A stretch of DNA of 64,000 nucleotides from Nanobdellota archaeon (GTDB lineage Archaea > Nanobdellota > Nanobdellia > Woesearchaeales > UBA9642): positions 1 through 64,000 of the forward strand of contig JAKAKR010000016.1 of NCBI GenBank assembly GCA_021813435.1, written 5' to 3'. Made by a program: the position numbers and the translations under genes. Below the pieces are notes generated by a model. It did not search any database. It worked only from the letters and a program-made list of their open reading frames with translations, and was not told the origin of the DNA. This document shows, in pieces, positions 1 to 64,000 of this stretch; positions within the stretch are counted from its first letter, which is position 1; every line of letters begins with the position of its first letter.

Positions 1-56
1 TTATGTCGAAAACCTTTTTTCACAACGTCGGAAGAACCACAATAGTCGCAATTCAT
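1..56 (-). CDS. Transposase-like zinc-ribbon protein, N-terminal fragment cut by window edge
   Basis: Only the first 18 codons are inside the window, reading leftwards from an ATG at 54-56. They encode a start with a Cys-x-x-Cys pair (residues 3 and 6) followed by Ser-Ser, Val-Val and Lys-Lys-Gly-Phe-Arg. This N-terminal zinc ribbon is typical of several insertion-sequence transposases (InsA-type and related families). That family identity is an inference from few residues; the catalytic domain lies outside the window. Confidence 0.4.
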   Translation of the reverse strand, partial: MNCDYCGSSDVVKKGFRH

Positions 57-164
57 AAAACATCACCAATATTAAGAAGATGAACTTATATATAAAGATG
101 ACGTTTACTTGACATTATCATATAAAAGTAACATTTAAAAACCGTCTTCCAATTCTCTCTACTG

Positions 165-1301
165 ATGGCAAACGTCAATGCGCAAGAAGGCAAGGGAAAG
201 ATGACGCCCCAACAGCGTCAAAAACTCAAGCACTTCGTCAAGGAACTGGACAATTTCAAGGGCAGGCATACTGAACTTGTTACGGTATACGTCCCCCAGG
301 GATATGACTTAAATGGTGTCATCAACCAATTGCAGCAGGAACAGGGGACTGCAACAAATATCAAGAGCAAGAGTACGCGTGACAATGTGATTGCGGCACT
401 CGAAAAAATGACGCAGCACCTCAAACTGGTCAAGCGCACCCCGCCAAACGGTCTTGTGGCGTTTGCAGGAAATGTCGCAGAGCGTGAGGGATTCCAGAAT
501 TATCGCGTCTGGTCAATCGAGCCGCCCATGCCCATCAATATCCGCATCTATCGTTGCGACAAGGAATTCATCCTTGATCCATTAAAGGAGATGGCAACAG
601 ATAAGACGCTATATGGTCTTGTCGTCATGGACAAGCGCGACGCGACTGTTGCGATTCTGAAGGGGAAGACCATTGTTCCGCTCGTCAAGGAAGACTCGAT
701 GGTCCCGGGAAAGATGAAGGCAGGCGGGCAGTCCTCGGTCCGTTTTGCGCAGAACCGCGAACTTGCCGCAAAAGAATTCTACCGCAAGATCGGTGACATC
801 ATGAAAAACCAGTTCCTCATGATGGAAGAATTGAAGGGCATCATTATTGGCGGGCCCGGACCGACCAAATACGAATTTGTCGACGGGAACAATATCACCA
901 ATGAAGTCAAGAAGAAGATCATTGCAATCAAAGACATCACGTATACTGATGAATTCGGACTGCAGGAACTTGTCGAGAAATGCGAGGACGTCTTTGCAAA
1001 CGAGGAGATCGGCGAAGAAAAGAAGGTCATGCAAAAATTCTTTGACACCCTGGGAAAGACTCCGGGCAAGGCATCCTATGGTAAAGATGAAGTGATGAAG
1101 CAGATCAAGTTCGGTGCAGTGGACATCCTGCTCCTCTCTGAGGATCTGGATGATGCAACAATTGATGAATTCACTGCAGAAGCAGAGAAAGTGAATTCGC
1201 AGGTGGTTCTGGTGTCAACAGAGACCCGTGAAGGGATCCAATTGCGCGATATCGGAAAGATCGCGGCAATCCTGCGCTATGAAGTGCGTGGGGAATACTA
1301 G
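165..1301 (+). CDS. prf1: Peptide chain release factor aRF1
   Basis: Archaeal class I release factor that reads all three stop codons and triggers peptidyl-tRNA hydrolysis on the ribosome. The 378-residue length fits the aRF1/eRF1 family. The stop-codon recognition motif Asn-Ile-Lys-Ser is at residues 65-68, and the catalytic Gly-Gly-Gln is at 187-189, followed by the usual Ser-x-x-Arg-Phe stretch. The C-terminal domain is complete. A TATA-like element (TTTAAAAA, about 132-139) lies some 25-30 bases before the ATG, which suggests a leaderless or nearly leaderless transcript. Convergent with the alanine exporter-like gene. Confidence 0.97.
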   Translation: MANVNAQEGKGKMTPQQRQKLKHFVKELDNFKGRHTELVTVYVPQGYDLNGVINQLQQEQGTATNIKSKSTRDNVIAALEKMTQHLKLVKRTPPNGLVAFAGNVAEREGFQNYRVWSIEPPMPINIRIYRCDKEFILDPLKEMATDKTLYGLVVMDKRDATVAILKGKTIVPLVKEDSMVPGKMKAGGQSSVRFAQNRELAAKEFYRKIGDIMKNQFLMMEELKGIIIGGPGPTKYEFVDGNNITNEVKKKIIAIKDITYTDEFGLQELVEKCEDVFANEEIGEEKKVMQKFFDTLGKTPGKASYGKDEVMKQIKFGAVDILLLSEDLDDATIDEFTAEAEKVNSQVVLVSTETREGIQLRDIGKIAAILRYEVRGEY

Positions 1302-1342
1302 CGCGTGCGTATTCTTTTGTTCTCAGGGAGAAATATCATTTA

Positions 1343-1969
1343 TTAAGGAGTGGAATCTGCAGGAGTCTGATAATTATCCTTCTGCGGCAGCGCATCTTTT
1401 TGTTGCGGCGTGTGATGCGTCGTGATGTATTGCTCTGATTTTTCCCCTGATGTCTTTGCACCGAATAATTTTCTGACCACATCATTATACCATCCGTAGA
1501 GGATTCCAGTGAATGGCGATACCGCATAGATTGTTTTTGTTGCATTCCAGATAACATCCAGGGTCTGTTGTACTGTCACTCCATCGATTTTCCCGCGGGA
1601 GAGATAGAGCGAAATAAATTTCACTCCGCCGACAAACGGGAGATAGGTTGGCGCGCCGAATGTCGCAAAAGCAAGCCAATCAACGGTCTTTCTGCGGAGC
1701 AATGAATGGTATTCTGTTGTCTTTGTTTTGCGGTAGAGATAATCTTTCCAATCGCCATAAAGTGTTGATGTTGCAACTGCAAACGTACCGTTTAGTGCGC
1801 GCGAGAGTGCAACCTCTCCCAATGTTCGCAGGCCAGAATAGAAGTCGAGTGCTGTCCCAATCGTCAAAGAGAAGGATATGCTTGTCGCTATATCAGCGAG
1901 TTTTGTCTTTCGTTCATCTTCGCGCAATGGTGTTATTGGCGTGTGTCTGAGTTTTTCTTCAAGGCTCAT
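1343..1969 (-). CDS. AlaE-like L-alanine exporter family membrane protein
   Basis: Four predicted membrane segments in two similar halves match the AlaE (PF06610) layout from memory of the E. coli protein. An 'AD..' entry into helix 1 is followed by 'Y.D....LYR', then a 'DxLAxxTFxxPxY' segment and a closing 'GxxYGxxxDxxRKLFG' (about residues 135-160). E. coli AlaE exports L-alanine by proton antiport; that activity here is inferred. The C-terminal ~40 residues are a hydrophilic tail absent from the bacterial protein. The start at 1969 is preferred because AGGA lies six bases upstream; in-frame ATGs also occur at 1975 and 1990. Transport context: the Liv importer lies just downstream in the same orientation. 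Confidence 0.6.
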   Translation of the reverse strand: MSLEEKLRHTPITPLREDERKTKLADIATSISFSLTIGTALDFYSGLRTLGEVALSRALNGTFAVATSTLYGDWKDYLYRKTKTTEYHSLLRRKTVDWLAFATFGAPTYLPFVGGVKFISLYLSRGKIDGVTVQQTLDVIWNATKTIYAVSPFTGILYGWYNDVVRKLFGAKTSGEKSEQYITTHHTPQQKDALPQKDNYQTPADSTP

Positions 1970-2105
1970 AGGCATTCCTGCGTGTAGCAACTATTACTAT
2001 CCCAATCACCTCACAGAAGTTGTATAGACCAACGAGCAGGTTCGTGTCAGTCCCTGCGCGTAACTTCCCCACTAAAATATACGATAACTTCCCTCATTAA
2101 TTTCT

Positions 2106-2813
2106 CTAATAACTTCCCCCTAAATAGACCTGTTTGATCTTTTCATGGTGCACGATGTCTTTGCCGCCCATAAGTGCGATTTTCCCATCTTCCAAAACAT
2201 ACGTCCGGTCCGCCATCTCTATTGCTTTCTTGGCATTCTGCTCTACAATAAGGATGGCAATGCCCTCAGTACGAAGTTCTGCGATGAGCGCGAACACCTG
2301 TTTTTGCAGCAATGGACTGAGACCGAGCGATGGTTCATCAAGGAGTAGGAGTGTTGGCTTATTCATGAGCGCGCGACCAATGGCAAGCATCTGCTGCTGT
2401 CCCCCGCTCAGTCCATACGCCAGATCTTTCTTGCGTTCGCGGAGCACCGGGAATTTTTTGTAGACATCGGCAAGATTTTTCTGTATCACATTCTTGTCAT
2501 GGATGTCATCAGCGCCGATCAGGAGATTCTCCTCGACAGTGAGATTTCCGAAATTGATTCTTCCCTGATTGACATAACTGATGCCGCGCTTCATGAGCTG
2601 ATGCGTCTTAAGATTGGTGATATCCTCAGTGTGATAATGGATTGATCCGGAATACACATTTGCGATGTTGAATACTGATTTGATGACTGTACTCTTGCCT
2701 GCGCCATTCGGTCCGATAAGGGCAACGATCTCTTTTGGCTTGACCATGATGTCAATCCCTTTCAAAACTTTAAGTCCGTTGTATCCGGCGTGCAAATCTT
2801 TTATTGTTAACAT
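2106..2813 (-). CDS. livF: Branched-chain amino acid ABC transporter ATP-binding protein LivF
   Basis: One of the two ATPases that power a LivHMGF-type importer from the cytoplasmic face. Walker A (GPNGAGKS) is at about residues 34-41, the signature Leu-Ser-Gly-Gly-Gln follows mid-protein, and Walker B (LLLLDEPSLGLSP) precedes the switch His region. The 235-residue length is typical of LivF, shorter than LivG. A strong Shine-Dalgarno AGGAGG sits just before the ATG. It is the last gene of a livH-livM-livG-livF series on the minus strand. The substrate could be another amino acid, since the family is broad. Confidence 0.93.
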   Translation of the reverse strand: MLTIKDLHAGYNGLKVLKGIDIMVKPKEIVALIGPNGAGKSTVIKSVFNIANVYSGSIHYHTEDITNLKTHQLMKRGISYVNQGRINFGNLTVEENLLIGADDIHDKNVIQKNLADVYKKFPVLRERKKDLAYGLSGGQQQMLAIGRALMNKPTLLLLDEPSLGLSPLLQKQVFALIAELRTEGIAILIVEQNAKKAIEMADRTYVLEDGKIALMGGKDIVHHEKIKQVYLGGSY

Positions 2814-2864
2814 ACATCCTCCTGTAATTGTTCTCGTAATTAGTAGTAGTAATTGTTAGTAGTA

Positions 2865-3662
2865 TTATCCTCCCAGATATGCTTCCAGGACGCGCGTATT
2901 GTTTTGGATCTCGCGCGGCGTCCCGCGTGCAATCATGGTCCCTGCCTCAAGGACAAAGATCGTTCCTGCAAGCCCCATGACAAAATTCATATCGTGCTCG
3001 ATAATGATGATAGTCTCGCCACGCTCTTTCAATGATTTGATGATATCCATGATTTCCACACGCAGTTTGGGATTGACCCCTGCAACCGGTTCGTCAAGGA
3101 GCAGGATTTCGTGCGGTTTTGCAAGTGCGATTGCAAGATCGAGCAATTTGCGCTGACCATAACTCAGATCCGATGCAGGAGTGTCGAGCGGTTTTTCCAG
3201 ATGCACGAGCGATAGGATCTCCTGCATCCTGCGCGATTCCTCGCGTTTATGGTGGAAGAGTTTATCCCAGACACTTTTTGCAAGCGACTCATCCGTGCTA
3301 CTGAGCGCTATTGCAAGATGCTCTTTGATGGTCATATTCTTGAATAGTCGTACTTGCTGGAATGTCCGTGATATCCCATGTTTTGCGACCTCAAAATCCT
3401 TGCAGGTCGTAATGTCAATAGCATTGAGTATGATCTTTCCGTAATCAACAGGGATGAGGCTTGTTATTGCGTCAAAGAGTGTTGTCTTACCGCTTCCGTT
3501 CGGCCCGATGATTGCAGTGATTTCTCCGGCATGTATCTCCAGCGTGCAATGATCAAGCGCTTTTATCCCGCCAAAGTGTTTGCTCACATCAACTACCTTG
3601 AGGATTACACGCGGTGACGCAGGGCGAGGATTTTGTTTTGATGAAGTGTTTTGCGGTGTCAT
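2865..3662 (-). CDS. livG: Branched-chain amino acid ABC transporter ATP-binding protein LivG
   Basis: Second ATPase of the Liv importer. Walker A (GPNGSGKT) lies near residue 55, the signature is Leu-Ser-Tyr-Gly-Gln-Arg as usual for LivG, and Walker B reads LLLLDEPVAGVNP. The C-terminal extension ending near 'NTRVLEAYLGG' is the LivG-specific tail. The first ~20 residues (Ser/Pro/Lys-rich) are not part of the domain, so the start may lie further in. It is separated from livF by about 50 bases and from livM by about 53 bases. Confidence 0.93.
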   Translation of the reverse strand: MTPQNTSSKQNPRPASPRVILKVVDVSKHFGGIKALDHCTLEIHAGEITAIIGPNGSGKTTLFDAITSLIPVDYGKIILNAIDITTCKDFEVAKHGISRTFQQVRLFKNMTIKEHLAIALSSTDESLAKSVWDKLFHHKREESRRMQEILSLVHLEKPLDTPASDLSYGQRKLLDLAIALAKPHEILLLDEPVAGVNPKLRVEIMDIIKSLKERGETIIIIEHDMNFVMGLAGTIFVLEAGTMIARGTPREIQNNTRVLEAYLGG

Positions 3663-3715
3663 GGTGGATTGTGCATTACATGCATAGTGATTATGATTCG
3701 TGATGTTCTCCTATT

Positions 3716-4591
3716 TCATTCAAGGTCTATTTTTCCGAACAAGCCCTTAGGCCTAAGGAGTATGATAGTAAGCAGGATTATTGCATAGATGATCTGCCGA
3801 CCAGGACCCAGTATAGTACTGGGAAGATTCAGGAACCGCAAAAGTTCGGGGACCACAATGATGATTGCTGTTGCAGCAACCGTTCCCTTGATCGAGGCAA
3901 TCCCTCCGACGATCACAATCGTGAATACCAAGATGACTTCTGTCAGCATGAATGAGGAAGGATCAATATAACTGATATAGTGCGCAAAGAGCGATCCTGC
4001 GATCCCAGCAAAGAATGCAGAGACCATCATCACCTTGTACTTCACCTTGAAGGTGTCCTTACCTAAGGCGCGAAGGCCGATCTCATCGTCGCGTGTAGCG
4101 GCCATAAGCCTACCGAATGGAGAATGGGTGATGATATACATGATAAAGATCGAGATGAGCGCAATGAGCGCTGCAAAAACAAGGAATGCTGCATTTGCAG
4201 AAAGGCAAAACCCGAAGAAGCAGGGCTTACTGATGCCCGGTATCCCTAAGGGCCCGCGCGTGAGCGAAATCCAATTCAAGAGAAGCGAGTAGATGACAAA
4301 GCTGAATCCCAGTGTTGCAAGTCCAAGATAATCCCCGCGTAATTTTCTTGTCGCATAAACAAGTATGTAACCAAAGACGCTGGTAAAGAGCCCTGCAATG
4401 ATGAATGCCCATAGGAAAGGGAATCCTGCAGCCATGGTGAGAAGTGCAGAGGTATATGCGCCGATCCCAAAGAACGCAATGTGTCCCATATTCATAAGAC
4501 CCGTATATCCGAGTGTCAGGTTGAGACTGACTGCAAGGATGCAATAGATTGCGACAAGGATAAGAATGTGGATGATATATCCCTCAATCAT
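3716..4591 (-). CDS. livM: Branched-chain amino acid ABC transporter permease LivM
   Basis: Integral membrane permease of 291 residues with about eight hydrophobic segments. The family features 'LNLTLGYTGLMNMGHIAFFGIGAY' (abbreviated here to its GYTGL and GHIAFFGIGAY parts) near residues 25-45 and the EAA-like loop 'RALGKDTFKVK' near 190 are visible. It pairs with LivH to form the channel. Its ATG overlaps the livH stop codon by four bases (ATGA), indicating translational coupling. Confidence 0.94.
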   Translation of the reverse strand: MIEGYIIHILILVAIYCILAVSLNLTLGYTGLMNMGHIAFFGIGAYTSALLTMAAGFPFLWAFIIAGLFTSVFGYILVYATRKLRGDYLGLATLGFSFVIYSLLLNWISLTRGPLGIPGISKPCFFGFCLSANAAFLVFAALIALISIFIMYIITHSPFGRLMAATRDDEIGLRALGKDTFKVKYKVMMVSAFFAGIAGSLFAHYISYIDPSSFMLTEVILVFTIVIVGGIASIKGTVAATAIIIVVPELLRFLNLPSTILGPGRQIIYAIILLTIILLRPKGLFGKIDLE

Positions 4592-5466
4592 TTTCTCGCC
4601 CCCTTGTCAATGCCGAATAATCCGTTCGGTACAAATAAGAGGAATATGAAGAGAAGTATAAATGCGATGGCATCCTTATATTCTGATGGCAAGAACCAGA
4701 CACCGATATTTTCGACAAATCCCAAGATATAGCTTCCGATGATTGAACCCGGAACCGAAGCAATTCCTCCGACGACCGCACCGGTGAATCCTTTGATGAT
4801 AAGGCCGGTTCCCATGGTCGGCGTCAGGCTTTGTTCTATCGCGATAAGGATTCCTGCGATCCCTGCAAGCACTGACCCGATGATGAATGAGAGATCCGCG
4901 ATCCAGCGGTAATTGATGCCGATGATGCTCGTCAATTCCTTATTGTCAGATACTGCACGCATATTCCTGCCGGTCTTGGTCTTATTCATAAAGAGGTATA
5001 ATCCTGCAAGCAGGAGCAGCGAAACGACGATGATTGCGATCTGGACTGGTGTGATGATGGCTCCAAGAATTGTTAATCCCTTGCCGATCTCAAAATAACT
5101 GATGGTCTTTACATCCGGACCATAGATGAGCATGATACTATTTTCGATAAGAATCAAAAGGCCGAGCGATGCGATAAGAAGGATGATGTTCGAGGATTGG
5201 CGCTGTTGGAGCGGCGCATAGACGATCCGGTACGAGATAAGCCCCACAATCGCTGTGGCAATGAGCGTAAGGATACAGGAAATATAAAAATTCAGATGCG
5301 CAAGCGAGAAGAACGTAAATAAGAGGTATCCGCCTAGTGCGACCATGACTCCATGCGCGAAATGCATGAACTTATTGGTTGAGTAAATCAGCGAGAACCC
5401 TGAAGCGACAAGGGCATAGATGCTGCCGATGATGAGCGAGTTTGCAATGATCTGTGCAGCAATCAT
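4588..5466 (-). CDS. livH: Branched-chain amino acid ABC transporter permease LivH
   Basis: Permease partner of LivM, 292 residues with eight or so hydrophobic segments. The N-terminal 'GSIYALVASGFSLIYS' followed by 'FAHG' and the 'VGGIASVPGSIIGSY' loop near residue 235 are family hallmarks. An AGAGGA ribosome binding site precedes the ATG. It is the first gene of the livHMGF series. The matching substrate-binding protein is encoded upstream on the same strand at 6632-8815, with a methyltransferase and a small membrane protein in between. Confidence 0.94.
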   Translation of the reverse strand: MIAAQIIANSLIIGSIYALVASGFSLIYSTNKFMHFAHGVMVALGGYLLFTFFSLAHLNFYISCILTLIATAIVGLISYRIVYAPLQQRQSSNIILLIASLGLLILIENSIMLIYGPDVKTISYFEIGKGLTILGAIITPVQIAIIVVSLLLLAGLYLFMNKTKTGRNMRAVSDNKELTSIIGINYRWIADLSFIIGSVLAGIAGILIAIEQSLTPTMGTGLIIKGFTGAVVGGIASVPGSIIGSYILGFVENIGVWFLPSEYKDAIAFILLFIFLLFVPNGLFGIDKGARK

Positions 5467-5539
5467 AGTATGTCCTCTTTTTTTCAGGAATAGTCGTTTT
5501 TATATCTTCATATTTATTAATGTTATTTTATTCTATTTC

Positions 5540-6247
5540 TTATTCTACTTTTCCAATAACAAACGTCCAGACACCTGCATGGATGGTGCATTCAGGTATG
5601 ATCCCTTGTTGTCTCTCTTCTTCATGTAATTGGTCCGGATCAAGTCGTTTGAATACGCAATAATCCGTATCAGCAAAATCTGGCGTGATCTGATTGATCC
5701 GTATCCCGATATGTGGATAATACTGCTTCAGGAACGCAGTGGTGGATTTATCTCTGCTCCACGTTCCATTAATGATGTACCCCCCGGACGCGGTGAGCAT
5801 CTTTTGCGCCAAGATAAATCTCCTGCGTTCAGCATCAGTAAATGATCCTATAGTGTTATACGCAGAATAGATGACATCAAACCATTTTGTCAAGCGATCA
5901 TTACTCTGTTCTGCGAATAAAAGGACGTCCTGTTCATGAAAACTGCTATTTACTCTCAGGAGACCGGGAGCGTTTACTCTGTCATATGCTGCAGCGATCA
6001 TGTTCGGGTCATTGTCAAAACCCATAAACACGTTCTGGGGAAACCGTTGTGCAAGTGCAATCATTGGTCTCCCTGTCCCACAGCCAAAGTCAGCAATCTT
6101 GAGGGAGTTCATTCCTAATTCATCCATACGCTGAGTAATGTATCTTGAGAGCAACCATTCCTCCAAATCAAAAGCGCTTTTGAGTTTAGGAAGTGGATCA
6201 TTGATTGATTTCAAGTGGGGTTTGATATAATCGCCAGTTATTGACAT
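5540..6247 (-). CDS. SAM-dependent class I methyltransferase, substrate unknown
   Basis: A Rossmann-type methyltransferase of 235 residues. Motif I reads Ala-Asp-Phe-Gly-Cys-Gly-Thr-Gly-Arg at about residues 52-60, and the acidic end of strand 2 is 'FDNDP'. 'FDVIYSAYNTIGSF' matches motif IV, and 'LTASGGYIINGTW' follows. Nothing shows the acceptor molecule. Its start overlaps the end of the upstream 92-codon ORF by ten bases, so the two are probably co-transcribed. The position between livK and livH suggests insertion into an older liv operon rather than a transport role. Confidence 0.75.
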   Translation of the reverse strand: MSITGDYIKPHLKSINDPLPKLKSAFDLEEWLLSRYITQRMDELGMNSLKIADFGCGTGRPMIALAQRFPQNVFMGFDNDPNMIAAAYDRVNAPGLLRVNSSFHEQDVLLFAEQSNDRLTKWFDVIYSAYNTIGSFTDAERRRFILAQKMLTASGGYIINGTWSRDKSTTAFLKQYYPHIGIRINQITPDFADTDYCVFKRLDPDQLHEEERQQGIIPECTIHAGVWTFVIGKVE

Positions 6248-6516
6248 AGATAATCACCAATGGTTTTTGCCGTAGCATATAGATAGGGTGTTGCGCGGCC
6301 TGCAAAATAACCCATTGCAGTGATCAACGCAGTTTTTGTCGCGAGAGCGATTACCGAATTTTGCATCTTGGTCTCCAAAGTAGAGACATACTCATCGATA
6401 GTATGATTTTTCGACTCAAGATGAACCGTGATTTGTCTGTTCCTGAATGGGTCATGAACAACTTTTTTTACACGGGAAAACGCATACTGAAAAAATCCTC
6501 CCACAAGCGCCTGCAA
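6238..6516 (-). CDS. Small hypothetical membrane protein
   Basis: About 92 residues with a basic, amphipathic first half and one hydrophobic segment near the C-terminus ('ALITAMGYFAGRATPYLYA'). No family was recognised. The start is uncertain. The given start is TTG, and the open frame continues upstream without an ATG. A well-placed GGGGG and an ATG near 6570 belong to the neighbouring frame, so a frameshift or non-standard start is possible. It overlaps the downstream methyltransferase start. Confidence 0.4.
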   Translation of the reverse strand: MQALVGGFFQYAFSRVKKVVHDPFRNRQITVHLESKNHTIDEYVSTLETKMQNSVIALATKTALITAMGYFAGRATPYLYATAKTIGDYLCQ

Positions 6517-6631
6517 TGCAAAGGGTGCGCCTAAAACAATAATACGGTCTGTTGCGGAAAATCCATTTTTCCCCCAACTCTTTTTCTTCAGTGTCTTTTC
6601 GTGTGATAATCAAAAAAAATGAAAAATAAAT

Positions 6632-8815
6632 TTATCCGTCGATTGTGACGAATTTTCCGCCTTTGACCTGACGCACGACAGCCTCGCTTTGGACGATGTG
6701 GTTGCTGTCAACGTTCAATACGCCGATCTCGCCATGAAAGTCCTGGATTTTTGCAAATTCCTTTGCTGCAGCAAGTGCTGTCGGCTTATTGTTGGTGTAT
6801 CTTCCTGCATTCTCGTATGCAGTGACGATAAGGTCAAAGCAGTCATAGGCGTTTGGCCCTGCAATCTTAGGGTCCATGTTGAATCGTGCATGATACATCT
6901 CTTTGTATGCATCGGTTATCCCTGCGGCCTGGACATACCATGATCCTTCAAATAATTGTGGCTGTTCGGTGAATTCGATTGCCTCAATGGATGTAAAGGG
7001 AATAGTGAGTCCGAGATCTTTTGCCTGCTTTGCAATAAGCTCTAATTCAGGTGAGAACGATTCGACCATGATAACCTCAGGGTTTGCGTCTGCTGCCTTG
7101 AGAAGCATGGTCTTGAAATCTTTCTCTCCGCTGTTGAATGTCTGTTCAGAGACTATCTGGATGCTTGTTCCTGCAATGTCATTATGCAGCATGGAGACTA
7201 TTGCAGCGTTACCCTGCTGGTTCCAGGAAAGTACTGCAACCCGTGTGATGTTGCGTTTCTGCAATGCCTTGACAAATGCCCTGCTTTCTGCCTCAGGTGT
7301 TGTCCAGTGGATGAAGTTGTAATCGCCGCTTGCGATATTCTTGTCTGAAGCGATGCCGCAGTGGAGTACTTTATTTGCATTTGCGAGCGGACTGACGACG
7401 TTTCCCGGTCCTGAAGTCATACTGATGACTGCATCGACTCCGTCAACATTCACGACCTTCTGGAATGCAGAGGCGGTGAGTTTCGGATCCATCCGGTCAT
7501 CCTCAAAGACCAGTTCATAATGATATTTCGTATTGTTGGACAGTTTTTCTGAAGCAAGGATCACTGAGTTCTTTGCGCTGATGCCTAGGGGCGCGCTATC
7601 GCCAGTATACATGCCGATGACTCCGATCTTGATGACTGGTTTTCCGTCAACTAGTTCCGTAGCGGGTGTTGCATCAGGGAATGTGTATTCCTCAACTGCA
7701 TTGTTGCGTACTGTCTTGTAATCGAATTCCGGCTTTGCAAGTTCACGGTCCTTGAACTCAATCATACGCATCGATACACCTGCATAATGGGTTTCTGCAA
7801 GCGCTTTTTCGACTGCAGTCGGATCTGTTGTCCCTGCTTTCTGCATTGCTGCTGCAAGCACCTTGACTGAATCATAGGTAAGGGGCGCAATGAATAATAC
7901 TTTCAAATTTTGATACCCCTCAACTGTATGTATCTTTGCATCAAATGTCTGTGCATAATCGATCTTTGCCATGGTGAATACTGCACCGTTGGCGTATCCA
8001 CTAGTGATAATGGAATCATCAGAGAATGCGTCTCCTGAAACCACCAGCAGTGTCATCCCCAATTCATTCATCTGCCGTAATGCTGCCACTGCACCGATAG
8101 GGTAGAGCGGAAGATAGATTGCTTCTGCATCAGTATCTTTGATTTTGAGTAATTGTGTCTTGAAATCCTTATTATCCTGAGTTGCACCTGCACTGTAAGT
8201 GATGACTCCGCCAAGTTCCTTGAATCTCTTGGTGAATACTTCCTGGAGTCCTTCGCCCCAGTCATTTTGTACATAGAGTAGTGCGACCTTCTTTTTTCCG
8301 AGAGTATTATACATGAAATCTGCTGCGGCAACACCCTGGAACGAGTCTGAAGGGTATAATCGATAGATGTTTGTTCCGATGCTGGTGAGCTTAGGCGCGG
8401 AAGAGGCATAAAGCATGACTGGAACATTGTGTTCAGCAGTAATAGGCAATGCGGGTCCTGCTGCTGATGAGCAGAGCGGTCCGACCAATGCTGCAACATT
8501 GTCGACAGTTACAAGCTTTGTGACTGCAGCAACGCTTTTTGCTGAGCATGCATCGTCTTCGGCAACAAGTACCAGAGGACGCCCATTGACGCCGCCATTC
8601 GCGTTGATCTCATTAATAGCAAGTTGCGCTCCTGCAACCGCATTCTGTCCGAAAGATACTGCTTCACCGGACAATGGCGCCGAAAGTCCGATCTTGATCG
8701 GTTCTTTTGATTCAGTTGTCACTTTGCCCGTAGGCGTATTCGTACATGCAGTCGCAAGTACTGCGACGAGAACAATTGCCACAATTGCAATCCACAAACT
8801 TGTTTTTGTTTTCAT
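6632..8815 (-). CDS. livK: Liv-type substrate-binding lipoprotein with two tandem periplasmic-binding domains
   Basis: Extracellular substrate capture protein of the Liv importer. A basic start and one hydrophobic helix (residues 7-23) end at Ala-Thr-Ala-Cys24, a weak lipobox that would anchor the protein by Cys24. Two complete Peripla_BP_6/LivJ-like domains follow: about 38-375 (begins IKIGLSAPLSGEAVSFG) and about 394-727 (begins IKIGVIGMYTGDSAPLG). The usual protein has one such domain of ~370 residues, so 727 residues indicate duplication and fusion. Each domain retains a 'KDFKTQLLK' or 'KDFKTMLLK' segment. The permease genes lie downstream in the same orientation. Confidence 0.88.
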   Translation of the reverse strand: MKTKTSLWIAIVAIVLVAVLATACTNTPTGKVTTESKEPIKIGLSAPLSGEAVSFGQNAVAGAQLAINEINANGGVNGRPLVLVAEDDACSAKSVAAVTKLVTVDNVAALVGPLCSSAAGPALPITAEHNVPVMLYASSAPKLTSIGTNIYRLYPSDSFQGVAAADFMYNTLGKKKVALLYVQNDWGEGLQEVFTKRFKELGGVITYSAGATQDNKDFKTQLLKIKDTDAEAIYLPLYPIGAVAALRQMNELGMTLLVVSGDAFSDDSIITSGYANGAVFTMAKIDYAQTFDAKIHTVEGYQNLKVLFIAPLTYDSVKVLAAAMQKAGTTDPTAVEKALAETHYAGVSMRMIEFKDRELAKPEFDYKTVRNNAVEEYTFPDATPATELVDGKPVIKIGVIGMYTGDSAPLGISAKNSVILASEKLSNNTKYHYELVFEDDRMDPKLTASAFQKVVNVDGVDAVISMTSGPGNVVSPLANANKVLHCGIASDKNIASGDYNFIHWTTPEAESRAFVKALQKRNITRVAVLSWNQQGNAAIVSMLHNDIAGTSIQIVSEQTFNSGEKDFKTMLLKAADANPEVIMVESFSPELELIAKQAKDLGLTIPFTSIEAIEFTEQPQLFEGSWYVQAAGITDAYKEMYHARFNMDPKIAGPNAYDCFDLIVTAYENAGRYTNNKPTALAAAKEFAKIQDFHGEIGVLNVDSNHIVQSEAVVRQVKGGKFVTIDG

Positions 8816-8825
8816 GTGTTTCCCT

Positions 8826-9389
8826 CTAATAATTTTTTAGTTGCTCGTAAACCGGTTGAAGTCCATCAAGTAACGGCTTGTATAATTCTTGAAGAAATGC
8901 GTCAGAGAGAAGCAGATTATGCTTATTGAGCACTTCTGATTTGATTGTGGCTATCGCATCTGTATTCACTGTAGTACGCTTGTCAAAATTCTCAAAAAGT
9001 AATCTTTGGTTGTAAGTCGATGCAAAAACAATCCACGAAAAGGTGTATTGATTATCGTTATAGGTGAACAATGCCTTTTTTCCAAAAATCTTCTTGAGGA
9101 TGAATGCCGAGAAGACATGAGAATCGGTTTGTGACGTTGACTTGTCATAATATTTGAGGAAAAGGCTTCCATTCAAACTCGTGCCATCCAATGCCGGGCT
9201 ATTAAACCCTGCGGCATAGAGGCCGTCAGGTACAGGAATATAACATTTTGCAGAAATATCCCGAAGAGGGATATCTAAATCTTGAATTTTTCCCGAAATA
9301 TCAAGGATAGCCGGTTTAGAGACCACTAATGCACCATTGGTATCAGTAGTCCACCCGGGTACTTGTTGTGTTGTGAGATCATCCGTCAT
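8826..9389 (-). CDS. Hypothetical protein
   Basis: A soluble 187-residue protein with no signal peptide or transmembrane segment and no recognised family. The middle is rich in aromatic residues and predicted strands; the C-terminal third is helical. A GGGGGT ribosome binding site lies five bases before the ATG. Its stop is only ten bases from the livK start, so it heads the livK transcription unit. It is divergent from the AbrB-PhoU regulator across a very AT-rich promoter region, which makes it a plausible target of that regulator (inference). Confidence 0.6.
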   Translation of the reverse strand: MTDDLTTQQVPGWTTDTNGALVVSKPAILDISGKIQDLDIPLRDISAKCYIPVPDGLYAAGFNSPALDGTSLNGSLFLKYYDKSTSQTDSHVFSAFILKKIFGKKALFTYNDNQYTFSWIVFASTYNQRLLFENFDKRTTVNTDAIATIKSEVLNKHNLLLSDAFLQELYKPLLDGLQPVYEQLKNY

Positions 9390-9399
9390 TTTTTACCCC

Positions 9400-9551
9400 C
9401 AAACGATAGTTGCGAGGTTGTTCCTCGGCAGTGGTAATAATAGAATGAGTGTTGAGAAATTATATATATTTAATCCTAATATTATATATATCTATATAAT
9501 CATATATATAAAAACGAAAAATTAATATACTTCTTCTGCGTTCTCTATACC
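9400..9551. promoter_or_regulatory. AT-rich divergent promoter region before AbrB-PhoU copy 1
   Basis: A run of TATATA-like steps fills about 9460-9530 between the divergent 8826-9389 gene and the AbrB-PhoU gene. A TATA-like element around 9520-9530 is placed about 25 bases before the ATG at 9552. A very similar AT-rich block precedes the second AbrB-PhoU copy at 28160-28240. No clear palindromic operator was found within the repeats. Confidence 0.45.
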
Positions 9552-10451
9552 ATGAAGCGCAAGATCATGCGACTCGGACCCTCAACACTCGTCGTCAGCC
9601 TGCCACATCAATGGGGAGTGCAGCAGGGAATAAAACCTGGACAAGAACTCGAGGTAGTGGAAAAAGAAGGATCATTAGTGCTCCAGAGCAATAAACAAGT
9701 GCGTTTAGCAAAGGAGATTACCATAACCATCACGGGTGAAAATAAAGACGATATTGAAGTACTACTCACCCACGCATACCGACAGGGATTCGAAAAAATA
9801 AGATTAAAAAATATGGACAAGACAATAGAAGAAAAAACAAGAAGGACCGTCACCACACTTCTCCTCGGATTTGAAACAACAACCAAAGAAAAAGATACTT
9901 GGATACTGGAAAGTATCGCGCTTCCCGCAGAAGAAAAATACGAAGTATTACTCAAAAGAAGCCTTTGGATCATCAAAGAGACAATACAGAACAGCATAGA
10001 ATTTGCAAGAACAGAACAAAAATCGAATATCACCGAATTGCGAGCAGAACAAGACAAATATCTCCTCTATTGCCAACGGGTACTGACGCTAAATTCTAAG
10101 CGTAACACAGTCATTGAATGGGAACTCATCACCTTTCTCAGACATATTGAACATGCAGCATACTACCTCTATCAAGAGCTTGAACGAAATTATGCGAAAG
10201 ATACTGCTATTATCTCACTTCTTGAACAACTCGGGGCATATTACGAACTGTACATGAACGCCTACACTAACAGAGACATCAATGCGATCCATGCCATCAA
10301 CAAATTAAAATCAGCATATCAATTTGGCGAATGTATAAAACAGTTAAAGAAAGGAAAAAATACGGTAATCCATGCACAGATAAAGGAAGTGTTTAGAATG
10401 ATCCAAATCGGAAGCAGCCCTATTTTCCGATTAATTTTAGAGAACGCTTGA
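9552..10451 (+). CDS. AbrB-domain PhoU-like regulator, copy 1
   Basis: Archaeal two-domain regulator. Residues 1-45 form a SpoVT/AbrB swapped-hairpin DNA-binding domain ('MKRKIMRLGPSTLVVSLP', 'GIKPGQELEV'), followed by a long helical PhoU-like part. Such proteins are annotated as phosphate uptake regulators, but no pst genes are nearby, so the ligand is unknown. Its 3' end overlaps the convergent kinase gene by 32 bases. The same arrangement recurs at 28255-31101, so the pair appears to be a duplicated module. The promoter is AT-rich and likely gives a leaderless transcript. Confidence 0.82.
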   Translation: MKRKIMRLGPSTLVVSLPHQWGVQQGIKPGQELEVVEKEGSLVLQSNKQVRLAKEITITITGENKDDIEVLLTHAYRQGFEKIRLKNMDKTIEEKTRRTVTTLLLGFETTTKEKDTWILESIALPAEEKYEVLLKRSLWIIKETIQNSIEFARTEQKSNITELRAEQDKYLLYCQRVLTLNSKRNTVIEWELITFLRHIEHAAYYLYQELERNYAKDTAIISLLEQLGAYYELYMNAYTNRDINAIHAINKLKSAYQFGECIKQLKKGKNTVIHAQIKEVFRMIQIGSSPIFRLILENA

Positions 10452-11931
10452 TAGACTGTTCTGTGTCATACATCTTCTTTTGTAGCTGTTCTTCACGCGC
10501 AACACTATCCTGATACGTTTTCTTGAAATCAGCGACCTTGCCGGTAAATTTTTTGATAGCCTCACGTACAACTTCGCTTCTCCCGGTGATCATCCAATTA
10601 TCATAATAGTTATAGTCGACATAATCAATCAGAGCGATATGATCAAAATCTTTGGGAACATATTTCTTTAATGTATCAAAATCTTTTGCGCCATCGCTCA
10701 GTGCATATGCCCGTGCAGCTTGATCAGGGAATACATACGCAAACGCCGCGCTTTTTCTATCGCCATTAAAGAAGTCAATGTATCCGTCAATTGCCTGTGT
10801 ATCAATAATCGTCTCATCAGTTGTTGCATGATTAATGAAATAGTTATGGACAATACCCCATCGACGACTCAAATCATTCGCTAATGTTAATTGAATCAGC
10901 TTCTCATTTTTGGCCCCGCTTTCCACTGCAAAAAATGTTGCAAGGCTGAGAAGCGGAAGCGCAATTGCGGTACGTAGACCATATCGTTTTATGCGGTTTG
11001 AAGATCTGCTCTCTTCGTACTGCTGATTCGCATGTTCCACTGCGGTCAATAATTCTGCGCCATCTTTCAAACGATCAGTATGATGATACAACGCGGAACG
11101 CAATAATTTTTTGAAATATTTCGGCATCCCGGAGGTTTTTTTATCAATTAACCTGTTCCATTTTTTTCGGGCATAATTCTCGTGTATGAATGTCTTTGCG
11201 TGTGTAGGGGTGTTGCCGAATTCTTCTTTAAACAATTTTTTCCCGGCAAGCATTTCATAGAGGATTGTTCCTGCAGAATACACATCTGACGCCATAATCG
11301 GCGCTTCGGAAAAATTTTCAGGAGCACGCGAATACAAATACCCCACATTATCGCGACCATGCGATCCGCCGGTCGCATTTCCAAAATCAGTTATTTTCAC
11401 AATCTTTTGGGTAGTGTACCCGATATTATCCTTTTTGAGGTCTCCATGTATGACCCCGATTTTTTGTTCAAGAGTATTATTGACAATGTCGCCTGATTGT
11501 CGCATAATATGCGTGTGAAGATCACGAAGCCCTGCAGCGATACCTTGAGTAATATGTAATATTTCTTTCGTGTTGACTGATCCCTCAGCGATATAATCAG
11601 ACAAGAATCGATCGACGTATTCCTCAGCGACAAACGGCGTTCCATCATCAGCGACATCGACATAATGGAATGCAAGATTAGTAAACGCGGTCGTATTACC
11701 ATAGAGACCTTCTTTTATCCAGATTTCTTTTTCAGAAAGGTTTCTTTGCTTCGATTGCTCATATGCAACGTCGGTTCTATTAAGAAATTTAAGTGCCCAA
11801 GTAGAATGATCGGAATTTCTCTTTGCCTTCCATACGTCTTTCCAAAATCCTGAATTGATATAGTTCTCTATGGTGAATCCGGAGGTGTGCGGCAATGATT
11901 TTATTTGTTTCAGAGGCAGTATATTACTCAT
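10420..11931 (-). CDS. Membrane-anchored Ser/Thr protein kinase, module 1
   Basis: Eukaryotic-type kinase domain at about residues 20-300 of 503. The ATP-binding Lys is in 'WALKF' (K48), the catalytic loop reads HGDLKKDN (162-169) and Asp-Phe-Gly is at 182-184. The glycine loop is weak. A single transmembrane helix (about 319-336) is followed by a ~165-residue probably extracellular domain of unknown fold. The start at 11931 is chosen because GGAGGTG lies just upstream; an in-frame ATG at 11961 lacks this. The upstream ribbon-helix-helix gene overlaps it by eight bases, so the two are coupled. Confidence 0.82.
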   Translation of the reverse strand: MSNILPLKQIKSLPHTSGFTIENYINSGFWKDVWKAKRNSDHSTWALKFLNRTDVAYEQSKQRNLSEKEIWIKEGLYGNTTAFTNLAFHYVDVADDGTPFVAEEYVDRFLSDYIAEGSVNTKEILHITQGIAAGLRDLHTHIMRQSGDIVNNTLEQKIGVIHGDLKKDNIGYTTQKIVKITDFGNATGGSHGRDNVGYLYSRAPENFSEAPIMASDVYSAGTILYEMLAGKKLFKEEFGNTPTHAKTFIHENYARKKWNRLIDKKTSGMPKYFKKLLRSALYHHTDRLKDGAELLTAVEHANQQYEESRSSNRIKRYGLRTAIALPLLSLATFFAVESGAKNEKLIQLTLANDLSRRWGIVHNYFINHATTDETIIDTQAIDGYIDFFNGDRKSAAFAYVFPDQAARAYALSDGAKDFDTLKKYVPKDFDHIALIDYVDYNYYDNWMITGRSEVVREAIKKFTGKVADFKKTYQDSVAREEQLQKKMYDTEQSIKRSLKLIGK

Positions 11932-12088
11932 GCAACTCACCTCCTCCTGTAGTTTTTGCATAGCGCAAGAATTTTTCTATTGCATATTCAATGACGTGGC
12001 TCTTGTTCCGAAAGAGCGGATTTTGTGATAGTGATTCGAGTCTCTCGTCAAGTGTTTCCTCGATCGAGATACTGATCTTTTTCTTCAT
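11924..12088 (-). CDS. Ribbon-helix-helix (CopG-like) small DNA-binding protein
   Basis: A 54-residue ORF. It starts with a basic beta strand (MKKKISISI), then 'EETLDERLESL' and 'FRNKSHVIEYAIEKFL', the pattern of ribbon-helix-helix repressors with the turn at Asn-Lys-Ser. It overlaps the kinase start by eight bases. Three copies of the hexamer/heptamer AAAGTAG or its complement lie just upstream around its TATA box, suggesting autorepression. It could be an antitoxin-like regulator, but no toxin is adjacent; the partner is a kinase. Confidence 0.7.
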   Translation of the reverse strand: MKKKISISIEETLDERLESLSQNPLFRNKSHVIEYAIEKFLRYAKTTGGGELHE

Positions 12089-12090
12089 AC

Positions 12091-12140
12091 AAAGTAGCAA
12101 GACGTCCTACTTTATAAAGTTTGTTATTTTTAGCTACTTT
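12091..12140. promoter_or_regulatory. Repeated AAAGTAG sites around the RHH-kinase promoter
   Basis: AAAGTAG (12091-12097) and its complement CTACTTT (12107-12113) form a perfect inverted repeat with a nine-base spacer. A third CTACTTT is at about 12133-12139. They flank a palindromic TATA element (ACTTTATAAAGT, 12110-12121). This placement fits operator sites for the ribbon-helix-helix protein encoded immediately downstream (inference). Confidence 0.5.
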
Positions 12141-12161
12141 TTAGTGATAACATTATAAAAC

Positions 12162-12185
12162 AGCGTTTTTAGCTCCTAAAAACGC
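12162..12185. repeat. Near-perfect inverted repeat upstream of DUF2207 gene
   Basis: GCGTTTTTAG is followed by a short loop and CTAAAAAACGC, giving a ten-pair stem with one extra A. It lies between the RHH promoter and the DUF2207 gene's TATA element (about 12216-12225). It could be an operator or a small hairpin; nothing decides between them. Confidence 0.4.
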
Positions 12186-12256
12186 AAAATTCAGGATATT
12201 GTTGTGTGTTAAGTAACCTTTTTAAAAGCATAAGTCAAGATAGCAAGAGGCGCAAT

Positions 12257-13897
12257 ATGAAAGAGAAGACCACAATCACGATTGTCGTTCTGATATTCAT
12301 CCTATTCGGTCTGATCAATACCTATTATACAATCTTTTCAGCACCATTCAGTTTCTCACAGGCAACCATAACTGCAGACGGCCCGCAGATTACTGAAACA
12401 TTGATTTATGTCCCTAACAAGGATTATCATACGCTTTACCGAAATTTTATAACTCCAATCCGAGAAAATTTCGAACAAGGAGACTCTATCCATGTGACAG
12501 CGGTCGCATGCAGCGGCGGGGTATCCTATACCCGAGATTTTGACGGCAACACACACATCCGGATCGCTCCTGGCGCAACCATGTCATTACAGTACACAGA
12601 AAATAACGAGTATGGATGCACGTATGGTGAAGATACAGGATTCAAGCAGGGAACGACCTATGCAATCACCAGCCAATACACGCTCCATCCTTCAACAGTA
12701 TTTTTAATCAATGGACAATATTATATCAAATTCGTCGCCTACTCATCAGAAAAGCACCCTCTCCTTTCAAAAAGTTCCACGCTACAAACATCAGCAAACA
12801 TTGTCGCCAAATCATTCTATCTCCCTGATGAGAACGTGATTGTGTATCTCCCTATCAACCCGCAAGACATGCCGTATGCAAGAATCATTGACGCAAAGGA
12901 TTTTGTGTATGAAAATAGTGTCAGAAATATCCTCGTGACACTCTTTTTCTCCCTCATTCCGGCAATCGTATGTTTTTTTGGCTGGTTCTTTTTCGGAAGA
13001 GAAAAAAGAGAAGAGGATCTCCCGCATGAGTTAAGTCAATACCCGCAAGAACGAAAGGCCTGGGAGGTTGTCGCCTACTTCCATCCGCCATTCGGAGAGT
13101 TGGATAAACAATTCATCCCGACCATGATCATGGATTTCTATAATAGAAAGATTATCGACGTTAAAGAGATTGATGGAGACACGTATATGAGTATCAACGA
13201 GCATCATAACCAAAAACTTGATGATGTGGAACAAAAATTCCTTGACTTCCTCAATGATATCTATGCCGATGCAAAAATCAGCGGCAACGCAAAGGGCACC
13301 TCCTTTAATATGAATGACGCCATTACCCATGCCGGCGCGCTTGAAAAAAAAGAACTGCAGACCCATTACAAGTTATTGCAAAAGCGCATTAAAGAGAAAA
13401 GTAAAGAATACATTGATTACAGAGGTAATTGGTTTGTATTCAGCCCGCTTGCAATCATCGTCCTACTCTACAATATCATGGGCGCGCATGCGATAACACT
13501 GCTCTACATTGTTTGTTTTATCACTATGGGAATTATCGCCCACAAATCCGCACTCTTCATCCGCTACAAAAAAGAGTATTATCCTGAATACCAGAAATGG
13601 CAGGGATTCAAGAATTATCTCAAAACAATGGACTCCATGAAGAAAGCCCCACCACAAGCAGTGGTCCTATGGAATCAATACCTCGTTTATGCCACTGCGC
13701 TTGGCGTGGAGAAAACAGTGATTAAAAAATTCCAGGAATGGAAGATTATTACACCAACGCAATCGCACATCTATATGGGGATCTATCACACCAGCTCAGC
13801 AACCGGCGCAGTCGGCGGAAACAGCGGAGGCGCAGGCGGAGGATTTGGCGGCGCAGCAGGTGGAGGCGTCGGCGGTGGTGGAGGCGGGGGAAGATAA
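12257..13897 (+). CDS. DUF2207 family membrane protein with glycine-rich tail
   Basis: Predicted membrane protein of 546 residues. An N-terminal signal-anchor helix (about residues 6-26) is followed by a beta-rich extracytoplasmic domain (30-215), a transmembrane helix near 222-245, a cytoplasmic domain and two further helices near 405-445. It ends in a long Gly/Ala-rich tail, the hallmark of DUF2207 proteins (PF09972). Function is unknown for the family. The start at 12257 is preferred: AGAGG lies six bases upstream and a TATA element about 35 bases upstream. An ATG at 12206 would precede that promoter. Confidence 0.75.
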   Translation: MKEKTTITIVVLIFILFGLINTYYTIFSAPFSFSQATITADGPQITETLIYVPNKDYHTLYRNFITPIRENFEQGDSIHVTAVACSGGVSYTRDFDGNTHIRIAPGATMSLQYTENNEYGCTYGEDTGFKQGTTYAITSQYTLHPSTVFLINGQYYIKFVAYSSEKHPLLSKSSTLQTSANIVAKSFYLPDENVIVYLPINPQDMPYARIIDAKDFVYENSVRNILVTLFFSLIPAIVCFFGWFFFGREKREEDLPHELSQYPQERKAWEVVAYFHPPFGELDKQFIPTMIMDFYNRKIIDVKEIDGDTYMSINEHHNQKLDDVEQKFLDFLNDIYADAKISGNAKGTSFNMNDAITHAGALEKKELQTHYKLLQKRIKEKSKEYIDYRGNWFVFSPLAIIVLLYNIMGAHAITLLYIVCFITMGIIAHKSALFIRYKKEYYPEYQKWQGFKNYLKTMDSMKKAPPQAVVLWNQYLVYATALGVEKTVIKKFQEWKIITPTQSHIYMGIYHTSSATGAVGGNSGGAGGGFGGAAGGGVGGGGGGGR

Positions 13898-13945
13898 TAA
13901 TATAACTCCGCAACATTCATAAACTCTTTATTTCTTTCTGATACG

Positions 13946-14659
13946 ATGGAACCGTCCTGGATGATTGCGCAGCACGCATTTCTCGGCTTAGGAATCGAGG
14001 AGAAGCGGCAGATTACACTGAATTATTCCGGCCATTTCAAAGGCTACAATGCGCATGTACGGTATAGCGCGCAAAAGATCGCATTCACGGCGTCACGACA
14101 ATGGGAAGAGGTAGACCCTGACATCCAGATCGGATTGCTCCAGAACCTTATTGTAAAGATGCTCAAATTGAAGATCAAAAAGACTGCGCAGATGGAGCTC
14201 TATGAATCATTCATGAAAAATCTTTCGCGCTACGCCAAAAAGCATACCTATGACCCGCAACTTGAAGAAGCGTTTGACCGCATCAACGCGCAATTCTTTG
14301 AAGGCGGGATGCAAAAACCGAACCTTGTCTTTGCAAATGAATCATTCCATAAACTCGGGAGTTATGAGTATGGAACAGATACTGTCTATATGAGTACAAT
14401 CTTCAAGGATCTTTCGCCGCAGGACCAGATGTATCTTGAGTATGTTCTCTATCATGAATTATTGCACAAGAAGCATTCGTTTAGTGTCAAGAATGGCAGG
14501 CACTCAGCCCATACCCGCGCATTCCGGATCGATGAGGCAAAGTTCGGCAGCGGGATGGAAGCAAAACTCTCAGGATTTCTGCGCAGAAAAAAATATGCTG
14601 TAGGGCGGATAGCCCGATCGCCGCAGCGCTCATTCAAAGAACTATTCAGGTTCTGGTAA
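13946..14659 (+). CDS. SprT-like zinc metalloprotease
   Basis: The 237-residue protein carries the zincin motif His170-Glu-Leu-Leu-His174 and a likely third ligand His189 in 'HSAHTRAF', an arrangement seen in SprT/WLM-type peptidases. An upstream 'LEEAFDRINAQFFEGGMQKP' region corresponds to the SprT-like N-terminal helix and strand. SprT-like enzymes in eukaryotes (Spartan) and bacteria act on protein-DNA or misfolded substrates; the substrate here is unknown. A short TATA-containing gap separates it from the DUF2207 gene, so it may have its own promoter. Confidence 0.7.
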   Translation: MEPSWMIAQHAFLGLGIEEKRQITLNYSGHFKGYNAHVRYSAQKIAFTASRQWEEVDPDIQIGLLQNLIVKMLKLKIKKTAQMELYESFMKNLSRYAKKHTYDPQLEEAFDRINAQFFEGGMQKPNLVFANESFHKLGSYEYGTDTVYMSTIFKDLSPQDQMYLEYVLYHELLHKKHSFSVKNGRHSAHTRAFRIDEAKFGSGMEAKLSGFLRRKKYAVGRIARSPQRSFKELFRFW

Positions 14660-14729
14660 ACACCCGCAAGCTTTATAAACACTTCCAATTTCCTCTTCTT
14701 ATCGTAAAAATCAGATATTAGGTGAACTT

Positions 14730-15128
14730 ATGGGCGAGACAGTACCAAAATCAGTTGGAACATTACAAAAAGGAAATTATGTTGTTATCGACGGCGTTGC
14801 AAGTGTGGTCAGTGATACACAGACTTCACGGCCCGGAAAACACGGCCACGCAAAAGTACGTCTTGTCGCAGTCGGCATGATTGACGGCAAAAAACGCGAG
14901 GTCGTCCTGCCCGGACACGACAATATTGATGTTCCTATCATTGAGAAGAAGACCGCACAAGTTCTCTCTATCGCAAATAGTGTCGCCAATGTCATGGATT
15001 CAGAATCATTTGAAACATTCGACCTCAAAATCCCTGAAGAGTTGAAGGATTCCTGCGTAGAAGGAGCAAATATCCTCTACTGGATCATCCTCAATGATAA
15101 GGTCATGAAGCAGGTCAAACCAGAATAA
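14730..15128 (+). CDS. eif5A: Translation initiation factor aIF5A
   Basis: Homologue of eIF5A/EF-P, which relieves ribosome stalling during elongation. The 132-residue length and the N-terminal KOW-like domain are typical. The hypusination loop Arg-Pro-Gly-Lys-His-Gly-His-Ala-Lys places the modified lysine at K37. An AGGTGA ribosome binding site and an upstream TATAAA (about 14675) are present. It is followed after 11 bases by the eL40 gene, so the two form a translation-related unit. Confidence 0.97.
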   Translation: MGETVPKSVGTLQKGNYVVIDGVASVVSDTQTSRPGKHGHAKVRLVAVGMIDGKKREVVLPGHDNIDVPIIEKKTAQVLSIANSVANVMDSESFETFDLKIPEELKDSCVEGANILYWIILNDKVMKQVKPE

Positions 15129-15139
15129 CGAGGTATACC

Positions 15140-15301
15140 ATGGTCAAATTCCCTGAAGCACAAGCACGATTATACAAAAATGTCTTTGTCTGCCGCAGGT
15201 GCAAGCGTAAGATACGAACCGACAACATGAAGGTTATCGCAAAGGCAGTGAAATGCCGCAATTGCAATGACAAGGCATTACGGCCTGTTAGAAAGAAGTA
15301 A
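15140..15301 (+). CDS. rpl40e: Ribosomal protein eL40 (L40e)
   Basis: A 53-residue zinc-ribbon protein. Two Cys-x-x-Cys pairs (CRRC and CRNC) and the basic C-terminus fit archaeal L40e, a large-subunit protein. In eukaryotes this protein is made as a ubiquitin fusion; here it stands alone, as usual in archaea. It starts 11 bases after the aIF5A stop codon. Confidence 0.93.
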   Translation: MVKFPEAQARLYKNVFVCRRCKRKIRTDNMKVIAKAVKCRNCNDKALRPVRKK

Positions 15302-15434
15302 ATCTCTTGATTTTTTATTTCTTTAATTATTATTCTTTCCGAGATAGCGTTGCCATAGGAGAGTAAGGTACTGTGGTAAAGAGAGTATCCCACAATGACT
15401 AAATTTATAAATATCTGATTTCCCAGTAGGGATA

Positions 15435-16631
15435 ATGACGTCTGCGATCACTACATTCATTGTCACCCACAATTGGATCTGGGTATTATTGTTCTATGTG
15501 ATCCTTGCCGTTATCATATTCATCAACCGCAAAAAATTCACCGTCGAGAGCAAATTCATCCTCATGTACCGGGCCAAGTGGGGAATCAATTTCATCAATA
15601 AATTCGCAGACAAGAACAAGGAATTCCTCAAGATCATCGGGTATTCTGCAATCGGCATCGGATTTGTAGGGATGATCACCATTGTCGGGTTCTTTGTCAA
15701 GGGACTGTATGATCTTATCTTTGTTCCCAGTGCTCCTGCAGTCATGTCGCTTGTCATCCCCGGAGTCCAAATCCCTGGCAGTCCGGTCTTTGTCCCATTC
15801 TGGTATGGCATCATCGCATTATTCATCGTAGTGGTATTCCACGAATTCGGGCATGGCATTATTGCACGCGCGCATGGCATGAAGATCCAGAGTACAGGAA
15901 TCGTATTCTTCGGTCCTATCATCGGCGCATTTGTCGAACCAGACGAAAAACAGCTTACCAAGCAGTCAAGTCATATACAACAGTCAGTATTTGCTGCAGG
16001 ACCATTCTTTAATGTCATACTCTCAGCAGCAGTGCTTCTCGTACTCCTCCTCATCCTTAACCCGCTCCAATCCATGATGATTACGCCTTCAGGAGTCACA
16101 TTCTCCGGAATCCAAAAAGGATATCCTGCCGAACAATACGGAATCCAGAAAGATGTAGCCTATACTCAAGTCAATGGTGTCAACATCACTGACCAGAACG
16201 CGCTCATCACTGAACTCTCCTGCGTCAAGCCAAACCAGACCGTAGTCTTTACTAGCAATGAATCCAACGTAACTGTGATAACAGCTGCAAGTCCGACTGA
16301 TAAGACCAAGGGATATCTTGGAGTCACGGGCATTAGCACTAAATATGTTGTCAAGTCAGATGTCTGGTGGTACCAGGGACTCTACAATATACTCTTTATC
16401 ATTATCAATCTTTTTGAATGGGTATTCATGCTCAGTCTTGGTATCGGTCTTGCAAATCTTTTGCCGCTCGGACCAGTCGACGGCGGGCACATGCTCCGCA
16501 TTGGATTATGGGATGTAAAAGGAAAAGAAAAAGGGACCAAATGGTGGATAAGGATAAGCATCATCACTCTCGTCATCCTCATCATACTGGTCTTTGTGCC
16601 CATCATCAAGAACCTGCTCTTCAAGATGTAG
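15435..16631 (+). CDS. Site-2 protease family membrane metalloprotease (M50)
   Basis: Intramembrane zinc protease of 398 residues. The active-site His-Glu-Phe-Gly-His is at 136-140 within a membrane helix, and the second zinc-binding motif 'LLPLGPVDGGHM' is near 345-356. A PDZ-like domain occupies about 220-295. Around six transmembrane helices are visible. Such proteases cut membrane-bound regulators or signal peptides. A TATA element (ATTTATAAATA) precedes the ATG by about 25 bases. Convergent with the last gene of the ubiquitin-like operon. Confidence 0.9.
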   Translation: MTSAITTFIVTHNWIWVLLFYVILAVIIFINRKKFTVESKFILMYRAKWGINFINKFADKNKEFLKIIGYSAIGIGFVGMITIVGFFVKGLYDLIFVPSAPAVMSLVIPGVQIPGSPVFVPFWYGIIALFIVVVFHEFGHGIIARAHGMKIQSTGIVFFGPIIGAFVEPDEKQLTKQSSHIQQSVFAAGPFFNVILSAAVLLVLLLILNPLQSMMITPSGVTFSGIQKGYPAEQYGIQKDVAYTQVNGVNITDQNALITELSCVKPNQTVVFTSNESNVTVITAASPTDKTKGYLGVTGISTKYVVKSDVWWYQGLYNILFIIINLFEWVFMLSLGIGLANLLPLGPVDGGHMLRIGLWDVKGKEKGTKWWIRISIITLVILIILVFVPIIKNLLFKM

Positions 16632-16676
16632 GTGATATTATTGTTCTTCTCATGCAGTTATGATCACAAAAAATGA

Positions 16677-16735
16677 TTGGACTGGGCGCATTGTGGGTTG
16701 GAATACGCACATCGTATCCAGAACGCCCAGTCCAA
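16677..16735. terminator. Compound hairpin between convergent genes
   Basis: TTGGACTGGGCG (16677-16688) and its exact complement (16724-16735) form a 12-base-pair stem. Inside it, GGAATACG and CGTATCC form a second short stem around CACAT. It lies between the site-2 protease stop and the convergent gene's stop, so a bidirectional terminator or processed 3' end is likely. No long U-tract follows, so an independent small RNA is also possible. Confidence 0.45.
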
Positions 16736-16748
16736 CATGAAGAGCGCA

Positions 16749-17783
16749 TTAGTTTTTCTGCGCTTGACGCGCGAGCGCCTTCGAGTATGATTCACGATAC
16801 TGCATGCTTGCAAATATCATGTTTTCCATGAACTCGCGGTTATCATCGCCACGGACGACGATCAATGGATCTTTACGATTATAAAACGATTTTACTGCAC
16901 TATATACTGAGCCGTCCCAATCTGTTTTTTTGAGTTGGTCAGCTGCAACGAGCGGCGTCATCATATCCGGGGCAGTCATTTCATATTCGTACCGTTTATC
17001 CTTATGGAACATGATGATTGTCGCTTTTGAATAATCATTCTTGAAATTCTTTTCTTTGATCGCGGATGTTGCATATATCCCTTCGGGAATTGGGATGAGA
17101 AGGACGTCCTTGAGCGGTGTAAATAGCGGTTTCGTTGCAAGATATTCCTTTGTGAAACGCATTGCGTCTTTGATTGCCGGTCCAACACCTTTCACAATCT
17201 CAGGATTATGATGTTTTTGAGAGACATCTAATACGTATGTTATCATTTTTTTATACACATCCCCAGCAATATCAAGATTATCCAGCGAATAGGTATAATT
17301 ATTTACTAAAGAATTGAATTGTTCCTTTTCAGATTCGTTCAGCGGTGATTTTGATCTTATGTATTTACTGATTTTTCGTCCTAAACGTACGCCACTGTAT
17401 GCTGCTGCGATATCTGCGCCTAGTGTCATCATATCAGTGCCCACATCGCTTTTTGGAATAGTGAGATTTACGTATATACCGCTGATTGCTCCAAGTAAGG
17501 ATTCTTGCGTATTCACAAATTTTGATGGACTTAAGCCAGTATTTTTCTTATTCGCAGGATTATTGCCCTGCTTTGCTGCTTGCGTCTCATGATATAATTG
17601 TGTTTCTGTGCATGTATCATATGTATCACACGCAGTGTCATCACACTTATACGTGCTATGCATGACCGCGGTTATGGTATTGTTTATTTCGATTCTCGAA
17701 AGCAAATATCGATCATTTAAAAACCCTGCAATAGTTCCTGCAGTAAATGCTGTACCGATACTTACCAGTTGTTCAAGATTCAT
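16749..17783 (-). CDS. Hypothetical membrane protein, last gene of the ubiquitin-like operon
   Basis: A 344-residue protein of unknown family. An N-terminal hydrophobic stretch ('VSIGTAFTAGTIAGFL') is followed by a short Cys-containing region with four cysteines near residues 45-57. Two hydrophobic segments follow near 95-150 ending in 'GVRLGRKISKYIRS', then a long soluble C-terminal domain. The start at 17783 has GGTGA upstream and overlaps the preceding gene by 11 bases. The neighbour at 17773-18654 has the same layout, so the two are probably distant paralogues acting together. Confidence 0.6.
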   Translation of the reverse strand: MNLEQLVSIGTAFTAGTIAGFLNDRYLLSRIEINNTITAVMHSTYKCDDTACDTYDTCTETQLYHETQAAKQGNNPANKKNTGLSPSKFVNTQESLLGAISGIYVNLTIPKSDVGTDMMTLGADIAAAYSGVRLGRKISKYIRSKSPLNESEKEQFNSLVNNYTYSLDNLDIAGDVYKKMITYVLDVSQKHHNPEIVKGVGPAIKDAMRFTKEYLATKPLFTPLKDVLLIPIPEGIYATSAIKEKNFKNDYSKATIIMFHKDKRYEYEMTAPDMMTPLVAADQLKKTDWDGSVYSAVKSFYNRKDPLIVVRGDDNREFMENMIFASMQYRESYSKALARQAQKN

Positions 17784-18654
17784 AGGAATCACCTTTTTTG
17801 TAGTATTGACTAATGGTTTGCGCAATATGGCGCTTGATGGGTATGGAATTGAATTCACAATGCGCGTCTGCTTTGAGGATGATGAGTTGTGTTTCTGGAG
17901 TGAATCGTTTGATGAGTGATGGATACCCTTCAATAAACTTCTCTGCGCGTGCAACAATTGCGGTCGATGATACATCCTTGGTTGGATTGAGTGTATAGAG
18001 CATATCGCGATGGATAAGATAGAGCTGCGGATTTTCAGGTTTTTCCGATGCATACGTAAGTGTCGCAAACCCTTTTTCATCCACTAATTTCTGTGCACCT
18101 TGCCGGAATAATGATTGCGCTTCTGCAAGATGTATCGCATCAATAAGTCTAGTGTAGAGCTTCACATTTTTATGATGTCGAGTAATAGTATCTGCGTATA
18201 GTGTTGCTTCAGCGCTGGGTTGTACCGCTGATTCAGAGATATCACTATTGACAATATAGTCAAGTTTCTTCTCGAACTGTTTTTTTTCGTGTTTGGATAC
18301 TGTTGCATGATTGCGCAGGGTCTTACTTACTGCGCGTCCAATACGCATACTTGCAAGATAGATTGCCGTGTATCCAAAGCCATTCGCGGCAAGGCTTATC
18401 AGGGTCTCGCTCGGCGCAAATACGACGCCGGCAATTCCTGCGTGAATCGATGTGTAATAATCCAGATTTGGACTTTCTTCTATGACCAACGTACAGTCCT
18501 TAACCTTTTTATCATATTCTTGCTTCGTACACGATTCCTTGATAAGGATCGGTACGTATTCTGCATTAAATATGTCTGTGCGATCTTTCACGATCCCGTG
18601 CGTTATCCCTGCAGCGATGGTTGCAGAAATGAGTAACATATCGGTGAGTTCCAT
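17773..18654 (-). CDS. Hypothetical membrane protein, paralogue of the next gene
   Basis: A 293-residue protein. It has an N-terminal hydrophobic helix ('MLLISATIAAGITHGI'), two Cys residues near 42 and 53, a central hydrophobic pair (about 68-105) ending in 'SMRIGRAVSKTLRNHA', and a soluble C-terminal domain. The order of features matches the following gene. No known family was recognised. It begins 43 bases after the frameshifted member of the cysteine family and probably belongs to the same operon. Confidence 0.6.
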   Translation of the reverse strand: MELTDMLLISATIAAGITHGIVKDRTDIFNAEYVPILIKESCTKQEYDKKVKDCTLVIEESPNLDYYTSIHAGIAGVVFAPSETLISLAANGFGYTAIYLASMRIGRAVSKTLRNHATVSKHEKKQFEKKLDYIVNSDISESAVQPSAEATLYADTITRHHKNVKLYTRLIDAIHLAEAQSLFRQGAQKLVDEKGFATLTYASEKPENPQLYLIHRDMLYTLNPTKDVSSTAIVARAEKFIEGYPSLIKRFTPETQLIILKADAHCEFNSIPIKRHIAQTISQYYKKGDSYES

Positions 18655-18696
18655 GGTTTCACGTTTTTTATTGATATATGTTGATCATCTCCATTT

Positions 18697-19001
18697 TTAT
18701 TCGACATCAATCGCGCTAAGCAGCGTATTCAGGTTTACTGCAAGCTTCTTGTAATCTTTTTCAAGATATGATTGTTCTATTGCAATCCAATCCTGCGCGT
18801 AATATTTTACGTACACAGAATGTGTCTTGCAATCGATCGCTTCAACCTTTTACATGCACTATACACTTCGATTGCACGCTTCTCAAGCATCCCCAACTCA
18901 TCTGACGTATATTCAAGTGACTTTTTCAGGAACGGGAATTGTCCATTGAGCCAATCCCTCAAATCATACCGATGATGGGAGGTTATTTGAAATTCATTCA
19001 T
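18697..19001 (-). pseudogene. Frameshifted fifth member of the operon's cysteine family
   Basis: The first frame (start 19001) encodes 'DLRDWLNGQFPFLKK' and 'LEKRAIEVYSACKRL', matching the helical domain of the four neighbours, then stops at 18807. The next frame continues the homology: an 'IDC' segment at the position of the family's invariant Cys and a C-terminal helix, ending at 18697. Adding one A to the AAAA run near 18865-18870 joins the frames. It lacks the SH3-like N-terminus and the 'HHGT' end. It could be a decayed gene, a real frameshift or a sequencing error. Its start overlaps the preceding gene by eight bases. Confidence 0.6.
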
Positions 19002-19896
19002 TTTTGCCCCCAATAGGATTTACATATGCCATAGTTGCATCAAAATCATTATTTTTTTTCACAGCGTCGTATCTGGCGGGTTTACTCTCATTTCTTATAT
19101 CAAAATTATCATACCTATCAAAAAGGTCATATCTGTCGAAATGTTCACGCCTGCCAAATAATCCAGAGTAATAGCTTTGATTCGCATATGCTGTACGACA
19201 ACCGTCTACAGGGATTACTCGATCTATCTGTTCTATAAACGTTGTTTCTGGACCCTTGAATTTTTTAACAACGTGTTTCAAATATTTAACATCCTGCTTA
19301 GTGAGTCTGGTTAATTCCCCAATCAATATATAATTATTTTTTCCATCAAATTTTTGTCTTTCATTAAATACAAGATATCTTGTTGAAGTTCCATTTTCAT
19401 CTCCTATTCTATACACAAAAGCGTTAAGATTTCCAAATGAAAACCTGCCGTAACCTGCCCCATCCAAATATCGTCCTGCTTCGGTGTGATGTTTATCTCC
19501 TCCTAAACTTATGGATAATTTTTCTAATGAGCTCACAAAAGCCTCTAAACTTCTTGCTCTATTATTTGGATTGCCTGTGGTTCCAAATCCCTCCTCAAAT
19601 TTATTCCAACCGTAGCGTAATCCTGCAGTAGCGCAAGCTTCCGTGGATAAGACTCCATGATTGACTGCGCCTAATGCTGCTTGATATATCTCTTCCTTAC
19701 GGCTCTCTAAATCTTGATATACTCTTCTTTTTTTTGCGTATGTTTTAAGGTCAGGGAATTGTTCTCTAATCCATAGTGCAAATTCTTCTCTAACATTAAA
19801 TACGGGCTTGAACTCTTTACTCGTTGAATGCATTTCTTCAATCGGGGACTCTCCCAGTAGTAAATCATCTAGTTTATCGTTTATCATTTTAATCAT
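18994..19896 (-). CDS. Cysteine-family paralogue D with extra C-terminal domain
   Basis: About 300 residues. The first third lacks the SH3-like domain and begins directly with the family's helical module: 'EFKPVFNVREEFALW', 'QFPDLKTYAKK' and the invariant Cys88 in 'TEACATAG'. After a 'KHH' motif it has an extra ~150-residue domain not seen in its paralogues, with short Phe-Asp-Arg-Tyr repeats near the C-terminus. The domain 'YLVFNERQKFDGKNNYILIGELTRL' region (split here by its YLVF and ILIGEL parts) looks beta-rich. The start is uncertain: ATGs at 19896 and 19887 are both possible. It overlaps the preceding gene by a few bases. Confidence 0.6.
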   Translation of the reverse strand: MIKMINDKLDDLLLGESPIEEMHSTSKEFKPVFNVREEFALWIREQFPDLKTYAKKRRVYQDLESRKEEIYQAALGAVNHGVLSTEACATAGLRYGWNKFEEGFGTTGNPNNRARSLEAFVSSLEKLSISLGGDKHHTEAGRYLDGAGYGRFSFGNLNAFVYRIGDENGTSTRYLVFNERQKFDGKNNYILIGELTRLTKQDVKYLKHVVKKFKGPETTFIEQIDRVIPVDGCRTAYANQSYYSGLFGRREHFDRYDLFDRYDNFDIRNESKPARYDAVKKNNDFDATMAYVNPIGGKNE

Positions 19897-20746
19897 CCAT
19901 TTTCTTTGTTCCGTGATGTTTTTTATAGCCATTGCTTGAAATACTCTCTAGGTTCAATGAGAGGAATTCAATAAAGCTGACAAATTTTTCTAATCTAGCA
20001 GCAAACACACCAGAATATGTTGCAAAATCAGAGTAGTACAGGCCATCCGGTTTTTGCCCGTTAAATGTGCAATAAACAGTTCTGAAATCAATTAATGCAC
20101 AGCCTCTAAGAGTTTTTGTCCCGTGTTCATAAGCCATTTTTGCTCCATTCATCACTTCGATTTTTCTTTTTTCTAAAGAGTCGTATTCTTTTTCTTTTTT
20201 AGCGTAATCTTTTAATTCAGGGAATTCCTGCCTGACCCATACTGCATATTCTTCTCGTGGATTGAATTCTGGTTTGAATGGCTCGCTCTTTTTTATAGAG
20301 TCATCTGTTGTTTTGGAAATCTCATTACCATAATTCTTAATTCTTAACATGATCTTTTTATACTGCTCTGCAAGATTTAGCTTAATTAAAACCTTAGGAA
20401 CAACGACTTCTTCGATACTCATTGGTTCTTTTTTTGCATCTTTCTGTGTTGTAGGTTCCTCTAGTTGCAACATTTTTTCTAATTCTGAGTCTTTTTCTTT
20501 TTGCCTTTTCTTTTCTACTTCTTCAACTTCTTTGCTTGTACATAATTCATCGGGATGAACACTCCATGTTGTACCATTCGATAGTCTTACGTATATTTCT
20601 TTTTCGCTTACACTTTTGACAATCCCTTTCGATCCTAAAGGAACATCGCTAACACTACCACCATAATAATACCCCGATTTTCCATTTCCATGTTCTATTC
20701 CAAGATTTCTTCTGATGACAACATCCTGGCCTTTTTCGTAATTCAA
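19889..20746 (-). CDS. SH3-like/cysteine-family paralogue C
   Basis: 285 residues. Residues 1-68 form a beta-rich, SH3-like module ('GQDVVIRRNL', 'GSKGIVKSV', 'WSVHPDEL'). A charged coiled-coil linker (70-155) follows, then a helical module with 'FKPEFNPREEYAVW' and invariant Cys216 in 'RGCALIDF', and a C-terminal 'YKKHHGT' motif. No named family was recognised. It starts with TTG, overlapping the E1 stop by four bases with GGTGA upstream, so translation is coupled to the E1. A 207-base stretch is identical to paralogue B. The conserved Cys and His residues next to E1 and JAMM genes make an E2- or E3-like role possible but unproven. Confidence 0.65.
   Translation of the reverse strand: MNYEKGQDVVIRRNLGIEHGNGKSGYYYGGSVSDVPLGSKGIVKSVSEKEIYVRLSNGTTWSVHPDELCTSKEVEEVEKKRQKEKDSELEKMLQLEEPTTQKDAKKEPMSIEEVVVPKVLIKLNLAEQYKKIMLRIKNYGNEISKTTDDSIKKSEPFKPEFNPREEYAVWVRQEFPELKDYAKKEKEYDSLEKRKIEVMNGAKMAYEHGTKTLRGCALIDFRTVYCTFNGQKPDGLYYSDFATYSGVFAARLEKFVSFIEFLSLNLESISSNGYKKHHGTKKMDD
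20261..20467. repeat. 207-base direct repeat, copy 1 (in paralogue C)
   Basis: This stretch appears identical to 22535-22741, an offset of 2274 bases. It encodes the linker and the start of the helical module. The flanking parts of the two genes have diverged, which points to recent gene conversion or to selection on this linker. Confidence 0.85.
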
Positions 20747-22155
20747 CTTCCATCACCCTTTTCTCCAATTGATGCATATTTCTCTTTCAAATCACACAAC
20801 CACTCATGGATATCGCTACGAGAACAATCGCATGGATTGCTTGCACCCACTAATCCTCCCCTAGTCGAAACATTAGCATCATATTTGAGGATTCTCGAGA
20901 CTGGAGCGCCATACCCTTTATCAATCACTTTCAATGCTTCCCCAATCATCATTCCCCCAATAACTTCATTAGTCATAATTACACTAGGATCCGGCTCATC
21001 AGTACATTTATTGCCCTGCAGCGATATCCCGAGAGCTTTTTCAACACCCATTTTGCAATCAAGGCAAGCACTTTGCCCCGGTTCATATACGACAACCTGT
21101 CCCGAATGCGCATTTGTGCCGCCGCTGACTAGAGGAATACTATAATGCACTGCAAAATAATTTATGATGGCCCTTACTGAGAATTTATCAACACAATCAA
21201 ATATAAGGTCTGGCTTCTTTTGAGAGAAATATGTTGAATTCTCATCTAATTTTCCCACCAATCCCTCAACATGTATATTTGGATTAATTTTCTTAATTTT
21301 TTCTGCTAATGCAGCGGACTTTGCTTTTCCGACAGCATCATAAAATAGTATTTGCCTGTTGAGGTTATGATCTTCTACCTCATCATAATCTAAAATATCA
21401 ATATAACCAAATCCTTCTAATGCTGCTCCAAGAGCAACAAAATTACCCAGTGCACCTGCGCCAACTATCAGGATTCTTTTTTGTGATATATCTTCATAAG
21501 GTTGCGCGTCAAATTCTTTTTCAGCATTAAATCTTCTTTCAACAGTCGCATTGTAAACTAATTTTTTAATCGGTTTTTCTCCATCGGCAAGAGGCATTAT
21601 ATGCTTTCGGGTCTCTTCAGTGATCATTCCTCCGAATAGTTCACTACTAAAATTTCCTTGAGTCTCGCCAGCGTATTCTGATAGATTTGCGCCATTGACG
21701 TCTTCTCCGGGTTTTACATAATATAGTGCTCCTCCAGTTTTATCTGTTGATGCTGATATAACACTAATCCCTTCAGATGAAGCATAGTTCATCACTCTAT
21801 CTTTGAGATCAGGAGTATTTGTCAAATCTAAAATCAGGTCAGTTTTCTTATCGAGTGACCTCTCGAGGGAATCATCAATTTTGGTCTGCTTGACTTTTAT
21901 TCCAGAATTTATTTGTTGCAGTATATTCTCTATTGATTGGTTCTCATAGTTTTCAGATAAGGAAGTTAAGAATCCCTTATTTACACCATCATCATAAATT
22001 TCTATATTTCCTATCCCTAATGCTGCTAATGATGCAGCAGTAAACTGGGATAATGGACCACTACCGATGATTGCAACCTTTGCATCAGTTAATCTATTCT
22101 GATCCCAATTCTTAATCCGTTGTTGTCTATCATATCGAATATTGTCGTTTGTCAT
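20743..22155 (-). CDS. Tandem two-domain E1-like (ThiF/MoeB/Uba1-type) activating enzyme
   Basis: 470 residues with two ThiF/HesA folds. Domain 1 (about 1-200) has a nucleotide-loop-like 'IIGSGPLSQF' and looks degenerate. Domain 2 (about 205-430) is complete: GAGALG (232-237), 'DYDEVEDHNLNRQ' with the Arg finger (255-267), 'GKAKS', zinc ligands Cys364/Cys367 with Cys442/Cys444, and a candidate catalytic Cys384. This inactive-active order resembles the adenylation domains of eukaryotic Uba1. No ubiquitin-fold domain is present. It should adenylate the C-terminal glycine of a ubiquitin-like protein. It sits between paralogues B and C and near JAMM and ATPase genes in one operon. Confidence 0.85.
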   Translation of the reverse strand: MTNDNIRYDRQQRIKNWDQNRLTDAKVAIIGSGPLSQFTAASLAALGIGNIEIYDDGVNKGFLTSLSENYENQSIENILQQINSGIKVKQTKIDDSLERSLDKKTDLILDLTNTPDLKDRVMNYASSEGISVISASTDKTGGALYYVKPGEDVNGANLSEYAGETQGNFSSELFGGMITEETRKHIMPLADGEKPIKKLVYNATVERRFNAEKEFDAQPYEDISQKRILIVGAGALGNFVALGAALEGFGYIDILDYDEVEDHNLNRQILFYDAVGKAKSAALAEKIKKINPNIHVEGLVGKLDENSTYFSQKKPDLIFDCVDKFSVRAIINYFAVHYSIPLVSGGTNAHSGQVVVYEPGQSACLDCKMGVEKALGISLQGNKCTDEPDPSVIMTNEVIGGMMIGEALKVIDKGYGAPVSRILKYDANVSTRGGLVGASNPCDCSRSDIHEWLCDLKEKYASIGEKGDGS

Positions 22156-22156
22156 T

Positions 22157-23020
22157 TTATTTTACCTTTACTGTTCCATGATGTTTTTTATAACCTCTGC
22201 TTGAGACACTCTCTAAGTTGAGTGAGAGAAACTCAATAAAGCTGACAAATTTTTCTAACCTCTTGGCAAAAGTTCCAGAATCTGTTGCAAAGCTGGGGTA
22301 GCACAGATCTCTAGGATCGCCACCTGTTTTTCCATGAAGTACGTCATAGATATTCTTGAAATCAGTTAACGCGCAACCTGTGGCGGTTTTCATAGCATGA
22401 TCATACGCTTTTTTTGCACCATCCATAACCTCTGTTTTTCTCTTTTTCAAGGAATCGTATTCTTTTTCTTTTTCAGCATATTCTTTTAATTCAGGGAATT
22501 CCTGCCTAATCCATACTGCATATTCTTCTCTAACATTGAATTCTGGTTTGAATGGCTCGCTCTTTTTTATAGAGTCATCTGTTGTTTTGGAAATCTCATT
22601 ACCATAATTCTTAATTCTTAACATGATCTTTTTATACTGCTCTGCAAGATTTAGCTTAATTAAAACCTTAGGAACAACGACTTCTTCGATACTCATTGGT
22701 TCTTTTTTTGCATCTTTCTGTGTTGTAGGTTCCTCTAGTTGTAGTATTTCTTCTAATTGTGAATTCTTCGCTTCTTGTCTCTTCTTTTCTGCTTCTTCTG
22801 TTTCTTTGCTTGTACGTAATTCGTTAGGATGGACATTCCACCTGTTACCATTTGATAATCTTACATCTATTTTTTTCTCACTCACGTATTCGATAGTTCC
22901 TTTCGATCCGAGAGGAACATTGCTAACGCTACCACCATAATAATACCCCGATTTTCCATTTCCGTGTTCTATTCCAAGATTTCTTCTGATGACAACATCC
23001 TGACCTTTTTCGTAATTCAT
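22157..23020 (-). CDS. SH3-like/cysteine-family paralogue B
   Basis: 287 residues from the ATG at 23020, chosen to match its paralogues' 'MNYEKGQDVV' start. The SH3-like module (1-68), charged linker, helical module with Cys216 in 'TGCALTDF', and C-terminal 'YKKHHGT' follow the same order as paralogue C. The two proteins are identical over residues 108-162. It begins three bases after the stop of paralogue A and ends one base before the E1 start, so the three are translated from one message. Function unknown; see paralogue C for the proposed role. Confidence 0.65.
   Translation of the reverse strand: MNYEKGQDVVIRRNLGIEHGNGKSGYYYGGSVSNVPLGSKGTIEYVSEKKIDVRLSNGNRWNVHPNELRTSKETEEAEKKRQEAKNSQLEEILQLEEPTTQKDAKKEPMSIEEVVVPKVLIKLNLAEQYKKIMLRIKNYGNEISKTTDDSIKKSEPFKPEFNVREEYAVWIRQEFPELKEYAEKEKEYDSLKKRKTEVMDGAKKAYDHAMKTATGCALTDFKNIYDVLHGKTGGDPRDLCYPSFATDSGTFAKRLEKFVSFIEFLSLNLESVSSRGYKKHHGTVKVK
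22535..22741. repeat. 207-base direct repeat, copy 2 (in paralogue B)
   Basis: Identical to 20261-20467. Outside this block the genes differ at many positions, except for a second near-identical stretch of about 100 bases encoding the SH3-like start (around 20650-20746 and 22925-23020). Confidence 0.85.
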
Positions 23021-23025
23021 TTTAA

Positions 23026-23823
23026 TCAATCCATTATCGCGGTTCCATAGTGTCTCTCTTCTCTTCCATTGTTAAGATTATAGGATACATAAATGATATA
23101 CTTGAGAAAGTCATTTGTAGATCGCGTAAAATAATTTGTTTTACTTGATTCTACTAATGCGTTATACTTATCCGCAAAATTTCTCTTTACACAGTCCGTT
23201 GTTGTATCCATTGCATGTCTATATGCTTTTTTTGCTCCCCCGAGTACTTCTTCCTTTCTTTCAATTAATGCGATATACTTTTCCCCTCTTCTTGCATAGG
23301 TATCTAGTTCTGGAAATTCTTTTTTTAGCCAAACCGCATATTCTTCTCGTGGATTGAATTCTGGTTTGAACGGATTTCCTGCGTTCGATGCCACTTCTGT
23401 TCTTGATTTTCTAAAATAATTCAGGATTTTACTTACAATTCCTGTGTGTGTTTCCTTTTGATATTCGGTTCTGTTGCCCGTGTTTTCTTTTATGGCCTCT
23501 CTGTCTGTTATAATCTCTTCTTCTGTTTTAGGTTCTGCTACTTGTAGTATCTCTTCTAATTTTGAATCTATTATTTTTTGCCTTTTCTTTTCTGCTTCTT
23601 CATGCTCCTTGTTTGTACGTAATTCATCGGGATGAAGAGACCATTCTGTGCCATTCTGCAATTTTACATATATTGATGTTTTACTTACGCTTTCAATGAC
23701 TCCCTTTGATCCTAGAGGAACCTTTCTAATACTACCCCCATAATAATACTGAGATTTTTCTCTTCCATTTGCTATTCCAAGATTCCTTCTGATGACAACA
23801 TCTTGGCCTTCTTCGTAATCCAT
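23026..23823 (-). CDS. SH3-like/cysteine-family paralogue A
   Basis: 265 residues from the ATG at 23823, which aligns with its paralogues. An upstream GTG at 23874 would add 17 unrelated residues. It has the SH3-like module ('GQDVVIRRNLGIA', 'WSLHPDEL'), a linker that differs entirely from B and C, the helical module 'FKPEFNPREEYAVW', invariant Cys211 in 'TDCVKRNF', and a variant 'RHYGT' end. The linker divergence beside conserved ends suggests that the termini carry the function. It follows the JAMM gene after a short gap. Confidence 0.65.
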   Translation of the reverse strand: MDYEEGQDVVIRRNLGIANGREKSQYYYGGSIRKVPLGSKGVIESVSKTSIYVKLQNGTEWSLHPDELRTNKEHEEAEKKRQKIIDSKLEEILQVAEPKTEEEIITDREAIKENTGNRTEYQKETHTGIVSKILNYFRKSRTEVASNAGNPFKPEFNPREEYAVWLKKEFPELDTYARRGEKYIALIERKEEVLGGAKKAYRHAMDTTTDCVKRNFADKYNALVESSKTNYFTRSTNDFLKYIIYVSYNLNNGREERHYGTAIMD

Positions 23824-23880
23824 GTTATCATTTCTCCCAAGGTCTTTTCTTATTTCTGCTGCTGAGATACTCACTCACGG

Positions 23881-24807
23881 TCAGTATTTATCATCTTCCT
23901 GATTAGGACTAAAACCAAAATCAGGTTTAGTCAATGTCCCGGTGGTTTTCTTTTCTTCAAAAACTGAAGGCAAAAAATAATCTATAAGCTTCCGCGGTCT
24001 TTCAACAATTACCTTTTCATGGATTTCAGCTTTCAACTGATCATTATCTAATTTATATTCTTCTCCATCAAATATCTTGTAATTGACACGTTCACTTACA
24101 TCTTCAACATTCGCACAATTAAGGCATAAATCTCTAGTTGCAACTTCACAATACGGCACTCTTTTACTAAGCCATCTATGATGATTAACCACAAAACTAT
24201 ACGCAAACCCCACTCTTTTCTCTTCTAAAATCTGCAATTCTTGTGCTATGAGTTCAGGATTTTCTGTTTTTAATCCTATCCTGTAAGTGATTGATTGGTT
24301 TTCGGGATCCCAGAATATCAAATTGTTTCCCTCAACTCTGCTTTGCAAACCTCTGTACACCTTTTCTTTAGGGGATATGATATAATTGGAAGGAGAGATC
24401 TCATTTAACAAGACCATCTGATTATTTACATCAATTTTAGAATGAAATGTTTCATATCTTCCATGACTATGCCACCAGCCAACGATTTTTCTTCCCTGCT
24501 GATCCAACTCTTTACCTGCTTTAATGACATGTTCAGCACTTAATACGTACTCTCCCCGGTATACTTCTTGTTCACGAGGAAGAAACGCGTCTGTAGCTAC
24601 ACGATCCCTGGCATCTTTTGCCTTAGTGAGAAACCCTCCTATCTCAACATTCTTATTTCTGCTAAATTGCAAAACAAGCGCTGCATACCTGAATGCTTTA
24701 TCGTATGCAAACCGCGATATGTGCAATTCGTCAATACCAAAATTTTTGATCGGTACTTGATGTTCTACGGGTTCATCTCCTTGAAGGAGTGCATCTATGT
24801 TTGTCAT
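23881..24807 (-). CDS. JAMM/MPN+ metalloprotease (candidate deubiquitinase-like isopeptidase)
   Basis: 308 residues with a complete JAMM zinc site: Glu55 in 'VEIGGFL', His113-Ser-His115, seven residues, Ser123 and Asp126 (HxH-x7-S-x2-D). JAMM enzymes such as Rpn11 and archaeal HvJAMM1 remove ubiquitin-like proteins or trim their C-terminal tails. The C-terminal half adds a Cys-x(n)-Cys-x-x-Cys cluster near residues 195-215 that could bind zinc. A strong GGAGGA site precedes the ATG. It lies directly after the candidate ubiquitin-like gene, so a natural job is to expose that protein's Gly-Gly end and to reverse conjugation (inference). Confidence 0.88.
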   Translation of the reverse strand: MTNIDALLQGDEPVEHQVPIKNFGIDELHISRFAYDKAFRYAALVLQFSRNKNVEIGGFLTKAKDARDRVATDAFLPREQEVYRGEYVLSAEHVIKAGKELDQQGRKIVGWWHSHGRYETFHSKIDVNNQMVLLNEISPSNYIISPKEKVYRGLQSRVEGNNLIFWDPENQSITYRIGLKTENPELIAQELQILEEKRVGFAYSFVVNHHRWLSKRVPYCEVATRDLCLNCANVEDVSERVNYKIFDGEEYKLDNDQLKAEIHEKVIVERPRKLIDYFLPSVFEEKKTTGTLTKPDFGFSPNQEDDKY

Positions 24808-24839
24808 TTTTCCTCCTACTTAAATCGTAAGATTAAGCA

Positions 24840-25277
24840 TTAAATTCTATAGCCGCCTTGCTGTACCGCAGAGACTTCTATCTCGAGTTGCTGATAATTG
24901 ATTTTTTTACCAGCAACGTCCTTGTTTGCTTTGATAATGTAATCAGATACTTTATCAGTCAGTTTTGCATTCTTGCCATTAATGACGATAACACTACCTG
25001 CTGCTCCAAGCTCTTTTTTCAAGCTTGCAGCTGTTGCAGCCTCACTATCTTTTACTTGCGAATCTACAATATAGGCTAACACATCCCTAACACTCTTATC
25101 TACATAGCTTGAAGGAAGCCTTCTCATTAAAGCAGATTCAGAATCGGCCAAACCAGGTCTTGCAGTTGCAATCAAGGGCGTTGTTTCCTCTTGAGAACCT
25201 AAGACTTTCCTTTCTTGTTCTTTTATACTTTTGTATACACTATTTTCTAATCCGTCTTTTTTTTGTAATCCTGTCAT
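24840..25277 (-). CDS. Candidate ubiquitin-like modifier precursor
   Basis: 145 residues. The N-terminal ~85 residues are charged and partly helical. Residues 95-142 could form a compact beta-grasp: strand 'SVIVINGKNAKL', helix 'DKVSDYIIKANKD', strand 'QQLEIEVSAV', ending in Gly141-Gly142 followed by Tyr-Arg-Ile. A Gly-Gly with a short tail is the classic precursor form cut by a protease before E1 activation. The domain is shorter than most beta-grasp folds, so this call rests heavily on the adjacent JAMM, E1 and ATPase genes. GGAGGA lies seven bases upstream of the ATG. Confidence 0.55.
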   Translation of the reverse strand: MTGLQKKDGLENSVYKSIKEQERKVLGSQEETTPLIATARPGLADSESALMRRLPSSYVDKSVRDVLAYIVDSQVKDSEAATAASLKKELGAAGSVIVINGKNAKLTDKVSDYIIKANKDVAGKKINYQQLEIEVSAVQQGGYRI

Positions 25278-25287
25278 TTTATTCCTC

Positions 25288-26754
25288 CTAATTTACATTT
25301 CTCTGTAAATTAATATATCCATGTCTAAACATCTCTTCGTATTGACTGGCTTTTTCTCCAAATACATCTTTCCAGTCGTCTTTTACCAGAGTTTGAGTCA
25401 TTTGTGTTGTCTCATTCAATTCATCTTTGAAAGCACTATAGAGATCATCTTTACATATCCCTTTCTTACCATTTGCAATTTCCCTTTTTATCGCATAACC
25501 ACAGGCTCTTGCAACCATCCCTTCAATCATAGCACCGCTGATGAGATTCTTATATCCGAATTTTCCTAGGCATTGACCATCGGAGCTCATCACCCGATAT
25601 GCCATACTGTCATCTGAGAATATTTCATCAAGAATAGGTGATATAAAATCCCGTACTGATGTAAATGCGCCTTGCAAAGGCTTGTTTTTAAAATAAATAT
25701 CAAATATTTCATTGCAGCCTTTTTTGTTTGGTCGAGGAATTCTGATTTTTCTATCCACTCTACCATCTCTTAAAATCGCAGGATCAAGTATATCTTCCCT
25801 ATTAGTGGCAAGAATTGTTATGACATTATCAGTTGTTGACATACCATCTATTTCTGAAAGCCATTGTGGAACAATAGAATCATACACATCAGTAGATATT
25901 CCTGTTCCCCTCTTTTTTGCAATAGCTTCTGCTTCATCAACAAATACAACTGTAGGTGCTTTAGTTTCCCTCGAATTTTCCCTTGCTGCAGCATAAATAT
26001 TTCTTATATTCAATTCTGAGTTTCCAACATACTTATCTAGAATCTCGGGTCCTTTAACACTTATAAAGTGTGCATTTCCATTATTTGCAAGAACCCCAAG
26101 ATTATATGCAATAGATTTTGCGAGTTTCGTCTTACCACAGCCTGGCGGCCCAAATAATAAAATACCTTTCGCGGGTTTTTTGCCGTAGCGCTCATAGATC
26201 TTGCTGTGAGTTATTGGATATTCTATTTCCTCTTTGATAACAGAAATAACATCTTCTAAACCCCCAATGGTATTCCAAGGAGCTTTCTCTACTTCTTCAA
26301 GCATGTATTTTGTTTTTTTCTTATCAAAACGCTGAAGCGCAATGTATCCACCCTCATCGAGAAGAACTTCATCACCAACTTTTACAGTTCCGTTCATTGA
26401 ATTGTAAACAATGTGCGGCTTTCCATCTTTGATGACTTTTAGTCTGCCATCTTGGATTTCTTCAACAGACACTACTTGACCGGTCGGTGTAGGAAATTCA
26501 GATATACCCATTACTGCTGAAGTTTTTGGGTTCAATATTACTCTTGATCCTCTCGTGATAGATGTTTTTTCGAATTTCTCAGGCACTTTTGCTATTTCAT
26601 AAATCCCCTGATGATCTATTGCAATATGTGTTGTTTTAGTGCCTGAATCCAATACTGTTCCCGTCATATAAGGCGGCTGTTGAATTCGTTCTAATTCATC
26701 TTTAAGTAAAAGTATTTCTTTTTCCGCTTCCTCTAATTTTTGTTTATCATTCAT
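25288..26754 (-). CDS. ARC/Mpa-type AAA ATPase with tandem OB domains
   Basis: 488 residues from the ATG at 26754 (GGTGAGG nine bases upstream). A short coiled coil (about 3-27) leads into 'PPYMTGTVLD' and two OB folds (about 30-90 and 92-145), then an AAA module. Walker A GPPGCGKT is at 202-209, pore loop Tyr-Val-Gly near 242, Walker B 'VVFVDEAEA' near 269, and Arg fingers in 'LRDGRVDR'. The C-terminal part ('SGAMIEGMVARA', 'DDWKDVFGEKA') matches Mpa/ARC proteasomal ATPases rather than PAN, which has one OB domain. It lacks a C-terminal HbYX or Gln-Tyr-Leu docking motif, ending Arg-Asn-Val-Asn. It probably unfolds modified proteins or remodels complexes. Confidence 0.85.
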   Translation of the reverse strand: MNDKQKLEEAEKEILLLKDELERIQQPPYMTGTVLDSGTKTTHIAIDHQGIYEIAKVPEKFEKTSITRGSRVILNPKTSAVMGISEFPTPTGQVVSVEEIQDGRLKVIKDGKPHIVYNSMNGTVKVGDEVLLDEGGYIALQRFDKKKTKYMLEEVEKAPWNTIGGLEDVISVIKEEIEYPITHSKIYERYGKKPAKGILLFGPPGCGKTKLAKSIAYNLGVLANNGNAHFISVKGPEILDKYVGNSELNIRNIYAAARENSRETKAPTVVFVDEAEAIAKKRGTGISTDVYDSIVPQWLSEIDGMSTTDNVITILATNREDILDPAILRDGRVDRKIRIPRPNKKGCNEIFDIYFKNKPLQGAFTSVRDFISPILDEIFSDDSMAYRVMSSDGQCLGKFGYKNLISGAMIEGMVARACGYAIKREIANGKKGICKDDLYSAFKDELNETTQMTQTLVKDDWKDVFGEKASQYEEMFRHGYINLQRNVN

Positions 26755-26842
26755 CTTCATCTTCCTCACCGAGTTTCTCTTTCTTAATTTGATCGATGAC
26801 CTCGCCCTTTGGTTCTGTCATCCATAGATCGTATTTGTTCAT
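26747..26842 (-). CDS. Tiny acidic ORF before the ATPase
   Basis: A 31-codon ORF in the operon, starting 23 bases after the beta-rich protein's stop and overlapping the ATPase start by eight bases. AAGGGT lies seven bases upstream. The C-terminus is a run of Glu and Asp residues. It could be a real small protein or only a coupling ORF that guides ribosomes to the ATPase start. It does not carry the Gly-Gly-Gln/Glu end of Pup. Confidence 0.35.
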   Translation of the reverse strand: MNKYDLWMTEPKGEVIDQIKKEKLGEEDEDE

Positions 26843-26864
26843 TGTTTTACCCTTTTGCCTTTGT

Positions 26865-28118
26865 TCAAAATCCATAATTTGCGATTACGTATAGATGTGT
26901 CTTCTTATTGAGCCCATCGTAGCGTGCTTCGATTGCACCTTTGAAATCCCCGATGTTGATGGGTTTGAATGCTTCAATGATGAGTCCACTCTTTTTTTCC
27001 GTATCATGACCATATTGTGTATTGATCCCGATTCCGAATTGCAGGATGTCATTACGATTTGCGGCAACAACTTCGAATGCCTTTGCTCCATGCTCATTCC
27101 CTTTTGCTTCGACTTTGAGTGCGATATCTGCCTTGGTAGAGACTGGTCCAAGATGCATGGGATTGAATTGGTCGAGACAGAAGTAATTTGATGCAATGTT
27201 GAACATCTCTGTTGAATAGAATCCTTGGTTTACATCGCCGAATCCTGTCTGTGATTTGATCCAGTAGTCTCCTGTCCTGCGATCGTATTTTGCGAATGCA
27301 AATTCTCCGAAATCCTTGAACCCCTTGATTCCTGCAAATCCATAAGTAACATTTGTATTATTTCCAAGTGCAAGATATCCATGTTCAGGATGCACGGCTA
27401 TCCATCCATAGATTCCGGTATTATCAAAATCCATCCATTTTGTTCCGATAAGTCCGCGTGCTGAAAAGAATCCGCCTTCTGCTGTAAAATTTTCATGGCT
27501 TAATCTGGAAATTATAAAGTCCTGTCTATGGGTCTTTTGCCCGACGCCTGTTCCAAGTTCAAGGTATCCTTCGATTTTACCTAGAGACGTTTCGAATTTT
27601 TTCTTTCCATAGAGGTCCAGATAATGGACATCGCGTTCATTCCAATCGCCTGTCTTCAGATATCCTGCACCCAGCGTTATTCCGGCAACTGAGAACTCTG
27701 GCCCGAACATTGTAAGAACATCACCCTGTTCTTTACCGGTCTTGATATCATGTTGTGCGACATATCTGATGAATGTACCATTATTGAATGTGATCTTTGT
27801 GTCTTGCACTCCTGAACCGTTCGCATCAGGTGATTGCGTGATTGATCCTTCCATAGAAATATTTGTAGGTACAAATCCATGTTTTAGCGCATGATTTTCC
27901 TGAGCATCTTTATGCGCATCTTCCTGTAGTTTCTTTGCATAGAGCGCATTAAAAGAATCAAGCTGCGCTCGTGTAGTGTCCTTCTTTTCGTAGAATTGAA
28001 CAGCTGCTGCAGTAGCGATATCTTGCACATATTTCTGTTCGAGCACAGTGGTATCTGGCTGTCCAGATAATGCATTCAACAGCTTCACTGTGTTTACGAT
28101 GTGCGATAGGCTCATCAT
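26865..28118 (-). CDS. Beta-rich hypothetical protein, first gene of the ubiquitin-like operon
   Basis: About 417 residues from the ATG at 28118 (GGAGG four bases upstream). The first ~80 residues are helical; the rest is a long series of alternating strands with Gly and aromatic residues ('GITLGAGYLKTGDW', 'GKIEGYLELGTGVG', 'TNVTYGFAGIKGF', ending 'LYVIANYGF'). The pattern and the final aromatic residue resemble outer-membrane beta-barrels, but there is no signal peptide and archaea usually lack such a membrane. It may be a large soluble beta structure, or a substrate or scaffold for the system encoded downstream. No family recognised. Confidence 0.6.
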   Translation of the reverse strand: MMSLSHIVNTVKLLNALSGQPDTTVLEQKYVQDIATAAAVQFYEKKDTTRAQLDSFNALYAKKLQEDAHKDAQENHALKHGFVPTNISMEGSITQSPDANGSGVQDTKITFNNGTFIRYVAQHDIKTGKEQGDVLTMFGPEFSVAGITLGAGYLKTGDWNERDVHYLDLYGKKKFETSLGKIEGYLELGTGVGQKTHRQDFIISRLSHENFTAEGGFFSARGLIGTKWMDFDNTGIYGWIAVHPEHGYLALGNNTNVTYGFAGIKGFKDFGEFAFAKYDRRTGDYWIKSQTGFGDVNQGFYSTEMFNIASNYFCLDQFNPMHLGPVSTKADIALKVEAKGNEHGAKAFEVVAANRNDILQFGIGINTQYGHDTEKKSGLIIEAFKPINIGDFKGAIEARYDGLNKKTHLYVIANYGF

Positions 28119-28139
28119 GCTACCTCCAATAACCCACAA

Positions 28140-28254
28140 TTACTATTACATAGTGATTAATAGATATATATACTTTTTTATTATACTATATATATATGTA
28201 TAAAGATATAAATAAAAACAAAAACTTTATATATTTCTGTGCTTAACTTTTTTC
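28140..28254. promoter_or_regulatory. AT-rich divergent promoter of the ubiquitin-like operon and AbrB-PhoU copy 2
   Basis: On the minus strand a TATA-like AGTATATATATC (28164-28175) lies about 50 bases before the first operon gene. On the plus strand TTTATATAT (about 28226-28235) lies about 25 bases before the AbrB-PhoU ATG. A half-site AGTGAT (28152-28157) of a palindrome seen elsewhere in the window lies next to the minus-strand start. The shared region suggests that the AbrB-PhoU protein controls the operon (inference). Confidence 0.5.
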
Positions 28255-29169
28255 ATGAAACGCAAAATTGTACGACAGGGGAAGGCCACACTCATGATCA
28301 GTCTCCCTACAAAATGGTGCCACGAGTACAATCTTCAGAAAGGGGGAGAAGTTGATGTTGAGATAAAAGAAGGAAGCGTTCTCATCAATGCCACACCCCA
28401 TGCACAGCGACGGGAAACGACGATTGCACTTGCAGGACTCGTCGAATCAGCAATACGCACAGTCATCACAAACACCTACCGGACAGGATTCGACCGTATC
28501 CGTGTTAATATCGCAAATGATGAGCAGTATAGCATCGTTCAACAAGTCATCAAGAATAATCTTATCGGGTTCGACATCACCAAAAAGGAGAAAGAGTATC
28601 TTATCATTGAAAATATTACAGAGCCTGGATCCGAACATTTCGAGAATCTTCTTACAAAAATATTTTACAATATTCTTGAATTATTTACATACACTAGCGA
28701 TCGACTTAAGGGGAAAAAACCTATCGAAGATTATCATGAAATCGAGTCACGGATACAGCAATACGACAATTTCTGCCGAAGAGTCATCACGAAGCAAAAT
28801 ATCGACCATGAACGGAACCCGTTATTTTGGACATTTCTGACGCTTATGATCCACGGGCAGCGCGAACTCTATCTTGCAAACACTTATCTCGATGCGCATG
28901 CATTCAAAGTGTCTAAAGAAACGAATGCACTTCTTGAACGCATTAAAGCAGTATTTGAGCATATCATGGATGCCTATCTCAAAAAGGACATTACCCTTCT
29001 CGAATCTATCCATGCAGAAGAAAAGACACTTATCTACAACGAGTCATATTTCCTGCTCGAAAAAAAACACGGGAAAGAATCCGTATTGCTATACCACTTT
29101 TCTGCGAGTTTACGTAATTTTTATCTATCAAGCAGTCCACTGATAGGATTAATTCTTCGCAATAAATGA
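28255..29169 (+). CDS. AbrB-domain PhoU-like regulator, copy 2
   Basis: 304 residues, a paralogue of the 9552-10451 protein along its whole length. The AbrB domain starts 'MKRKIVRQGKATLMISLP' with 'LQKGGEVDVEIKEGSV', and a PhoU-like helical region follows with 'NTYRTGFDRIRV' matching 'HAYRQGFEKIRL' in copy 1. Divergent from the ubiquitin-like operon and convergent with kinase 2, overlapping that gene by 21 bases. Copy 1 has the same relation to kinase 1. A leaderless transcript is likely. Confidence 0.82.
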   Translation: MKRKIVRQGKATLMISLPTKWCHEYNLQKGGEVDVEIKEGSVLINATPHAQRRETTIALAGLVESAIRTVITNTYRTGFDRIRVNIANDEQYSIVQQVIKNNLIGFDITKKEKEYLIIENITEPGSEHFENLLTKIFYNILELFTYTSDRLKGKKPIEDYHEIESRIQQYDNFCRRVITKQNIDHERNPLFWTFLTLMIHGQRELYLANTYLDAHAFKVSKETNALLERIKAVFEHIMDAYLKKDITLLESIHAEEKTLIYNESYFLLEKKHGKESVLLYHFSASLRNFYLSSSPLIGLILRNK

Positions 29170-31101
29170 GTCTCTCGTTGAAGATGCGGGCATCGCTGCA
29201 TGCGTACTGTCGTGAGCGTATGCGGCAAGAGATGGCGATTGCTGCTTTTCCGATGCATCAACAGATTTTACTGTCCCATCGTCATTAAGCGCGAAATAAA
29301 AGGCGATAGCGCGATCAACAAGCTCACGCTTCTCGGATGGAAGATAGAATCGATAGCCGTTTACATATCCTTCAACAGTCTGACTTACTACTTTCTCAGT
29401 GATGTGATCAGCTTTGATGGACGGACCGACTTCAGTAATACTTATGGGAAAATATCTTGTGGATTTGGCCCGTTCTTTTGCTGTCGCGATATCTTCTGAT
29501 GTGCAGAAATATTTGACAAAAGTATCCTCGAGTCTGTCATCTGATGAGGATTGCGCAACATAGTAATTCAGCGCGGCGCCTATTGATTGTAAAGTGCTTG
29601 ACTCTATGCCACTCATCCGATCATCTACAGCCGACATCACATCTGCCTTGCTCATAACATATATGAATGGTTTTGGAACAAGCGTTTTGGAAAGATGATT
29701 GGCATATGCGCGCCGAGTGCCATCATTGCGTCCGAGGTATGCTGCGAGAATAATTGCAGTAAAATCTTTAGGTTCCTCTACAAAAAATGTTCTACTCGCC
29801 ATATGAATGTCTGCAAGGACATCCTGCACATCACTTCGCGTCATCTGATGACGCAATTCCTGTACGTATCCTTTCATGTCATCGAGAAGCCCCAGCGGAC
29901 TTGGAGTAGCGGTGTTACCTAAAATGAGATTGTGTGAAAGATATCTTTTTGTGTCAAGAAGTTCACGTAGCGTGGGCGAATGATCATTAACAAATTTTGT
30001 ATTCGGTTGAAGGGCTATCACCGCAGCAAGCGAAGCGATAGCGGAGAGCATAAAACTCGCCGGCTTACGAATCCGTTTCAACGTTTCCTTAAAATTTTTC
30101 TTACGATCAATGCGTTCAAGATCATATGCAAGATCGGTGGTGTTATAGTAGATGTCTTTTTTGAAACTCATGCATTTACGGATGACTTTACGATATTCGG
30201 ACGGCGCTGCCTTTAGTGCCTTCTCCAGATTGTGTTCGTGTTCTTCGAGTGATATTGATTTTATCTTTTTATTATTGTTAGTCAATGAGACTTTTATTTC
30301 ACGATCGGGAAGTTTGATTGCGGAACCGTTATCATCATACGTCACATCATAAGAGAACGGCACTTTTCCCGTAAGCGCAAAATACATCGACGCACCGATC
30401 GCATACATATCTGTCTTAATATTGCAACTTGATTCCTGCATAGAGACGAGCGCATTAAGAATTTTTGGTGAAGTATAATTTGTTCCTCCACGCGTTGGAA
30501 GCAGTTGATCACGGATTTTACTTTCACGTTTAGCATTCTGTAGATCTGTGATTTTTATGCGAAGATTCTTATCGATAATGATGTTGGAGGGCTTGATGTC
30601 GCGATGAATGAGCGGGTCAAAGAAGTGCCCGGGAGTGTGCATGTGATGGAGATAGGATATTCCTGCGGTGACGCCGCTAAAGATTGCAAGGAATTGATCT
30701 TTTTTTAATGGACCATTCTTATTCACGAAATCCTCGAGTGTTTCTCCATCGATATAATCTTCAACCGTACAGTATTTATTATTGATGATGATCACATCGC
30801 GGATGGTTGCGATGTTAGGATGATCTTCAAGTTCGTTAGCGCATTCAATCTCGTTAATGTTGATATTGTTCCTCGGGAATTTTGACTGATTAATGACCGT
30901 ACAGATAGAATTTTCATTGATTTTAGGTTTCGTAATTTTTACTGCAAGTGTCTTTACTAATCCATTGTGCTGATAGCGCGCTTTAAATACATCGCGCGTC
31001 TGGCCTTCACCAACCCACTCCAATATCTCATAATGTTGGTCTTGGAGCGACTGCAAATCTTTTTCTGTGAGTACCTCTTCGATTGATTTGTGATTCATCA
31101 T
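29149..31101 (-). CDS. Membrane-anchored Ser/Thr protein kinase, module 2
   Basis: 650 residues. Kinase domain at about 22-330: glycine loop 'GEGQTRDVF', ATP-binding Lys in 'LAVKI', catalytic loop HRDIKPSN (166-173), and the metal-binding motif changed from Asp-Phe-Gly to Asp-Leu-Gln (186-188). The key Asp is kept, so activity remains plausible. A transmembrane helix near 345-363 is followed by a ~285-residue domain, probably extracellular, with no recognised fold. AGGAG precedes two adjacent ATGs (31101, 31098); the second has better spacing. A palindrome lies upstream of its TATA element. Confidence 0.82.
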   Translation of the reverse strand: MMNHKSIEEVLTEKDLQSLQDQHYEILEWVGEGQTRDVFKARYQHNGLVKTLAVKITKPKINENSICTVINQSKFPRNNININEIECANELEDHPNIATIRDVIIINNKYCTVEDYIDGETLEDFVNKNGPLKKDQFLAIFSGVTAGISYLHHMHTPGHFFDPLIHRDIKPSNIIIDKNLRIKITDLQNAKRESKIRDQLLPTRGGTNYTSPKILNALVSMQESSCNIKTDMYAIGASMYFALTGKVPFSYDVTYDDNGSAIKLPDREIKVSLTNNNKKIKSISLEEHEHNLEKALKAAPSEYRKVIRKCMSFKKDIYYNTTDLAYDLERIDRKKNFKETLKRIRKPASFMLSAIASLAAVIALQPNTKFVNDHSPTLRELLDTKRYLSHNLILGNTATPSPLGLLDDMKGYVQELRHQMTRSDVQDVLADIHMASRTFFVEEPKDFTAIILAAYLGRNDGTRRAYANHLSKTLVPKPFIYVMSKADVMSAVDDRMSGIESSTLQSIGAALNYYVAQSSSDDRLEDTFVKYFCTSEDIATAKERAKSTRYFPISITEVGPSIKADHITEKVVSQTVEGYVNGYRFYLPSEKRELVDRAIAFYFALNDDGTVKSVDASEKQQSPSLAAYAHDSTHAAMPASSTRDSFIAKN

Positions 31102-31164
31102 ATCTCCTGATGTTTATTCTGAGATAACAAAACATCGCGGTATTTATAAAGTTTTCGAATTATT

Positions 31165-31180
31165 ATCACTAATCAGTGAT
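31165..31180. promoter_or_regulatory. ATCACT-N4-AGTGAT palindrome upstream of kinase 2
   Basis: Perfect inverted repeat with six-base arms and a four-base spacer. It lies about 15 bases upstream of the kinase gene's TATA element (31142-31151, minus strand). The same palindrome occurs at 63796-63811 at the same distance from the TATA element of an unrelated gene. It could also act on the divergent TrmJ gene. Confidence 0.55.
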
Positions 31181-31258
31181 TACATTTAAATGATTGGTTC
31201 AAACGACGACAGAATCCACAATAACTACATTTATTAATAAAAAAGAACCACGCTGAGT

Positions 31259-31981
31259 ATGCAACTGACTGTTATTCTTATGGAGCCTGAGCATCCAGGC
31301 AACACCGGCGCAATAGCGCGCGCCATGAAGAATTTTGACTGCAATAAACTGCTGCTCATCCATCCTGCATTCAAGAAAGACAATGAGGAATTGCGTAACC
31401 GTGCCAAATGGGCTAATGATGTCATTGATCACGCGCGCATCATCAAGAGTCTTAATACAACAACACTCAAAAAACTTCGGAAAGATTTTGATTATCTTAT
31501 CGCCACCACTGCAAAGATCGGCAGGGACTATAATATCCCCCGAAGCCCTATCACTCCTGGACAGCTTGCAGAAAGGCTATGCGAGATCAAGAAGGGGTCC
31601 AAAACAAGAATCGGCCTACTCGTTGGACGCGAAAGCGCTGGTCTGACCAATGCAGAGATTGCAGGATGCGATTTTGTCGTGACCATCCCTACCTCAAAAA
31701 CCTATGGGACCATGAACATCTCGCATGCAACAACCATCATCCTCTATGAGATATTCAAGAAAACAAGTGAGGAGAATCTCATCTCGCATATCAGCCCTAT
31801 TTCTGCAAGAGAGAAAGAGCAGATTCTTAAGATTCTAGATGCGCAACTCAAAAAGATGGAGTTTGCAACCGCCGAGAAGCGTGAAACACAGCGCATGGTC
31901 TGGAAAAAACTCATCAGTAAAGGATTTCTTTCCAAACGCGAAGCCTACGCGCTTATGGGATTTCTGAAGAAGATAAAATAA
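31259..31981 (+). CDS. trmJ: tRNA (cytidine/uridine-2'-O)-methyltransferase TrmJ
   Basis: SPOUT-class RNA 2'-O-methyltransferase of 240 residues. The N-terminal 'PEHPGNTGAIARAMKNF' with catalytic Asn and Arg, 'LLVGRESAGLTNAEI' and the knotted 'TMNISHATTIILYEIF' are TrmH/TrmJ family motifs. The C-terminal helical extension of about 75 residues matches TrmJ, which modifies position 32 of tRNA. Position specificity in archaea is Cm32 or Um32 from family knowledge. Single gene with its own promoter; a TTTAAAT element lies upstream. Confidence 0.9.
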   Translation: MQLTVILMEPEHPGNTGAIARAMKNFDCNKLLLIHPAFKKDNEELRNRAKWANDVIDHARIIKSLNTTTLKKLRKDFDYLIATTAKIGRDYNIPRSPITPGQLAERLCEIKKGSKTRIGLLVGRESAGLTNAEIAGCDFVVTIPTSKTYGTMNISHATTIILYEIFKKTSEENLISHISPISAREKEQILKILDAQLKKMEFATAEKRETQRMVWKKLISKGFLSKREAYALMGFLKKIK

Positions 31982-31997
31982 CAACAGTAACAACAAT

Positions 31998-32016
31998 TCT
32001 AATGGTAACCATTAGA
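31998..32016. promoter_or_regulatory. Perfect palindromic operator before the cysteine-containing HTH regulator
   Basis: TCTAATGGTAACCATTAGA is a perfect palindrome with nine-base arms and one central base. It abuts and partly overlaps the upstream edge of the TATA element (ATTTTTAAAG, about 32016-32025) and lies 30 bases before the regulator's ATG. Its core also occurs before sufB (41991-42003). Confidence 0.75.
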
Positions 32017-32045
32017 TTTTTAAAGTTTCCTGACATCCGACAGTC

Positions 32046-32522
32046 ATGGATAACGCTGAAAAACAGATTCTTGCAATCCTCCAAAAATCCAAGAAAGGAG
32101 TGACCATCAACGAAATTGCAGCAGCGCTCGAAAAGGAGCGTCATACCACTGCAAAATATCTTGAGAAGATGCAATCTGCAGGGCTTATTGAGATGCAGGA
32201 GCGCGGAAAATCAAAACTGTACTCGCCAAGCGGATCCTCGCTTGCTGCAGCAATGAAAAAGAACCAATCATTGCATGATGAATTGACCCAGGTGTTCAAC
32301 GCCACAGGACAAAAAATCATACTCAAGACTCCCCAGGAAATGGAAGTACGCTGCGACGATGAAGCGTGCTGCAAGACCTGCGCAGTCAAGGAGACGTTCA
32401 AGACCGGAAAACCATCAACAAGCACCAACCGGACCGCACAGATCAACGCGCACCCCATCACTAAAGACAATAAAGTCGTTGCCGTGGTCGAGATCATTAA
32501 GAGAAGGACTGCAAAAAAATGA
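32046..32522 (+). CDS. Winged-helix regulator with cysteine cluster, candidate Fe-S sensor of the suf operon
   Basis: 158 residues. Residues 1-60 form a winged helix ('ILQKSKKGVTINEIAAALE', 'HTTAKYLEKMQSAGLIE'). A linker helix leads to a cluster Cys103, Cys108, Cys109, Cys112 in a PAS-like C-terminal part. This resembles archaeal regulators with redox or iron-sulfur sensing domains. A perfect palindrome precedes its promoter and the same core precedes the suf operon, so it likely represses itself and suf until clusters are sufficient. That logic is like bacterial SufR/IscR and is inferred. The next gene, a DUF1858 protein, overlaps its stop. Confidence 0.7.
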   Translation: MDNAEKQILAILQKSKKGVTINEIAAALEKERHTTAKYLEKMQSAGLIEMQERGKSKLYSPSGSSLAAAMKKNQSLHDELTQVFNATGQKIILKTPQEMEVRCDDEACCKTCAVKETFKTGKPSTSTNRTAQINAHPITKDNKVVAVVEIIKRRTAKK

Positions 32523-32776
32523 TCGCCAAAGACATGCTCATCATAGATATCGTCGAAAAATATCCTCAACTTGCAGAAGTATTCATGCTCGAATATGGAC
32601 TCCACTGTTTTGGATGCGGCGCAAATGTCTTTGAGACTCTTGAAGATGGCATGAGCGCGCATGGCATGACTGCAGAGGAGATTGATAAGATCGTCTCTGA
32701 TGTGAACAGTCAACTCGTAGAGAAAGAAAGCGCCACGGAGGGCACCGATGAAGGAAGTAGAAGTAAAAATTCTTGA
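32519..32776 (+). CDS. DUF1858 redox-disulfide domain protein
   Basis: 85 residues. The DUF1858 pattern is clear: 'DIVEKYPQLAEVF', then His-Cys30-Phe-Gly-Cys33-Gly, then 'ETLEDGMSAHGM'. The domain occurs in proteins linked to hybrid-cluster and redox functions; the CxxC pair may be redox active. The last ~15 residues are a charged tail shared in sequence space with the start of the next gene, which overlaps it by 29 bases. Its start overlaps the regulator's stop (ATGA), so they are coupled. Confidence 0.8.
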   Translation: MIAKDMLIIDIVEKYPQLAEVFMLEYGLHCFGCGANVFETLEDGMSAHGMTAEEIDKIVSDVNSQLVEKESATEGTDEGSRSKNS

Positions 32777-33284
32777 AATCAACCGCAAAGAGATCGAAGA
32801 GAAACTTATCAATCTTGGTGCAAAGAAGATTTTCGATGGGGATATACACGATTTTAGGCTTGATAATGCACAAAAACAGATACGATCTTGCGGCCAACTT
32901 CTTCGGATTAGAACAGAAGGGAAGAAAACCCTATTAACCTTCAAGGAAAAATCAGGGGAAAATACCGTTCTTTCGACTCATGAGCTAGAGGTCGTGGTGA
33001 GCGATTTTGATACAATCAAAGAACTATTATCGAATCTTGGATTCACGGCATTTGCATCTCTTAAAAAACATCGCACAAGTTATGAACACAACGGACTACA
33101 TTACGAATTTGATAGATATATCGAAGAACATGCATTTGTCCCGGAATATTTAGAGATAGAAGGACATGACACTGAAGAAGTGTTTGCTGCTGCGCGTACA
33201 TTGGGATTTTCTCAGGATGACTGTAAACCCTGGGTTGTGCCCGAAGTCATTGATTATTATACAAAAAAGAAGAACAAATTATAA
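32748..33284 (+). CDS. CYTH domain protein (CyaB/thiamine-triphosphatase-like)
   Basis: 178 residues with the CYTH tunnel-fold signature: 'EVEVKILEI' (ExExK), then 'LRIRTEGKKTLLTFKEK', 'ELEVVVSDF', 'HRTSYEHNGLHYEFDRY' and 'PEYLEIEG'. Archaeal members are annotated as class IV adenylate cyclases or triphosphatases; the substrate here cannot be told. A strong GGAGGG precedes the ATG. It overlaps the DUF1858 gene and its end overlaps the convergent elp3 by six bases. Confidence 0.88.
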   Translation: MKEVEVKILEINRKEIEEKLINLGAKKIFDGDIHDFRLDNAQKQIRSCGQLLRIRTEGKKTLLTFKEKSGENTVLSTHELEVVVSDFDTIKELLSNLGFTAFASLKKHRTSYEHNGLHYEFDRYIEEHAFVPEYLEIEGHDTEEVFAAARTLGFSQDDCKPWVVPEVIDYYTKKKNKL

Positions 33285-35012
33285 TTCTTTACTCACGTAT
33301 GGTCCTTCATTCTGATATCCGCGTTTCCAATAATATTCGCGGACACCGACGCCGGAAATAACGACTATTTTTGTCTTTCCATTGGCGCAAGCAATCTCTT
33401 CTGCCTTGGCTAAAAGCATTTTGCCAAATCCCCGATGCTGGGTCTTAGTCGCATCGACACCCTTGATTGCAACGGCCTGTCCATACACATGGAGTTCGCG
33501 GATGAGTGCAGAATCCAGTGTGATTGCAGGATGCAGTGATCGGGGTGGAAAGCGCAAACGGACAAACCCGAGCAGTCTATCATCTGATTCGATGCTGATG
33601 AAGAATTCTTTTCCACCGCTGGCATCGTATTCACGGACAATGATTGTCGGTTGTGTTATCGTATCATTAAATTTTATCTCGCGGCAGCGGATGCATCTGC
33701 ACTGCACGCTGCGCTCGCGCGCAAGATCAGTAACATACTGCCGTAGATTAGTACGATCGACTCCTGATGTCGTCGCATAAGTCGGGATATCACGCTGGAC
33801 GCGCATGATGCGACAATATTCAGGGACATGTTTTTTGAATTCCACAATAATATCTGCAGCTTCAGGCATGGTGAGTGGTGTGAATATTCCATTCTTGAAT
33901 TCTTTTTCGAGCGCTGTTCCCGGCATTACCATGCAGGGATAGATCTTGAGCATATCCGGGCGAAATGCAGGATCAGAAAAGATTGTCTTGAGTGATGCAA
34001 TATCTTTTTCCCTGCTTATACGTCTTCCATCGACATCTGGAAGCCCGGGCATCAGGTGAAAGTTGAGTTTGAACCCGAGATCGCGCAGGTCTGCAATGGC
34101 GCGTTTGGTGTCTTCAATAGTGTGCCCGCGATGGATTTTTTTCAGGATATCATCATAGACTGTCTGCACCCCCAGCTCGACTCTCGTGCATCCATACCTG
34201 AGGAATTCCAATCCGTAATCAGCAAATGCCCAATCAGGCTTTGTTTCAATTGTTAAACCGATGCATCGGATTGCTGCTGTCTCATTGATGTGCTGTTCTT
34301 CTCCAAGATTTTTTATGTTGTTGTTTTTTGATGCGAGGATTTTTGCTTTTAATCTCTCCCTGCGATCGTCATCATAGATGTCTCCAGGAAGTTCAAAGAA
34401 TTCCCTGAATTGATCAACATCAAGAATTCCATCCTTATAGAACAATGTCGAGAAATCATTATATGCCTTGTAGGAAAAATAAATGTATTCATCGCGATAT
34501 TCCTTCGGATAGCTTGGGAATGTCCCGCCCATGATTATCTGGTCAACCTTGTCAGGATTCTGTCCGAGGATAATGTATTGTTCAAGACGATTGAAGATGA
34601 TTCGATAGGGGTCATAATCATTCCTGATGCCGCGCATGGTGCTTGGCTCCTTGCCTGTATAACTTTTCGGCACATCACCAAACGCAGAATTTAAACCGCC
34701 CGGACAATAGGTACATGAACCGTGCGGACAATTGAATGGCTCAGTCATTGTTGCAATCACCGCAACGCCACTGCCTGTCCTCATTGGTTTTGTCTGGAGA
34801 AACTGTTTGACTTTCAGGATTGATTCCTTTGGAGTGTTGAGATAGATCTCGATATCAGTCATATTCTGCAATTTGTATTTCTTCGAAAGTTCGCGCTTCT
34901 TTTTCGAAAGCTCCATCTTATTCGGATGATGTTCGATGATCCAGGGAATGATCTCTGTAAAGAACTGCTTCTTTGTTGAAGGTTCATCCATCACAGCCTT
35001 GTTCTCTTGCAT
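33279..35012 (-). CDS. elp3: Archaeal Elp3 tRNA uridine-34 modifying enzyme
   Basis: Radical SAM and acetyltransferase enzyme that forms carboxymethyl-type modifications at wobble uridine of tRNA. 577 residues. The cluster motif Cys-x4-Cys-x2-Cys ('CPHGSCTYC') is near residue 98, followed by 'CIGLTIETKPDW' and 'GCTRVELGVQT'. The C-terminal GNAT domain (about 430-577) has 'VRLRFPP', 'IRELHVYG' and 'HRGFGKMLLAKAEEIA', which form the acetyl-CoA site. Architecture and length match archaeal Elp3. Standalone transcription unit. Confidence 0.95.
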   Translation of the reverse strand: MQENKAVMDEPSTKKQFFTEIIPWIIEHHPNKMELSKKKRELSKKYKLQNMTDIEIYLNTPKESILKVKQFLQTKPMRTGSGVAVIATMTEPFNCPHGSCTYCPGGLNSAFGDVPKSYTGKEPSTMRGIRNDYDPYRIIFNRLEQYIILGQNPDKVDQIIMGGTFPSYPKEYRDEYIYFSYKAYNDFSTLFYKDGILDVDQFREFFELPGDIYDDDRRERLKAKILASKNNNIKNLGEEQHINETAAIRCIGLTIETKPDWAFADYGLEFLRYGCTRVELGVQTVYDDILKKIHRGHTIEDTKRAIADLRDLGFKLNFHLMPGLPDVDGRRISREKDIASLKTIFSDPAFRPDMLKIYPCMVMPGTALEKEFKNGIFTPLTMPEAADIIVEFKKHVPEYCRIMRVQRDIPTYATTSGVDRTNLRQYVTDLARERSVQCRCIRCREIKFNDTITQPTIIVREYDASGGKEFFISIESDDRLLGFVRLRFPPRSLHPAITLDSALIRELHVYGQAVAIKGVDATKTQHRGFGKMLLAKAEEIACANGKTKIVVISGVGVREYYWKRGYQNEGPYVSKEL

Positions 35013-35051
35013 AAGAGAAAGAAGTTGACGGGGATTTAAATGGGTTATGGA

Positions 35052-35405
35052 TTACGAGTATCGCTTTCTTGAGACAGCATAATATAATACCGATGCAAGT
35101 ACGCCATGAATTTCTACCAATCTTCCTAAAAAATCCGCAGTATGATCTCCAGAGTTATAATCATGCAATTCCTTAGGAGTTGTTTTCGCACGTAATGAAT
35201 CTAATTGCGCCCGTGAATAGATTCTTGCTTCTAAACTATCTTTTTCAATCTGATGAATTTTCGCAATGTGTGGGAATTTATTATCTAATTCAGTCATGCT
35301 TGTTGTGTATATATAATTACCTGCGAATACGCTAAGACAACTGCCAATGACTGCAATGGCAATTTTTTTCTTAATGTTAGTTCGATAAGTTTGGTATATG
35401 CTCAT
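35052..35405 (-). CDS. Small hypothetical membrane protein
   Basis: 117 residues from the ATG at 35405 (GGGGGT upstream); an ATG at 35417 is also in frame. One hydrophobic helix lies near residues 18-38, and a second weaker one near the C-terminus ('EIHGVLASVLYYAV'). The middle is charged and helical. No family recognised. It is divergent from the TrmB-like gene at 35504. Confidence 0.55.
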   Translation of the reverse strand: MSIYQTYRTNIKKKIAIAVIGSCLSVFAGNYIYTTSMTELDNKFPHIAKIHQIEKDSLEARIYSRAQLDSLRAKTTPKELHDYNSGDHTADFLGRLVEIHGVLASVLYYAVSRKRYS

Positions 35406-35461
35406 GGTAACCCCCATTCATCACATAGTAGTAATGGTGTTGGACTATATCAATTTATGTA

Positions 35462-35475
35462 GTCAAATTTTTGAC
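35462..35475. promoter_or_regulatory. GTCAAA-TT-TTTGAC palindrome at TrmB-like gene 1 promoter
   Basis: Perfect palindrome with six-base arms and two central bases, just upstream of the TATA element (TTTATAA, 35480-35486) and 29 bases before the ATG at 35504. Its place fits autoregulation by the TrmB-like protein or control of the divergent membrane protein. Confidence 0.5.
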
Positions 35476-35503
35476 AACATTTATAATTAAGAACATCTCC
35501 TAT

Positions 35504-36247
35504 ATGAAGATGAATACTGAAATACTGCGCGAACTCGGTCTGAACGATTTAGAGATACGCGTATATCTTGAACTCACAAGATCTGGAGATCTTCTTGCAT
35601 CAGGGATTTCTTCAAAACTATCATTACACCGGACCACTTCATACTATATCCTCGAGAATCTTATCAGGAAAGGTCTTGTTTCATATGTTATAACATCAGG
35701 CAAGAAATATTTCCACGCAACGAATCCTGAAAATCTTATCAATATTGAAAATGAACGATTGGCTCAATTGAGTGCGCTTGCAGCAGAGCTAAAAAAATTA
35801 AAATCTCTTGACGAACAAAAAACCTTTGTTGAAGTGTATGAAGGGACTGATGGATTAAAGACAATATGGGAGGATGCTATCCGATCATCAAAAAAAAGGG
35901 ATGAACTCTGCATCATCGGTCGCGGGAAAGCACCAAAGTTACTGCCTTATTACATGCCAAATTTTCATCTCAGAAGGATTGAAAAAAAGATTAGTATAAG
36001 AATAATCTATAACGATATCCCTGAATCGCGGGAACGTGGACGAGAGTTAAAGAAGATGAAGTTTACAACTGTGAGATACCTCTCTAGGGATCATATGATG
36101 CCGATGTCTGCATGGATCTATGCAGATAAGACTGTATTGATAACCTGGAATGAGAAGAACATCACTGCAATACTCATGCAGGATAAAGCAGTGAATCAAA
36201 GCTTCAAAAGCCAATTTGATATTATCTGGATGCAGGGAAAAGGATAA
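35504..36247 (+). CDS. TrmB-like transcription regulator 1
   Basis: 247 residues. The N-terminal winged helix shows 'ILRELGLNDLEIRVYLELTRSG' (given here by its LGLND and VYLEL parts), 'HRTTSYYILENLIRKGLVS' and 'KYFHATNPE', then a coiled-coil dimerisation helix and a C-terminal phospholipase D-like sensor region ('VYEGTDGLKTIWEDAI'). TrmB proteins sense sugars or other small molecules. The start at 35504 is used because the TATA element ends about 20 bases upstream; an earlier in-frame codon at 35471 would precede the promoter. Confidence 0.8.
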   Translation: MKMNTEILRELGLNDLEIRVYLELTRSGDLLASGISSKLSLHRTTSYYILENLIRKGLVSYVITSGKKYFHATNPENLINIENERLAQLSALAAELKKLKSLDEQKTFVEVYEGTDGLKTIWEDAIRSSKKRDELCIIGRGKAPKLLPYYMPNFHLRRIEKKISIRIIYNDIPESRERGRELKKMKFTTVRYLSRDHMMPMSAWIYADKTVLITWNEKNITAILMQDKAVNQSFKSQFDIIWMQGKG

Positions 36248-36250
36248 CAC

Positions 36251-37105
36251 TTATGTTAAGCGATAATTACTTTCTTCTTTCTTAATAAGTTCTTCCCCTA
36301 CCATATCCCCGATCACTTCTTCAATAAATTCCCTGTCCCCAAGTTCCTTGATGAGTGCGGCAGTTAATGTTTTCTTTGTCATCGGCTTCTTGAGGAGAAT
36401 CCGCAGTATGGCGCCACGGTACTGCCGTTTTGATCCCTCAAATTTTGATTGTGGCGGCGCAATTCTTGTATATCTGCCTGTTTTTCCTGCTTCGAATGCG
36501 CTGCAAGTCTTCCTGAATTGGCATTCATGGCACTTCGGATTTTTTGCAGTGCAGATGAGTGATCCGAAATCCATGAGCGCATTATTCCATACACGGCCAT
36601 GAGTTGGTGTTTCTGATTCGATTTTGTTATTGATAGATGTGATTGATCCTGCGCCTTTAAAGTAATATCTTGAGAATATCCTGCGGATATTGGTATCTGT
36701 TGCAGTTACGCCTGCATCCCAACTGAATGCCGCTATTGCGCGCGCAGCATAGGGGCCGATGCCGGAAAGTTCCTGAAGCTCTTCGATCGTTCGGGGAAGA
36801 TGTGATTCTTTTTCCTTATTCACTAATTCTTCTGCGGCACGTTTGAGAAAGAGCGCCCGGCGATTATACCCGAGACCTGACCAATATCTGAGCACTTCTG
36901 CATTCGATGCCTTCGCCAGTGCTGCTGCATTGGGAAATCTCTTCAACCATCGCTCATAGTAATCAATGACCCTATCGACTTGTGTCTGTTGCAGCATAAC
37001 TTCTGAGACCATGATCCTGTAGAGGTCGGTTGTTTTTCTCCAGGGAAGATCGCGCTTGTTCTGGCTATACCAGGAAAGGATTGTGTTTTGGAATGGTTGC
37101 GGCAT
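36251..37105 (-). CDS. mutY: A/G-specific adenine DNA glycosylase MutY
   Basis: Removes adenine mispaired with 8-oxoguanine or guanine. 284 residues, shorter than bacterial MutY. The catalytic Glu is in 'SEVMLQQTQVDRV', the helix-hairpin-helix is 'LSGIGPYAARAIAAF' with the downstream Asp in 'ATDTNIRRI', and the [4Fe-4S] ligands are in 'CTAKNPKCHECQFRKTC' (C-x6-C-x2-C-x5-C). The C-terminal MutT-like domain is missing and replaced by a short helical region, which may affect 8-oxoguanine recognition. Confidence 0.92.
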   Translation of the reverse strand: MPQPFQNTILSWYSQNKRDLPWRKTTDLYRIMVSEVMLQQTQVDRVIDYYERWLKRFPNAAALAKASNAEVLRYWSGLGYNRRALFLKRAAEELVNKEKESHLPRTIEELQELSGIGPYAARAIAAFSWDAGVTATDTNIRRIFSRYYFKGAGSITSINNKIESETPTHGRVWNNALMDFGSLICTAKNPKCHECQFRKTCSAFEAGKTGRYTRIAPPQSKFEGSKRQYRGAILRILLKKPMTKKTLTAALIKELGDREFIEEVIGDMVGEELIKKEESNYRLT

Positions 37106-37176
37106 ACGTTCAAGTAAAAAGCGTGGTATAAAAAAGTTATGGAAAATTATTTAAATCAAAAGGACCGCGGGGGATT

Positions 37177-37755
37177 ATGGCTGTTGTTTCAGTGGTCGGG
37201 ACAAGCGGTGTCGGCAAGTCATTTCTCGTAAAGCAGCTTGCATCCTATTACTGCGCTCCGGCATTCTTTGAAGGCGAGGAAGGCACAATCCCGAAAAAGA
37301 TCCTCCAGAATGTATTCAGCGCAAAGACGCCTTATGACCGATGGAAATTCTTTGTCGCAAGATATGTCAAGAATCTTTCTAAGGCAAAAATCATCTCCCA
37401 GAACTGCATCCACTGTTTTGTTGACGGATCGCCCCTCAGCACTTCTGCCATCATGGTATACGAAGAGAAGAAATATCATGTAAAACTTGAAAAAATACGC
37501 TCACCGCTCAACAAGCTCTGGCCTGATAAGACAATCCTGCTTATTGCAAGCGATGCGTATCTCAAAAAGACCATTGCTTTGCGCAATCGTTCCACTGAGC
37601 AGAACAAGGAGGCGATCAATCGCGCCATACATATACAGAACGAGTATATCGTACTTGCAAAAAAAGAAAAATCAGTTATTATCATCGATAGGACAAAACT
37701 GGACTTTGGCAGCGAAGAAGACATGATGAAGATCGTCAAGAAATTAAGATTATGA
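37177..37755 (+). CDS. Deoxynucleoside kinase-like P-loop protein
   Basis: 192 residues. Walker A is Gly-Thr-Ser-Gly-Val-Gly-Lys-Ser near residues 8-15; an 'FVDGSPLSTSA' segment corresponds to the DRS/substrate region, and 'RNRSTEQN' to the Arg-rich lid of deoxynucleoside or thymidylate kinases. It probably phosphorylates a (deoxy)nucleoside or nucleotide; the substrate is not clear. A TATA element and GGGGGA precede the ATG. Convergent with the dph2 C-terminal part. Confidence 0.65.
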   Translation: MAVVSVVGTSGVGKSFLVKQLASYYCAPAFFEGEEGTIPKKILQNVFSAKTPYDRWKFFVARYVKNLSKAKIISQNCIHCFVDGSPLSTSAIMVYEEKKYHVKLEKIRSPLNKLWPDKTILLIASDAYLKKTIALRNRSTEQNKEAINRAIHIQNEYIVLAKKEKSVIIIDRTKLDFGSEEDMMKIVKKLRL

Positions 37756-37764
37756 GATGAATAA

Positions 37765-38508
37765 TTATTTCTGCAATGTCTCAAGTGTCTTGATGGGACT
37801 CAGCGCGTGGTTGATGTTGAGTAATGGCTTTGGCGCATTGATGATGTCATCAAGTCCTATGCGCGGACAGGCAGTATTTACCCATACTTCGATGAAGGGA
37901 TAATTCTCAAAGTGACCCATATCGATGGTGTTGTCAATAAAAATATAAGCTTCTTTTCCTTCGGCAATGAGTTTTTCGCGCAGTTTCATTGCGCCATGCA
38001 GGTATTGCTGACCTGGCTTGAGCGTGACTGTTATCCCGATGGTCTTTGCCGCGATAAATGCCTTGAGATTGCGGCGGAGCTTATCGATATTCTCCTGGAT
38101 GTTCTCTTTTCCAATGATGCGCATATGATCGCCTAAAGGGTCATAGATGATGATCTCTTTGATACGCGAGGATTGTATCTGCGCGTAGAGTGCTGCCTGC
38201 GGGTGGAATAATCCGTCGCCGATATAGAGGATTGCGTCGCTCTTGTCAATAATGTTATCTGCAAAGGAATCATGGTACGCATCGCATCCCAGAATCTGAA
38301 CGCCCTTATCGGTGCGTTTGGCAGCGGTAGTGAGCATTGTGATATTGAGGTCTTGCAATTGTTTTTTGACAGTATCCAGTGCCAGGAATTGTACTGAAGC
38401 AAAGAGTGCAAGTTTTTGTGGAGCGATCTTTTTGAGATAATCAAGTGTCTTTTTGCTGAGTTGCATCTTTCCGGTATATTTCGCATCAATATAGAGGGTT
38501 TCGACCAT
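37765..38508 (-). CDS. dph2: Diphthamide synthase Dph2, C-terminal part of a split gene
   Basis: Residues 1-247 align with the last two thirds of archaeal Dph2, the radical-SAM-like enzyme that transfers an aminocarboxypropyl group to the diphthamide histidine of aEF2. The second and third cluster cysteines are present in 'ILGCDAYHD' and 'NTACPRIGLDD'. The first is in the separate upstream ORF. Together the parts total 336 residues, close to an intact archaeal Dph2 as I recall it. AAGGTGG lies a few bases before the ATG, so this part can be translated alone. A structured element separates the two parts. Confidence 0.85.
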   Translation of the reverse strand: MVETLYIDAKYTGKMQLSKKTLDYLKKIAPQKLALFASVQFLALDTVKKQLQDLNITMLTTAAKRTDKGVQILGCDAYHDSFADNIIDKSDAILYIGDGLFHPQAALYAQIQSSRIKEIIIYDPLGDHMRIIGKENIQENIDKLRRNLKAFIAAKTIGITVTLKPGQQYLHGAMKLREKLIAEGKEAYIFIDNTIDMGHFENYPFIEVWVNTACPRIGLDDIINAPKPLLNINHALSPIKTLETLQK

Positions 38509-38522
38509 TTATACACCCACCT

Positions 38523-38635
38523 TATTTGCGTCGCTCGCATTTTGATGTGTTTTTCGATTGCAAAAAGCCCCATTTGCAATTCTGGTTTTTTGCTCGATAC
38601 ATCGATATGAAGATGCTTGCACATGGACGCAAATA
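38523..38635 (+). ncRNA. Structured element A (related to element B), inside dph2
   Basis: On the plus strand the outer stem is TATTTGCGTC (38523-38532) with GACGCAAATA (38626-38635). The inner stem is GCAAAAAGCC (38560-38569) with GGTTTTTTGC (38584-38593), and its loop contains CATTTGCAATTCT. Directly after the 5' stem is GCTCGCAT, and before the 3' stem is GAAGATGCTTGCACAT. Element B shares the loop and these two single-stranded motifs while its stems have different but still pairing bases. It lies antisense to dph2. It could be a small RNA gene or a mobile structured element. Confidence 0.6.
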
Positions 38636-38644
38636 GAACTCATC

Positions 38645-38914
38645 TTACCATCCCTCCGGCAATCGGTGGAATTGGTTGTGGCCGAATGCGACGAGTAAAT
38701 CGATTTGCTTGGGTAGTCCTACCGGGATATCGCAGCCGCCATAGCAGCTGGAGAGCCAGATGAGCGATTTTGCAGTGGTCTTTTGCTCAATCGTATCCAC
38801 CACGAGTTTTGCCTGCGGCTTGAGTCCGTCAGGTAATTGGATAAGGACGAGTTTTGCTTCTTTTTCCTTGACTTCTCTGACAATGCGGTCAAGTTCCAAG
38901 TCGAATGTTGACAT
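38645..38914 (-). CDS. dph2: Diphthamide synthase Dph2, N-terminal part of a split gene
   Basis: 89 residues aligning with the first third of archaeal Dph2: 'LVLIQLPDGLKPQA' and 'SSCYGGCDIPVG', whose second Cys is the first cluster ligand, then 'LLVAFGHNQF'. The frame ends at Pro-Glu-Gly-Trp followed by TAA, exactly where Dph2 should continue with the strand that opens the second ORF. No residues appear to be missing at the join. The two polypeptides may assemble, or the gene may be broken. Confidence 0.85.
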   Translation of the reverse strand: MSTFDLELDRIVREVKEKEAKLVLIQLPDGLKPQAKLVVDTIEQKTTAKSLIWLSSCYGGCDIPVGLPKQIDLLVAFGHNQFHRLPEGW

Positions 38915-38970
38915 GATGAAAGGAACTAAAACGGGTTTAAAAGGGTTATGAATAAAAAAATATCTACGAT

Positions 38971-39354
38971 TTATTCGTAGGGTTTAAAGAATTCTTTATC
39001 GACAAAGCGTAGCGGTATTGCAGGCGATACTGATTGCGCGGGGCCAAATCCTTTCTTGTAGTAGAGTTTATGCACTGTTGGTGGAGTCGCGTATAACCCT
39101 GATTTAGGTATGTGTAGGTATTCTGCAGCATCCCATGTCCCGTCACTATCGATATCTGTAAGAAGAGTATAGCCCACTTCAACTTTCCCGTTCAGATAAT
39201 CAGGATGTAAAATAATCGTCTGATTAGAAGCAACTTTGGGGACTGCGATATGTTGCATCTTATCCGCAACTTTGTTATTGGATGTGCAGGCATACAGCAA
39301 ACTGCCCACTACCAATCCATTGACGATGTTTCGAAATGTAGTCAGTTTATTCAT
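38971..39354 (-). CDS. Putative secreted lipoprotein with a calcium-type DxDxDG loop
   Basis: 127 residues. A hydrophobic N-terminal helix ends at a lipobox-like Leu-Leu-Tyr-Ala-Cys23. The exported part includes 'DIDSDGTWDAAEYL', which matches an EF-hand/dockerin-type calcium-binding loop. No family recognised. GAGGTG precedes the ATG. A palindrome with eight-base arms lies about 20 bases upstream, shared with the divergent TrmB-like gene. Confidence 0.55.
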   Translation of the reverse strand: MNKLTTFRNIVNGLVVGSLLYACTSNNKVADKMQHIAVPKVASNQTIILHPDYLNGKVEVGYTLLTDIDSDGTWDAAEYLHIPKSGLYATPPTVHKLYYKKGFGPAQSVSPAIPLRFVDKEFFKPYE

Positions 39355-39373
39355 AACACACCTCTTTATTATT

Positions 39374-39396
39374 TATTTACTGTTCAATAGTAAATA
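39374..39396. promoter_or_regulatory. TATTTACT-N7-AGTAAATA palindrome between divergent genes
   Basis: Perfect inverted repeat with eight-base arms (39374-39381 and 39389-39396) between the lipoprotein gene and TrmB-like gene 2. A second near-palindrome (39420-39438, centre CCCTTAAGGG) lies immediately before the TrmB ATG, downstream of a TATA element (TATTTAAATA, about 39408-39417). Both are candidate binding sites of the TrmB-like protein. Confidence 0.5.
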
Positions 39397-39439
39397 GACG
39401 AAGTAATATTTAAATATAAGGGACCCCTTAAGGGTTCCT

Positions 39440-40189
39440 ATGAAAGATATCCTGCGGGAAATCGGACTTACTGATTCTGAAATCAGGGTATATCTCGGCG
39501 TACTTGACCTCGGGGATTCGACTAAGGGGCCGATTACAGACAGATCGCAGGTTACTGGTTCAAAGACATATGAGGTGCTTGAACGGTTAAAACAGAAAGG
39601 GCTCATCACTGAGTATCTTAAGAACAAGGTCAAACATTATAAGGCTGCAAGCCCCAAACAACTTCTCCAGTATCTTGAGGAGAAAAAACAGAAAATCGAT
39701 TCTACAGAAAGCCATATCAAAACAATTCTTCCGCAACTTCTCGGAAAATATCATGCATCCATCAAGGAGAACGAAGTGGAACTCTATACCGGGCTTAAGG
39801 GCATGCAGGCAATATTCTATGAACAGATCGATATCATGAACCCGGGGGAAACCAATTATGTGATTGGCGGAACTGCAGGGATTGGTGAAGAGGCAATGAT
39901 GGCATTCTTCCAAAAGATCCATAAACTTCGCGCAGAAAAAAAGATCAAAACAAGAATGCTCTACAACAATCGGCAGAAGAAAGAGACTGAAAAATTGTTC
40001 AGTAGATATAAGTACACTGAAACGAGATATATCGCGCATACCTCGCCGGTTGCGATCAATATCTACAAGGATCGGACAGTCATCATCATCTTCGGCGCAG
40101 AAATAACTGCAATCCATATCCGGTCGCAGGATGTCGCAGGAAGCTTTATGGAGTATTTCAACATGCTCTGGAAGCAAAGCGAGAAATAA
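39440..40189 (+). CDS. TrmB-like transcription regulator 2
   Basis: 249 residues with a winged helix ('ILREIGLTDSEIRVYLGVLDLG' given by its GLTDSEIRVY core, 'GSKTYEVLERLKQKGLI'), a coiled coil and a C-terminal sensor region ('ELYTGLKGMQAIF'). The same layout is found in the proteins at 35504 and 52546. The ligand is unknown. The start follows directly on a near-palindrome that covers the likely transcription start, which suggests self-repression. Confidence 0.8.
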   Translation: MKDILREIGLTDSEIRVYLGVLDLGDSTKGPITDRSQVTGSKTYEVLERLKQKGLITEYLKNKVKHYKAASPKQLLQYLEEKKQKIDSTESHIKTILPQLLGKYHASIKENEVELYTGLKGMQAIFYEQIDIMNPGETNYVIGGTAGIGEEAMMAFFQKIHKLRAEKKIKTRMLYNNRQKKETEKLFSRYKYTETRYIAHTSPVAINIYKDRTVIIIFGAEITAIHIRSQDVAGSFMEYFNMLWKQSEK

Positions 40190-40200
40190 GAATCACAGCA

Positions 40201-40560
40201 CTATAAGTTAAACACTTCATCATCTGCAAGAACATGCTGCTGTAATGCGCGATACGTTTCCTCAAAGGTATGTGTTTCTGGAGTAAATTCCGCGTGCCAA
40301 TGTTTTTGAGGAAGCTTGAGAAAGTCTTCTTGAGAAAGGACATGATACCCGTAAATGGTGGTACGGTGTTTATTACATGTGATGGCTGTTCGATGATGTC
40401 CGTCATAAATAAGTTTCTTTTCCCCGAAAACGACTATAGGATCAGCAAAATCGCTTTTTCCTGTTTCGATTAATTCTTTTTCGAGTCCAAAATAAGTTTC
40501 GGGATCAAGATGGTGCGTTGGCTTGAGCGTATACGGATCAAATTTGTGTGTGCTGAGCAT
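40201..40560 (-). CDS. ParB/sulfiredoxin-fold small protein
   Basis: 119 residues. 'DPIVVFGEKKLIYDGHHRTAI' contains the Asp-Gly-His-His-Arg box of the ParB N-terminal/Srx fold (about residues 45-58). ParB-like folds bind nucleotides and DNA, but no ParA, DNA-binding domain or parS-like site is near, so a partition role is unlikely. It overlaps the end of pyrF by 23 bases, suggesting co-transcription with pyrE-pyrF. Confidence 0.6.
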   Translation of the reverse strand: MLSTHKFDPYTLKPTHHLDPETYFGLEKELIETGKSDFADPIVVFGEKKLIYDGHHRTAITCNKHRTTIYGYHVLSQEDFLKLPQKHWHAEFTPETHTFEETYRALQQHVLADDEVFNL

Positions 40561-41275
40561 GCGCTATCTCCTCGAGAACTTTTTTTGCTGCTGCGATACG
40601 ATCAGAGGCATTAAGTATTGGCCTGCCGATCACCAGCAATGTTGCGCCATCATGAATCGCAGATTCCGGAGTTGCGATCCGCTGTTGATCATTCTTCTCA
40701 GACCATAAAGGGCGTATTCCGGGGGTGACGAATTGGAGTTGCATAAAATTTTTGCGCAGTCCAGCAAGCTCTCGGGGTGAACACACTATTCCCGTGATAC
40801 CTTGGGTGACACCGAGTTCGATGAGTGATCGCACGTGACTTGACATCTCACTAGTGACCTGTAGTTCATTGCGCAATTGTTCAGGGGATAATGAGGTAAG
40901 AACAGTCACTCCTAAGATTGACAATCTGCTATGCGGCGATTGTGCTGCGGCGTCAACTGCTGCTTTAATCATTGCCGATCCGCCACTGAGATGGATAGTG
41001 AGATAAGAAACATCGAGCTTAGCCGCTTCTTGCACTGCATGTACTACAGTGTTGGGGATGTCGTGAAGTTTTAAATCTAGAAAAACCATGCATCCGCGTT
41101 TGCGGATCTCACGGACAATTGCAGGACCCTCAGCAGTATAGAGCTGTAATCCCACCTTGAACACGCCCACATACTCTTTGAGTTCATCCACAAGTTGCAA
41201 TGCCTCTTTTCCTGTGGCGATATCGAGCGGGAGACAAAGTGATTGCTTTGCACGGTTAAGATCATTCGAATCCAT
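40538..41275 (-). CDS. pyrF: Orotidine 5'-phosphate decarboxylase PyrF
   Basis: Last step of UMP synthesis. 245 residues in a TIM barrel. The catalytic motif 'FLDLKLHDIPNTV' (Asp-x-Lys-x-x-Asp) is near residues 61-73, an N-terminal 'LPLDIATG' holds the first Asp, and the phosphate-binding end is 'TPGIRP' and 'VIGRPI'. It overlaps pyrE by 14 bases, and the ParB-like gene overlaps its 3' end. Confidence 0.95.
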   Translation of the reverse strand: MDSNDLNRAKQSLCLPLDIATGKEALQLVDELKEYVGVFKVGLQLYTAEGPAIVREIRKRGCMVFLDLKLHDIPNTVVHAVQEAAKLDVSYLTIHLSGGSAMIKAAVDAAAQSPHSRLSILGVTVLTSLSPEQLRNELQVTSEMSSHVRSLIELGVTQGITGIVCSPRELAGLRKNFMQLQFVTPGIRPLWSEKNDQQRIATPESAIHDGATLLVIGRPILNASDRIAAAKKVLEEIAHAQHTQI

Positions 41276-41894
41276 GTTTCTTCCCCCACCCCGCAGTGTC
41301 TGCAGTCCAGTCGATCACTATATCTTTTTCCTGGTGATTGATCGCATTGCCTGCTACTGCAACCTCGAGGAGTTCGTGAAGTGTCGTCAGGGTGTACAGT
41401 ACGCATTGGGTTTCAGTAAATGCGTTTCGCGACTTTTCCATCCCGTAAGAAAATATTGCGACACAATGCGTGACGATTCCGCCGGCTTGCCGGACATTCT
41501 CTATTGCCTTGATGCTGCTCCCTCCCGTACTCACCAGATCCTCGATCATCAAAACATATTGTCCGGGCTCCAGCCGCCCTTCGACAGCCCGCTCTTTGCC
41601 ATGTTCTTTCTTTTCAGAGCGCACATAGATAAATGGTTTTTTAAGCTGTTCAGCAACTAATATTCCCCATGCAATCGCCCCTGTTGCAATGCCGCATATC
41701 ACATCGAATTGAAGCTGCTGCTTCTTGATAAGATCAACAAAGTAGTCAGCGATCAGGCGGCGTGCATTCGGGTCAGTCAACAACAGGCGGTTATCACAAT
41801 AGATCGGACTCAATATCCCTGAGGCATACCGAAATGGTTTTTGCGGTGAAAGACTGACGGCTTTTTGTGTTAAGAGTAGTTGTGCGGCGTTCAT
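41262..41894 (-). CDS. pyrE: Orotate phosphoribosyltransferase PyrE
   Basis: Adds phosphoribose to orotate. 210 residues. The PRPP-binding motif 'YVLMIEDLVSTGGSSIKAIE' is near residues 111-130, the N-terminal 'FRYASGILSPIYCDNR' binds orotate, and 'KKEHGKERAVEG' is the flexible catalytic loop. Upstream of and overlapping pyrF, so both form a pyrimidine unit. Other pathway genes are not in this window. Confidence 0.95.
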   Translation of the reverse strand: MNAAQLLLTQKAVSLSPQKPFRYASGILSPIYCDNRLLLTDPNARRLIADYFVDLIKKQQLQFDVICGIATGAIAWGILVAEQLKKPFIYVRSEKKEHGKERAVEGRLEPGQYVLMIEDLVSTGGSSIKAIENVRQAGGIVTHCVAIFSYGMEKSRNAFTETQCVLYTLTTLHELLEVAVAGNAINHQEKDIVIDWTADTAGWGKKHGFE

Positions 41895-41990
41895 AATAGC
41901 GTACGATAGATATCGTTTATTTAGTTTCCCATTTTATGAAAACCAGTATAACAATAAGTATCCCTGGAAGTATATATTCGAGTATCTATC

Positions 41991-42024
41991 AATGGTTACC
42001 ATTAGGACAACCTTTATAAAACAT
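41991..42024 (+). promoter_or_regulatory. suf operon promoter with AATGGT-T-ACCATT operator
   Basis: AATGGTTACCATT (41991-42003) is a palindrome immediately upstream of the TATA element CCTTTATAAAAC (42011-42022). The core equals that before the cysteine-containing HTH regulator at 31998-32016. Placed next to the TATA box, a bound protein would block or help TBP/TFB loading. Confidence 0.75.
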
Positions 42025-42052
42025 TCCTGCTTCCAAAGACAAGATACCGAGG

Positions 42053-43450
42053 ATGAACCTCATGGAAATCTCGCGTGAATTATTCGACCATTCGGACAGT
42101 ATCAGCGCAAAGTTCAAGATACCGCAAGGACTCAGCGAAGAAGTCATCAGAAAAATTTCTGCATACAAAAAAGAGCCGGAATGGATGCTCCAGAAACGGC
42201 TTGAGGCACTTAAGATTTTTGCCGCTAAAGAGATGCCGAACTGGGGTCCCTCGCTCAAGGATCTTGACCTGAACAGCATTTCCTATTTTCACATCCCTGA
42301 CGCAGCGCATAATGCAAACGCGTGGGAGAAAGTCCCTGAAGAGATCAAGAACACATTCGAGCGGCTTGGAATCCCTGAAGCAGAACGGACAGCCCTTGCA
42401 GGCGCTGGCGCGCAGTACGACAGCCAGGTCGTCTATCACAACTTGCAGGAAGAGATCAAAAAACAAGGCGTCATATTCGAAGACATGGATGTTGCAGTCC
42501 AAGAGCATCCTGATCTCATCAAAGAATATTTCATGACGAAATGCGTCAAGCCTGACCTGCATAAATTTGCAGCACTCCACAGCGCAGTATGGAGCGGCGG
42601 GACATTCATCTATGTCCCCAAAGGCGTCCATGTCGAAAAGCCGCTTCAGGCATATTTTCGCATGAATGCGCAGAGCCTTGGACAATTCGAGCATACCTTA
42701 ATCATCATCGATGAGGATGCATCATGCCATTACATTGAGGGATGCTCAGCCCCAAGATATTCGACCAATTCGCTGCACGCAGGATGCGTCGAGATCATTG
42801 TCCACAAGAATGCGCGGATGCGATACAGTTCGATTGAGAACTGGTCAAAAAATACATATAACCTCAACACCAAACGCGCAATAGTCGAGGAGAACGGGAT
42901 CATGGAATGGGTCTCTGGAAACCTTGGATCCGGAGTCACCATGCTCTATCCTGCAAGTGCGCTTCTCGGCAGGGGCGCAAAAGCAGACCATATCGGCATT
43001 GCCTTTGCAGGACCCGGACAGAACCAGGATACTGGTTCAAAGGTCTATCATCTTGCACCGCACACCACAAGCACTGTCAAGAGCAAGAGCATCAGTCGCG
43101 GCGGCGGCATCAGCAGTTATCGCGGCCTTGTCAAGATCAAGGAGGGCGCAAAGAACAGCAAGTGTTCAGTCAATTGCGACGCGCTCATGTTCGACAATGA
43201 AAGCGAATCAAATACCTACCCCACAATCGATGTCCAGGAAAAAGATGTTGACATGGTCCATGAAGCAAAGGTCGGAAAAATCAGTGAGGCGCAACTCTTC
43301 TATCTCATGAGCCGCGGGCTTTCTGAGGAAGAGGCACTGCAGATGATTGTGAATGGATTCATTGAGCCGATTGTAAAGGAATTGCCGCTCGAATATGCAG
43401 TCGAGATGAACCGGCTGATACAGCTGGAAATGGAAAAAAGCTTAGGATAA
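42053..43450 (+). CDS. sufB: Fe-S cluster assembly protein SufB
   Basis: Scaffold subunit of the SUF system, 465 residues (462 if it starts at the ATG at 42062, which is better spaced from GAGG). The beta-helix core contains 'VHKNARMRYSSIENWSKNTYNLNTKR' (cited by its first ten residues), 'DTGSKVYHLAP' and 'CSVNCDALMFDNES'. The C-terminal helical region 'EEALQMIVNGFIEPI' contacts SufC. First gene of an operon with sufD, sufS, a U-type scaffold, a hydrolase, sufC and an oxidoreductase. Confidence 0.96.
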   Translation: MNLMEISRELFDHSDSISAKFKIPQGLSEEVIRKISAYKKEPEWMLQKRLEALKIFAAKEMPNWGPSLKDLDLNSISYFHIPDAAHNANAWEKVPEEIKNTFERLGIPEAERTALAGAGAQYDSQVVYHNLQEEIKKQGVIFEDMDVAVQEHPDLIKEYFMTKCVKPDLHKFAALHSAVWSGGTFIYVPKGVHVEKPLQAYFRMNAQSLGQFEHTLIIIDEDASCHYIEGCSAPRYSTNSLHAGCVEIIVHKNARMRYSSIENWSKNTYNLNTKRAIVEENGIMEWVSGNLGSGVTMLYPASALLGRGAKADHIGIAFAGPGQNQDTGSKVYHLAPHTTSTVKSKSISRGGGISSYRGLVKIKEGAKNSKCSVNCDALMFDNESESNTYPTIDVQEKDVDMVHEAKVGKISEAQLFYLMSRGLSEEEALQMIVNGFIEPIVKELPLEYAVEMNRLIQLEMEKSLG

Positions 43451-43458
43451 TAAGACGC

Positions 43459-43572
43459 GTGTTAGCGCCGCTCGCATGAGAATGTAAAAGTGAAGGAAAT
43501 TCTTGCCACTTGCAATCCTGCAAGAATTTCTCGACGTACACAGTGAAGATGCTCGCACATTGGCGCTAACAC
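43459..43572 (+). ncRNA. Structured element B (related to element A), between sufB and sufD
   Basis: The outer stem is GTGTTAGCGCC (43459-43469) with GGCGCTAACAC (43562-43572), 11 pairs. The inner stem is AAATTCTTGC (43497-43506) with GCAAGAATTT (43520-43529), 10 pairs, and its loop is CACTTGCAATCCT. GCTCGCAT follows the 5' stem, and GAAGATGCTCGCACAT precedes the 3' stem. Length, order and unpaired motifs match element A, while both stems differ in sequence and still pair. Here it is in the sense direction within the suf message. Confidence 0.65.
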
Positions 43573-43585
43573 AAAGAATACTACA

Positions 43586-44254
43586 ATGGAGAAAGCCGAA
43601 ATCATCGGGGGCGAAATCGCCATTACTGAAAACACAGTCCATTATATTGAGGACACTGCAGCAGATATCACGTTCACTATCGGGGCGCATGCAACACTGA
43701 CGCTTGTGGTATTCTCGCGTAATGCAGGAAAGAGCAGCATCAGGTGCATCCTTCAGGGCGAAGGATCGCGCGTTGAATTGCATAATATCTATCTTATCAA
43801 TGGAACAGGAAGCGCTGAGGGCACTCGCCCGGCATATGAACTGGACATGCAGGCAGTGCATGCAAACCGCAACACGTATTCGCGACTCACGGCAAACGGG
43901 ATTGTAATCAATGGCAGATCACTCATCAAAGGACTCATCAAAATCAATGAGAATGCAGAGGATTCAGACGGTTATGAGAAGTCAAATGCGCTCATCATCA
44001 AAGATGGAACTGCAGTGTCTGTCCCTAATCTTAAGATTCATAACAATAATGTGAAGTGCAGCCACGGCTCAACAGTCACCCGGCTTGATGAGGAAAAACT
44101 TTTTTACCTGCAAAGCAGGGGACTTTCGCGAAAGGACGCATCAACAATTGCAATCAAGGGATTTTACGCGCAGGCATTGAATGCGGTCAGTGATGAAAAG
44201 ATCCGTACGGCCATTGCAGGAATCATCGACAAGGAGATAGAGGTGCTTACATGA
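43586..44254 (+). CDS. sufD: SufD-like Fe-S assembly protein, short form
   Basis: 222 residues, about half the size of bacterial SufD. It keeps only the SufB/SufD beta-helix and C-terminal helices: 'HATLTLVVFSRNAG', 'SLIKGLIKINENAEDSDGY', 'HNNNVKCSHGSTVTRLDEEKLFYLQSRGLSRK' (given here in part). It pairs with SufB in the SufBC2D complex. Its stop overlaps the sufS start (ATGA). Short SufD proteins are known in archaea from family experience. Confidence 0.88.
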   Translation: MEKAEIIGGEIAITENTVHYIEDTAADITFTIGAHATLTLVVFSRNAGKSSIRCILQGEGSRVELHNIYLINGTGSAEGTRPAYELDMQAVHANRNTYSRLTANGIVINGRSLIKGLIKINENAEDSDGYEKSNALIIKDGTAVSVPNLKIHNNNVKCSHGSTVTRLDEEKLFYLQSRGLSRKDASTIAIKGFYAQALNAVSDEKIRTAIAGIIDKEIEVLT

Positions 44255-45477
44255 GAAAGGATTTTCCATTATTCAAATATCGCAAGACATTGCATTATCT
44301 TGATAATGCTGCAACGACCCAGAAACCGAAAGTGGTTATCGATACCATCAGCGGGCACTTGTCAAAGGATAATGCGAATACGCACCGGGGCATCTATGAT
44401 CTTTCTGAACAAGTGACTGCGCGGGTTGCAGCGTCACGAAAAACCATTGCAGGATTCGTGAATGCAGATCCATTGGAAATCATCTTTGTGCGCAATACCA
44501 CTGAAGGCATGAATCAGCTTGCAAATTCATTGGGCAAGAATTTTGCGCAAGGATCAGGCAATGCAGGAAATATTGTCGTGACTGAGATCGAGCATCATAG
44601 CAATTTTGTTCCCTGGCAGGAACTTGCGCGCAGCAAGGGAATGGAATTTCGTGTTGCGCGGCTCGATAAGGAATCGCTGCTCTTAGAATCCATTGCAGGG
44701 CTTGTCGATGATAAGACGAGGATCGTCTCATTTACTGCAATATCCAATGTCACCGGCGCAATGCTTGATGTAAAAAAGATCGTGGGAGACATCCGTGCAA
44801 AGAATCCAAATACTATTATCATTGTTGATGCCGCCCAGGCAATTGCCCATGAAAAAGTTGATGTCAAGGACTGGGATGTTGACTTCCTCTGTTTTTCCAT
44901 GCATAAAATCTATGGCCCGCTTATCGGCGTAGTGTACGGGAAAAAATCCTTGCTGGAAAGGATCCATCCCTTCTTTTATGGCGGCAACATGATCAGCACT
45001 GTGACGATTGAGAAGAGCACGTGGGCTGATCTTCCAGAAAAGTTCGAGGCAGGAACAATCAATGGACCGGCAATCATCGCATCAGCAGAAGCAGTCAAAT
45101 ATCTTGAGGGTATCGGCTTTGCAAAGACCATGGCTGTCGAGGAGCGATTACGCGCGTATACCATAAAACAATTGCGCGCAATCCCGCAAGTAAAAATTCT
45201 CGGGCATTCAAAAGTCAAGGATCCTGTTCATCAGATAACAGGCTATGGTCCGGTGATCAGTTTCACTGTTGATGGCGTGCATCCTCATGATCTTGCAACT
45301 ATCTGCAACAAGCATCAGGTCTGCATTCGTGCAGGACATCACTGCTGCCAGCCATTCATGCACGCACTCGGTATTGCCGCAACCGCTCGCGCAAGCCTTG
45401 CATTCTATAATAAGAAGCAGGATAGTGATGCGCTCATCACTGCCATAAAAGATGCCATAAAGACCATTACCCGATAA
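44251..45477 (+). CDS. sufS: Cysteine desulfurase SufS
   Basis: PLP enzyme that takes sulfur from cysteine for cluster assembly. 408 residues. The PLP Lys is in 'FSMHKIYGP' (about 217), and the catalytic Cys is in 'AGHHCCQPFM' near 372, the type II position. N-terminal 'YLDNAATTQKP' and 'NTHRGIYDLSE' are class V aminotransferase signatures. Coupled to sufD by an ATGA overlap. Confidence 0.96.
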   Translation: MRKDFPLFKYRKTLHYLDNAATTQKPKVVIDTISGHLSKDNANTHRGIYDLSEQVTARVAASRKTIAGFVNADPLEIIFVRNTTEGMNQLANSLGKNFAQGSGNAGNIVVTEIEHHSNFVPWQELARSKGMEFRVARLDKESLLLESIAGLVDDKTRIVSFTAISNVTGAMLDVKKIVGDIRAKNPNTIIIVDAAQAIAHEKVDVKDWDVDFLCFSMHKIYGPLIGVVYGKKSLLERIHPFFYGGNMISTVTIEKSTWADLPEKFEAGTINGPAIIASAEAVKYLEGIGFAKTMAVEERLRAYTIKQLRAIPQVKILGHSKVKDPVHQITGYGPVISFTVDGVHPHDLATICNKHQVCIRAGHHCCQPFMHALGIAATARASLAFYNKKQDSDALITAIKDAIKTITR

Positions 45478-45516
45478 AACCAGATAAAAAAAATAAAATA
45501 TGAACGACGTTAACAT

Positions 45517-45936
45517 ATGATACTAAAAATGGAACCTGACGCCATAAACAATATTGATGCAATGTATCGCGAAGAGCTCTTAGAGTATTATCACAATCCT
45601 GCAAATAAGGGAACTATCGCAAATGCAGATATACAATTTAGCGACAAGAATCCGCTCTGCGGTGACAGCGTCGATATTTACGTGAAGCTTGAGGTCAAGG
45701 ATCGCATCATCACACAGATGCGGTTCGTGGGTACAGGCTGCGTTATCAGCATGGCATCTGCCGCAATCGTCAGCGAATACGCTGAGGGAAAATCCATTGA
45801 TGAGATGCAGCGCATGACCCGTGAAGATATGCTGGGGCTCTTAGGACTGCAACTGACTCCGAGCAGGGTGAAATGCGCCATGCTTGCACTCACTGCATTA
45901 AAGAAGGGAATAGTCGATTATGAGAGTAAAAAATGA
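45517..45936 (+). CDS. sufU: SufU/IscU-type Fe-S scaffold or sulfur-transfer protein
   Basis: 139 residues. The three conserved cysteines are in 'NPLCGDSVD', 'GTGCVISMASAAIVSEY' and 'VKCAMLAL'. The N-terminal 'YREELLEYYHNPANKG' is typical. It accepts sulfur from SufS. Start choice is open: ATG at 45517 or 45529. The stop overlaps the following hydrolase start. Confidence 0.92.
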   Translation: MILKMEPDAINNIDAMYREELLEYYHNPANKGTIANADIQFSDKNPLCGDSVDIYVKLEVKDRIITQMRFVGTGCVISMASAAIVSEYAEGKSIDEMQRMTREDMLGLLGLQLTPSRVKCAMLALTALKKGIVDYESKK

Positions 45937-46685
45937 AAATAAATTTTAAAAATAATAGGAATGAAAAAATCGTCGGGATATTATCTGTCCCTGATAAGAA
46001 ATCACCTGAGATTACGATAATCATTCATGGATTCTCTTCAAATAAGGATGGTGGAAGCAGGTTTACTGCAGGAATACTCGCAAAACACAGGCTGAATAGT
46101 ATTGCTATTGATCTTGATAATTGCGGGGAATCAGAGCCAAAATTTGAGGATATGACGATAACAACATATGTCGATACAATAATGAGCACGATACAGTATT
46201 GCAAAAGTCAGGGATTTACGAAAATCAATCTTATCGGCACAAGCGCTGGCGGATTATCTGCGATGGTAACTGCATTGAAATATCCTAAAATCAATTCACT
46301 GATACTCAGATCCGCAAGTCCGTCAGATGCAGAATGGTTCAGGAATTATCTTGGCAGCAAAGGAGTAGATGAATGGAAGAGAAAAGGTTATTTCACATAC
46401 ACACTAAAGAACGGCAGGACAAAGAGAATAAAATATTCGCTGTATAGCGATGCGTTAAAATATGATATGTATAAAAGAGCAAGAAACATCAAAGCACCAA
46501 CGTTAATGATTCATGGAAGTGCAGATACTATTGTACCGCTGAGATCTGTGGTTAGACTTGCAAAGCATTTCCAAAAAGCAAAGCTCGTCATCATTAAGGG
46601 CGCAGATCATGGTTTAGGTGTGGATGGGGATTATACTGAATCGCAAAAAAATATTGTTGAATGGCTAAAGAAGGAGAGAAAATGA
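45933..46685 (+). CDS. Alpha/beta hydrolase within the suf operon
   Basis: 250 residues with the hydrolase triad: nucleophile elbow Gly-Thr-Ser-Ala-Gly near residue 100, acid in 'GSADTIVP' near 195 and His in 'GADHGLG' near 225. An oxyanion region 'IIIHGFSSNKDGG' is near the N-terminus. The substrate is unknown, and no known link to Fe-S assembly exists. It is coupled on both sides, overlapping the sufU stop and the sufC start by four bases each. Confidence 0.85.
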   Translation: MKINFKNNRNEKIVGILSVPDKKSPEITIIIHGFSSNKDGGSRFTAGILAKHRLNSIAIDLDNCGESEPKFEDMTITTYVDTIMSTIQYCKSQGFTKINLIGTSAGGLSAMVTALKYPKINSLILRSASPSDAEWFRNYLGSKGVDEWKRKGYFTYTLKNGRTKRIKYSLYSDALKYDMYKRARNIKAPTLMIHGSADTIVPLRSVVRLAKHFQKAKLVIIKGADHGLGVDGDYTESQKNIVEWLKKERK

Positions 46686-47428
46686 GAGAGATATTAGCAT
46701 TAAAGGATTTCAAGGTTGCAATTGAAGGAAAAGAAGTTGTCAAGGGATTGGACCTTGAAGTAGGCGAGGGAGAGATCATTGCAATCATGGGGCCTAATGG
46801 TTCTGGAAAGAGCAGTCTGGCAAATGGTATCATGGGGCATCCACTGTATACGACAAGCGGCAGCGTCACAGTCGACGGTGTTGAGATGCTTGGGCTTTCT
46901 GCAGATAAAAGATCAAAGCAGGGACTCTTCATGTCATTCCAGTACCCGATGGAGATAGCAGGAGTGAGTGTCGCAAATTTCCTGCGCACTGCAATGAACA
47001 GTCACCGGGAAAAAGACCAGAAAATACGGATTCTTGAATTCAACAAGCTATTGCATGAAAATATGGAACTACTGCATATCCCTAAAGAATTTTCCTTACG
47101 ATACCTCAACGAGGGATTCTCCGGCGGCGAGAAAAAGAAGATGGAAATACTCCAGATGGCAATGCTCAAGCCCAAAGTTGCAATACTTGACGAGACTGAT
47201 TCAGGCCTTGACATTGACTCATTACAGAAGGTCTGCGAGAGCATCAATATCCTCAAGGAAAAGAATCCTGCATTGACACTCATCATCATCACGCATTACC
47301 AGCGCATGTTAAATTACATCAAACCAGACAAGGTCTATGTGATGATGGATGGATCGATTGTTGCCCAAGGCGATGCGTCACTTGTCCATCAATTGGAAGA
47401 GAAAGGATACAAGTCATTTCGGGAATAA
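46682..47428 (+). CDS. sufC: Fe-S cluster assembly ATPase SufC
   Basis: ABC-type ATPase that drives the SufBCD scaffold. 248 residues from the ATG at 46682, which overlaps the hydrolase stop (ATGA) with GGAG upstream; an in-frame ATG at 46661 is less likely. Walker A GPNGSGKSS, signature 'GFSGGEKKK' and Walker B 'VAILDETDSGLDID' are all SufC-like. Unusually it is separated from sufB by four genes. Confidence 0.95.
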   Translation: MREILALKDFKVAIEGKEVVKGLDLEVGEGEIIAIMGPNGSGKSSLANGIMGHPLYTTSGSVTVDGVEMLGLSADKRSKQGLFMSFQYPMEIAGVSVANFLRTAMNSHREKDQKIRILEFNKLLHENMELLHIPKEFSLRYLNEGFSGGEKKKMEILQMAMLKPKVAILDETDSGLDIDSLQKVCESINILKEKNPALTLIIITHYQRMLNYIKPDKVYVMMDGSIVAQGDASLVHQLEEKGYKSFRE

Positions 47429-47449
47429 TGCGCTGCGGGGCTGCAATCG

Positions 47450-48145
47450 ATGGTTGAAACATTCAATTCAAAAGTTCTGGAAAAAAAACAATTGACTGAT
47501 ACTGTCATCTGCATCACGCTTGATGCCCCAAAATATTTCACATTCATTCCCGGACAATTCGTACAATTGACCATCACGAATCCAGAGAGCGGGAATGACA
47601 AGAATTATGCGTATTCAATCCTGAACAACCCAAAAGAGAAAGGCAGGATCGATCTTTGCATCAAATTAATCCCTGATGGTATTGCCTCCCGCGTCTTCAA
47701 GAATATGCACCTTGGCGATATATTCAGTGTACGCGGGCCTTTCGGGAGGATGCGATTCAATGAAAGAGCGCATGAACATTATTTTCTCTGTACAGGCACC
47801 GGCATTGCGCCGCTCTATAGCATCATTACTGAATATATTGATCGCAGTGATCATTCGTTCAAGCTTTTTTTTGGTGCAAAAACCAAAGATGACCTACTCT
47901 TTTATGATGAATTCTCTGCGCTTGCAGAAACACATGACAATTTCGAGTATATCCCTATCTTGAGCCGTGAGGAATGGGATAAGACCGGACATATCCAGGA
48001 TCATCTTGCAAGCCATATCGGAACAGATCTTGCAGAAAAGACATTCTATATTTGTGGGCGACAGGAATTTGTCTCTGAGACTGTAGCGTTATTGCAGAAG
48101 AAGGGTGTTGCCAACGAGTGCATTGTCAAAGAGAGTTATGGGTAA
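47450..48145 (+). CDS. Ferredoxin-NADP reductase-like flavoprotein
   Basis: 231 residues. The FAD site is 'NYAYSILNNP' (variant of the Arg-x-Tyr-Ser motif), followed by 'GPFGRMRF', and the nucleotide site is 'LCTGTGIAPLYSII'. The C-terminus 'TFYICGRQEFVSETV' fits FNR/oxygenase-reductase proteins. It could supply electrons for cluster assembly or ferredoxin reduction. Twenty-one bases after sufC in the same orientation, so likely in the operon. Confidence 0.85.
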   Translation: MVETFNSKVLEKKQLTDTVICITLDAPKYFTFIPGQFVQLTITNPESGNDKNYAYSILNNPKEKGRIDLCIKLIPDGIASRVFKNMHLGDIFSVRGPFGRMRFNERAHEHYFLCTGTGIAPLYSIITEYIDRSDHSFKLFFGAKTKDDLLFYDEFSALAETHDNFEYIPILSREEWDKTGHIQDHLASHIGTDLAEKTFYICGRQEFVSETVALLQKKGVANECIVKESYG

Positions 48146-48182
48146 TCGAAAACTATTTAAGAGGGGATAAACAGTTCACAGC

Positions 48183-49205
48183 ATGGGACTCACTGCGGCA
48201 GAAAAAAAGATTCTCAATGCGATCAGGGTTGCTTCTGAAAATGATCCGCGCAACCCGGAATTTCCTCCTGAAAATCCTAAATTTCCTGCAACACCAACAT
48301 ATAAGATCAAGGTTCCTGGATTCTCCAATGTCTGGCTCAAGGATGAAAGTCACAATCCGACCGGAACACATAAGGATAGGATGGCCTGGGAGATCATCGT
48401 TACGTACCGTGATTTTCTTCTGGCAAAAAAGAATGGACAGATGAAGGGATCGCTCCCGCACATGTCCATCATCTCTTCAGGATCAGCTGCGACTGCAATA
48501 CAGAAGCGATTGCGGGAATACCATCTCCCTGCATTGAAAGTGCTTATCGATGTCAATACGAATCCCAAAATCATCCAGTCACTCAAAAAGATCGGATGCG
48601 AAATTTATGAGACTGACCTTGGCAAAAAACCGCTGCACTGGAAGGAAATCCTTGAATTAACCCATAATCCTGAAGGGTTTGACATCACTTCTGCAGAGGC
48701 GCTGGACCCGACCACGCGATTCTACGACTGGCTTAGCTATGAGGTCATTAATAATAATCCGGATTACTGTTTCATCCCATTCGGTACTGGCAATCTGTAT
48801 GAGAATGTATTGAACATCACCAAAAAGGAGATCTCAACAAAAAATCATGATCCACGATTCAAAGGCAATACAAAGATTTTAAGGCAGTGCAATTTCATGG
48901 GCGTCACGACAAATAATCCGCGTTCAAAAGCAGAAAAATTATACTCGTCGCATCTGCCGTTTGTCCATTATGATGAGCAATGGATCAGGATGTATCGTTA
49001 TGCCGGATTCTGCGGCCCGACATCAAATGTATATTTGCTCAAGGAGCAATTTCTCGACGAGGCAATGCAGATCGCAGCGTCCCAGAATATCAGTTGCGAG
49101 CCTTCAGGTATCGCCGGACTTGCATTACTATTGCAGATGAAAAACAAGATTCCGAAGGATAAGAAAATAGTGATTGTGAGTACAGGGAAGACCAAGTATG
49201 ACTAA
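48183..49205 (+). CDS. PLP-dependent fold-type II enzyme (threonine synthase-like)
   Basis: 340 residues. The PLP Lys is in 'NPTGTHKDRMAW' near residue 62, with the phosphate loop 'FGTGN' near 200 and a changed Asn loop 'SSGSAAT' near 98. The family includes threonine synthase, cysteate synthase and cysteine synthase. The substrate cannot be assigned, though the location next to the suf operon and the lack of other threonine genes are noted. It has its own TATA element (CTATTTAAG) 25-30 bases before the ATG. Confidence 0.75.
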   Translation: MGLTAAEKKILNAIRVASENDPRNPEFPPENPKFPATPTYKIKVPGFSNVWLKDESHNPTGTHKDRMAWEIIVTYRDFLLAKKNGQMKGSLPHMSIISSGSAATAIQKRLREYHLPALKVLIDVNTNPKIIQSLKKIGCEIYETDLGKKPLHWKEILELTHNPEGFDITSAEALDPTTRFYDWLSYEVINNNPDYCFIPFGTGNLYENVLNITKKEISTKNHDPRFKGNTKILRQCNFMGVTTNNPRSKAEKLYSSHLPFVHYDEQWIRMYRYAGFCGPTSNVYLLKEQFLDEAMQIAASQNISCEPSGIAGLALLLQMKNKIPKDKKIVIVSTGKTKYD

Positions 49206-49214
49206 GTCGCGTTG

Positions 49215-50387
49215 CTATTGTTTCTTCTTGCTCACATTTGTTCCGACAGCGTGTGTCGGGTGATGCTTGTCCTTGCGATAGATGTCGATAATGTGCTTCT
49301 TATAGGTTTCGAATGTCCCTTTTTTTATGGACTGCCGTACCTCTTCCATGAATCGTTGCATGAATCGCAGGTTATGGATTGTCGCGTAGCGCTTTCCTGC
49401 AGGCTCGTTTAATTTGAGGAGGTGACGGACATAGCTTGCAGAGAATGTCCTGCAGGTAAAACAGTCGCACCCCTTCTCTATGGGCCCTTTTTCTTTTGCG
49501 TATATTCCCTTGATGATGTCGATCTTTCCCTGGAAAGTAAACATTGTCCCGTGGCGTGCCGCCTGCGTGGGATAGACTGAATCAAAAGTGTCGAGGCCGA
49601 GGCTCACTGCTTCAACAATATCATCCGGACTTCCCACACCAAGGAGATGTTTTGGTTTTTTCGGATCGAGATGCGGTAGTGATGCGTTGATTGCAAGAAA
49701 CATCTCTGCGCGGGTTTCGCCGATTGCAACACCGCCGATGGCGTTGCCGTCAAAATCCATCTCACGCACCCACTGCGCAGATTTCTCGCGCAGATCCTTT
49801 TCATACCCGCCCTGGACTATCCCGTAGAGGAATTGGTCTTTTTTGGTGTGGTATTTTTTTGAGAGCGCGCCCCAGCGCATGGCATTTTCAAGCGATTTTT
49901 CGTATTGCGCGCGTGTCGCATTGTATGGTGCAACATCATCGAGCGCCATGACGCAGTCTGCATCAAGTTTCTGCTCTATCTCCATGATTTTTTCCGGTGT
50001 CAGAAGGAATCGTTTGCCGTCAAACGGGCTCTTGAAATGGATCCCTTTCTTTGAGGTTGTCTCAAGAAAGCTCTCGCGCAGCATCTGGAATGCCCCGCAG
50101 TCAAGAAATATCGGCTTATGATAGTTCATGAAATGATGGACCCCATCAAACGCTTCGATAACATCAAGCCCGGGACGGATGGAAAGTATCAAGGCATTGG
50201 CGATGAGCCCGTCAGTTGTTTCTGCATAATCATCTGGTCCAATGCATTTTCCAACGCCTTTTGTCGCAACTGCCATGAAATAAGGGGTCTCTGCAGTGCC
50301 ATGCTTTGTTCTGAGCAGGCCGATGCGCGCGGCAGAGTGCGTATCCTGATGCGTGATCGTAAATGCGATGTGCGCTGATTTTGGCAT
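49215..50387 (-). CDS. tgt: tRNA-guanine transglycosylase, short bacterial-like form
   Basis: 390 residues. 'LDCGAFQML' holds the first active Asp, 'GIVQGG' and 'GGVAIGE' form the base pocket, and 'FDSVYPTQAARHG' contains the nucleophile Asp. Zinc ligands are 'CDCFTC' plus a later His in 'IHNLRF'. The size and the 'SASYVRHLLKLNE' segment resemble bacterial/eukaryotic queuine-type enzymes rather than archaeal ArcTGT, which has extra C-terminal domains. So the target could be position 34 rather than 15; that is inference. TTTTTAAAC lies about 25 bases upstream of the start. Confidence 0.88.
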   Translation of the reverse strand: MPKSAHIAFTITHQDTHSAARIGLLRTKHGTAETPYFMAVATKGVGKCIGPDDYAETTDGLIANALILSIRPGLDVIEAFDGVHHFMNYHKPIFLDCGAFQMLRESFLETTSKKGIHFKSPFDGKRFLLTPEKIMEIEQKLDADCVMALDDVAPYNATRAQYEKSLENAMRWGALSKKYHTKKDQFLYGIVQGGYEKDLREKSAQWVREMDFDGNAIGGVAIGETRAEMFLAINASLPHLDPKKPKHLLGVGSPDDIVEAVSLGLDTFDSVYPTQAARHGTMFTFQGKIDIIKGIYAKEKGPIEKGCDCFTCRTFSASYVRHLLKLNEPAGKRYATIHNLRFMQRFMEEVRQSIKKGTFETYKKHIIDIYRKDKHHPTHAVGTNVSKKKQ

Positions 50388-50487
50388 GAAAGATGGAGGG
50401 ACAGATTGTTTAAAAAGTTGAGGATTTTAATTCGATGTAATCCTAAAATAACAATCATTAAAAATAACCACACTGATGAGTATAGTA

Positions 50488-52527
50488 ATGGTTGAAAAAC
50501 GTCAGTTAAAAATTGCGGATAAGAAGCATGCAGAGATCATTGAAAAACTTCCTGACGAGCTCAAGAGCGGAGAGGAGATTGTCTTTCACGGATTCACCCT
50601 TGACCGTTTCCAGATAGAGGCAATCCACAGCATTGAATCGAATCATTCAGTCGTCGTCTCTGCAGCGACAGGGACAGGCAAGACCCTGATCGCAGATTAT
50701 GTGATCGATAAATATCTCAAGCAAGGCAAGCACATCATTTATACCGCGCCTATCAAGGCATTATCAAACCAGAAATATCGCGACTTCAAATCGCAGTACG
50801 GGGAAGAGTGCGTCGGGATACTTACTGGTGATGTGACCATCAATCCTGAAGCTCCGCTCAAGATCATGACGACTGAGATCTACCGCAATATGCTGCTTGC
50901 AAAAGATGATGTCCTTGAAAACTTATCCTACGTTATCTTTGACGAAATCCATTACTTAGGGGACTTGGAGCGCGGCACAGTATGGGAAGAATCTGTCATT
51001 TTCAGCCGTGAAACCACACGGTTCCTATGTCTTTCTGCAACCATCCCGAACGCCAAGCAATTTGCGAATTGGATCGCATACATCAAAAAACATGCAGTTG
51101 ATGTAGTGACTGAAAAGAGGCGTGCAGTGCCGCTCGCACATGAATTCTATGATGATGAGAAAGGATTTGCAACACTTGAAGAGATCGAGAAATGGAAAAA
51201 ACTCGATAGTTATCCGAAATATCATCAGGCATTCCGGCAGCGCAAGAAACAATTCGAGGAGATGCAGCGCAGAAAAAGACTCAATTTCTTCAACATCCTT
51301 GAGGACTTGGAGCGCGAGGAAAAGCTTCCTGCAATCTATTTCTGCTTCTCGCGGCAATTGACACAAAAAAAAGCAGAGGCACTGCAATACAAGAAAAATT
51401 ATCTCACGACTGCAGAGAGCACGACAGTTTCGCGTCTTGTACGCGAAAAATTTGAGAAGGCAGACCCTTCTGTCATGACGCTCAAGACCACGCGACTTCT
51501 CCGTGAATGCCTTTCCAAGGGCATTGGATTCCATCATGCAGGGATTCTTCCTACACTCAAAGAAATTGTCGAGGAATTGTTTGCAATGGGACTGGTGAAG
51601 GTCCTGTTTGCGACAGAGACATTTGCAGTCGGGATCAATATGCCGGCAAAGACAGTCTGTTTTGACTCGCTTGAAAAATTTGACGGCATAAATTTTCGCT
51701 ACCTGTACAGCAAGGAATACTTCCAGATCGCGGGGCGCGCTGGGCGACGCGGGATTGACAAGCAGGGATTTGTCGTCACGCGCATCGAGCGGGAATTTGC
51801 CGACCTGAAAAAAATCCGGCAGATCACTGCGGCAGACACTGAACCATTGCAATCGCAATTCCAGCTCTCCTATAATACTGTCCTCAATCTCCTGCATGCG
51901 CATACTCCTGAAGAGCAGACGATCATTCTTGAAAGCTCATTTTATTCCTATCAGAAAGAGGGTAAAGGCGGCGCGCAACAGATCATCAACTCATTCAACA
52001 AGAAAAAAAAGAAGCTCTATGACGCAGAGTATATCACCAAAGGACCGCACGGCGATAAACTGACAGCAAAAGGACATTTTGGGCTGCGCATCTATACCGA
52101 AGAACTCCTGGTCTCTGAGGTATTCTGCACTGCGCTCACCCCACAACTCATCCCGTTCGAGATATTGCTCATTGCAGGAACCATCGTGTATGAGGAACGC
52201 AAGAATACTGCGTTCAAAGAAGGGAGCCGCAATGCTGCAAAAGCAGTATTCAAGAAGATGCAGGAATATTCATATGTCCGGCAATATTTTCAGGAACGAA
52301 AACTCCATGTGCTCGAGCCGTTCCTGCATGCATGGTATGACGGTGCAGCATTCATTGACCTGATGAAATATACGAACATGCCTGAGGGGGATATTGTCCG
52401 GTTCATCCGGCAGATCCTTGACCTCCTGCAGCAGATCCTGCATGCAACGACAGATGACAACCTCAAGGATAAGATCAGATTCATCGAGAAGAAGATCGAT
52501 CGCGACGTGATTGCAGTGAGATTCTAA
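50488..52527 (+). CDS. Ski2-like superfamily 2 RNA/DNA helicase
   Basis: 679 residues. The N-terminal RecA domain has 'FQIEAIHSIE', Walker A 'SAATGTGKT', 'DEIHYLGDLERG' as motif II and 'CLSATIPN' as motif III. The second has 'GIGFHHAGILP', 'LFATETFAVGINMPAKTVCF' and 'QIAGRAGRRGID'. The pattern is that of Ski2/Mtr4, exosome-linked helicases, with a shortened C-terminus. The start at 50488 is favoured because a TATA-like ATTAAAAATA (50457-50466) lies about 25 bases upstream. An ATG at 50476 is also in frame. Confidence 0.9.
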   Translation: MVEKRQLKIADKKHAEIIEKLPDELKSGEEIVFHGFTLDRFQIEAIHSIESNHSVVVSAATGTGKTLIADYVIDKYLKQGKHIIYTAPIKALSNQKYRDFKSQYGEECVGILTGDVTINPEAPLKIMTTEIYRNMLLAKDDVLENLSYVIFDEIHYLGDLERGTVWEESVIFSRETTRFLCLSATIPNAKQFANWIAYIKKHAVDVVTEKRRAVPLAHEFYDDEKGFATLEEIEKWKKLDSYPKYHQAFRQRKKQFEEMQRRKRLNFFNILEDLEREEKLPAIYFCFSRQLTQKKAEALQYKKNYLTTAESTTVSRLVREKFEKADPSVMTLKTTRLLRECLSKGIGFHHAGILPTLKEIVEELFAMGLVKVLFATETFAVGINMPAKTVCFDSLEKFDGINFRYLYSKEYFQIAGRAGRRGIDKQGFVVTRIEREFADLKKIRQITAADTEPLQSQFQLSYNTVLNLLHAHTPEEQTIILESSFYSYQKEGKGGAQQIINSFNKKKKKLYDAEYITKGPHGDKLTAKGHFGLRIYTEELLVSEVFCTALTPQLIPFEILLIAGTIVYEERKNTAFKEGSRNAAKAVFKKMQEYSYVRQYFQERKLHVLEPFLHAWYDGAAFIDLMKYTNMPEGDIVRFIRQILDLLQQILHATTDDNLKDKIRFIEKKIDRDVIAVRF

Positions 52528-52545
52528 GTCAGAAAGAGAGAAGGA

Positions 52546-53262
52546 TCAGTTCTGTTTCCATAATTCCTTGAACTGGTTGCGATACGCCTCAGCGATATCC
52601 GCATCAAGAATCCGCACAGTCTTCACATGCTTTTGCCAGTTGATGATGAGCGTCGTGTTGCCGCAAACCATGGTCGAGACTGTTGAATTGCGATGATAGG
52701 GTCCTTGTTTTGCATAGGTGTATTTTAGTTTCTTCAGAAAAGCGATGCGCTCACGTGCATCATAATCATAGATGTGATACATCGCAACGCGCTTTTTGAT
52801 GCGCTCTTTATGGAAGTCAGTGATGTGCGCCTGGACAATCTTTGGGACATAGGCCGGGATGTCGAATACATAAATCGGCGTATTCTGTTTGAGGATTTCG
52901 TACATGAGATTCATGAATGCATTCACGCCCTGGAATACGCTGATCTCTTCCAGATCCTCCTGAAAGCTGCGCGCCATCAGCGGGATGATGGATTGCATGC
53001 GCTCTTTTTTCTGATCGAGAATCGAGATGAATTCTTCCGGAGGGACTGCTGTGAGTTTCTGTTTTCCGTTAATGACGACCTTGATGACGAGGTTTTTCTG
53101 GATGAGTGATTCTATAGCCTGGTAGGTGTTTGCCTTGTAGAGTCCTGACTCTTTTGATATCCGGTAGGCAGTCGACGATCCCTGCCGGAGCAGGGTCAGA
53201 TAGATTGTTGCTTCTGTTTTGGTAAGCCCGAACTCTTCGAGAACCAATTGAATATCTTGCAT
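52546..53262 (-). CDS. TrmB-like transcription regulator 3
   Basis: 238 residues with winged helix 'LEEFGLTKTEATIYL', 'ESGLYKANTYQAIESLIQ' and a TrmB-type C-terminal domain ('VSVFQGVNAFMNLMYEIL' region). Ligand unknown. A strong palindrome and a TATA element lie directly upstream. Convergent with the helicase gene. Confidence 0.78.
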   Translation of the reverse strand: MQDIQLVLEEFGLTKTEATIYLTLLRQGSSTAYRISKESGLYKANTYQAIESLIQKNLVIKVVINGKQKLTAVPPEEFISILDQKKERMQSIIPLMARSFQEDLEEISVFQGVNAFMNLMYEILKQNTPIYVFDIPAYVPKIVQAHITDFHKERIKKRVAMYHIYDYDARERIAFLKKLKYTYAKQGPYHRNSTVSTMVCGNTTLIINWQKHVKTVRILDADIAEAYRNQFKELWKQN

Positions 53263-53269
53263 GAAAGGG

Positions 53270-53287
53270 TAGTAGTAAGTACTACTA
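53270..53287. promoter_or_regulatory. TAGTAGTA-AG-TACTACTA palindrome at TrmB-like gene 3
   Basis: Perfect palindrome with eight-base arms and a two-base spacer just before the ATG. It lies between the start and a TATA element (about 53288-53298, minus strand). A half-site ATACTACTA occurs at about 53311. Placement over the transcription start fits autorepression. Confidence 0.6.
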
Positions 53288-53372
53288 TTTAAATTTATAT
53301 ACTCAAAAGGATACTACTAAGAGATAGTTAATAAAAAATCAATAAAAATAACTCACAAAAGAGGTGTTAACC

Positions 53373-53783
53373 ATGAACATAACAAAAGGATTAAAAAAAC
53401 AGATTTATCATTCCGAGACATCATACCCTGACTACGAGAAAACCCTTGCACTATTGGAAGAAGCAGAACAGCAGGGGGCGATCGTCGATTCAGGCAGCAT
53501 ACAATTCGGACACATGCGCAAAGAACAAAAATTGCGACAGCAAGAGCATAATCTGCATGAGCTTATTGAGGATATGGGATTATACATAAAACCAGGGATT
53601 CATCAACCCGGAGAACAATACAAGCCATACATCATCACATTTGAAGCAACGCACACGGTTATTGATGCGAAAAGATCAATAGAACATTATGTAGACATAA
53701 AAACAACATGCTTTGGCGGCAACGGGGAATCAAAAGGCACCCTCAATGACAAAATCAACATCGCATATCATATCGCGCGATAA
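53373..53783 (+). CDS. Hypothetical protein
   Basis: 136 residues from the ATG at 53373, which has GAGGTG upstream; a GTG at 53364 is in frame but unlikely. The N-terminal half is helical and charged. The C-terminal half is beta-rich with a conserved-looking 'TTCFGGNGESKG'. No family recognised and no membrane segment. It is divergent from TrmB-like gene 3. Confidence 0.55.
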   Translation: MNITKGLKKQIYHSETSYPDYEKTLALLEEAEQQGAIVDSGSIQFGHMRKEQKLRQQEHNLHELIEDMGLYIKPGIHQPGEQYKPYIITFEATHTVIDAKRSIEHYVDIKTTCFGGNGESKGTLNDKINIAYHIAR

Positions 53784-53792
53784 ACCAAAAAT

Positions 53793-53958
53793 AGTTGCAG
53801 ACAAAAGTTTCTTATAATTTAGCGTCCTAAGGCGAGCGCATATCGGACAATGTTAGAACATTGTCAGAGGGTTGGCTCCTTCGGAGATGACAATACTCCG
53901 TTTACACTTCGATTAGAGCGAGAAGACGCTAAATTATAGCGTATTCATGTCCGCAACT
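53793..53958. ncRNA. Long structured intergenic element C
   Basis: Nested stems fill the gap. Outer AGTTGCAGACA (53793-53803) pairs with TGTCCGCAACT (53948-53958), with one mismatch. ATAATTTAGCGTC (53814-53826) pairs exactly with 53925-53937 (13 pairs). A hairpin GACAATGT-TAGA-ACATTGTC lies at 53846-53865, and CTCC-TTC-GGAG at 53876-53886. It may be a small RNA or a structured 3' end. It does not clearly share motifs with elements A and B. The rest of the 53784-54012 gap holds a TATA element near 53971-53980. Confidence 0.5.
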
Positions 53959-54012
53959 AAAAAACAGCTAAATTTATAAACAGTTTTTACCGTAGAGTGA
54001 TTGGTGATGCCT

Positions 54013-54255
54013 ATGAATAGCAATATTGGCCTTGCAGATCGATTGATTCGATTGATTCTTACTATTGTCTTTGTCGTGTTCGGATTTATCTATGGATGGG
54101 GATGGTTCATCCCTGCAGCATTGCTCCTGATTACTGCAATAACCGGATGGTGCTGTCTTTATACACTCTTCGGATGGAACACTTGCAGTACGAGTGCAAA
54201 GACGACCGCAAAAAGTGCTGCACCAAAGAAGACGGCAAAGAAAAGAAAGAAGTAA
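54013..54255 (+). CDS. DUF2892 small membrane protein
   Basis: 80 residues. The DUF2892 pattern is present: 'NIGLADRLIRL' start, two membrane helices, then 'TGWCCLYTLFGWNTC', ending in a Lys-rich tail. The family is often fused to or near rhodanese-type proteins; function unknown. The start at 54013 follows GGTGA by five bases. A TATA element (AAATTTATAAAC) precedes it. Confidence 0.8.
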   Translation: MNSNIGLADRLIRLILTIVFVVFGFIYGWGWFIPAALLLITAITGWCCLYTLFGWNTCSTSAKTTAKSAAPKKTAKKRKK

Positions 54256-54295
54256 GCAGTACTATTTTATTTTTTATATTTTTATTATTCTCATA

Positions 54296-54799
54296 TTAAT
54301 TGAGTATTCGCATTATCCTGCCATACTCCAGCGATTCTTGAGGTGTAATGGCATTGAATGATTGAGGATTACGATACTGATATTTCTGCGTCTGCTGCGC
54401 AGTCACCAGTGAAGCATTCAATGCATCTTGCATTACCTGATGATACGAAGCACTCTGGATGGCAATGCGCATATTCAGATCACGAGCGTGTTGTTCAAAT
54501 ACTCTCCCTTCAGCAGTATGGATTCGCGCACGTGTAAAAAGCGAGCTGCGAAACGTAGAGGAAAGCGTTGCAAAGTTTTCATGGAGAGAAAGATAGGTCT
54601 CAAGACCTTGCGTATAATGCGCATTCGCGCGCTCAATCGCATGGTCGCGCTGCGCGATCATTTTGGCAATATAAGGGATCTTAGGAACATTTCGCGCAAT
54701 AGAATAATTTGTCTTGACAAGATAAATTTTTGAGCAGATGCTATTTTGTAGTTTAATCTCTTGCTTGATGTCATCAATTGAGAACGCAGTATTGTCCAT
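54296..54799 (-). CDS. Hypothetical helical protein
   Basis: 167 residues from the ATG at 54799, 25 bases after a TATA element (TTTTTAAATAC, about 54818-54830); an ATG at 54817 is too close to it. The sequence is largely helical with no membrane segment and no known family. It lies between the DUF2892 and Lrp genes. Confidence 0.5.
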   Translation of the reverse strand: MDNTAFSIDDIKQEIKLQNSICSKIYLVKTNYSIARNVPKIPYIAKMIAQRDHAIERANAHYTQGLETYLSLHENFATLSSTFRSSLFTRARIHTAEGRVFEQHARDLNMRIAIQSASYHQVMQDALNASLVTAQQTQKYQYRNPQSFNAITPQESLEYGRIMRILN

Positions 54800-54879
54800 A
54801 CCTACACTGAACATCACGTATTTAAAAAGTTTACTGTTATTATTGTAAAGTGACTACAAATCAAGGCATATTGGTGATA

Positions 54880-55332
54880 TCACGCAGTCTCATGGATGAC
54901 AATAAGCGATTGTGTCCTATCAATCCCATCAATCATCTGGATCTTTGTCAGGAGCGCCTTGTCATACTCAGTGACATCGCGGACGCGGACCACAGCAACA
55001 ATATCTGTTCCGCCAGAGACCACGTCTGCGCGTTCCACAAAATACTGCTTACGCAAATCAGCCACGATATCATATTGCGATTTATGCTTTGATTTGAGGT
55101 ATTTGAGATTGACTGAGATCAGAACATAGACGAGTAATCCGCGATCGAGTGCGGCATAGTCAGGCTCAATCGTATAGCGCCTTATGATGCCTTCTTTGCG
55201 CAGCTTCTGTAAACGGTGATGAATGGTAGTTACTGGAAGGAGTGTCTTTTTGGCGATCTGACGCGTCGTAAACTCTGCGTGGTCCTTGAGTACTGCAAGA
55301 ATCTGCTTATCTTTTTCATCAATTGTGCTCAT
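54880..55332 (-). CDS. Lrp/AsnC-family transcription regulator
   Basis: 150 residues. The winged helix 'DEKDKQILAVLKDHA', 'FTTRQIAKKTLLPVTTIHHRLQKLRKEGII' (cited by its QIAKKTLLPVTTIHHR core) is followed by a RAM ligand domain ('YVLISVNLKYLK', 'VVSGGTDIVAVVRV'). These proteins sense amino acids. The start at 55332 lies about 25 bases after TTTTATATATA and downstream of a GAACA-TT-TGTTC site. It faces away from tRNA-Asn, asnB and asnS, so regulation of asparagine genes is plausible (inference). Confidence 0.9.
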   Translation of the reverse strand: MSTIDEKDKQILAVLKDHAEFTTRQIAKKTLLPVTTIHHRLQKLRKEGIIRRYTIEPDYAALDRGLLVYVLISVNLKYLKSKHKSQYDIVADLRKQYFVERADVVSGGTDIVAVVRVRDVTEYDKALLTKIQMIDGIDRTQSLIVIHETA

Positions 55333-55336
55333 AATG

Positions 55337-55348
55337 GAACATTTGTTC
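55337..55348. promoter_or_regulatory. GAACA-TT-TGTTC palindrome at the Lrp/AsnC promoter
   Basis: Short perfect palindrome between the TATA element (about 55350-55364) and the chosen start codon. Lrp-type proteins often autoregulate from such sites. Confidence 0.45.
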
Positions 55349-55453
55349 AATTATATATATAAAATTAGCGATTTTGTGCATTTTTTTAGCGAAATATTGG
55401 GCATAGATATATAAACATGCCAAACATATCTAAAGATATCGAGGATTGATCGT

Positions 55454-55510
55454 ATGACTTCAATGGTAACATTACCTGGTTTACGGAATCATAGTACAAG
55501 ATCATTCTAG
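55454..55510 (+). CDS. Possible 18-codon leader peptide before tRNA-Asn
   Basis: A short ORF (starts Met-Thr-Ser-Met, contains one Asn, ends Ser-Phe) with GAGGA eight bases upstream and a TATATAAAC element about 40 bases upstream. A small hairpin TCAGG-GTT-CCTGA follows at about 55514. The order leader, hairpin, tRNA-Asn, asnB resembles an attenuator, but the leader is not rich in Asn codons, so this is tentative. Confidence 0.25.
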   Translation: MTSMVTLPGLRNHSTRSF

Positions 55511-55575
55511 ATTCAGGGTTCCTGACCATTATTCTTCTCCCCGTATTCATCGACTAGGTTCACGTATATTCTTTT

Positions 55576-55669
55576 GGCTTCGTAGCTCAGCGGTTAGAGC
55601 GTCCGACTGTTATAGATCAGATGATACACAGTCATCGGAAGGTCGAGGGTTCAAATCCCTCCGAAGCCG
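55576..55669 (+). tRNA. tRNA-Asn (anticodon GTT) with a 21-base intron
   Basis: Complete cloverleaf: acceptor GGCTTCG/CGAAGCC, D stem GCTC/GAGC, anticodon stem TCCGA/TCGGA, T stem GAGGG/CCCTC with loop TTCAAAT, and discriminator G at 55669. The anticodon is at 55609-55611. A 21-base intron (55613-55633) interrupts the anticodon loop after position 37. GACTGT pairs with ACAGTC across the junction, as expected for a bulge-helix-bulge substrate of the archaeal splicing endonuclease. Mature length is 73 without CCA, which is not encoded. Confidence 0.95.
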
Positions 55670-55703
55670 CTGCATTCGGAGGCTCCAAACGCAGTACGGA
55701 AGT

Positions 55704-55714
55704 CTCCGAAGCCG
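55704..55714. repeat. 11-base repeat of the tRNA-Asn 3' end
   Basis: CTCCGAAGCCG at 55704-55714 repeats the last bases of the tRNA gene (55659-55669), 45 bases downstream. Such short tRNA-end repeats can mark old integration sites, but no integrase lies between. It may be a chance or slippage product. Confidence 0.35.
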
Positions 55715-55802
55715 TCAGGCGAGGAAACTGTACACGCAAGTGAAAAAGTCTCTGAAACTATAAGATAACGACAATATATGACAAGAAAACAAGGTGGTTA
55801 CC

Positions 55803-57500
55803 GTGTGTGGAATAATTGGGATATTCGACTATAAAAAAGATGTAAAAACAGCAAAAGCGCAGGCATTAGAGATGGCAAAACTTATCCGGCATCGCGGTCC
55901 GGACTGGAGCGGGATATATAGTGATGCATATGCAGTCATTGCCCATGAACGACTCTCCATTGTCGATGTCGAGCATGGCGCGCAACCGCTTATCGATACC
56001 AAGACTGGCAGGGTTCTTGCAGTGAACGGCGAGATCTATACACATATGCAACTGCGAAAGAAACTTAAAAAGAAACACGATTGGCAGACAAAATCTGACT
56101 GTGAAATCATCCTCTACTTATATGACGAATTCGGAGCGCAATGCGTGGATATGCTCAGCGGGATATTCGCGTTCGTGCTGTATGATCCAAAGAAGAGAGC
56201 ATACTTTGCCGCGCGGGATCATATCGGAATCATCCCCCTCTATTATGGCTATGATGCTGACGGGGCAATGTATTTTGCAAGCGAGATGAAAGCGCTTGAC
56301 GCATACTGCACCATCATCAAGGAGTTTCCGCCCGGGCATTATTATTCAAGTGAATCAAAAACGTTTGTGCGATGGTATGATCGCTCCTGGATGCATGAGG
56401 TCCCGTTGCAAAAAGCATCAAAAACAGCATTACGCAAGGCCCTTGAATCCGCAGTAACACAGCAGCTCATGTCCGATGTCCCTTATGGAGTATTGATATC
56501 TGGAGGGCTTGATTCCTCGCTCATCGCAGCAATTGCCGCAAAACATCGCAAGAAGCGCATCGAGACCGGGGAGAAAGAAGAAGCATGGTGGCCGCGGCTC
56601 CACTCATTTTCCGTGGGACTCAAGGATTCGCCGGACATGAAGTATGCACGACTTGTCGCCAAACATATCGGAACAGTCCATCATGAGATCACCTTCACCA
56701 TCGAAGAAGGGTTTGATGCCATCCGTGACGTCATTTACCACCTTGAGACATTTGACATGACAACAATCCGTGCAGCAACCCCGATGTATCTGATGGCGCG
56801 GCGCATCAAATCAATGGGCATCAAGATGGTCCTCTCCGGCGAGGGCGCAGATGAAGTGTTCGGCGGGTACCTCTACTTCCACATGGCTCCTGATGCAAAG
56901 GAGTTCCACGAGGAAACGGTTCGGAAATTACTGGCGCTCAGCAGATATGATTGCCTGCGTGCAAACAAGGCCATGGCAGCGTGGGGTGTTGAGGCGCGCG
57001 TCCCATTCCTTGACAAGGATTTTTTGGAATATGCAATGGCAATCGATCCTGCAGCAAAGATGTGTACAGGAAAGATCATTGAGAAAAAGATCCTACGCGA
57101 TGCATTCAAGGATGTATTGCCGACAGAAGTGCTCTGGCGCCAGAAAGAACAATTTTCAGACGGGGTAGGATATGAGTGGATCGACTATCTGAAACAATAC
57201 ACTGAATCGCATGTGACTGATGCGATGATGCAGGATGCTGCAGCGCGATTCCCCCTGCAGACCCCGACATCCAAGGAGCAGTATTATTACCGGACACTAT
57301 TTGATGAATTATTCAAGGGAAAGAGTGCAGCAATGACTGTTCCCGTTGGGCCGTCCATTGCCTGCTCGACACCAACAGCATTCCGGTGGAGTAAAGAGTT
57401 CGAAAAGATGGATGATCCATCAGGCAGGGCAGTGCAGAGTGTCCATAAAAAAGGCATATCAAAACCTAAGTCCGTGGGAAAACAGGAAATTTTTAAATAA
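55803..57500 (+). CDS. asnB: Asparagine synthetase B (glutamine-hydrolysing)
   Basis: Makes asparagine from aspartate using glutamine. About 565 residues. The start is GTG at 55803 with AGGTGG five bases upstream. This places the catalytic Cys at position 2 ('CGIIGIF'), to be exposed after Met removal; a start at 55794 would block it. The glutaminase domain has 'RHRGPDWSGIY', and the synthetase domain has the PP-loop 'SGGLDSSLIAA' and 'SGEGADEVFGGYLYF'. Between tRNA-Asn and asnS. Confidence 0.95.
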   Translation: MCGIIGIFDYKKDVKTAKAQALEMAKLIRHRGPDWSGIYSDAYAVIAHERLSIVDVEHGAQPLIDTKTGRVLAVNGEIYTHMQLRKKLKKKHDWQTKSDCEIILYLYDEFGAQCVDMLSGIFAFVLYDPKKRAYFAARDHIGIIPLYYGYDADGAMYFASEMKALDAYCTIIKEFPPGHYYSSESKTFVRWYDRSWMHEVPLQKASKTALRKALESAVTQQLMSDVPYGVLISGGLDSSLIAAIAAKHRKKRIETGEKEEAWWPRLHSFSVGLKDSPDMKYARLVAKHIGTVHHEITFTIEEGFDAIRDVIYHLETFDMTTIRAATPMYLMARRIKSMGIKMVLSGEGADEVFGGYLYFHMAPDAKEFHEETVRKLLALSRYDCLRANKAMAAWGVEARVPFLDKDFLEYAMAIDPAAKMCTGKIIEKKILRDAFKDVLPTEVLWRQKEQFSDGVGYEWIDYLKQYTESHVTDAMMQDAAARFPLQTPTSKEQYYYRTLFDELFKGKSAAMTVPVGPSIACSTPTAFRWSKEFEKMDDPSGRAVQSVHKKGISKPKSVGKQEIFK

Positions 57501-57527
57501 GAGAAAGTTCAGCAAAAGGTGGTTATC

Positions 57528-58829
57528 ATGAAAACAGAATTCATTGCAATCAAGGATGCGATGCGCCAAGGCGCAGGAACAGTTCATTTACGCGGATGGT
57601 GCTATCGCGCCCGCGGCAGCAATGCCCTGCGATTCATTGTCCTGCGCGATGCGACAGATATCATCCAATGCGTTGTTGAAAAAGCGCTGGTTGATGAATC
57701 AAGCTGGACTGATGCACAAAAGACCGATATCGAGGCATCAATTGAAGTGGTGGGAGAGATTGCAGAGGACAAACGCGCACCGACAGGTTTTGAGGTAAAG
57801 GTCAAATCATTGAAGCTGGTCGGCGAAAGTGTCGGCTGGCCAATCCAGAAGGACCAGTCAACTGAGCTTCTTGCAGATATGAAACATTTATGGCTCAGGT
57901 CCCGCTACACGACTGCGATACTCAAGATCAGAAGCACTGTCTTTGGCGCAATCCACGAGTATTTTCGTGGAGCAGGATTTTATGAGTATCAATCACCAAT
58001 ATTTCAGGCTACGCAGGCAGAGGGCGGCTCAACACTCTTTAGTGTAAATTATTTTGGGAATCCGGTGTATCTTGCGCAAACCTGGCAACTCTACGCCGAG
58101 CCCGCAATCTTTTCGCTCGAGAAGATCTATACCATTGCGCCCAGTTTTCGCGCAGAAAAATCCAAGACTTCACGCCACTTGACAGAATACTGGCATGCAG
58201 AAATGGAAGTCGCCTGGGCGACATTCAAGGATATCCAGGATTACGGTGAAGCGCTCATCAAGTTTGTAGTCAAACGCGTGCTCGAACTGCACCAGGAAGA
58301 GTTAAAGATACTTGAACGGGATACTAAAATACTTGAAAAGGTCGCGCATGAACCATTCATCCGCATGACTTATGATGAAGCGCTTCAGGAATTGAAAGAA
58401 AAACACGAGACAGATCTTGAATGGGGTGAAGATCTGCGCACTATCGAAGAAGATATATTAAGTAAAGCGCATGGACATTTCACGATTGTCACAAACTATC
58501 CTAAGAAGGTCAAGGCATTCTACATGAAAGAGGATGAGAAGAATCCGGAAGTCGTGCATGGATGCGATTTCATTGCTCCGGAAGGGTATGGCGAGATCAT
58601 CGGCGGTTCAGAACGCGAGTCAGATTTGGAAAAGATCAAAGAGCGACTCATTGCGCAGGACGAGGATCCAGAGAGATACACTTTCTATCTTGACACGCGC
58701 AAGTATGGAAGCGTTCCGCACGGCGGATTCGGCATGGGTGTAGAACGGTTAATATCATGGATCTGTCATCTTGAAACTATCAAGGATGCAATCCCATTCC
58801 CGCGCACAATGCTGCGAGTGACACCGTAA
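57528..58829 (+). CDS. asnS: Asparaginyl-tRNA synthetase
   Basis: Class IIb synthetase of 433 residues, charging tRNA-Asn. N-terminal OB domain ('VHLRGWCYRARGSNALRFIVLRD' cited by VHLRGW), then motif 2 'IAPSFRAEKSKTSRHLTEYWHAEME' region and motif 3 'GGFGMGVERLISW'. The 'GGSERESD' and 'PHGGFGMG' parts fit AsnRS rather than archaeal AspRS. GGTGG precedes the ATG at 57528. It directly follows asnB, so synthesis and charging of Asn are encoded together. Confidence 0.92.
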   Translation: MKTEFIAIKDAMRQGAGTVHLRGWCYRARGSNALRFIVLRDATDIIQCVVEKALVDESSWTDAQKTDIEASIEVVGEIAEDKRAPTGFEVKVKSLKLVGESVGWPIQKDQSTELLADMKHLWLRSRYTTAILKIRSTVFGAIHEYFRGAGFYEYQSPIFQATQAEGGSTLFSVNYFGNPVYLAQTWQLYAEPAIFSLEKIYTIAPSFRAEKSKTSRHLTEYWHAEMEVAWATFKDIQDYGEALIKFVVKRVLELHQEELKILERDTKILEKVAHEPFIRMTYDEALQELKEKHETDLEWGEDLRTIEEDILSKAHGHFTIVTNYPKKVKAFYMKEDEKNPEVVHGCDFIAPEGYGEIIGGSERESDLEKIKERLIAQDEDPERYTFYLDTRKYGSVPHGGFGMGVERLISWICHLETIKDAIPFPRTMLRVTP

Positions 58830-58870
58830 ATTTTTTATCTTATTTTCAATTATTCTAGAATTGAGAAGAG

Positions 58871-60700
58871 TCATGTCGGCCATGTTCCAGTGGTTCTGAG
58901 TCTTTTATATCCTTCAATCCCTTCAGTTTCGATTATGGACCCTACCCGTATGAGATCCAGCCAATTTCGCGACCATCCTTTTCCATCGCCAAAATCAAAT
59001 ATTTCTATTGTCGCCAATTCGTGCGAAAATCCGTCATCAGTTGAAGTATCAACCATTGGCAAAAGGTCAAAGAAATGTTCTGCTCCTGGAAGTATAGTGT
59101 AACAGAATGGATTGACGAATTTTGTTCCTGCCTGTTTTAATCTCTTGCCGTAGGAGATACTCTGACGTATCATCTGTTTTGATTCCCCAAAACGGTAAAT
59201 CCCTTTACTATGACCTCCAATAAATCCGAGCATGAATCCGCAGGTTACATCAAGTCCATAATCTGTCATCATACGGACTATTTTTATTGTCTGTTCCTGA
59301 TTGGCATTAAGTGCAGGCTTGTGGCTATCATACAATGATTCAGTATTTGCTGATTCGACTGCAAGGTATAATCCGTAGAACCCGCTTTCATGCATGGCGC
59401 GAACCATATCTGTTGTTGTGACGCCACTCTTTTTTGCAGCAAGAATCCTGTTGAATTTGTTTTCTTCACCTGCCCGGACACTGCGCTGTATCTCACTGAT
59501 ACTTACTTCAGGGAGCAGGGCGATGAGTGAATATAACGCCACTCCCCCTTCTTCATAGCATGCAAAATCATATTTTTTCAATGTAGACATCATCTGCAGT
59601 GCAGCGAGCGGGTCATGAAATAAGTTATCGTCATCGATCAACAATTCTGTCACTCCTGCAGCTTGAAGTGTTGAAAAATACTGTTCTTGCAATGCCTGCG
59701 GAACATACCGGGTCGGTCCCTGTATCGAAGGTATGGTGCAAAAATCGCATTTCACATTGCATCCGATTGATGTGAACCCGTAAAGTATATTTCCATCGAT
59801 CTGTTTTCTTGCGCCTGCAGAGTGGAATGGTTTGTTATAGCGGTCGAGATTTATTAATGATAGATCAGGGATTGCAATGGCGCTGATATCTGATAAGAAT
59901 TTTTGTTGCGGCCTGATTTCAAGCAGATTATTATTCCGATAGGCAATACCATTGATTTCCGAGATTGGCCTACTGTTTTTTCCTGTCAGAAAATCCGCTA
60001 ATGCAACAAAAGCGTGATCTGCTTCTTGCAGGACAACATAATCTATCGGTGAATCAATGAGCGCGTCGCGCACGCAACTGTTGTCCGGTTCTCCCACATG
60101 CGCTCCACCCATGACAACAGGGATTTCTGGTTTGAGTAATTTCATAAGGTCTGCAACCTCGCGCGCATTGCCCCATTGATGAGTATAGTCGATGGTGATG
60201 CCGACAATATGCGGATCATACTGTCGCACAATTTGCGCGATTTTTGCACGTGAAAGCCCATAAGACATCATGATGCTGCCTTCTGCCGAGGTGAAATAGT
60301 GTTGTTCGTTGTCCCAATCCTCAAATGGCGCATCAAGTATTCTCACATTGTACCCTGCACGCTTTGCTGCAGTCCCTACGCGCAATAGTCCCATCGGGAT
60401 ACCTGCACGTTTCATCTCTGACAGTTCAGTGATGCTGTTGTCGCGCAACGTTTGCGTCACGGTTTTGCAATAGGCTAATTCTTGAGGATCCTTTTCGTCA
60501 CGATAGATTCCTTCCATGATAATATCCAATGGTTTTACGATCCGAGTATAATACGGAACAATAAGTAATATGCGCGGCTTCTCATCACTACAATCAATAT
60601 GCGTCAGGGAATCCGGCAGTTTTCCGTGGGATAATTCTTTAGCGAGTATGCTTTCGAGTTTTGGTCTATTACAGTCAGGTGTTAAATCAGGATGTATCAT
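58871..60700 (-). CDS. B12-binding-domain radical SAM enzyme
   Basis: 609 residues. The N-terminal region (about 45-260) is a cobalamin-binding-like Rossmann domain with 'RILDAPFEDW' and 'IPVVMGGAHVGEP'. The radical SAM core begins with 'GFTSIGCNVKCDFCTIPS' (C-x3-C-x2-C, about residue 320). Such enzymes methylate or rearrange unreactive carbons in lipids, cofactors or natural products; the substrate is not evident. A perfect palindrome CACTTTAAAGTG (60709-60720) sits just before the start and includes a TATA-like core. Confidence 0.85.
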   Translation of the reverse strand: MIHPDLTPDCNRPKLESILAKELSHGKLPDSLTHIDCSDEKPRILLIVPYYTRIVKPLDIIMEGIYRDEKDPQELAYCKTVTQTLRDNSITELSEMKRAGIPMGLLRVGTAAKRAGYNVRILDAPFEDWDNEQHYFTSAEGSIMMSYGLSRAKIAQIVRQYDPHIVGITIDYTHQWGNAREVADLMKLLKPEIPVVMGGAHVGEPDNSCVRDALIDSPIDYVVLQEADHAFVALADFLTGKNSRPISEINGIAYRNNNLLEIRPQQKFLSDISAIAIPDLSLINLDRYNKPFHSAGARKQIDGNILYGFTSIGCNVKCDFCTIPSIQGPTRYVPQALQEQYFSTLQAAGVTELLIDDDNLFHDPLAALQMMSTLKKYDFACYEEGGVALYSLIALLPEVSISEIQRSVRAGEENKFNRILAAKKSGVTTTDMVRAMHESGFYGLYLAVESANTESLYDSHKPALNANQEQTIKIVRMMTDYGLDVTCGFMLGFIGGHSKGIYRFGESKQMIRQSISYGKRLKQAGTKFVNPFCYTILPGAEHFFDLLPMVDTSTDDGFSHELATIEIFDFGDGKGWSRNWLDLIRVGSIIETEGIEGYKRLRTTGTWPT

Positions 60701-60780
60701 ATAGTAATCACTTTAAAGTGGTGTAGACAAGAGTATATCTTTTTTTACCCGAACATGTTCGGCTCAAGAAAGAATGCGCA

Positions 60781-61455
60781 TTATCCCTGCTTCAATTCCT
60801 GCTCGATAATCACCGGCAATAATGTTAATTCTGCCTTGCGCAGATGCTCTTGATAGGTTGATACTGCAAGTTTTGCGATCTTTGCAAGCCGGTGTACAGT
60901 GATTTTTCTCGGATAGGAATAATAGCCGTGCGCATAGGCGAGTTCGAGTGCACGCTTCTGATGCGGAGAAAGTTTGGGCATGACATTCGGGAAATAGATG
61001 TCAGTGAGGACTGATTGTTCAAGCCGCAGTATGGTGCAGACATCCATATGCGATTTCAATGATTTGATGAATTGCATGAGCTCCTCCTTATCCCATGCGG
61101 CGACCTCCCAATATTCATGCCCATCATAATGGTTCACGACCGGCTTTACAAAAAATATTCTGCGCGTATGATAGAGCATGACATGCTCGCCATCAGGTGC
61201 AAGCTTAATCTCATAGGTAAACATATCGCCTGAAATCTCGACTTTTGTTATGCGCTTATCTGACTGTAAATCCTTGAGAAATTTTTTCTTTTGCGCTTCA
61301 TCATTGCTCTGAAAAAAACAGGTTGTCGTCGCATATTTCTGTTTTTTCTCCTCGTACCAGGTACTGGGATAAGAATAAACAATCAGATGAAATTTTTTGC
61401 AGCGATTGACGATCGGACAATCTTTATGATTCAATTTGAGCTTTGTAATCCACAT
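60781..61455 (-). CDS. Bat-type HTH_10 transcription regulator
   Basis: 224 residues from the ATG at 61455, 25-30 bases after the TATA element ACTATATAAACC (about 61479-61488). An ATG at 61500 would be upstream of this promoter. The N-terminus 'MWITKLKLNHKDCPI' is typical of the family. The C-terminal HTH_10 domain reads 'LSPHQKRALELAYAHGYYSYPRKI' (cited by LSPHQKRALELA) and 'LAVSTYQEHLRKAE'. The family was defined by bacterio-opsin activator; the target here is unknown. Divergent from 61574-61885. Confidence 0.85.
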   Translation of the reverse strand: MWITKLKLNHKDCPIVNRCKKFHLIVYSYPSTWYEEKKQKYATTTCFFQSNDEAQKKKFLKDLQSDKRITKVEISGDMFTYEIKLAPDGEHVMLYHTRRIFFVKPVVNHYDGHEYWEVAAWDKEELMQFIKSLKSHMDVCTILRLEQSVLTDIYFPNVMPKLSPHQKRALELAYAHGYYSYPRKITVHRLAKIAKLAVSTYQEHLRKAELTLLPVIIEQELKQG

Positions 61456-61573
61456 ATCCAGATAGTGCGCGCAAGGGTTTATATAGTTAGCGTCCGGCAT
61501 AAGAAAGAGCGCGACAGGAAAACAGGAAAAATATTAAAGAAAGATTTATATAATGATGCAGCATCTCTTCTGT

Positions 61574-61885
61574 ATGGGTGTTGCCCGAAAAACAACGACC
61601 ACTCATACCTCAAATTCTTTAGACATCTTTGTGAATGGCGAAGTAGACAAGATTGTTCAGCAGGAAGTCTCTTACGCGCTCCAAAAAGGCATTAAAGGAC
61701 ATCGTTCAGTGAATGTGTATATCCCTGCTGCACGTGAAACGCTCTATGAAAAACTCAAAAAGACGTATCCCTTCAGTGTAGTAACCTTCATGATCAATAC
61801 AAAGGATCGAGAGCATGATATCATGGGAGATTATTACTGCCTTTTCATGGATAATGGCACACGCCCGCCTTATCGCGCCGTCTGA
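61574..61885 (+). CDS. Small hypothetical protein divergent from the bat-type regulator
   Basis: 103 residues from the ATG at 61574, about 25 bases after TTTATATAAT (61544-61553); an ATG at 61553 overlaps that element. A compact alpha/beta protein with no membrane segment ('SLDIFVNGEVDKIVQQEV', 'RSVNVYIPAARETLYEKL'). No family recognised. Confidence 0.5.
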   Translation: MGVARKTTTTHTSNSLDIFVNGEVDKIVQQEVSYALQKGIKGHRSVNVYIPAARETLYEKLKKTYPFSVVTFMINTKDREHDIMGDYYCLFMDNGTRPPYRAV

Positions 61886-61933
61886 ACTCATCCTATCGAC
61901 TAAGAAGTCTGGTGTGTGCTGCAGAAAACAGTA

Positions 61934-63145
61934 TCAGAGTTCAAGTATCTTGTCTCCTGCTTTGCGCACCCTATCCTCATACTCATAGACTTTTTCGCCC
62001 TCATGTTTTTCGGTCTCGAATGCCGCGATGAGTTTTTTGGCAAGTAGGAATTCTTTATCAGTATCAACGCCCGTGATCTTTGCCTGCCCCAGATGCTCTC
62101 TGACCAGCGCATCTTCCAATTCAGCAATGCTCTTCTCCTCGATCTTTATCTCTTCAAATTCCTGAGCAAGGAGCTTATGCGTATTCTTGAGGATAAAGAA
62201 TGCGCCTTGCGCATTGATCTTCCGGAATAATTCGCGGAAATTGATATCAGAAACCTTGCCGGTCTTTAATCTTCCGGCAATGCGCAAAAGTACAATCGTA
62301 TCAGTGAATTGTCGGTCATGGATTTTTGCAGCGATCATCTCCTCGACTTCTTCAGGGCTCTTATGTTCTGCATCAATCACCAAGGCTGCGGTTTTTTTTA
62401 TGAGCACTTCTTTTCTGATGAGTTTTCCATTATCGTAGATGTAGAATCCGCCATTGCCCAGCTTTTCAAGTTCTGCAAAACTGTCAGGAAAAAGCGGTCC
62501 GGGATAGATGACATTCTTATAATCCTTGCCGGTATATTCCTTGACAATATGCACATGTCCTCCGGCATAATAATCAAATCCTTTGGGAAGATAGGATAAT
62601 TCCGAAGCGCCGATACTGGTCAATTCCTTAGGCATAAGTTCAGTGATTGCAGAATGGAACAGAAATATCTTGAATCCTTTTTCTTTCTCTAAAGATTCCT
62701 TGTCCAGCGATTCATAGAATTGTTTTTCAAGAGTTCCACGTTTGCCAAGCATCCCTGCGATTTTTACGCCGGTCTTTTTGTCCGTGAACAGTTTGAGATG
62801 AAGCTTTCCATCGACGATTGATCCCTTGACGACATTCAGGACCAGCCCTGCTTCCTCAAGAACATCAATCATGGTCTTTCCGGATGGTGAGTAATCGTGT
62901 GATCCGGCGATAATATAAACCGGGATTCCTGCGTCTTTCAATCGCTTCAATTCTTTTACTGCACTGCGAATGTGTTCAATGCCTGGTATTGCGGTGTGAA
63001 ATAGATCTCCGGCGATAAGGAGAAAATCGACTTTTTCTTCTATGCATTGTGCGATTGCTGTCTTGAATGCTTCACTGGATAATTCCCGCAATTGCGGATC
63101 CCTCCAGGAACCGATATGACAGTCTGCCATATGCGCAAATTTCAT
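61934..63145 (-). CDS. mre11: Mre11/SbcD-type DNA repair nuclease
   Basis: Metal-dependent nuclease for DNA double-strand break processing. 403 residues. Phosphoesterase motifs: 'MADCHIGSW' (DxH), 'IAGDLFH', 'IAGSHDYS' (Asn of the usual GNHD replaced by Ser) and 'YAGGHVHIV'. The C-terminal helical region would bind Rad50. No rad50, herA or nurA lies in this window. TATA-like CTTAATAAATCC precedes the start. Confidence 0.9.
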   Translation of the reverse strand: MKFAHMADCHIGSWRDPQLRELSSEAFKTAIAQCIEEKVDFLLIAGDLFHTAIPGIEHIRSAVKELKRLKDAGIPVYIIAGSHDYSPSGKTMIDVLEEAGLVLNVVKGSIVDGKLHLKLFTDKKTGVKIAGMLGKRGTLEKQFYESLDKESLEKEKGFKIFLFHSAITELMPKELTSIGASELSYLPKGFDYYAGGHVHIVKEYTGKDYKNVIYPGPLFPDSFAELEKLGNGGFYIYDNGKLIRKEVLIKKTAALVIDAEHKSPEEVEEMIAAKIHDRQFTDTIVLLRIAGRLKTGKVSDINFRELFRKINAQGAFFILKNTHKLLAQEFEEIKIEEKSIAELEDALVREHLGQAKITGVDTDKEFLLAKKLIAAFETEKHEGEKVYEYEDRVRKAGDKILEL

Positions 63146-63279
63146 ATGATGAGGGAGTAGGAACGGATTTATTAAGGTAGTGGAATACTCCGGTCGCAGA
63201 ATAGTACACGAAAAAATAGTGTGAGTAAAAAAGAGAATAAGAGAAAAGAATACCTGAACGAGAAGATAACTAAAAAAAA

Positions 63280-63750
63280 TTATTTCAGTTTCTTGAGCAC
63301 TGTGTATTGCCGGTCAGCAGGGTTCTGCGCGTTGTTGTGAAAATCATCCATGATGTAAAGCCAATCTGCACCGGATTTTGTGTAGACAGCGACCTTATGC
63401 GCATTGCCGCCATAGAGGTCTGCCTGGATGGTTTCCAGAAGCGACGGTCCCTCGAGTATGAGTTGGTAGAGTTTATGATGCGGATTTTTGAGAGTAGGGT
63501 GTGATTCTGTGATCGTATCAATGGTGGTTTTTCCCATGTCGTGCCATTGACCATCAGCATCGTCGCAGATATAGCGGGCAACAGTTGTCCCCTGAGAAAA
63601 TTTCTCTGCGATGGTGTCGTATATTGCTTTGAAATCAGCATATTTATCCAATCGCGTTGATGCGCCGGGAAGTGCTATTCCAAGTGCTTCTCCTGAAGGG
63701 ATGCGTTTGATTGTGTTCATTTTTTGTGTGTCTGTTTGTTCTGTATTCAT
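63280..63750 (-). CDS. Hypothetical protein
   Basis: 156 residues, soluble, no signal peptide, no known family. 'GQWHDMGKTTIDTI' and 'DWLYIMDDFHNNAQ' are distinctive. A TATA element (ATTTTTAAATAC, about 63771-63782) lies 25 bases upstream, preceded by the same ATCACT-N4-AGTGAT palindrome found before kinase 2. Confidence 0.5.
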   Translation of the reverse strand: MNTEQTDTQKMNTIKRIPSGEALGIALPGASTRLDKYADFKAIYDTIAEKFSQGTTVARYICDDADGQWHDMGKTTIDTITESHPTLKNPHHKLYQLILEGPSLLETIQADLYGGNAHKVAVYTKSGADWLYIMDDFHNNAQNPADRQYTVLKKLK

Positions 63751-63795
63751 AGTGCTTAAGAAAAAATAATGTATTTAAAAATCTTTCGATTATTA

Positions 63796-63811
63796 ATCAC
63801 TATTAAGTGAT
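63796..63811. promoter_or_regulatory. ATCACT-N4-AGTGAT palindrome, second occurrence
   Basis: Perfect inverted repeat with six-base arms, about 15 bases upstream of the TATA element of the 63280-63750 gene. The same sequence and spacing occur at 31165-31180 before kinase 2, which suggests one regulator for both. Confidence 0.55.
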
Positions 63812-63851
63812 AATACATCTTGATCGATGAATGCCTTCAGAATATCACGCA

Positions 63852-64000
63852 TCATTTGCGCTTTGTTTCCCTCGAATAAAGCGATCCATAATACTTGCGC
63901 AGCGCAGGCTCGGTTGGCGTCAGGAAAAATGTTTGATAACCAAAAGAAGATTCAAGACATGCCTGTACGTACGCATTATCAGCGCCGGTCGCCACCGGGC
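63852..64000 (-). CDS. C-terminal fragment of an unidentified protein, cut by window edge
   Basis: An open frame enters from the right edge and ends at TGA 63852-63854, giving about 48 residues ('NAYVQACLESSFGYQ', 'YYGSLYSRETKRK' at the end). The codon use looks coding. Too little is present to assign a family. Confidence 0.4.
   Translation of the reverse strand, partial: PVATGADNAYVQACLESSFGYQTFFLTPTEPALRKYYGSLYSRETKRK

Follow-up and report, generated by a model that had tools for sequence, protein, structure and literature searches.

Bil is a bacterial, ISG15-like system of anti-phage conjugation. Its genes encode a ubiquitin-like protein (Ubl; BilA), an E2 (BilB), a JAB (BilC) and an E1 that combines an inactive and an active adenylation domain (BilD), and a tandem E1 beside a Ubl and a JAMM is already known from these operons (PMC11354881). 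Ubl, JAB, E1-like and E2-like genes are also brought together in the mobile, patchily distributed operons of Iyer-Aravind types 6a-6e (PMC1779556), which the archaeal cassette described here resembles in both gene content and patchiness. Among archaeal systems, the Caldiarchaeum Ub-E1-E2-RING-Rpn11 set follows the same Ubl/E1/E2/JAMM logic but differs from the present cassette, which has a tandem E1, a different E2-like family and no RING gene that we could recognise. SAMP/UbaA/HvJAMM1 likewise comprises an archaeal Ubl, E1 and JAMM and, like the copy analysed here, works without an E2, whereas our locus is an operon with a tandem E1 that scores 92 bits with the UbaA model against a cut-off of 450. 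The Mpa/ARC-Pup proteasome has the same type of ATPase, but a Pup ligase is missing here and the tag is a predicted beta-grasp protein. Type 6d of the Iyer-Aravind classification corresponds to PRTRC; when the PRTRC models (ThiF/A/B/C/E/F/ParB) were run on the proteins scanned, the only match was to PRTRC_ThiF, at 32 bits versus a cut-off of 144.75. Full membership of Bil, PRTRC, SAMP or Pup was rejected on the results of NCBIfam, Pfam, PADLOC and genome searches. We regard the cassette as an archaeal variant akin to the known Ubl conjugation systems and itself provisionally new, given that the open literature in which we found no DPANN cassette of this kind does not cover key Bil and Bub work.

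The window, that is, the whole 64,000-nucleotide stretch of a Nanobdellota contig that was analysed, encodes on its minus strand, between 18.7 and 26.8 kb, an ARC/Mpa-type AAA ATPase, a Ubl precursor, a JAMM, a tandem E1 and four SH3/helical proteins. An earlier note on this DNA had described about 13 minus-strand genes with short gaps or overlaps at 16749-28118, and some 12-13 tightly spaced ORFs can indeed be counted there. The cassette itself does not span that whole region: its limits lie at about 18.7 and 26.8 kb, and the flanking genes belong to the host locus. The features are as follows.

26865..28118, minus strand: host-locus gene, probably outside the cassette (genus-mate G001 has a homologue at the corresponding position, 25% identity, E=7e-21)
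25288..26769, minus strand: ARC/Mpa-type AAA+ ATPase with a short N-terminal coiled coil, an OB region and an AAA domain (TIGR03689)
24840..25277, minus strand: Ubl precursor, 145 aa, predicted beta-grasp core at residues 35-136 (homologues, AF2 model, Foldseek)
24852..24857, minus strand: Ubl residues Gly141-Gly142, after which comes the tail YRI; point at which the JAMM is predicted to mature the precursor (sequence)
23881..24807, minus strand: JAMM/MPN+ isopeptidase, 308 aa (Prok-JAB, E=3.5e-7)
24643-24645, minus strand: JAMM Glu E55 (sequence alignment)
24430..24471, minus strand: JAMM metal/catalytic motif H113-x-H115-x7-S123-x2-D126 (sequence alignment)
23026..23823, minus strand: SH3-like and helical Cys protein, copy 1 (profile of the copies)
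22157..23020, minus strand: SH3-like and helical Cys protein, copy 2 (profile and locus comparison)
20743..22155, minus strand: tandem E1, 470 aa, with an inactive N-terminal adenylation domain and an active C-terminal domain (ThiF matched twice)
21004..21006, minus strand: E1 Cys384, candidate thioester/thiocarboxylate Cys (invariant in 12 homologues)
19889..20746, minus strand: SH3-like and helical Cys protein, copy 3, a near-duplicate of copy 2 (profile and locus comparison)
18994..19932, minus strand: helical Cys domain lacking the SH3 part, with a C-terminal extension (helical-domain profile)
18697..19001, minus strand: small helical gene, frameshifted (helical-domain profile, E=0.0073; frames read by eye)

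What is conserved beyond the window became apparent from a survey of 353 Woesearchaeota-type genomes of the order. A tandem E1 is encoded in 42 of these and an E2-like protein in 45, with both present in 36 genomes versus 5.4 expected, a co-occurrence for which the statistical support is overstated because the genomes are not independent. Homologues of the Ubl are found in 16 of the 353 genomes, accompanied by the E1 in 15, and the order E2-JAMM-E1, which is that of the Bil operons, is kept in 29 of the 30 complete loci. The conserved unit is thus a four-gene cassette, Ubl–E2-like–JAMM–tandem-E1, that is present in about one tenth of the related tiny archaea. The proposal of a separate ubiquitin-like system in DPANN archaea gains support from about 30 further loci, whereas the ordered set that had been put forward, ATPase-Ubl-JAMM-E1-cysteine family, has to be amended: the Ubl, JAMM and E1 recur, but ARC is found in few cassettes, the SH3-Cys family is essentially confined to the window copy, and the E2-like gene belongs to the set. 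We saw no clear case of an orthologous locus that retains the rest of the cassette and lacks the Ubl or the E1, L034 and L081 being incomplete or fragmentary.

The identification of the ATPase as an ARC/Mpa-type unfoldase holds. TIGR03689 (pup_AAA) matches it at full length (residues 10-478; 378 bits, E=5e-113), with the PAN subfamily as the next-best model at 222 bits, but the curated cut-off of 504.75 is not reached, so that by sequence the protein is ARC-like rather than an equivalog. Pfam recognises the AAA (4.7e-34) and Prot_ATP_ID_OB_C (0.0012) domains, the identity to the ARC genes of loci L007 and L027 is 42-43% with conserved Walker motifs, and the C-terminus (LQRNVN) contains no HbYX motif. 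ARC is encoded in 5 of the 353 genomes, four of which also have the Ubl, and in four other loci (L006, L029, L074 and L091) its place is taken by ClpX-like ATPase genes. ARC is therefore an optional partner of the cassette and, with both ATPases in the minority, the unfolding step is not general. The type of the ATPase could suggest a relative of pupylation in which ARC works with a Pup-like tag; this possibility is largely refuted and in our estimation highly improbable, because an E1 is present, the tag is predicted to be a folded beta-grasp protein as opposed to the disordered Pup, and a search of four genomes detected no Pup ligase (PF03136) while matching the Corynebacterium control.

The C-terminus of the candidate Ubl reads QQGG|YRI, and most of the relatives have G or GG followed by a short tail at the corresponding site. 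The AlphaFold2 model (mean pLDDT 80, with the core mostly above 85-90) predicts a single domain of beta-grasp topology, so that the absence of this fold from the 145-residue protein, on which the original proposal could have foundered, is not what the model indicates. Foldseek places the model nearest to SUMO and ubiquitin with probabilities of 0.96-0.99, albeit with an E-value of only about 0.02, and a sequence search of the PDB with the Ubl profile yielded no convincing relative. BilA differs in having two beta-grasp domains. In the JAMM, residues E55, H113, H115, S123 and D126 are invariant among 13 homologues and fit the E...HxH...S..D pattern, in agreement with the claim that all metal ligands are present. 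The best PDB match of the family profile is an N11-like protein (6fjv, 6.8e-9), a point of likeness to the Caldiarchaeum system, with BRCC36 at about 1e-6.

The two-domain architecture of the E1 is evident from the two stretches matched by Pfam ThiF (E=2.3e-61). In an alignment of 12 sequences, the adenylation residues of the C-terminal domain are invariant, and the inactive N-terminal domain retains RYDRQ with R10 and Q11 invariant, a motif that, from MoeB and NAE1-UBA3, we take to be the donor of the arginine finger; the protein thus has the canonical features of an E1 pseudo-dimer, catalytic residues in the active domain and an arginine finger from the partner. Apart from Cys384, C364 and C442 are also invariant in the 12 homologues and are likely zinc ligands. 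In the Bil E1 the Cys domain is alpha-helical and spans some 80 aa, whereas the loop from C364 to C384 is short here, about 20 aa, and ThiF/MoeB-like. Such a loop, along with the lack of an E2 in the window copy, is compatible with a sulfur-carrier or Urm1/SAMP-like mode, in which the E1 and Ubl would carry out thiocarboxylate sulfur transfer (tRNA or cofactor) and, at most, direct E2-free modification. We consider this quite unlikely in view of the JAMM that is present throughout, the Ubl tail that would require proteolysis, the E2-like gene of the relatives, the ARC or ClpX partners, and the scores with the NCBIfam ThiF, MoeB and UbaA models, which are far under the cut-offs.

The E2-like proteins of the relatives have an invariant Cys downstream of an HP motif, collinear with the yeast UBC motifs YPFxPPK...HPN...IC. 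When a subset chosen afterwards was compared by hhalign with seven yeast UBCs, the scores were 23-24 (E 0.005-0.007) against a maximum of 15.5 for shuffles (n=60), but the full set reached only 15.3-17.9. The family had no Pfam match, its profile found no convincing relative in the PDB by sequence, and the UBC fold was not among the best 50 Foldseek matches of the model. Nor does the alignment show the conserved Cys-x5-Glu-x-His of the CEHH motif of the Bil E2. Profile searches of the window cassette revealed neither an E2-like gene nor a hidden UBC domain, and a genome search found no such gene elsewhere in this genome, although the nearest relative of the window copy retains it. The operon, described as complete-looking, is thus not complete, and departs in this respect from the Bil order Ubl–E2–JAB–E1.

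Given this absence and the frameshift in the small gene at 18697-19001, the copy in the window may be in decay; the operon would then be inactive or retained only for the ATPase and the SH3 proteins, and the recent duplicates fit such a state. It is an unlikely one, since the reading frames for the Ubl, JAMM, E1 and ARC are unbroken and no catalytic residue is missing from them, and since the SH3-Cys genes have multiplied instead of disappearing. As for these genes, four or five paralogues with an invariant Cys had been reported; four do share a Cys, mainly among recent in-window duplicates, so that its conservation is weak evidence. The SH3 part of copy 1 is homologous to the N-terminus of the E2-like protein of locus L028 (E=1.4e-13), and the SH3-helical proteins may or may not stand in for the missing gene. 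A bolder and rather improbable version is that, once amplified, they replaced the UBC-type E2, with the shared Cys taking over the Ubl from the tandem E1 and delivering it to substrates, which are then handed to the ARC unfoldase, in an E2-free, unfoldase-coupled system.

The reading that we favour, and hold to be probable, is that the window contains an E2-less derivative of a DPANN-archaeal Ubl conjugation cassette, in which reversible tagging is coupled to unfolding. The JAMM would trim the precursor to its Gly-Gly end, and the E1, a fused pseudo-heterodimer whose inactive half lends an arginine finger to the active half, would adenylate the Ubl and probably load it onto Cys384. In the relatives, the E2-like protein would accept the Ubl through its HP...Cys motif and pass it to target lysines; in the window copy, transfer might proceed directly from the E1 or via the SH3-helical Cys proteins, or might be dead. 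The ARC ATPase would engage and unfold the tagged proteins, possibly feeding the 20S proteasome, which this genome encodes (proteasome subunits are encoded in all 16 genomes tested), and the JAMM would take the tag off again. The role we infer is accessory, plausibly defence or proteostasis.

The GC content of the cassette is 35-38% versus 40-46% outside it, and the 16749-18654 region has a higher GC than the cassette and no tie to its genes. Genus-mates have empty sites where this genome carries the cassette; G001, which lacks it, still has a homologue of the 26865..28118 gene at the equivalent place. The drop in GC, the empty sites and the patchy distribution indicate an accessory system that moves laterally and was acquired in this way here. 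No relatives turned up when viral contigs were scanned for the E1 or when plasmids and phages were searched for the E2, and plasmids searched with the E1 gave only generic, partial ThiF/MoeB-type matches; two further candidates were rejected, L025, from an E1 scan of bacterial genomes, which contains no such cassette, and L026, with only partial ThiF similarity. If our reading is correct, a four-gene cassette found in about 10% of DPANN genomes, in which a eukaryote-style two-headed E1 is combined with a JAMM resembling Rpn11 and, optionally, with an unfoldase of the proteasome type, would extend the Bil-type systems, bacterial and devoid of the ARC/ClpX and SH3 partners, to archaea. Such cassettes would offer compact natural cases in which to study how the tagging of proteins with a Ubl came to be linked to their unfolding, and raise the question of their use in minimal archaea.

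Two minor observations concern the helical proteins. The protein at 18994-19932 matches the helical-domain profile with E=2.5e-49, being itself among the sequences from which the profile was built, and the idea that its C-terminal part is linked to the mid domain of the E2-like family was dropped after a profile comparison gave no match. The frameshifted gene next to it has an intact relative in a cassette of genome G070 (L031:6630-6959), which matches the helical-domain profile with E=0.0011.

Between 28.1 and 16.7 kb of the window, the minus strand holds 12-13 tightly packed ORFs, including the following:

25288-26769, minus strand: ARC/Mpa-like AAA ATPase (ARC below)
24840-25277, minus strand: ubiquitin-like (Ubl) precursor
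23881-24807, minus strand: JAMM protease
23026-23823, 22157-23020 and 19889-20746, minus strand: SH3 proteins
20743-22155, minus strand: tandem E1
18994-19932, minus strand: helical Cys protein without SH3

Pfam and NCBIfam recognise the JAMM protease and, in the E1, two ThiF domains, and the ATPase matches TIGR03689 over its full length, at 378 bits, below the curated NCBIfam cut-off of 504.75. The other proteins of this run have no significant match in Pfam, and neither does the 145-residue Ubl protein, which ends in QQGGYRI.

The neighbourhoods of relatives were fetched and then scanned with profiles, and in these loci Ubl, E2-like, JAMM and tandem E1 are encoded by consecutive genes on the same strand. 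Where the last three share a contig, the order E2-JAMM-E1 is found in 29 loci. The one exception among complete loci is L084, where JAMM follows E1 instead (Ubl-E2-E1-JAMM); L091 has two inserted genes separating E2 from JAMM. The ORF immediately upstream of the E2-like gene is a Ubl by score (E<0.01) in 24 of 29 loci, and an unscored ORF holds this position in the other five. Among 353 genomes of the order, the tandem E1 is present in 42 (E<=1e-60), the E2-like gene in 45 (E<=1e-5) and both together in 36, against 5.4 expected (p ~2e-34 on the assumption of independent genomes, which these are not); in a phylum-wide sample, the E2-like gene is found in 38 of 371 genomes. Locus L080 has two further E2-like genes near a full cassette, and L081 has tandem E2-like duplicates without linked JAMM or E1.

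All 13 JAMM sequences compared share the ligands E55, H113, H115, S123 and D126. In 12 E1s, the invariant residues of the C-terminal half are GxGALG, D256, D258, N264, R267, Q268, K279, D320 and Cys384, along with C364 and C442, which probably bind zinc. The active-half residues are gone from the N-terminal half, but R7, R10 and Q11 are kept there; they belong to the RYxRQ motif, known from MoeB and NAE1-UBA3 to supply the arginine finger.

For the Ubl, a search of 99 relatives gave two divergent homologues, and a three-row profile detects the family in 16 of the 353 genomes. The AlphaFold2 model from a 14-row alignment (core pLDDT mostly >85-90) has the elements beta-beta-alpha-alpha-beta-beta-beta-beta, and in the PDB it comes closest to SUMO, ubiquitin, MoaD and Atg8 (probability <=0.99, E ~0.02-0.09, TM ~0.45-0.63 normalised by target length). 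The model thus supports, albeit not overwhelmingly, a beta-grasp fold. In most of the Ubls encoded upstream of E2-like genes, a G or GG precedes a tail of 0-20 residues.

The E2-like family has a single Cys, downstream of an [HS]P motif, that is invariant among alignable copies. Against seven yeast UBCs, its profile shows a collinear YPFxPPK...HPN...IC pattern, scoring 23-24 for a post hoc subset versus 15.5 for the best of 60 shuffles, but only 15.3-17.9 for the full set; with the whole model, SH3 folds dominate the Foldseek matches. Because of the low full-set score and the SH3 matches, we speak of 'E2-like' proteins rather than of E2s.

By analogy, the cassette may work like the bacterial Bil and Iyer type-6 operons (PMC11354881, PMC1779556), and the order in relatives is that of BilA-B-C-D (PMC11354881). 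However, the archaeal cassette lacks the two-domain Ubl and the CEHH E2 of Bil, and the window proteins fall short of the NCBIfam PRTRC models. It is most aptly described as a new archaeal form of the prokaryotic Ubl-E2-JAB-E1 systems; no earlier description of it was found in the literature searched, whose reach did not extend to the central Bil and Bub papers.

So what has become of the E2 in the window? The UBC-like profile matches none of the window frames (best E ~3), and genome searches found neither an E2-like gene nor a canonical UBC. An E1 scoring >500 bits occurs in 14 other genomes, and every one of them has the E2-like gene. In the E1 tree the nearest relative is L028 (48% identity, support 100/99), with the layout Ubl-[SH3-E2]-JAMM-E1. 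The three window SH3 proteins match the SH3 domain of the L028 protein (E=1.4e-13) and carry a helical domain where L028 has its E2-like part. The natural reading is that the E2 module was lost in the window's lineage. The Cys shared by these three proteins and the fourth, helical one could point to a carrier role, but this is weak evidence because two of the copies arose by recent duplication and the helical domain has a single outside relative, L031:6630-6959, a weak match that has no Cys at the shared position. This same ORF, from a cassette of G070, is an intact relative of a small, frameshifted helical gene at 18697-19001.

SH3-domain proteins (<=1187 aa) also lie downstream of E1 in L074-L078, L082, L088 and L037; they are likely a fifth cassette component, perhaps target adaptors. 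In L039, the tandem E1 is followed at a distance of two genes by a protein-kinase-domain gene (13840-15339; Pkinase 3e-31), with overlapping ORFs.

ARC genes are rare (5 of 353 genomes, E<=1e-70), and four of these five genomes fall among the 16 with this Ubl (p ~1e-5). ARC adjoins the Ubl in three of the four, and in the other, G008, it lies elsewhere (L090); ClpX-like ATPases are found inside the cassettes of L006, L029, L074 and L091. ARC-bearing cassettes form no common group in the E1 tree, so that unfoldases would have joined more than once or been lost often. All 16 genomes encode proteasome subunits, and no Pup ligase was found in the four tested. The ARC C-termini have no HbYX motif, so docking to the 20S particle is putative.

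The cassette appears to be an accessory system that moves laterally: its distribution across families is patchy, its genes have a GC content of 35-38% versus 40-46% in the neighbours, and in two genus-mates, G001 and G003, the M50 protease and SpoU-type methyltransferase genes that flank it in the window lie ~3-7 kb apart without a cassette. In G001, a homologue of 26865-28118, the gene upstream of ARC, lies between them.

Elsewhere in the window, ORFs at 29149-31101 and 10420-11961 appear to encode eukaryote-like Ser/Thr kinases with a hydrophobic segment after the kinase part; an AbrB/PhoU-like gene lies next to each (28255-29169 and 9552-10451, respectively). A 727-aa ORF (6632-8815) adjoining a Liv-type ABC transporter reads as two fused periplasmic-binding domains, and the tRNA with a four-base anticodon (atag) called by ARAGORN at 55576-55670 is probably a misread tRNA with a long variable arm.

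Follow-up and report, generated by a model that had tools for sequence, protein, structure and literature searches.

The window, by which we mean the whole 64,000-nucleotide stretch of DNA analysed here, contains a run of nine minus-strand genes extending from position 26769 to position 18807, in which neighbouring genes overlap or lie no more than about 35 bases apart. The run is headed by a gene for an AAA+ ATPase resembling ARC/Mpa, the proteasomal ATPase of the Pup system (25288..26769; TIGR03689, 378 bits). This is followed by a gene for a ubiquitin-like protein (Ubl) of 145 amino acids (24840..25277), which has a beta-grasp model and ends in ..VQQGG-YRI, with the conserved GG encoded at 24852-24857, and by a gene for a JAMM/MPN+ metalloprotease (23881..24807; Prok-JAB, 30.6 bits, above the cut-off), whose HxHx7SxxD motif is intact and reads HSHGRYETFHSKID in the translation. 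Two paralogs with an N-terminal SH3/KOW-like domain (23026..23874 and 22157..23029) precede the gene for an E1-like enzyme of 470 amino acids (20743..22155), which has an ATG start at 22155. A third paralog with the same N-terminal domain (19889..20746) overlaps the stop codon of the E1 gene by 4 bases. It is 80% identical to the second paralog, and the two copies flanking the E1 gene (22157-23029 and 19889-20746) therefore look recently duplicated. The run closes with two shorter relatives of the C-terminal part of these paralogs: one without the KOW-like domain (18994..19932), which is the last substantial gene of the operon, and a fragment-like relative of 68 amino acids (18807..19013). A 424-amino acid protein encoded just upstream of the operon (26865-28139) has no family match above chance.

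The E1-like enzyme is a pseudo-dimer of two ThiF folds in one chain, one inactive and one active. The Pfam model PF00899 (ThiF) matches the whole protein with 207 bits, its C-terminal half with 161 bits (E 1e-47) and its N-terminal half with 47.8 bits (E 6e-13). Each half exceeds the curated cut-off of 28.1, which makes the protein a member of the ThiF/E1 superfamily and its N-terminal half a degenerate ThiF domain beyond chance. When a profile built from 39 family members was compared with PDB sequences, the top match was UBA1, with two collinear alignments: profile positions 1-156 to the inactive adenylation domain (IAD) of UBA1 (E about 1e-8) and positions 184-380 to its active adenylation domain (AAD) (E about 1e-27). 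The AlphaFold model of the enzyme (pLDDT 92, pTM 0.93) has UBA7, Uba1 and UBA6 as its top Foldseek matches. VIA-align superimposes it on Uba1 with a Z of 33-34 across about 415 residues, whereas the matches to MoeB, ThiF and the SUMO E1 catalytic subunit (Z about 26) cover only about 215 residues. Because the structural matches run from end to end and the UBA1 profile matches are collinear, we assign residues 1-200 (21556..22155, minus strand) to an IAD with a degenerate ThiF fold, and residues 209-445 (20821..21531, minus strand) to an AAD. A reading of this gene made from the sequence alone (the sequence-only reading) had described a degenerate first ThiF fold and a complete second one, and had proposed structure prediction and superposition as a check. 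Both domains are as it described: the model shows residues 1-200 as a ThiF fold, so that the outcome which would have spoken against the reading did not arise. The two halves are homologous ThiF folds, not unrelated Rossmann domains that were fused recently.

The two domains differ in their catalytic residues. The AAD contains a GxGxxG loop, D256/D258, an NLNRQ motif (with R267), K279 and D323, and every AAD of the 28 aligned family members has G232, G234, D256, D258, N264, R267, Q268, K279 and D323. At most of those columns the IADs of the same 28 members have gaps or other residues, and the IAD has no counterparts of N264, R267, K279 and D323. The reverse holds for R10 (codon at 22126-22128, minus strand), part of an N-terminal RYxRQ motif, which is conserved in 27 of the 28 IADs and not in the AADs. 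In the alignment, R10 falls on human UBA1 Arg57, which together with Arg515 holds the phosphate/PPi position; UBA1 Arg515, Lys528 and Asp576 are the equivalents of MoeB Arg73, Lys86 and Asp130 (PMC12355090). This residue pattern is the expected asymmetric wiring of an E1, in which the dead half would lend an arginine finger to the live half.

The sequence-only reading also assigned zinc ligands and a candidate catalytic Cys384 to the second domain, and both are present. Cys384 (codon at 21004..21006, minus strand) is conserved in 95 of 96 family members, the sole exception being a truncated sequence, and the AlphaFold model places it in a loop flanked by two helices (residues 371-378 and 393-411). 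Conservation and model together make Cys384 a candidate catalytic cysteine on a crossover loop, as in UBA5; Cys507 of ATG7 is likewise on the crossover loop (PMC12355090). Conservation of Cys384 alone is no proof of a thioester, because MoeB/ThiF-type enzymes have a cysteine there too. The zinc cysteines (CxxC...CxC; C364, C367, C442 and C444) are intact in the window E1 but not family-wide: C364 is found in 53 and C367 in 47 of the 96 members, and the cysteines are lost in the Desulfobacterota branch.

The spacing between the zinc CxxC and Cys384 is 16 residues in the window E1 and 12-25 in nearly all members, which leaves no room for a Cys domain; by this alignment spacing, the Cys half-domains (FCCH/SCCH) are absent from the 470-amino acid protein. 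Similarly, about 26 residues follow its last zinc cysteine, so there is no C-terminal ubiquitin-fold domain. The likeness to eukaryotic Uba1 therefore holds for the IAD and AAD, which are arranged as in Uba1, but does not extend to the Cys domain and the ubiquitin-fold domain. With the canonical E1s (Uba1/UBA6/UBA7, SAE1-UBA2 and NAE1-UBA3) the window E1 shares an IAD-AAD pseudo-heterodimer, the arginine finger of the IAD and a full set of AAD catalytic residues, but it differs in having no FCCH, SCCH or ubiquitin-fold domain and, probably, in an independent origin of the IAD/AAD split. With the non-canonical E1s (UBA5, UBA4/Uba4 and ATG7) and with MoeB/ThiF/UbaA it shares the crossover-loop cysteine, a compact AAD and the zinc site. 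In those enzymes each chain has a single adenylation domain and two identical chains form a symmetric homodimer, whereas the window E1 is asymmetric.

Within the order, roughly 35 of 193 genomes have full-length or near-full-length double-domain homologues, the most divergent of which are about 30% identical, and a profile search recovered the E1 family in 43 of the 371 genomes of the phylum. A genome scan run with a nine-sequence alignment adds members from Woesearchaeota, Pacearchaeota, Nanoarchaeota, Aenigmatarchaeota, two Njordarchaeota bins and one Asgard-labelled bin. About 35 Desulfobacterota genomes also carry members of the same family. The usual operon in these relatives consists of genes for a Ubl, an E2-like protein, a JAMM protease and the E1. 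Among the same-strand neighbours of 88 distinct family E1 loci, an E2-like gene was found at 76, a JAMM gene at 73 and a recognised Ubl gene at 56. Some genomes, such as G174 and G008 (loci L043, L053, L078, L079, L055 and L081), have at least three copies of the operon, several of them with differing Ubls, as though more than one tag were used side by side.

The predicted structure of the window Ubl is a beta-grasp, and its VIA-align list consists almost entirely of ubiquitin-like proteins, including FAT10 (Z 7.3), SAMP1 (Z 7.2) and the Caldiarchaeum ubiquitin (Z 7.1), with ubiquitin also among the top matches. In the model, the GG aligns with the C-terminal tail of ubiquitin. The Foldseek E-values are weak (no better than 0.017), and since the Z values are also below 8, the fold is supported but not proven. 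In most Ubls of the relatives a (Q)EGG end is extended by a short tail that varies in length. A Ubl precursor with a tail past the GG is also encoded in the ubiquitin operon of Caldiarchaeum subterraneum, together with a JAMM/Rpn11 protease, an E1 and an E2; the Caldiarchaeum operon differs in that its E1 has a Cys-containing domain and a C-terminal UBL and that it includes a RING E3, none of which was seen here (PMC5654768, PMC6043591).

The E2-like family of the relatives has a Cys following an HPF motif in 83 of 85 members. In a comparison with three eukaryotic E2 sequences, its profile alignment with UBE2D2 is weak but falls exactly at HPN...C, and searches of Pfam and of PDB sequences gave no match. 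We consider these proteins putative E2s on the basis of the motif and the invariant Cys. No E2-like protein was detected by profile in the window genome, whereas four control genomes matched with E-values below 1e-99. The E2-like proteins of the nearest relatives (loci L089, L090 and L088) start with the SH3/KOW-like domain of the window paralogs, which are 42-45% identical to the N-terminus of the L089 protein across about 75-90 residues (42% to a relative's E2 N-terminus for the paralog at 22157..23029). We considered whether the paralogs are degenerate E2s and rejected this idea, as in profile comparison only the N-terminal 75-90 residues match and the remainder matches nothing. One reading is that the SH3/KOW-like paralogs have taken over part of the E2 role; loss of the E2 with direct transfer from the E1 is equally open. 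The C-terminal parts of the three paralogs (23026-23874, 22157-23029 and 19889-20746) and of the shorter gene at 18994-19932 have in common a His followed some 7-9 residues on by a Cys. This shared His/Cys would be a possible acceptor site if the paralogs replace the E2.

Two kinds of AAA+ ATPase accompany the E1 family. The ARC-like ATPase of the window matches TIGR03689 with 378 bits over positions 22-506 of 512, compared to at most 222 bits for PAN-type models, and is below the equivalog cut-off of TIGR03689 (378 vs 504.75 bits). An ARC-like gene heads the operon at three loci: the window, L089 (2714-4258), where the order is ARC-Ubl-E2-JAMM-E1, and L094, the locus of genome G045 (3288-4781). 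An ARC score of that level was reached in only three of the 193 genomes of the order, all of which have a double-domain E1. The ARC gene of genome G008 is located on a contig other than that of the operon. A ClpX-like ATPase is instead encoded in 25 of the 88 operons (e.g. L110, L118, L044 and L066), from Desulfobacterota and a few archaea. The ARC-like ATPases have no C-terminal docking tail (GQYL or HbYX), the window protein ending in ..LQRNVN, and no IGF motif was found in the stretch searched of 29 ClpX-like matches, a few of which were incomplete or uncovered. Without these tails and motifs, both kinds of protein may work as unfoldases that do not use standard protease docking. The window genome does encode 20S alpha and beta subunits, as well as other PAN-type and Cdc48-type AAA proteins. 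To our knowledge, no unfoldase has been described in the Bil system, the bacterial Ubl system with which we compare the operon below. Like the Pup-proteasome system, the window operon is headed by an ATPase that matches TIGR03689 from end to end. It differs in that no Pup, PafA or Dop was seen in the window operon and in that the modifier is a beta-grasp Ubl encoded beside an E1.

Taken as a whole, the folds, the residue conservation, the operon and the conserved neighbours suggest that the 470-amino acid protein serves as activating enzyme (E1) in an archaeal system for the conjugation of a ubiquitin-like protein, a reading to which we give a probability of roughly three in four. We infer the chemical steps, and the pairing of this Ubl with this E1, as follows. 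The JAMM protease would trim the YRI tail of the Ubl to expose its GG. The N-terminal half of the E1 would bind no ATP and act as a scaffold that lends Arg10 to the neighbouring active site, while the C-terminal half would bind Mg-ATP and adenylate the Ubl encoded in the operon at its C-terminal glycine. The Ubl would then pass to the crossover-loop cysteine, Cys384, and form a thioester with it. The E2-like protein, with its invariant Cys, would be the next recipient in most relatives. As this protein is missing from the window genome, the E1 there would either transfer the Ubl directly, as happens with SAMPs, or do so by way of the SH3/KOW-like paralogs. Tagged proteins would probably pass to the ARC/Mpa-like ATPase, which would unfold them, and perhaps be degraded by the 20S proteasome, with the JAMM protease recycling the tag.

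The closest single-domain relatives of the window E1 are of the MoeB and ThiF types, and the crossover-loop cysteine and zinc site are common to them and the window E1. An E1 of this kind could instead convert the Ubl to a thiocarboxylate that serves a cofactor or tRNA, as MoeB, ThiF or Uba4 do. We consider sulfur-carrier activation very improbable, given that no rhodanese, MoaE or thiazole gene was seen in the operon, that the conserved JAMM, E2-like and AAA+ unfoldase genes speak against such a role, and that the window genome has a separate single-domain ThiF-type protein (C12, 239 amino acids).

An activating enzyme for conjugation is also known from bacteria. The Bil system comprises a Ubl, an E2, a JAB protease and an E1, BilD, which is an IAD+AAD pseudodimer with a helical Cys domain of approximately 80 residues in the AAD (PMC11354881). 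The suggestion that a fused pair in one chain is essentially a eukaryotic arrangement is thus not supported: BilD provides a bacterial precedent (PMC11354881), and the Desulfobacterota members extend the window's own E1 family to bacteria in about 35 genomes. BilD (PDB 8tyz/8tz0) resembles the window E1 in being a single chain of about 470-500 amino acids with the IAD N-terminal to the AAD, encoded in an operon with a Ubl, an E2 and a JAB protease, and the window model aligns with 8tyz_A with a Z of 33.1 over 379 residues at 14% sequence identity. The two differ in the Cys domain, which spans approximately 80 residues in BilD, whereas the window E1 has only the 16 residues between CxxC and Cys384. 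Among plasmid matches considered as possible BilD homologues, the three examined were MoeB. The literature searched contained no description of a ubiquitin system from DPANN archaea that has an E1 of this kind, though an earlier mention is possible, for example in the BilD structure paper or the 2009 paper on the natural history of E1s. Within that literature, the family is new: minimal IAD-AAD E1s with a crossover-loop Cys, encoded in Ubl operons with dedicated AAA+ unfoldases, in DPANN archaea and Desulfobacterota.

The correspondence with Bil raises the question of purpose, since a Bil-like operon might tag viral proteins in anti-virus defence as opposed to serving housekeeping degradation. 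Such a role would be compatible with the E1 mechanism set out above. The same four activities occur in Bil, including the E1 with IAD+AAD (PMC11354881), and a patchy spread (43 of 371 genomes of the phylum) with several copies in some genomes (G174 and G008) is typical of defence. The direct neighbours of the operon in the window look like housekeeping genes, however (eIF5A-like, M50 protease and Elp3-type radical SAM), and the unfoldase partner is a better fit with proteolysis than with anti-virus defence. Around the window we found nothing specific to a defence-gene context and saw no virus-linked gene; two protein kinases are encoded near the operon, with a likeness to defence kinases confined to the kinase domain. 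On this evidence we regard a defence role as unlikely.

It is an open question how symmetric E1 homodimers such as MoeB gave rise to the asymmetric pair of a dead and a live domain in Uba1, and the sequence-only reading proposed that this gene may inform E1 evolution. We reconstructed a tree of individual adenylation domains (74 domains, 164 columns, with BilD left out), in which the domains are short and the branches long; the eukaryotic sequences used agree with PDB entries (SAE1, UBA3, UBA5 and NAE1). Family IADs (support 100/99), family AADs (100/94), eukaryotic IADs (100/99) and eukaryotic AADs (100/96) each formed one group. The eukaryotic IADs and eukaryotic AADs joined each other (99/88), and the family domains formed one side of a branch (98/89). 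This topology favours a duplication of the family's own that gave rise to its IAD and AAD. It argues against a shared ancestry, in which the family would stem from the IAD-AAD fusion that also led to Uba1, at a stage preceding the gain of the Cys and ubiquitin-fold domains, and would be a living intermediate. Profile scores of the family IAD point in the same direction, being lowest against the eukaryotic IAD (117, vs 156 against single-domain E1s and 141 against the family's own AAD). Forcing all IADs together cost 9.4 log units (AU p 0.082), so common IAD ancestry is disfavoured but not rejected. Other points are in keeping with shared ancestry: UBA1 is the top PDB sequence for the family profile and is collinear with it across both halves, the family is represented in Njordarchaeota and in a further Asgard-labelled bin, and the family is without the Cys and ubiquitin-fold insertions, as expected of an intermediate. 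Canonical E1s come in both one-chain and two-chain forms, which makes the fusion itself a weak character. We consider shared ancestry quite unlikely. From these sequence comparisons, the family appears likelier to represent parallel evolution of the same asymmetric design than an ancestor of Uba1. The family would be a second or third natural instance of the transition from a symmetric to an asymmetric E1, and as its asymmetry occurs without a Cys domain, the order of events (asymmetry before the Cys domain) becomes testable.

Tentatively, these observations can be combined into a broader scenario, which we put forward as a possibility. A separate Ubl-conjugation lineage, present in DPANN archaea, Desulfobacterota and a few archaea affiliated with Asgard, may have arrived on its own at a pseudo-heterodimeric E1 that consists of one chain and has no Cys domain, and may have become wired to dedicated AAA+ unfoldases. 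At the three loci with a Pup-type ARC/Mpa, a beta-grasp tag would then feed a motor otherwise used with Pup. In the window, the system would operate without a classical E2, which would be replaced by SH3/KOW-like paralogs that share the N-terminal domain of the E2. The association of a Ubl, and in relatives a full tagging set, with a Pup-type or ClpX-type unfoldase would bridge two worlds of degradation tags that are usually thought to be separate, and it would do so in one of the least studied groups of archaea, the window archaeon having a tiny genome.

At some loci of the relatives a large radical SAM protein is encoded downstream of the operon, for example at L060:620-3136, where the gene follows that for the E1.

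Follow-up and report, generated by a model that had tools for sequence, protein, structure and literature searches.

We analysed a 64,000-nucleotide stretch of DNA (hereafter the window) from a Nanobdellota archaeon of the order Woesearchaeales. A tightly packed block on its minus strand encodes, in this order, an AAA+ ATPase, a candidate ubiquitin-like modifier (Ubl), a JAMM metallopeptidase, two KOW/SH3-like proteins, a two-domain E1, a third KOW/SH3-like protein and a KOW-less protein (Table 1). The Ubl open reading frame runs from an ATG start to a TAA stop and yields the C-terminus ...SAVQQGGYRI; the JAMM gene starts 32 bases downstream of it, and the Ubl, JAMM and E1 genes are all free of frameshifts. 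A sequence-only reading of this DNA had placed here an open reading frame with a Gly-Gly three residues before its end and a JAMM gene alongside, and the sequence bears this out. Among relatives, the gene order Ubl-E2-JAMM-E1 recurs in dozens of loci.

Table 1. Coordinates of the operon's genes and of the predicted processing site in the window, listed in gene order.
Feature	Position	Strand	Basis
Mpa/ARC-type AAA+ ATPase, 493 aa (coiled coil, OB region, AAA), predicted dedicated unfoldase	25288..26769	-	
Ubl modifier precursor, 145 aa: residues 1-33 loose extension, about 34-138 beta-grasp fold (predicted)	24840..25277	-	
Gly141-Gly142, predicted mature C-terminus of the Ubl	24852..24857	-	sequence and relatives' doublets
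Tyr-Arg-Ile tail (143-145), predicted target of JAMM removal	24843..24851	-	sequence and relatives' variable tails
JAMM metallopeptidase, 308 aa, predicted Ubl maturation/removal enzyme	23881..24807	-	Pfam Prok-JAB, E=3.5e-7
KOW/SH3-like paralogue 1, N-terminus like the KOW-E2 proteins of L042 and L029	23026..23874	-	
KOW/SH3-like paralogue 2, 80% identical to paralogue 3	22157..23029	-	
Two-domain E1, 470 aa: inactive-type N-terminal ThiF-like half, active-type C-terminal half	20743..22155	-	Pfam, alignment
KOW/SH3-like paralogue 3	19889..20746	-	
KOW-less paralogue, has the helical part common to the other three	18994..19932	-	

The predicted modifier precursor and its C-terminal glycine

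Sequence searches do not recognise the window Ubl. It has no match in Pfam or PADLOC and one unconvincing match in PHROGs (E=0.044), and a sequence-profile search of the PDB returned matches at chance level only. A structural model, built on an alignment with five relatives from named genome records, is confident across residues 34-138 (pLDDT about 75-93), with residues 1-31 and 140-145 mostly below 50. It contains strands at 35-41, 50-54, 96-99, 102-104, 115-121 and 124-136 and helices at 56-60, 63-72 and 77-91. The best 50 VIA-align rows are ubiquitin-like folds almost throughout, covering model residues 28-142. FAT10 leads with a Z of 7.3 (85 residues, 2.9 A), followed by SAMP1 (7.1), ubiquitin (7.0), ISG15 (7.0), NEDD8 (6.4) and Caldiarchaeum Ub (6.4), all of them moderate values, as Z is below 8. 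Foldseek alone found no match at E<=0.001, so the beta-grasp fold stays a prediction that combines moderate scores with a consistent list of matches.

The model also redraws the domain boundaries. The sequence-only reading had looked for the fold in residues 90-145 and had described a long charged N-terminal region. A ubiquitin fold is indeed predicted, in a domain that really spans about 34-138; the N-terminal extension exists, is therefore only about 33 residues long and is missing from L007, L032 and L035, whose Ubls begin almost at the first strand.

We then scored the doublet aligned to Gly141-Gly142 in 52 distinct family Ubls. It reads GG in 24, GA in five and xG in 20 (x = P, V, A, S, Q or L), with three odd rows, and about 50 of the 52 retain a Gly. 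Beyond it the tail ranges from 0 to 27 residues and shows no conserved sequence. A GG falls within the last 30 residues in 28 of the 52 Ubls, compared with 6.7% of 992 length-similar open reading frames from the same loci; this roughly eightfold excess over unrelated frames is not a formal probability, because the family members are related. In the E1 clade nearest to the window, the available Ubls carry GG, followed by LYGLLK in L042, YRN in L029 and 13 residues in L005 (L005 and L165, the contig with the E1, belong to one genome, G008).

Two relatives locate the likely mature end most directly. The Desulfobacca Ubl (L051, 5679-6037) stops right at PQEGG, a natural pre-trimmed form, while that of its archaeal relative L050 ends PQEGGYLR. 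This pair is the best sequence evidence for Gly142 as the mature end. Because the doublet Gly is near-universal, the tail is variable and the bacterial relative ends at GG, the mature end is likely to be GG or a single Gly. Judged from the alignment, the conserved feature is one Gly and not Gly-Gly, since PG, VG, AG, SG or GA takes its place in roughly half of the relatives, chiefly the distant ones. The sequence-only reading had proposed to check for an invariant Gly-Gly before a variable tail and had named same-operon orthologues without Gly-Gly as evidence against itself. The variable tail is confirmed and the invariance is not; such orthologues do occur, and nearly all of them keep one Gly. 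A single conserved Gly in place of Gly-Gly is also found in several eukaryotic Ubls.

Predicted processing and activating enzymes, and a missing E2

The enzymes that would mature and activate the Ubl appear intact. The window JAMM protein keeps the Glu and HxH...S..D motif with all metal ligands (Glu55, His113, His115, Ser123 and Asp126), which are nearly invariant in the family (E 58/58, H 58/58, H 58/58, S 57/58, D 59/59). In a profile comparison, the solved structures closest to it are those of PfJAMM1, BRCC36 and the Caldiarchaeum Rpn11 homologue.

Two ThiF stretches in a Pfam scan give the E1 the paired-adenylation architecture of Uba1 and BilD, as read from sequence. The C-terminal half carries the adenylation residues Gly232, Gly234, Asp256, Asn264, Arg267, Lys279 and Asp323, zinc cysteines and a catalytic-type Cys384. 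Conservation at these sites is again near-complete (Cys384 60/60, GxG 61/61, Asn264 61/61, Arg267 60/61, Lys279 61/61, Asp323 61/61). The N-terminal half is probably an inactive partner, because it is without the NxxR and Asp-x-Asp signature of the second half. Cys384 lies 17 residues behind the CxxC, with no large Cys domain; across family E1s this spacing is 11-38 residues, mostly 17-21. A Cys shortly behind the CxxC is the arrangement of MoeB/UBA5-type E1s. Searched against the PDB, the E1 profile matches eukaryotic Uba1 best (4e-27), then MccB and MoeB.

Most relatives encode a further protein that resembles an E2. One Cys is invariant (60/60) and is preceded, usually by 13-15 residues, by His-Pro (His 52/59, Pro 56/59), in a segment of the pattern P-x-F...HPFL...IC-x-G. 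Most of the best 50 VIA-align rows for its model (pLDDT 63) are E2s, among them Cap2 (Z 6.3) and UbcH7 (6.0), with coiled-coil proteins interspersed; Foldseek alone gave nothing significant (E>0.4), and these proteins have no meaningful Pfam or PDB sequence match. One E2-like gene, that of G083 (L033:701-1765), stops just after HPFL and before the invariant Cys and is truncated or frameshifted.

The window departs from its relatives at exactly this step. Profile searches, including one with filters off, found no family E2-like protein among the window proteins. Two profiles, the second of which matched all four positive-control genomes, likewise found no family E2 in the window's 96%-complete genome. 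With no detectable family E2 in the genome, the cascade would be partial or modified, and the locus might be in decay; advanced decay is disfavoured, because E1, JAMM and the GG are intact. A MAFFT alignment paired the open reading frame at 18994-19932 with the E2-like protein of relatives, which made it a candidate for a diverged E2; we rejected it, as no E2-family profile matches in the window (filters off) or in the genome.

The KOW proteins offer one reading of how the E2 disappeared. They match only the first 60-90 residues of KOW-E2 fusions in L042, L043, L029 and L005, as might be expected if the ancestor encoded a KOW-E2 fusion whose KOW part was later duplicated while the E2 core was lost. 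Paralogues 2 and 3 flank the E1 gene, possibly a recent duplication tied to loss of the E2 core. The helical domain shared by all four paralogues has no known domain match and an equivalently placed Cys in each of them (TGCAL, RGCAL, TDCVK, EACAT); this could possibly be a Ubl-transfer residue.

A predicted unfoldase and a probable mobile island

Directly upstream of the Ubl lies the AAA+ gene. Among all NCBIfam models, TIGR03689 matches its product best, over the full length and ahead of PAN/CDC48, with a score of 378.5 bits that is below the curated cut-off of 504.75. The protein ends INLQRNVN and is without a proteasome-docking end as known from Mpa or PAN; such ends are GQYL or HbYX. Elsewhere the genome encodes two related ATPases, which have the sizes of PAN (398 aa) and of CDC48 (806 aa, two AAA stretches), as well as two subunits of the 20S proteasome.

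The AAA+ gene is an optional part of the family, since only about 11 of some 58 loci have one. ARC-type genes like that of the window adjoin the Ubl in L006, L027 and L042, and ClpX-type genes occur in L005, L028, L049, L050, L051, L169 and L195. In a quick E1 tree with a midpoint root, which we used for broad grouping only, the ARC-type loci fall apart into two groups, and the bacterial E1s sit within the archaeal set, next to sequences from archaeal loci with a ClpX-type gene. This scatter suggests that loci gained or swapped an unfoldase on more than one occasion.

The system as a whole is patchily distributed. As a single sequence, the window E1 matched nothing in the genome collection, and it is 49% identical to its nearest relative; a 12-row profile did yield matches. 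An E1 profile hit strongly in 45 of the 371 genomes of the phylum. Among named records, the E1 profile matched Pacearchaeota, Woesearchaeota, other Nanoarchaeota and two Desulfobacterota. For the Ubl, a single-sequence search among 145 relatives gave three orthologues, and a profile of these three matched 19 of the 352 genomes of the order. The congeners G001-G003 have neither Ubl nor E2, and G008, G320 and G165 each hold several distant E1 copies. Viral contigs yielded no relative, and plasmids gave partial ThiF matches only.

Its genomic setting is that of an island. It is flanked by an M50-type protease gene (15435-16631) and a TrmJ-like gene (31259-31981), which are separated by 14.6 kb in the window; in G001, G003 and G005 this distance is 1.2-6.4 kb, and the space holds other genes and no Ubl operon. 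GC content is 36.7% in the operon and 43% in the window. Together with the patchy, multi-copy occurrence, this setting fits an accessory system that spreads horizontally, a behaviour that would suit a role in defence or stress.

Several further observations concern the island and its relatives. Window positions 16631-31259 form a variable region, an insertion spot between the M50-type protease and TrmJ-like genes. After the operon, on the same strand, two neighbouring, seemingly paralogous proteins with hydrophobic N-termini are encoded at 16749-18654. Near the island, the product of 29149-31101 resembles protein kinases and is prolonged at its C-terminus by a long extension; that of 10420-11961, also near the island, is similar to it by eye. 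Separately, G319, G008 and G320 each carry several distinct E2-like or E1 copies that lie far apart in the E1 tree, which suggests parallel tagging systems in one small-genome archaeon.

A proposed tagging pathway and its relation to known systems

The sequence-only reading had taken the Ubl for a ubiquitin-like precursor. That interpretation stands up well, given the beta-grasp model, the relatives' Gly doublet with its variable tail and the conserved, intact active sites of JAMM and E1; prediction and comparison also support the gene order and the island location. We consider it likely that the gene encodes the Ubl precursor of a JAMM-E1 tagging operon equipped with an unfoldase. The JAMM protein would remove Tyr-Arg-Ile to expose Gly142, which the two-domain E1 would adenylate before binding the Ubl through a thioester at Cys384. 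The E2-like protein of most relatives, with its invariant Cys, would then hand the Ubl to target lysines. As the window has lost this protein, transfer there might proceed directly from the E1 or through an unrecognised partner, perhaps the KOW proteins. The Mpa/ARC-type AAA+ ring would recognise and unfold tagged proteins, possibly feeding the 20S proteasome, and the JAMM protein would recycle the Ubl from them. Cleavage, activation, conjugation and the role of the AAA+ ring are steps that we infer, as is a cellular purpose in proteostasis or defence.

The alternative with the best claim, though one we judge unlikely, is that the locus is a decaying remnant left after E2 loss. Conjugation would have ceased, and Ubl, JAMM and E1 would be leftovers or would act only as a non-covalent regulator of the AAA+ ring. 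Both profile searches that failed to find an E2 in the genome, the second with its positive controls, fit such a history, as do the KOW duplicates that flank the E1. Against it, JAMM and E1 keep all their catalytic residues, the GG is intact and the genes are without frameshifts, despite an E1 that has diverged so far from its nearest relative.

It is improbable that the Ubl is instead a sulfur carrier or a dual-purpose protein like SAMP/MoaD, in which Gly142 would be activated for a thiocarboxylate and tagging would not be the main role. The active E1 half does resemble MoeB/ThiF, SAMP1 ranks high in the list of fold matches for the Ubl, and archaeal SAMP systems work without an E2, as the window would have to. 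Yet the relatives' operons encode an E2-like protein whose Cys is invariant, the genome has a further, single-domain ThiF-type E1 outside the operon, none of the operon's genes was recognised as part of a sulfur pathway, and the patchy, multi-copy occurrence is unlike that of a housekeeping sulfur carrier. Least probable of all, and only a slim chance, is that the Gly-Gly is incidental and the Ubl an uncut, fixed adaptor domain for the AAA+ ring: the frequent replacement of Gly-Gly by other doublets would suit this, but a doublet Gly is kept in about 50 of the 52 relatives, the sequence beyond it varies freely and in one relative stops there, an active-type E1 and JAMM are co-inherited, and most loci are missing the AAA+ gene.

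Taken as a tagging operon, the locus, together with the complete relay of its relatives, suggests that nanoarchaea own a little-noticed tagging system like the ubiquitin of our own cells. Ubiquitin-style cascades that combine E1, E2 and JAMM have been described in eukaryotes, in a few archaea (Caldiarchaeum, Asgard) and in bacterial defence operons. That nanoarchaea with their tiny genomes hold dozens of such operons adds candidates for the origin of the ubiquitin pathway; the Ubl and E2 families concerned escape current profile libraries, and predicted unfoldases adjoin some of the operons. A full-text search of the open-access literature turned up nothing on Ubl systems in Woesearchaeota. 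More speculatively, and less likely than not, nanoarchaea and some Desulfobacterota could carry a mobile Ubl tagging system coupled within the operon to an exchanged Mpa/ARC- or ClpX-type unfoldase, a compact and independently assembled counterpart of ubiquitin and the 26S proteasome, with the window as a streamlined version using E2-less conjugation. Small protein sets such as the E2-less variant and the pre-trimmed Ubl suit tests of which parts are essential and of whether tagging leads to unfolding and degradation.

We file the system, on sequence grounds, as a variant of the prokaryotic ubiquitin-like conjugation systems. Bil comprises the same four activities (BilA Ubl, BilB E2, BilC JAMM, BilD E1), in the same order as most relatives and unlike the window, which is without an E2 and has a Mpa/ARC-type AAA+ protein and KOW proteins. 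In both, the E1 pairs an N-terminal adenylation domain that is inactive, or in the family probably so, with an active or active-type C-terminal one, and a DUB trims, or in the family would trim, the Ubl precursor (PMC11354881); in Bil, BilC pre-processes BilA by trimming exactly behind Gly-Gly (reviewed in PMC11354881). BilA has two Ubl domains and the window family one; the Bil E1 has a helical Cys domain of about 80 residues, whereas family E1s are without one; and BilB is described by a CEHH motif, whereas the family E2-like protein has HP upstream of the Cys. PADLOC matched neither the window Ubl nor three E2-like proteins, and among the matches listed for E1s it named BilD only for L041, weakly (8.5e-4). 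We do not claim Bil membership, because the Cys domain, the two-Ubl form, an E2 in the window and PADLOC recognition of the tested Ubl and E2 proteins are all missing.

Other systems share parts of this arrangement. The Caldiarchaeum subterraneum operon (CsUb, E1, E2, RING E3, CsRpn11) likewise places a JAMM gene beside the gene of an archaeal Ubl precursor whose Gly-Gly is followed by a short tail, and there CsRpn11 is proven to cut the CsUb precursor exactly after Gly-Gly (PMC6043591). Its Ubl and E2 families are different, and the window operon has an AAA+ unfoldase instead of a RING E3, for which none of ten window proteins gave a Pfam match. Cap2 and BubCD chains are among the PDB matches of the family E1 profile, and the E2 domain of CBASS Cap2 is among the best fold matches of the low-confidence E2-like model; unlike CBASS Cap2/Cap3 and Bub, the family has separate E1 and E2 genes and its own Ubl, with no cyclic-nucleotide synthase seen. 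The haloarchaeal SAMP/UbaA/HvJAMM system also combines an archaeal beta-grasp modifier ending in a C-terminal Gly-Gly with an E1 and a JAMM protein and no E2. The SAMP E1 has one ThiF domain, and the system is not known to have a dedicated AAA+ gene; its operon is unrelated to that of the window.

The Pup-proteasome system, finally, also sets a small modifier gene beside an AAA+ ATPase, of the kind whose model, TIGR03689, fits the window protein best while staying below its cut-off. Pup is intrinsically disordered and attached by PafA, whereas the window encodes a Ubl predicted to be folded, with an E1 and a JAMM protein. The C-terminal end of Pup is GGQ, and one family Ubl (L185:7118-7558) has an SGQGGQ end that recalls it.
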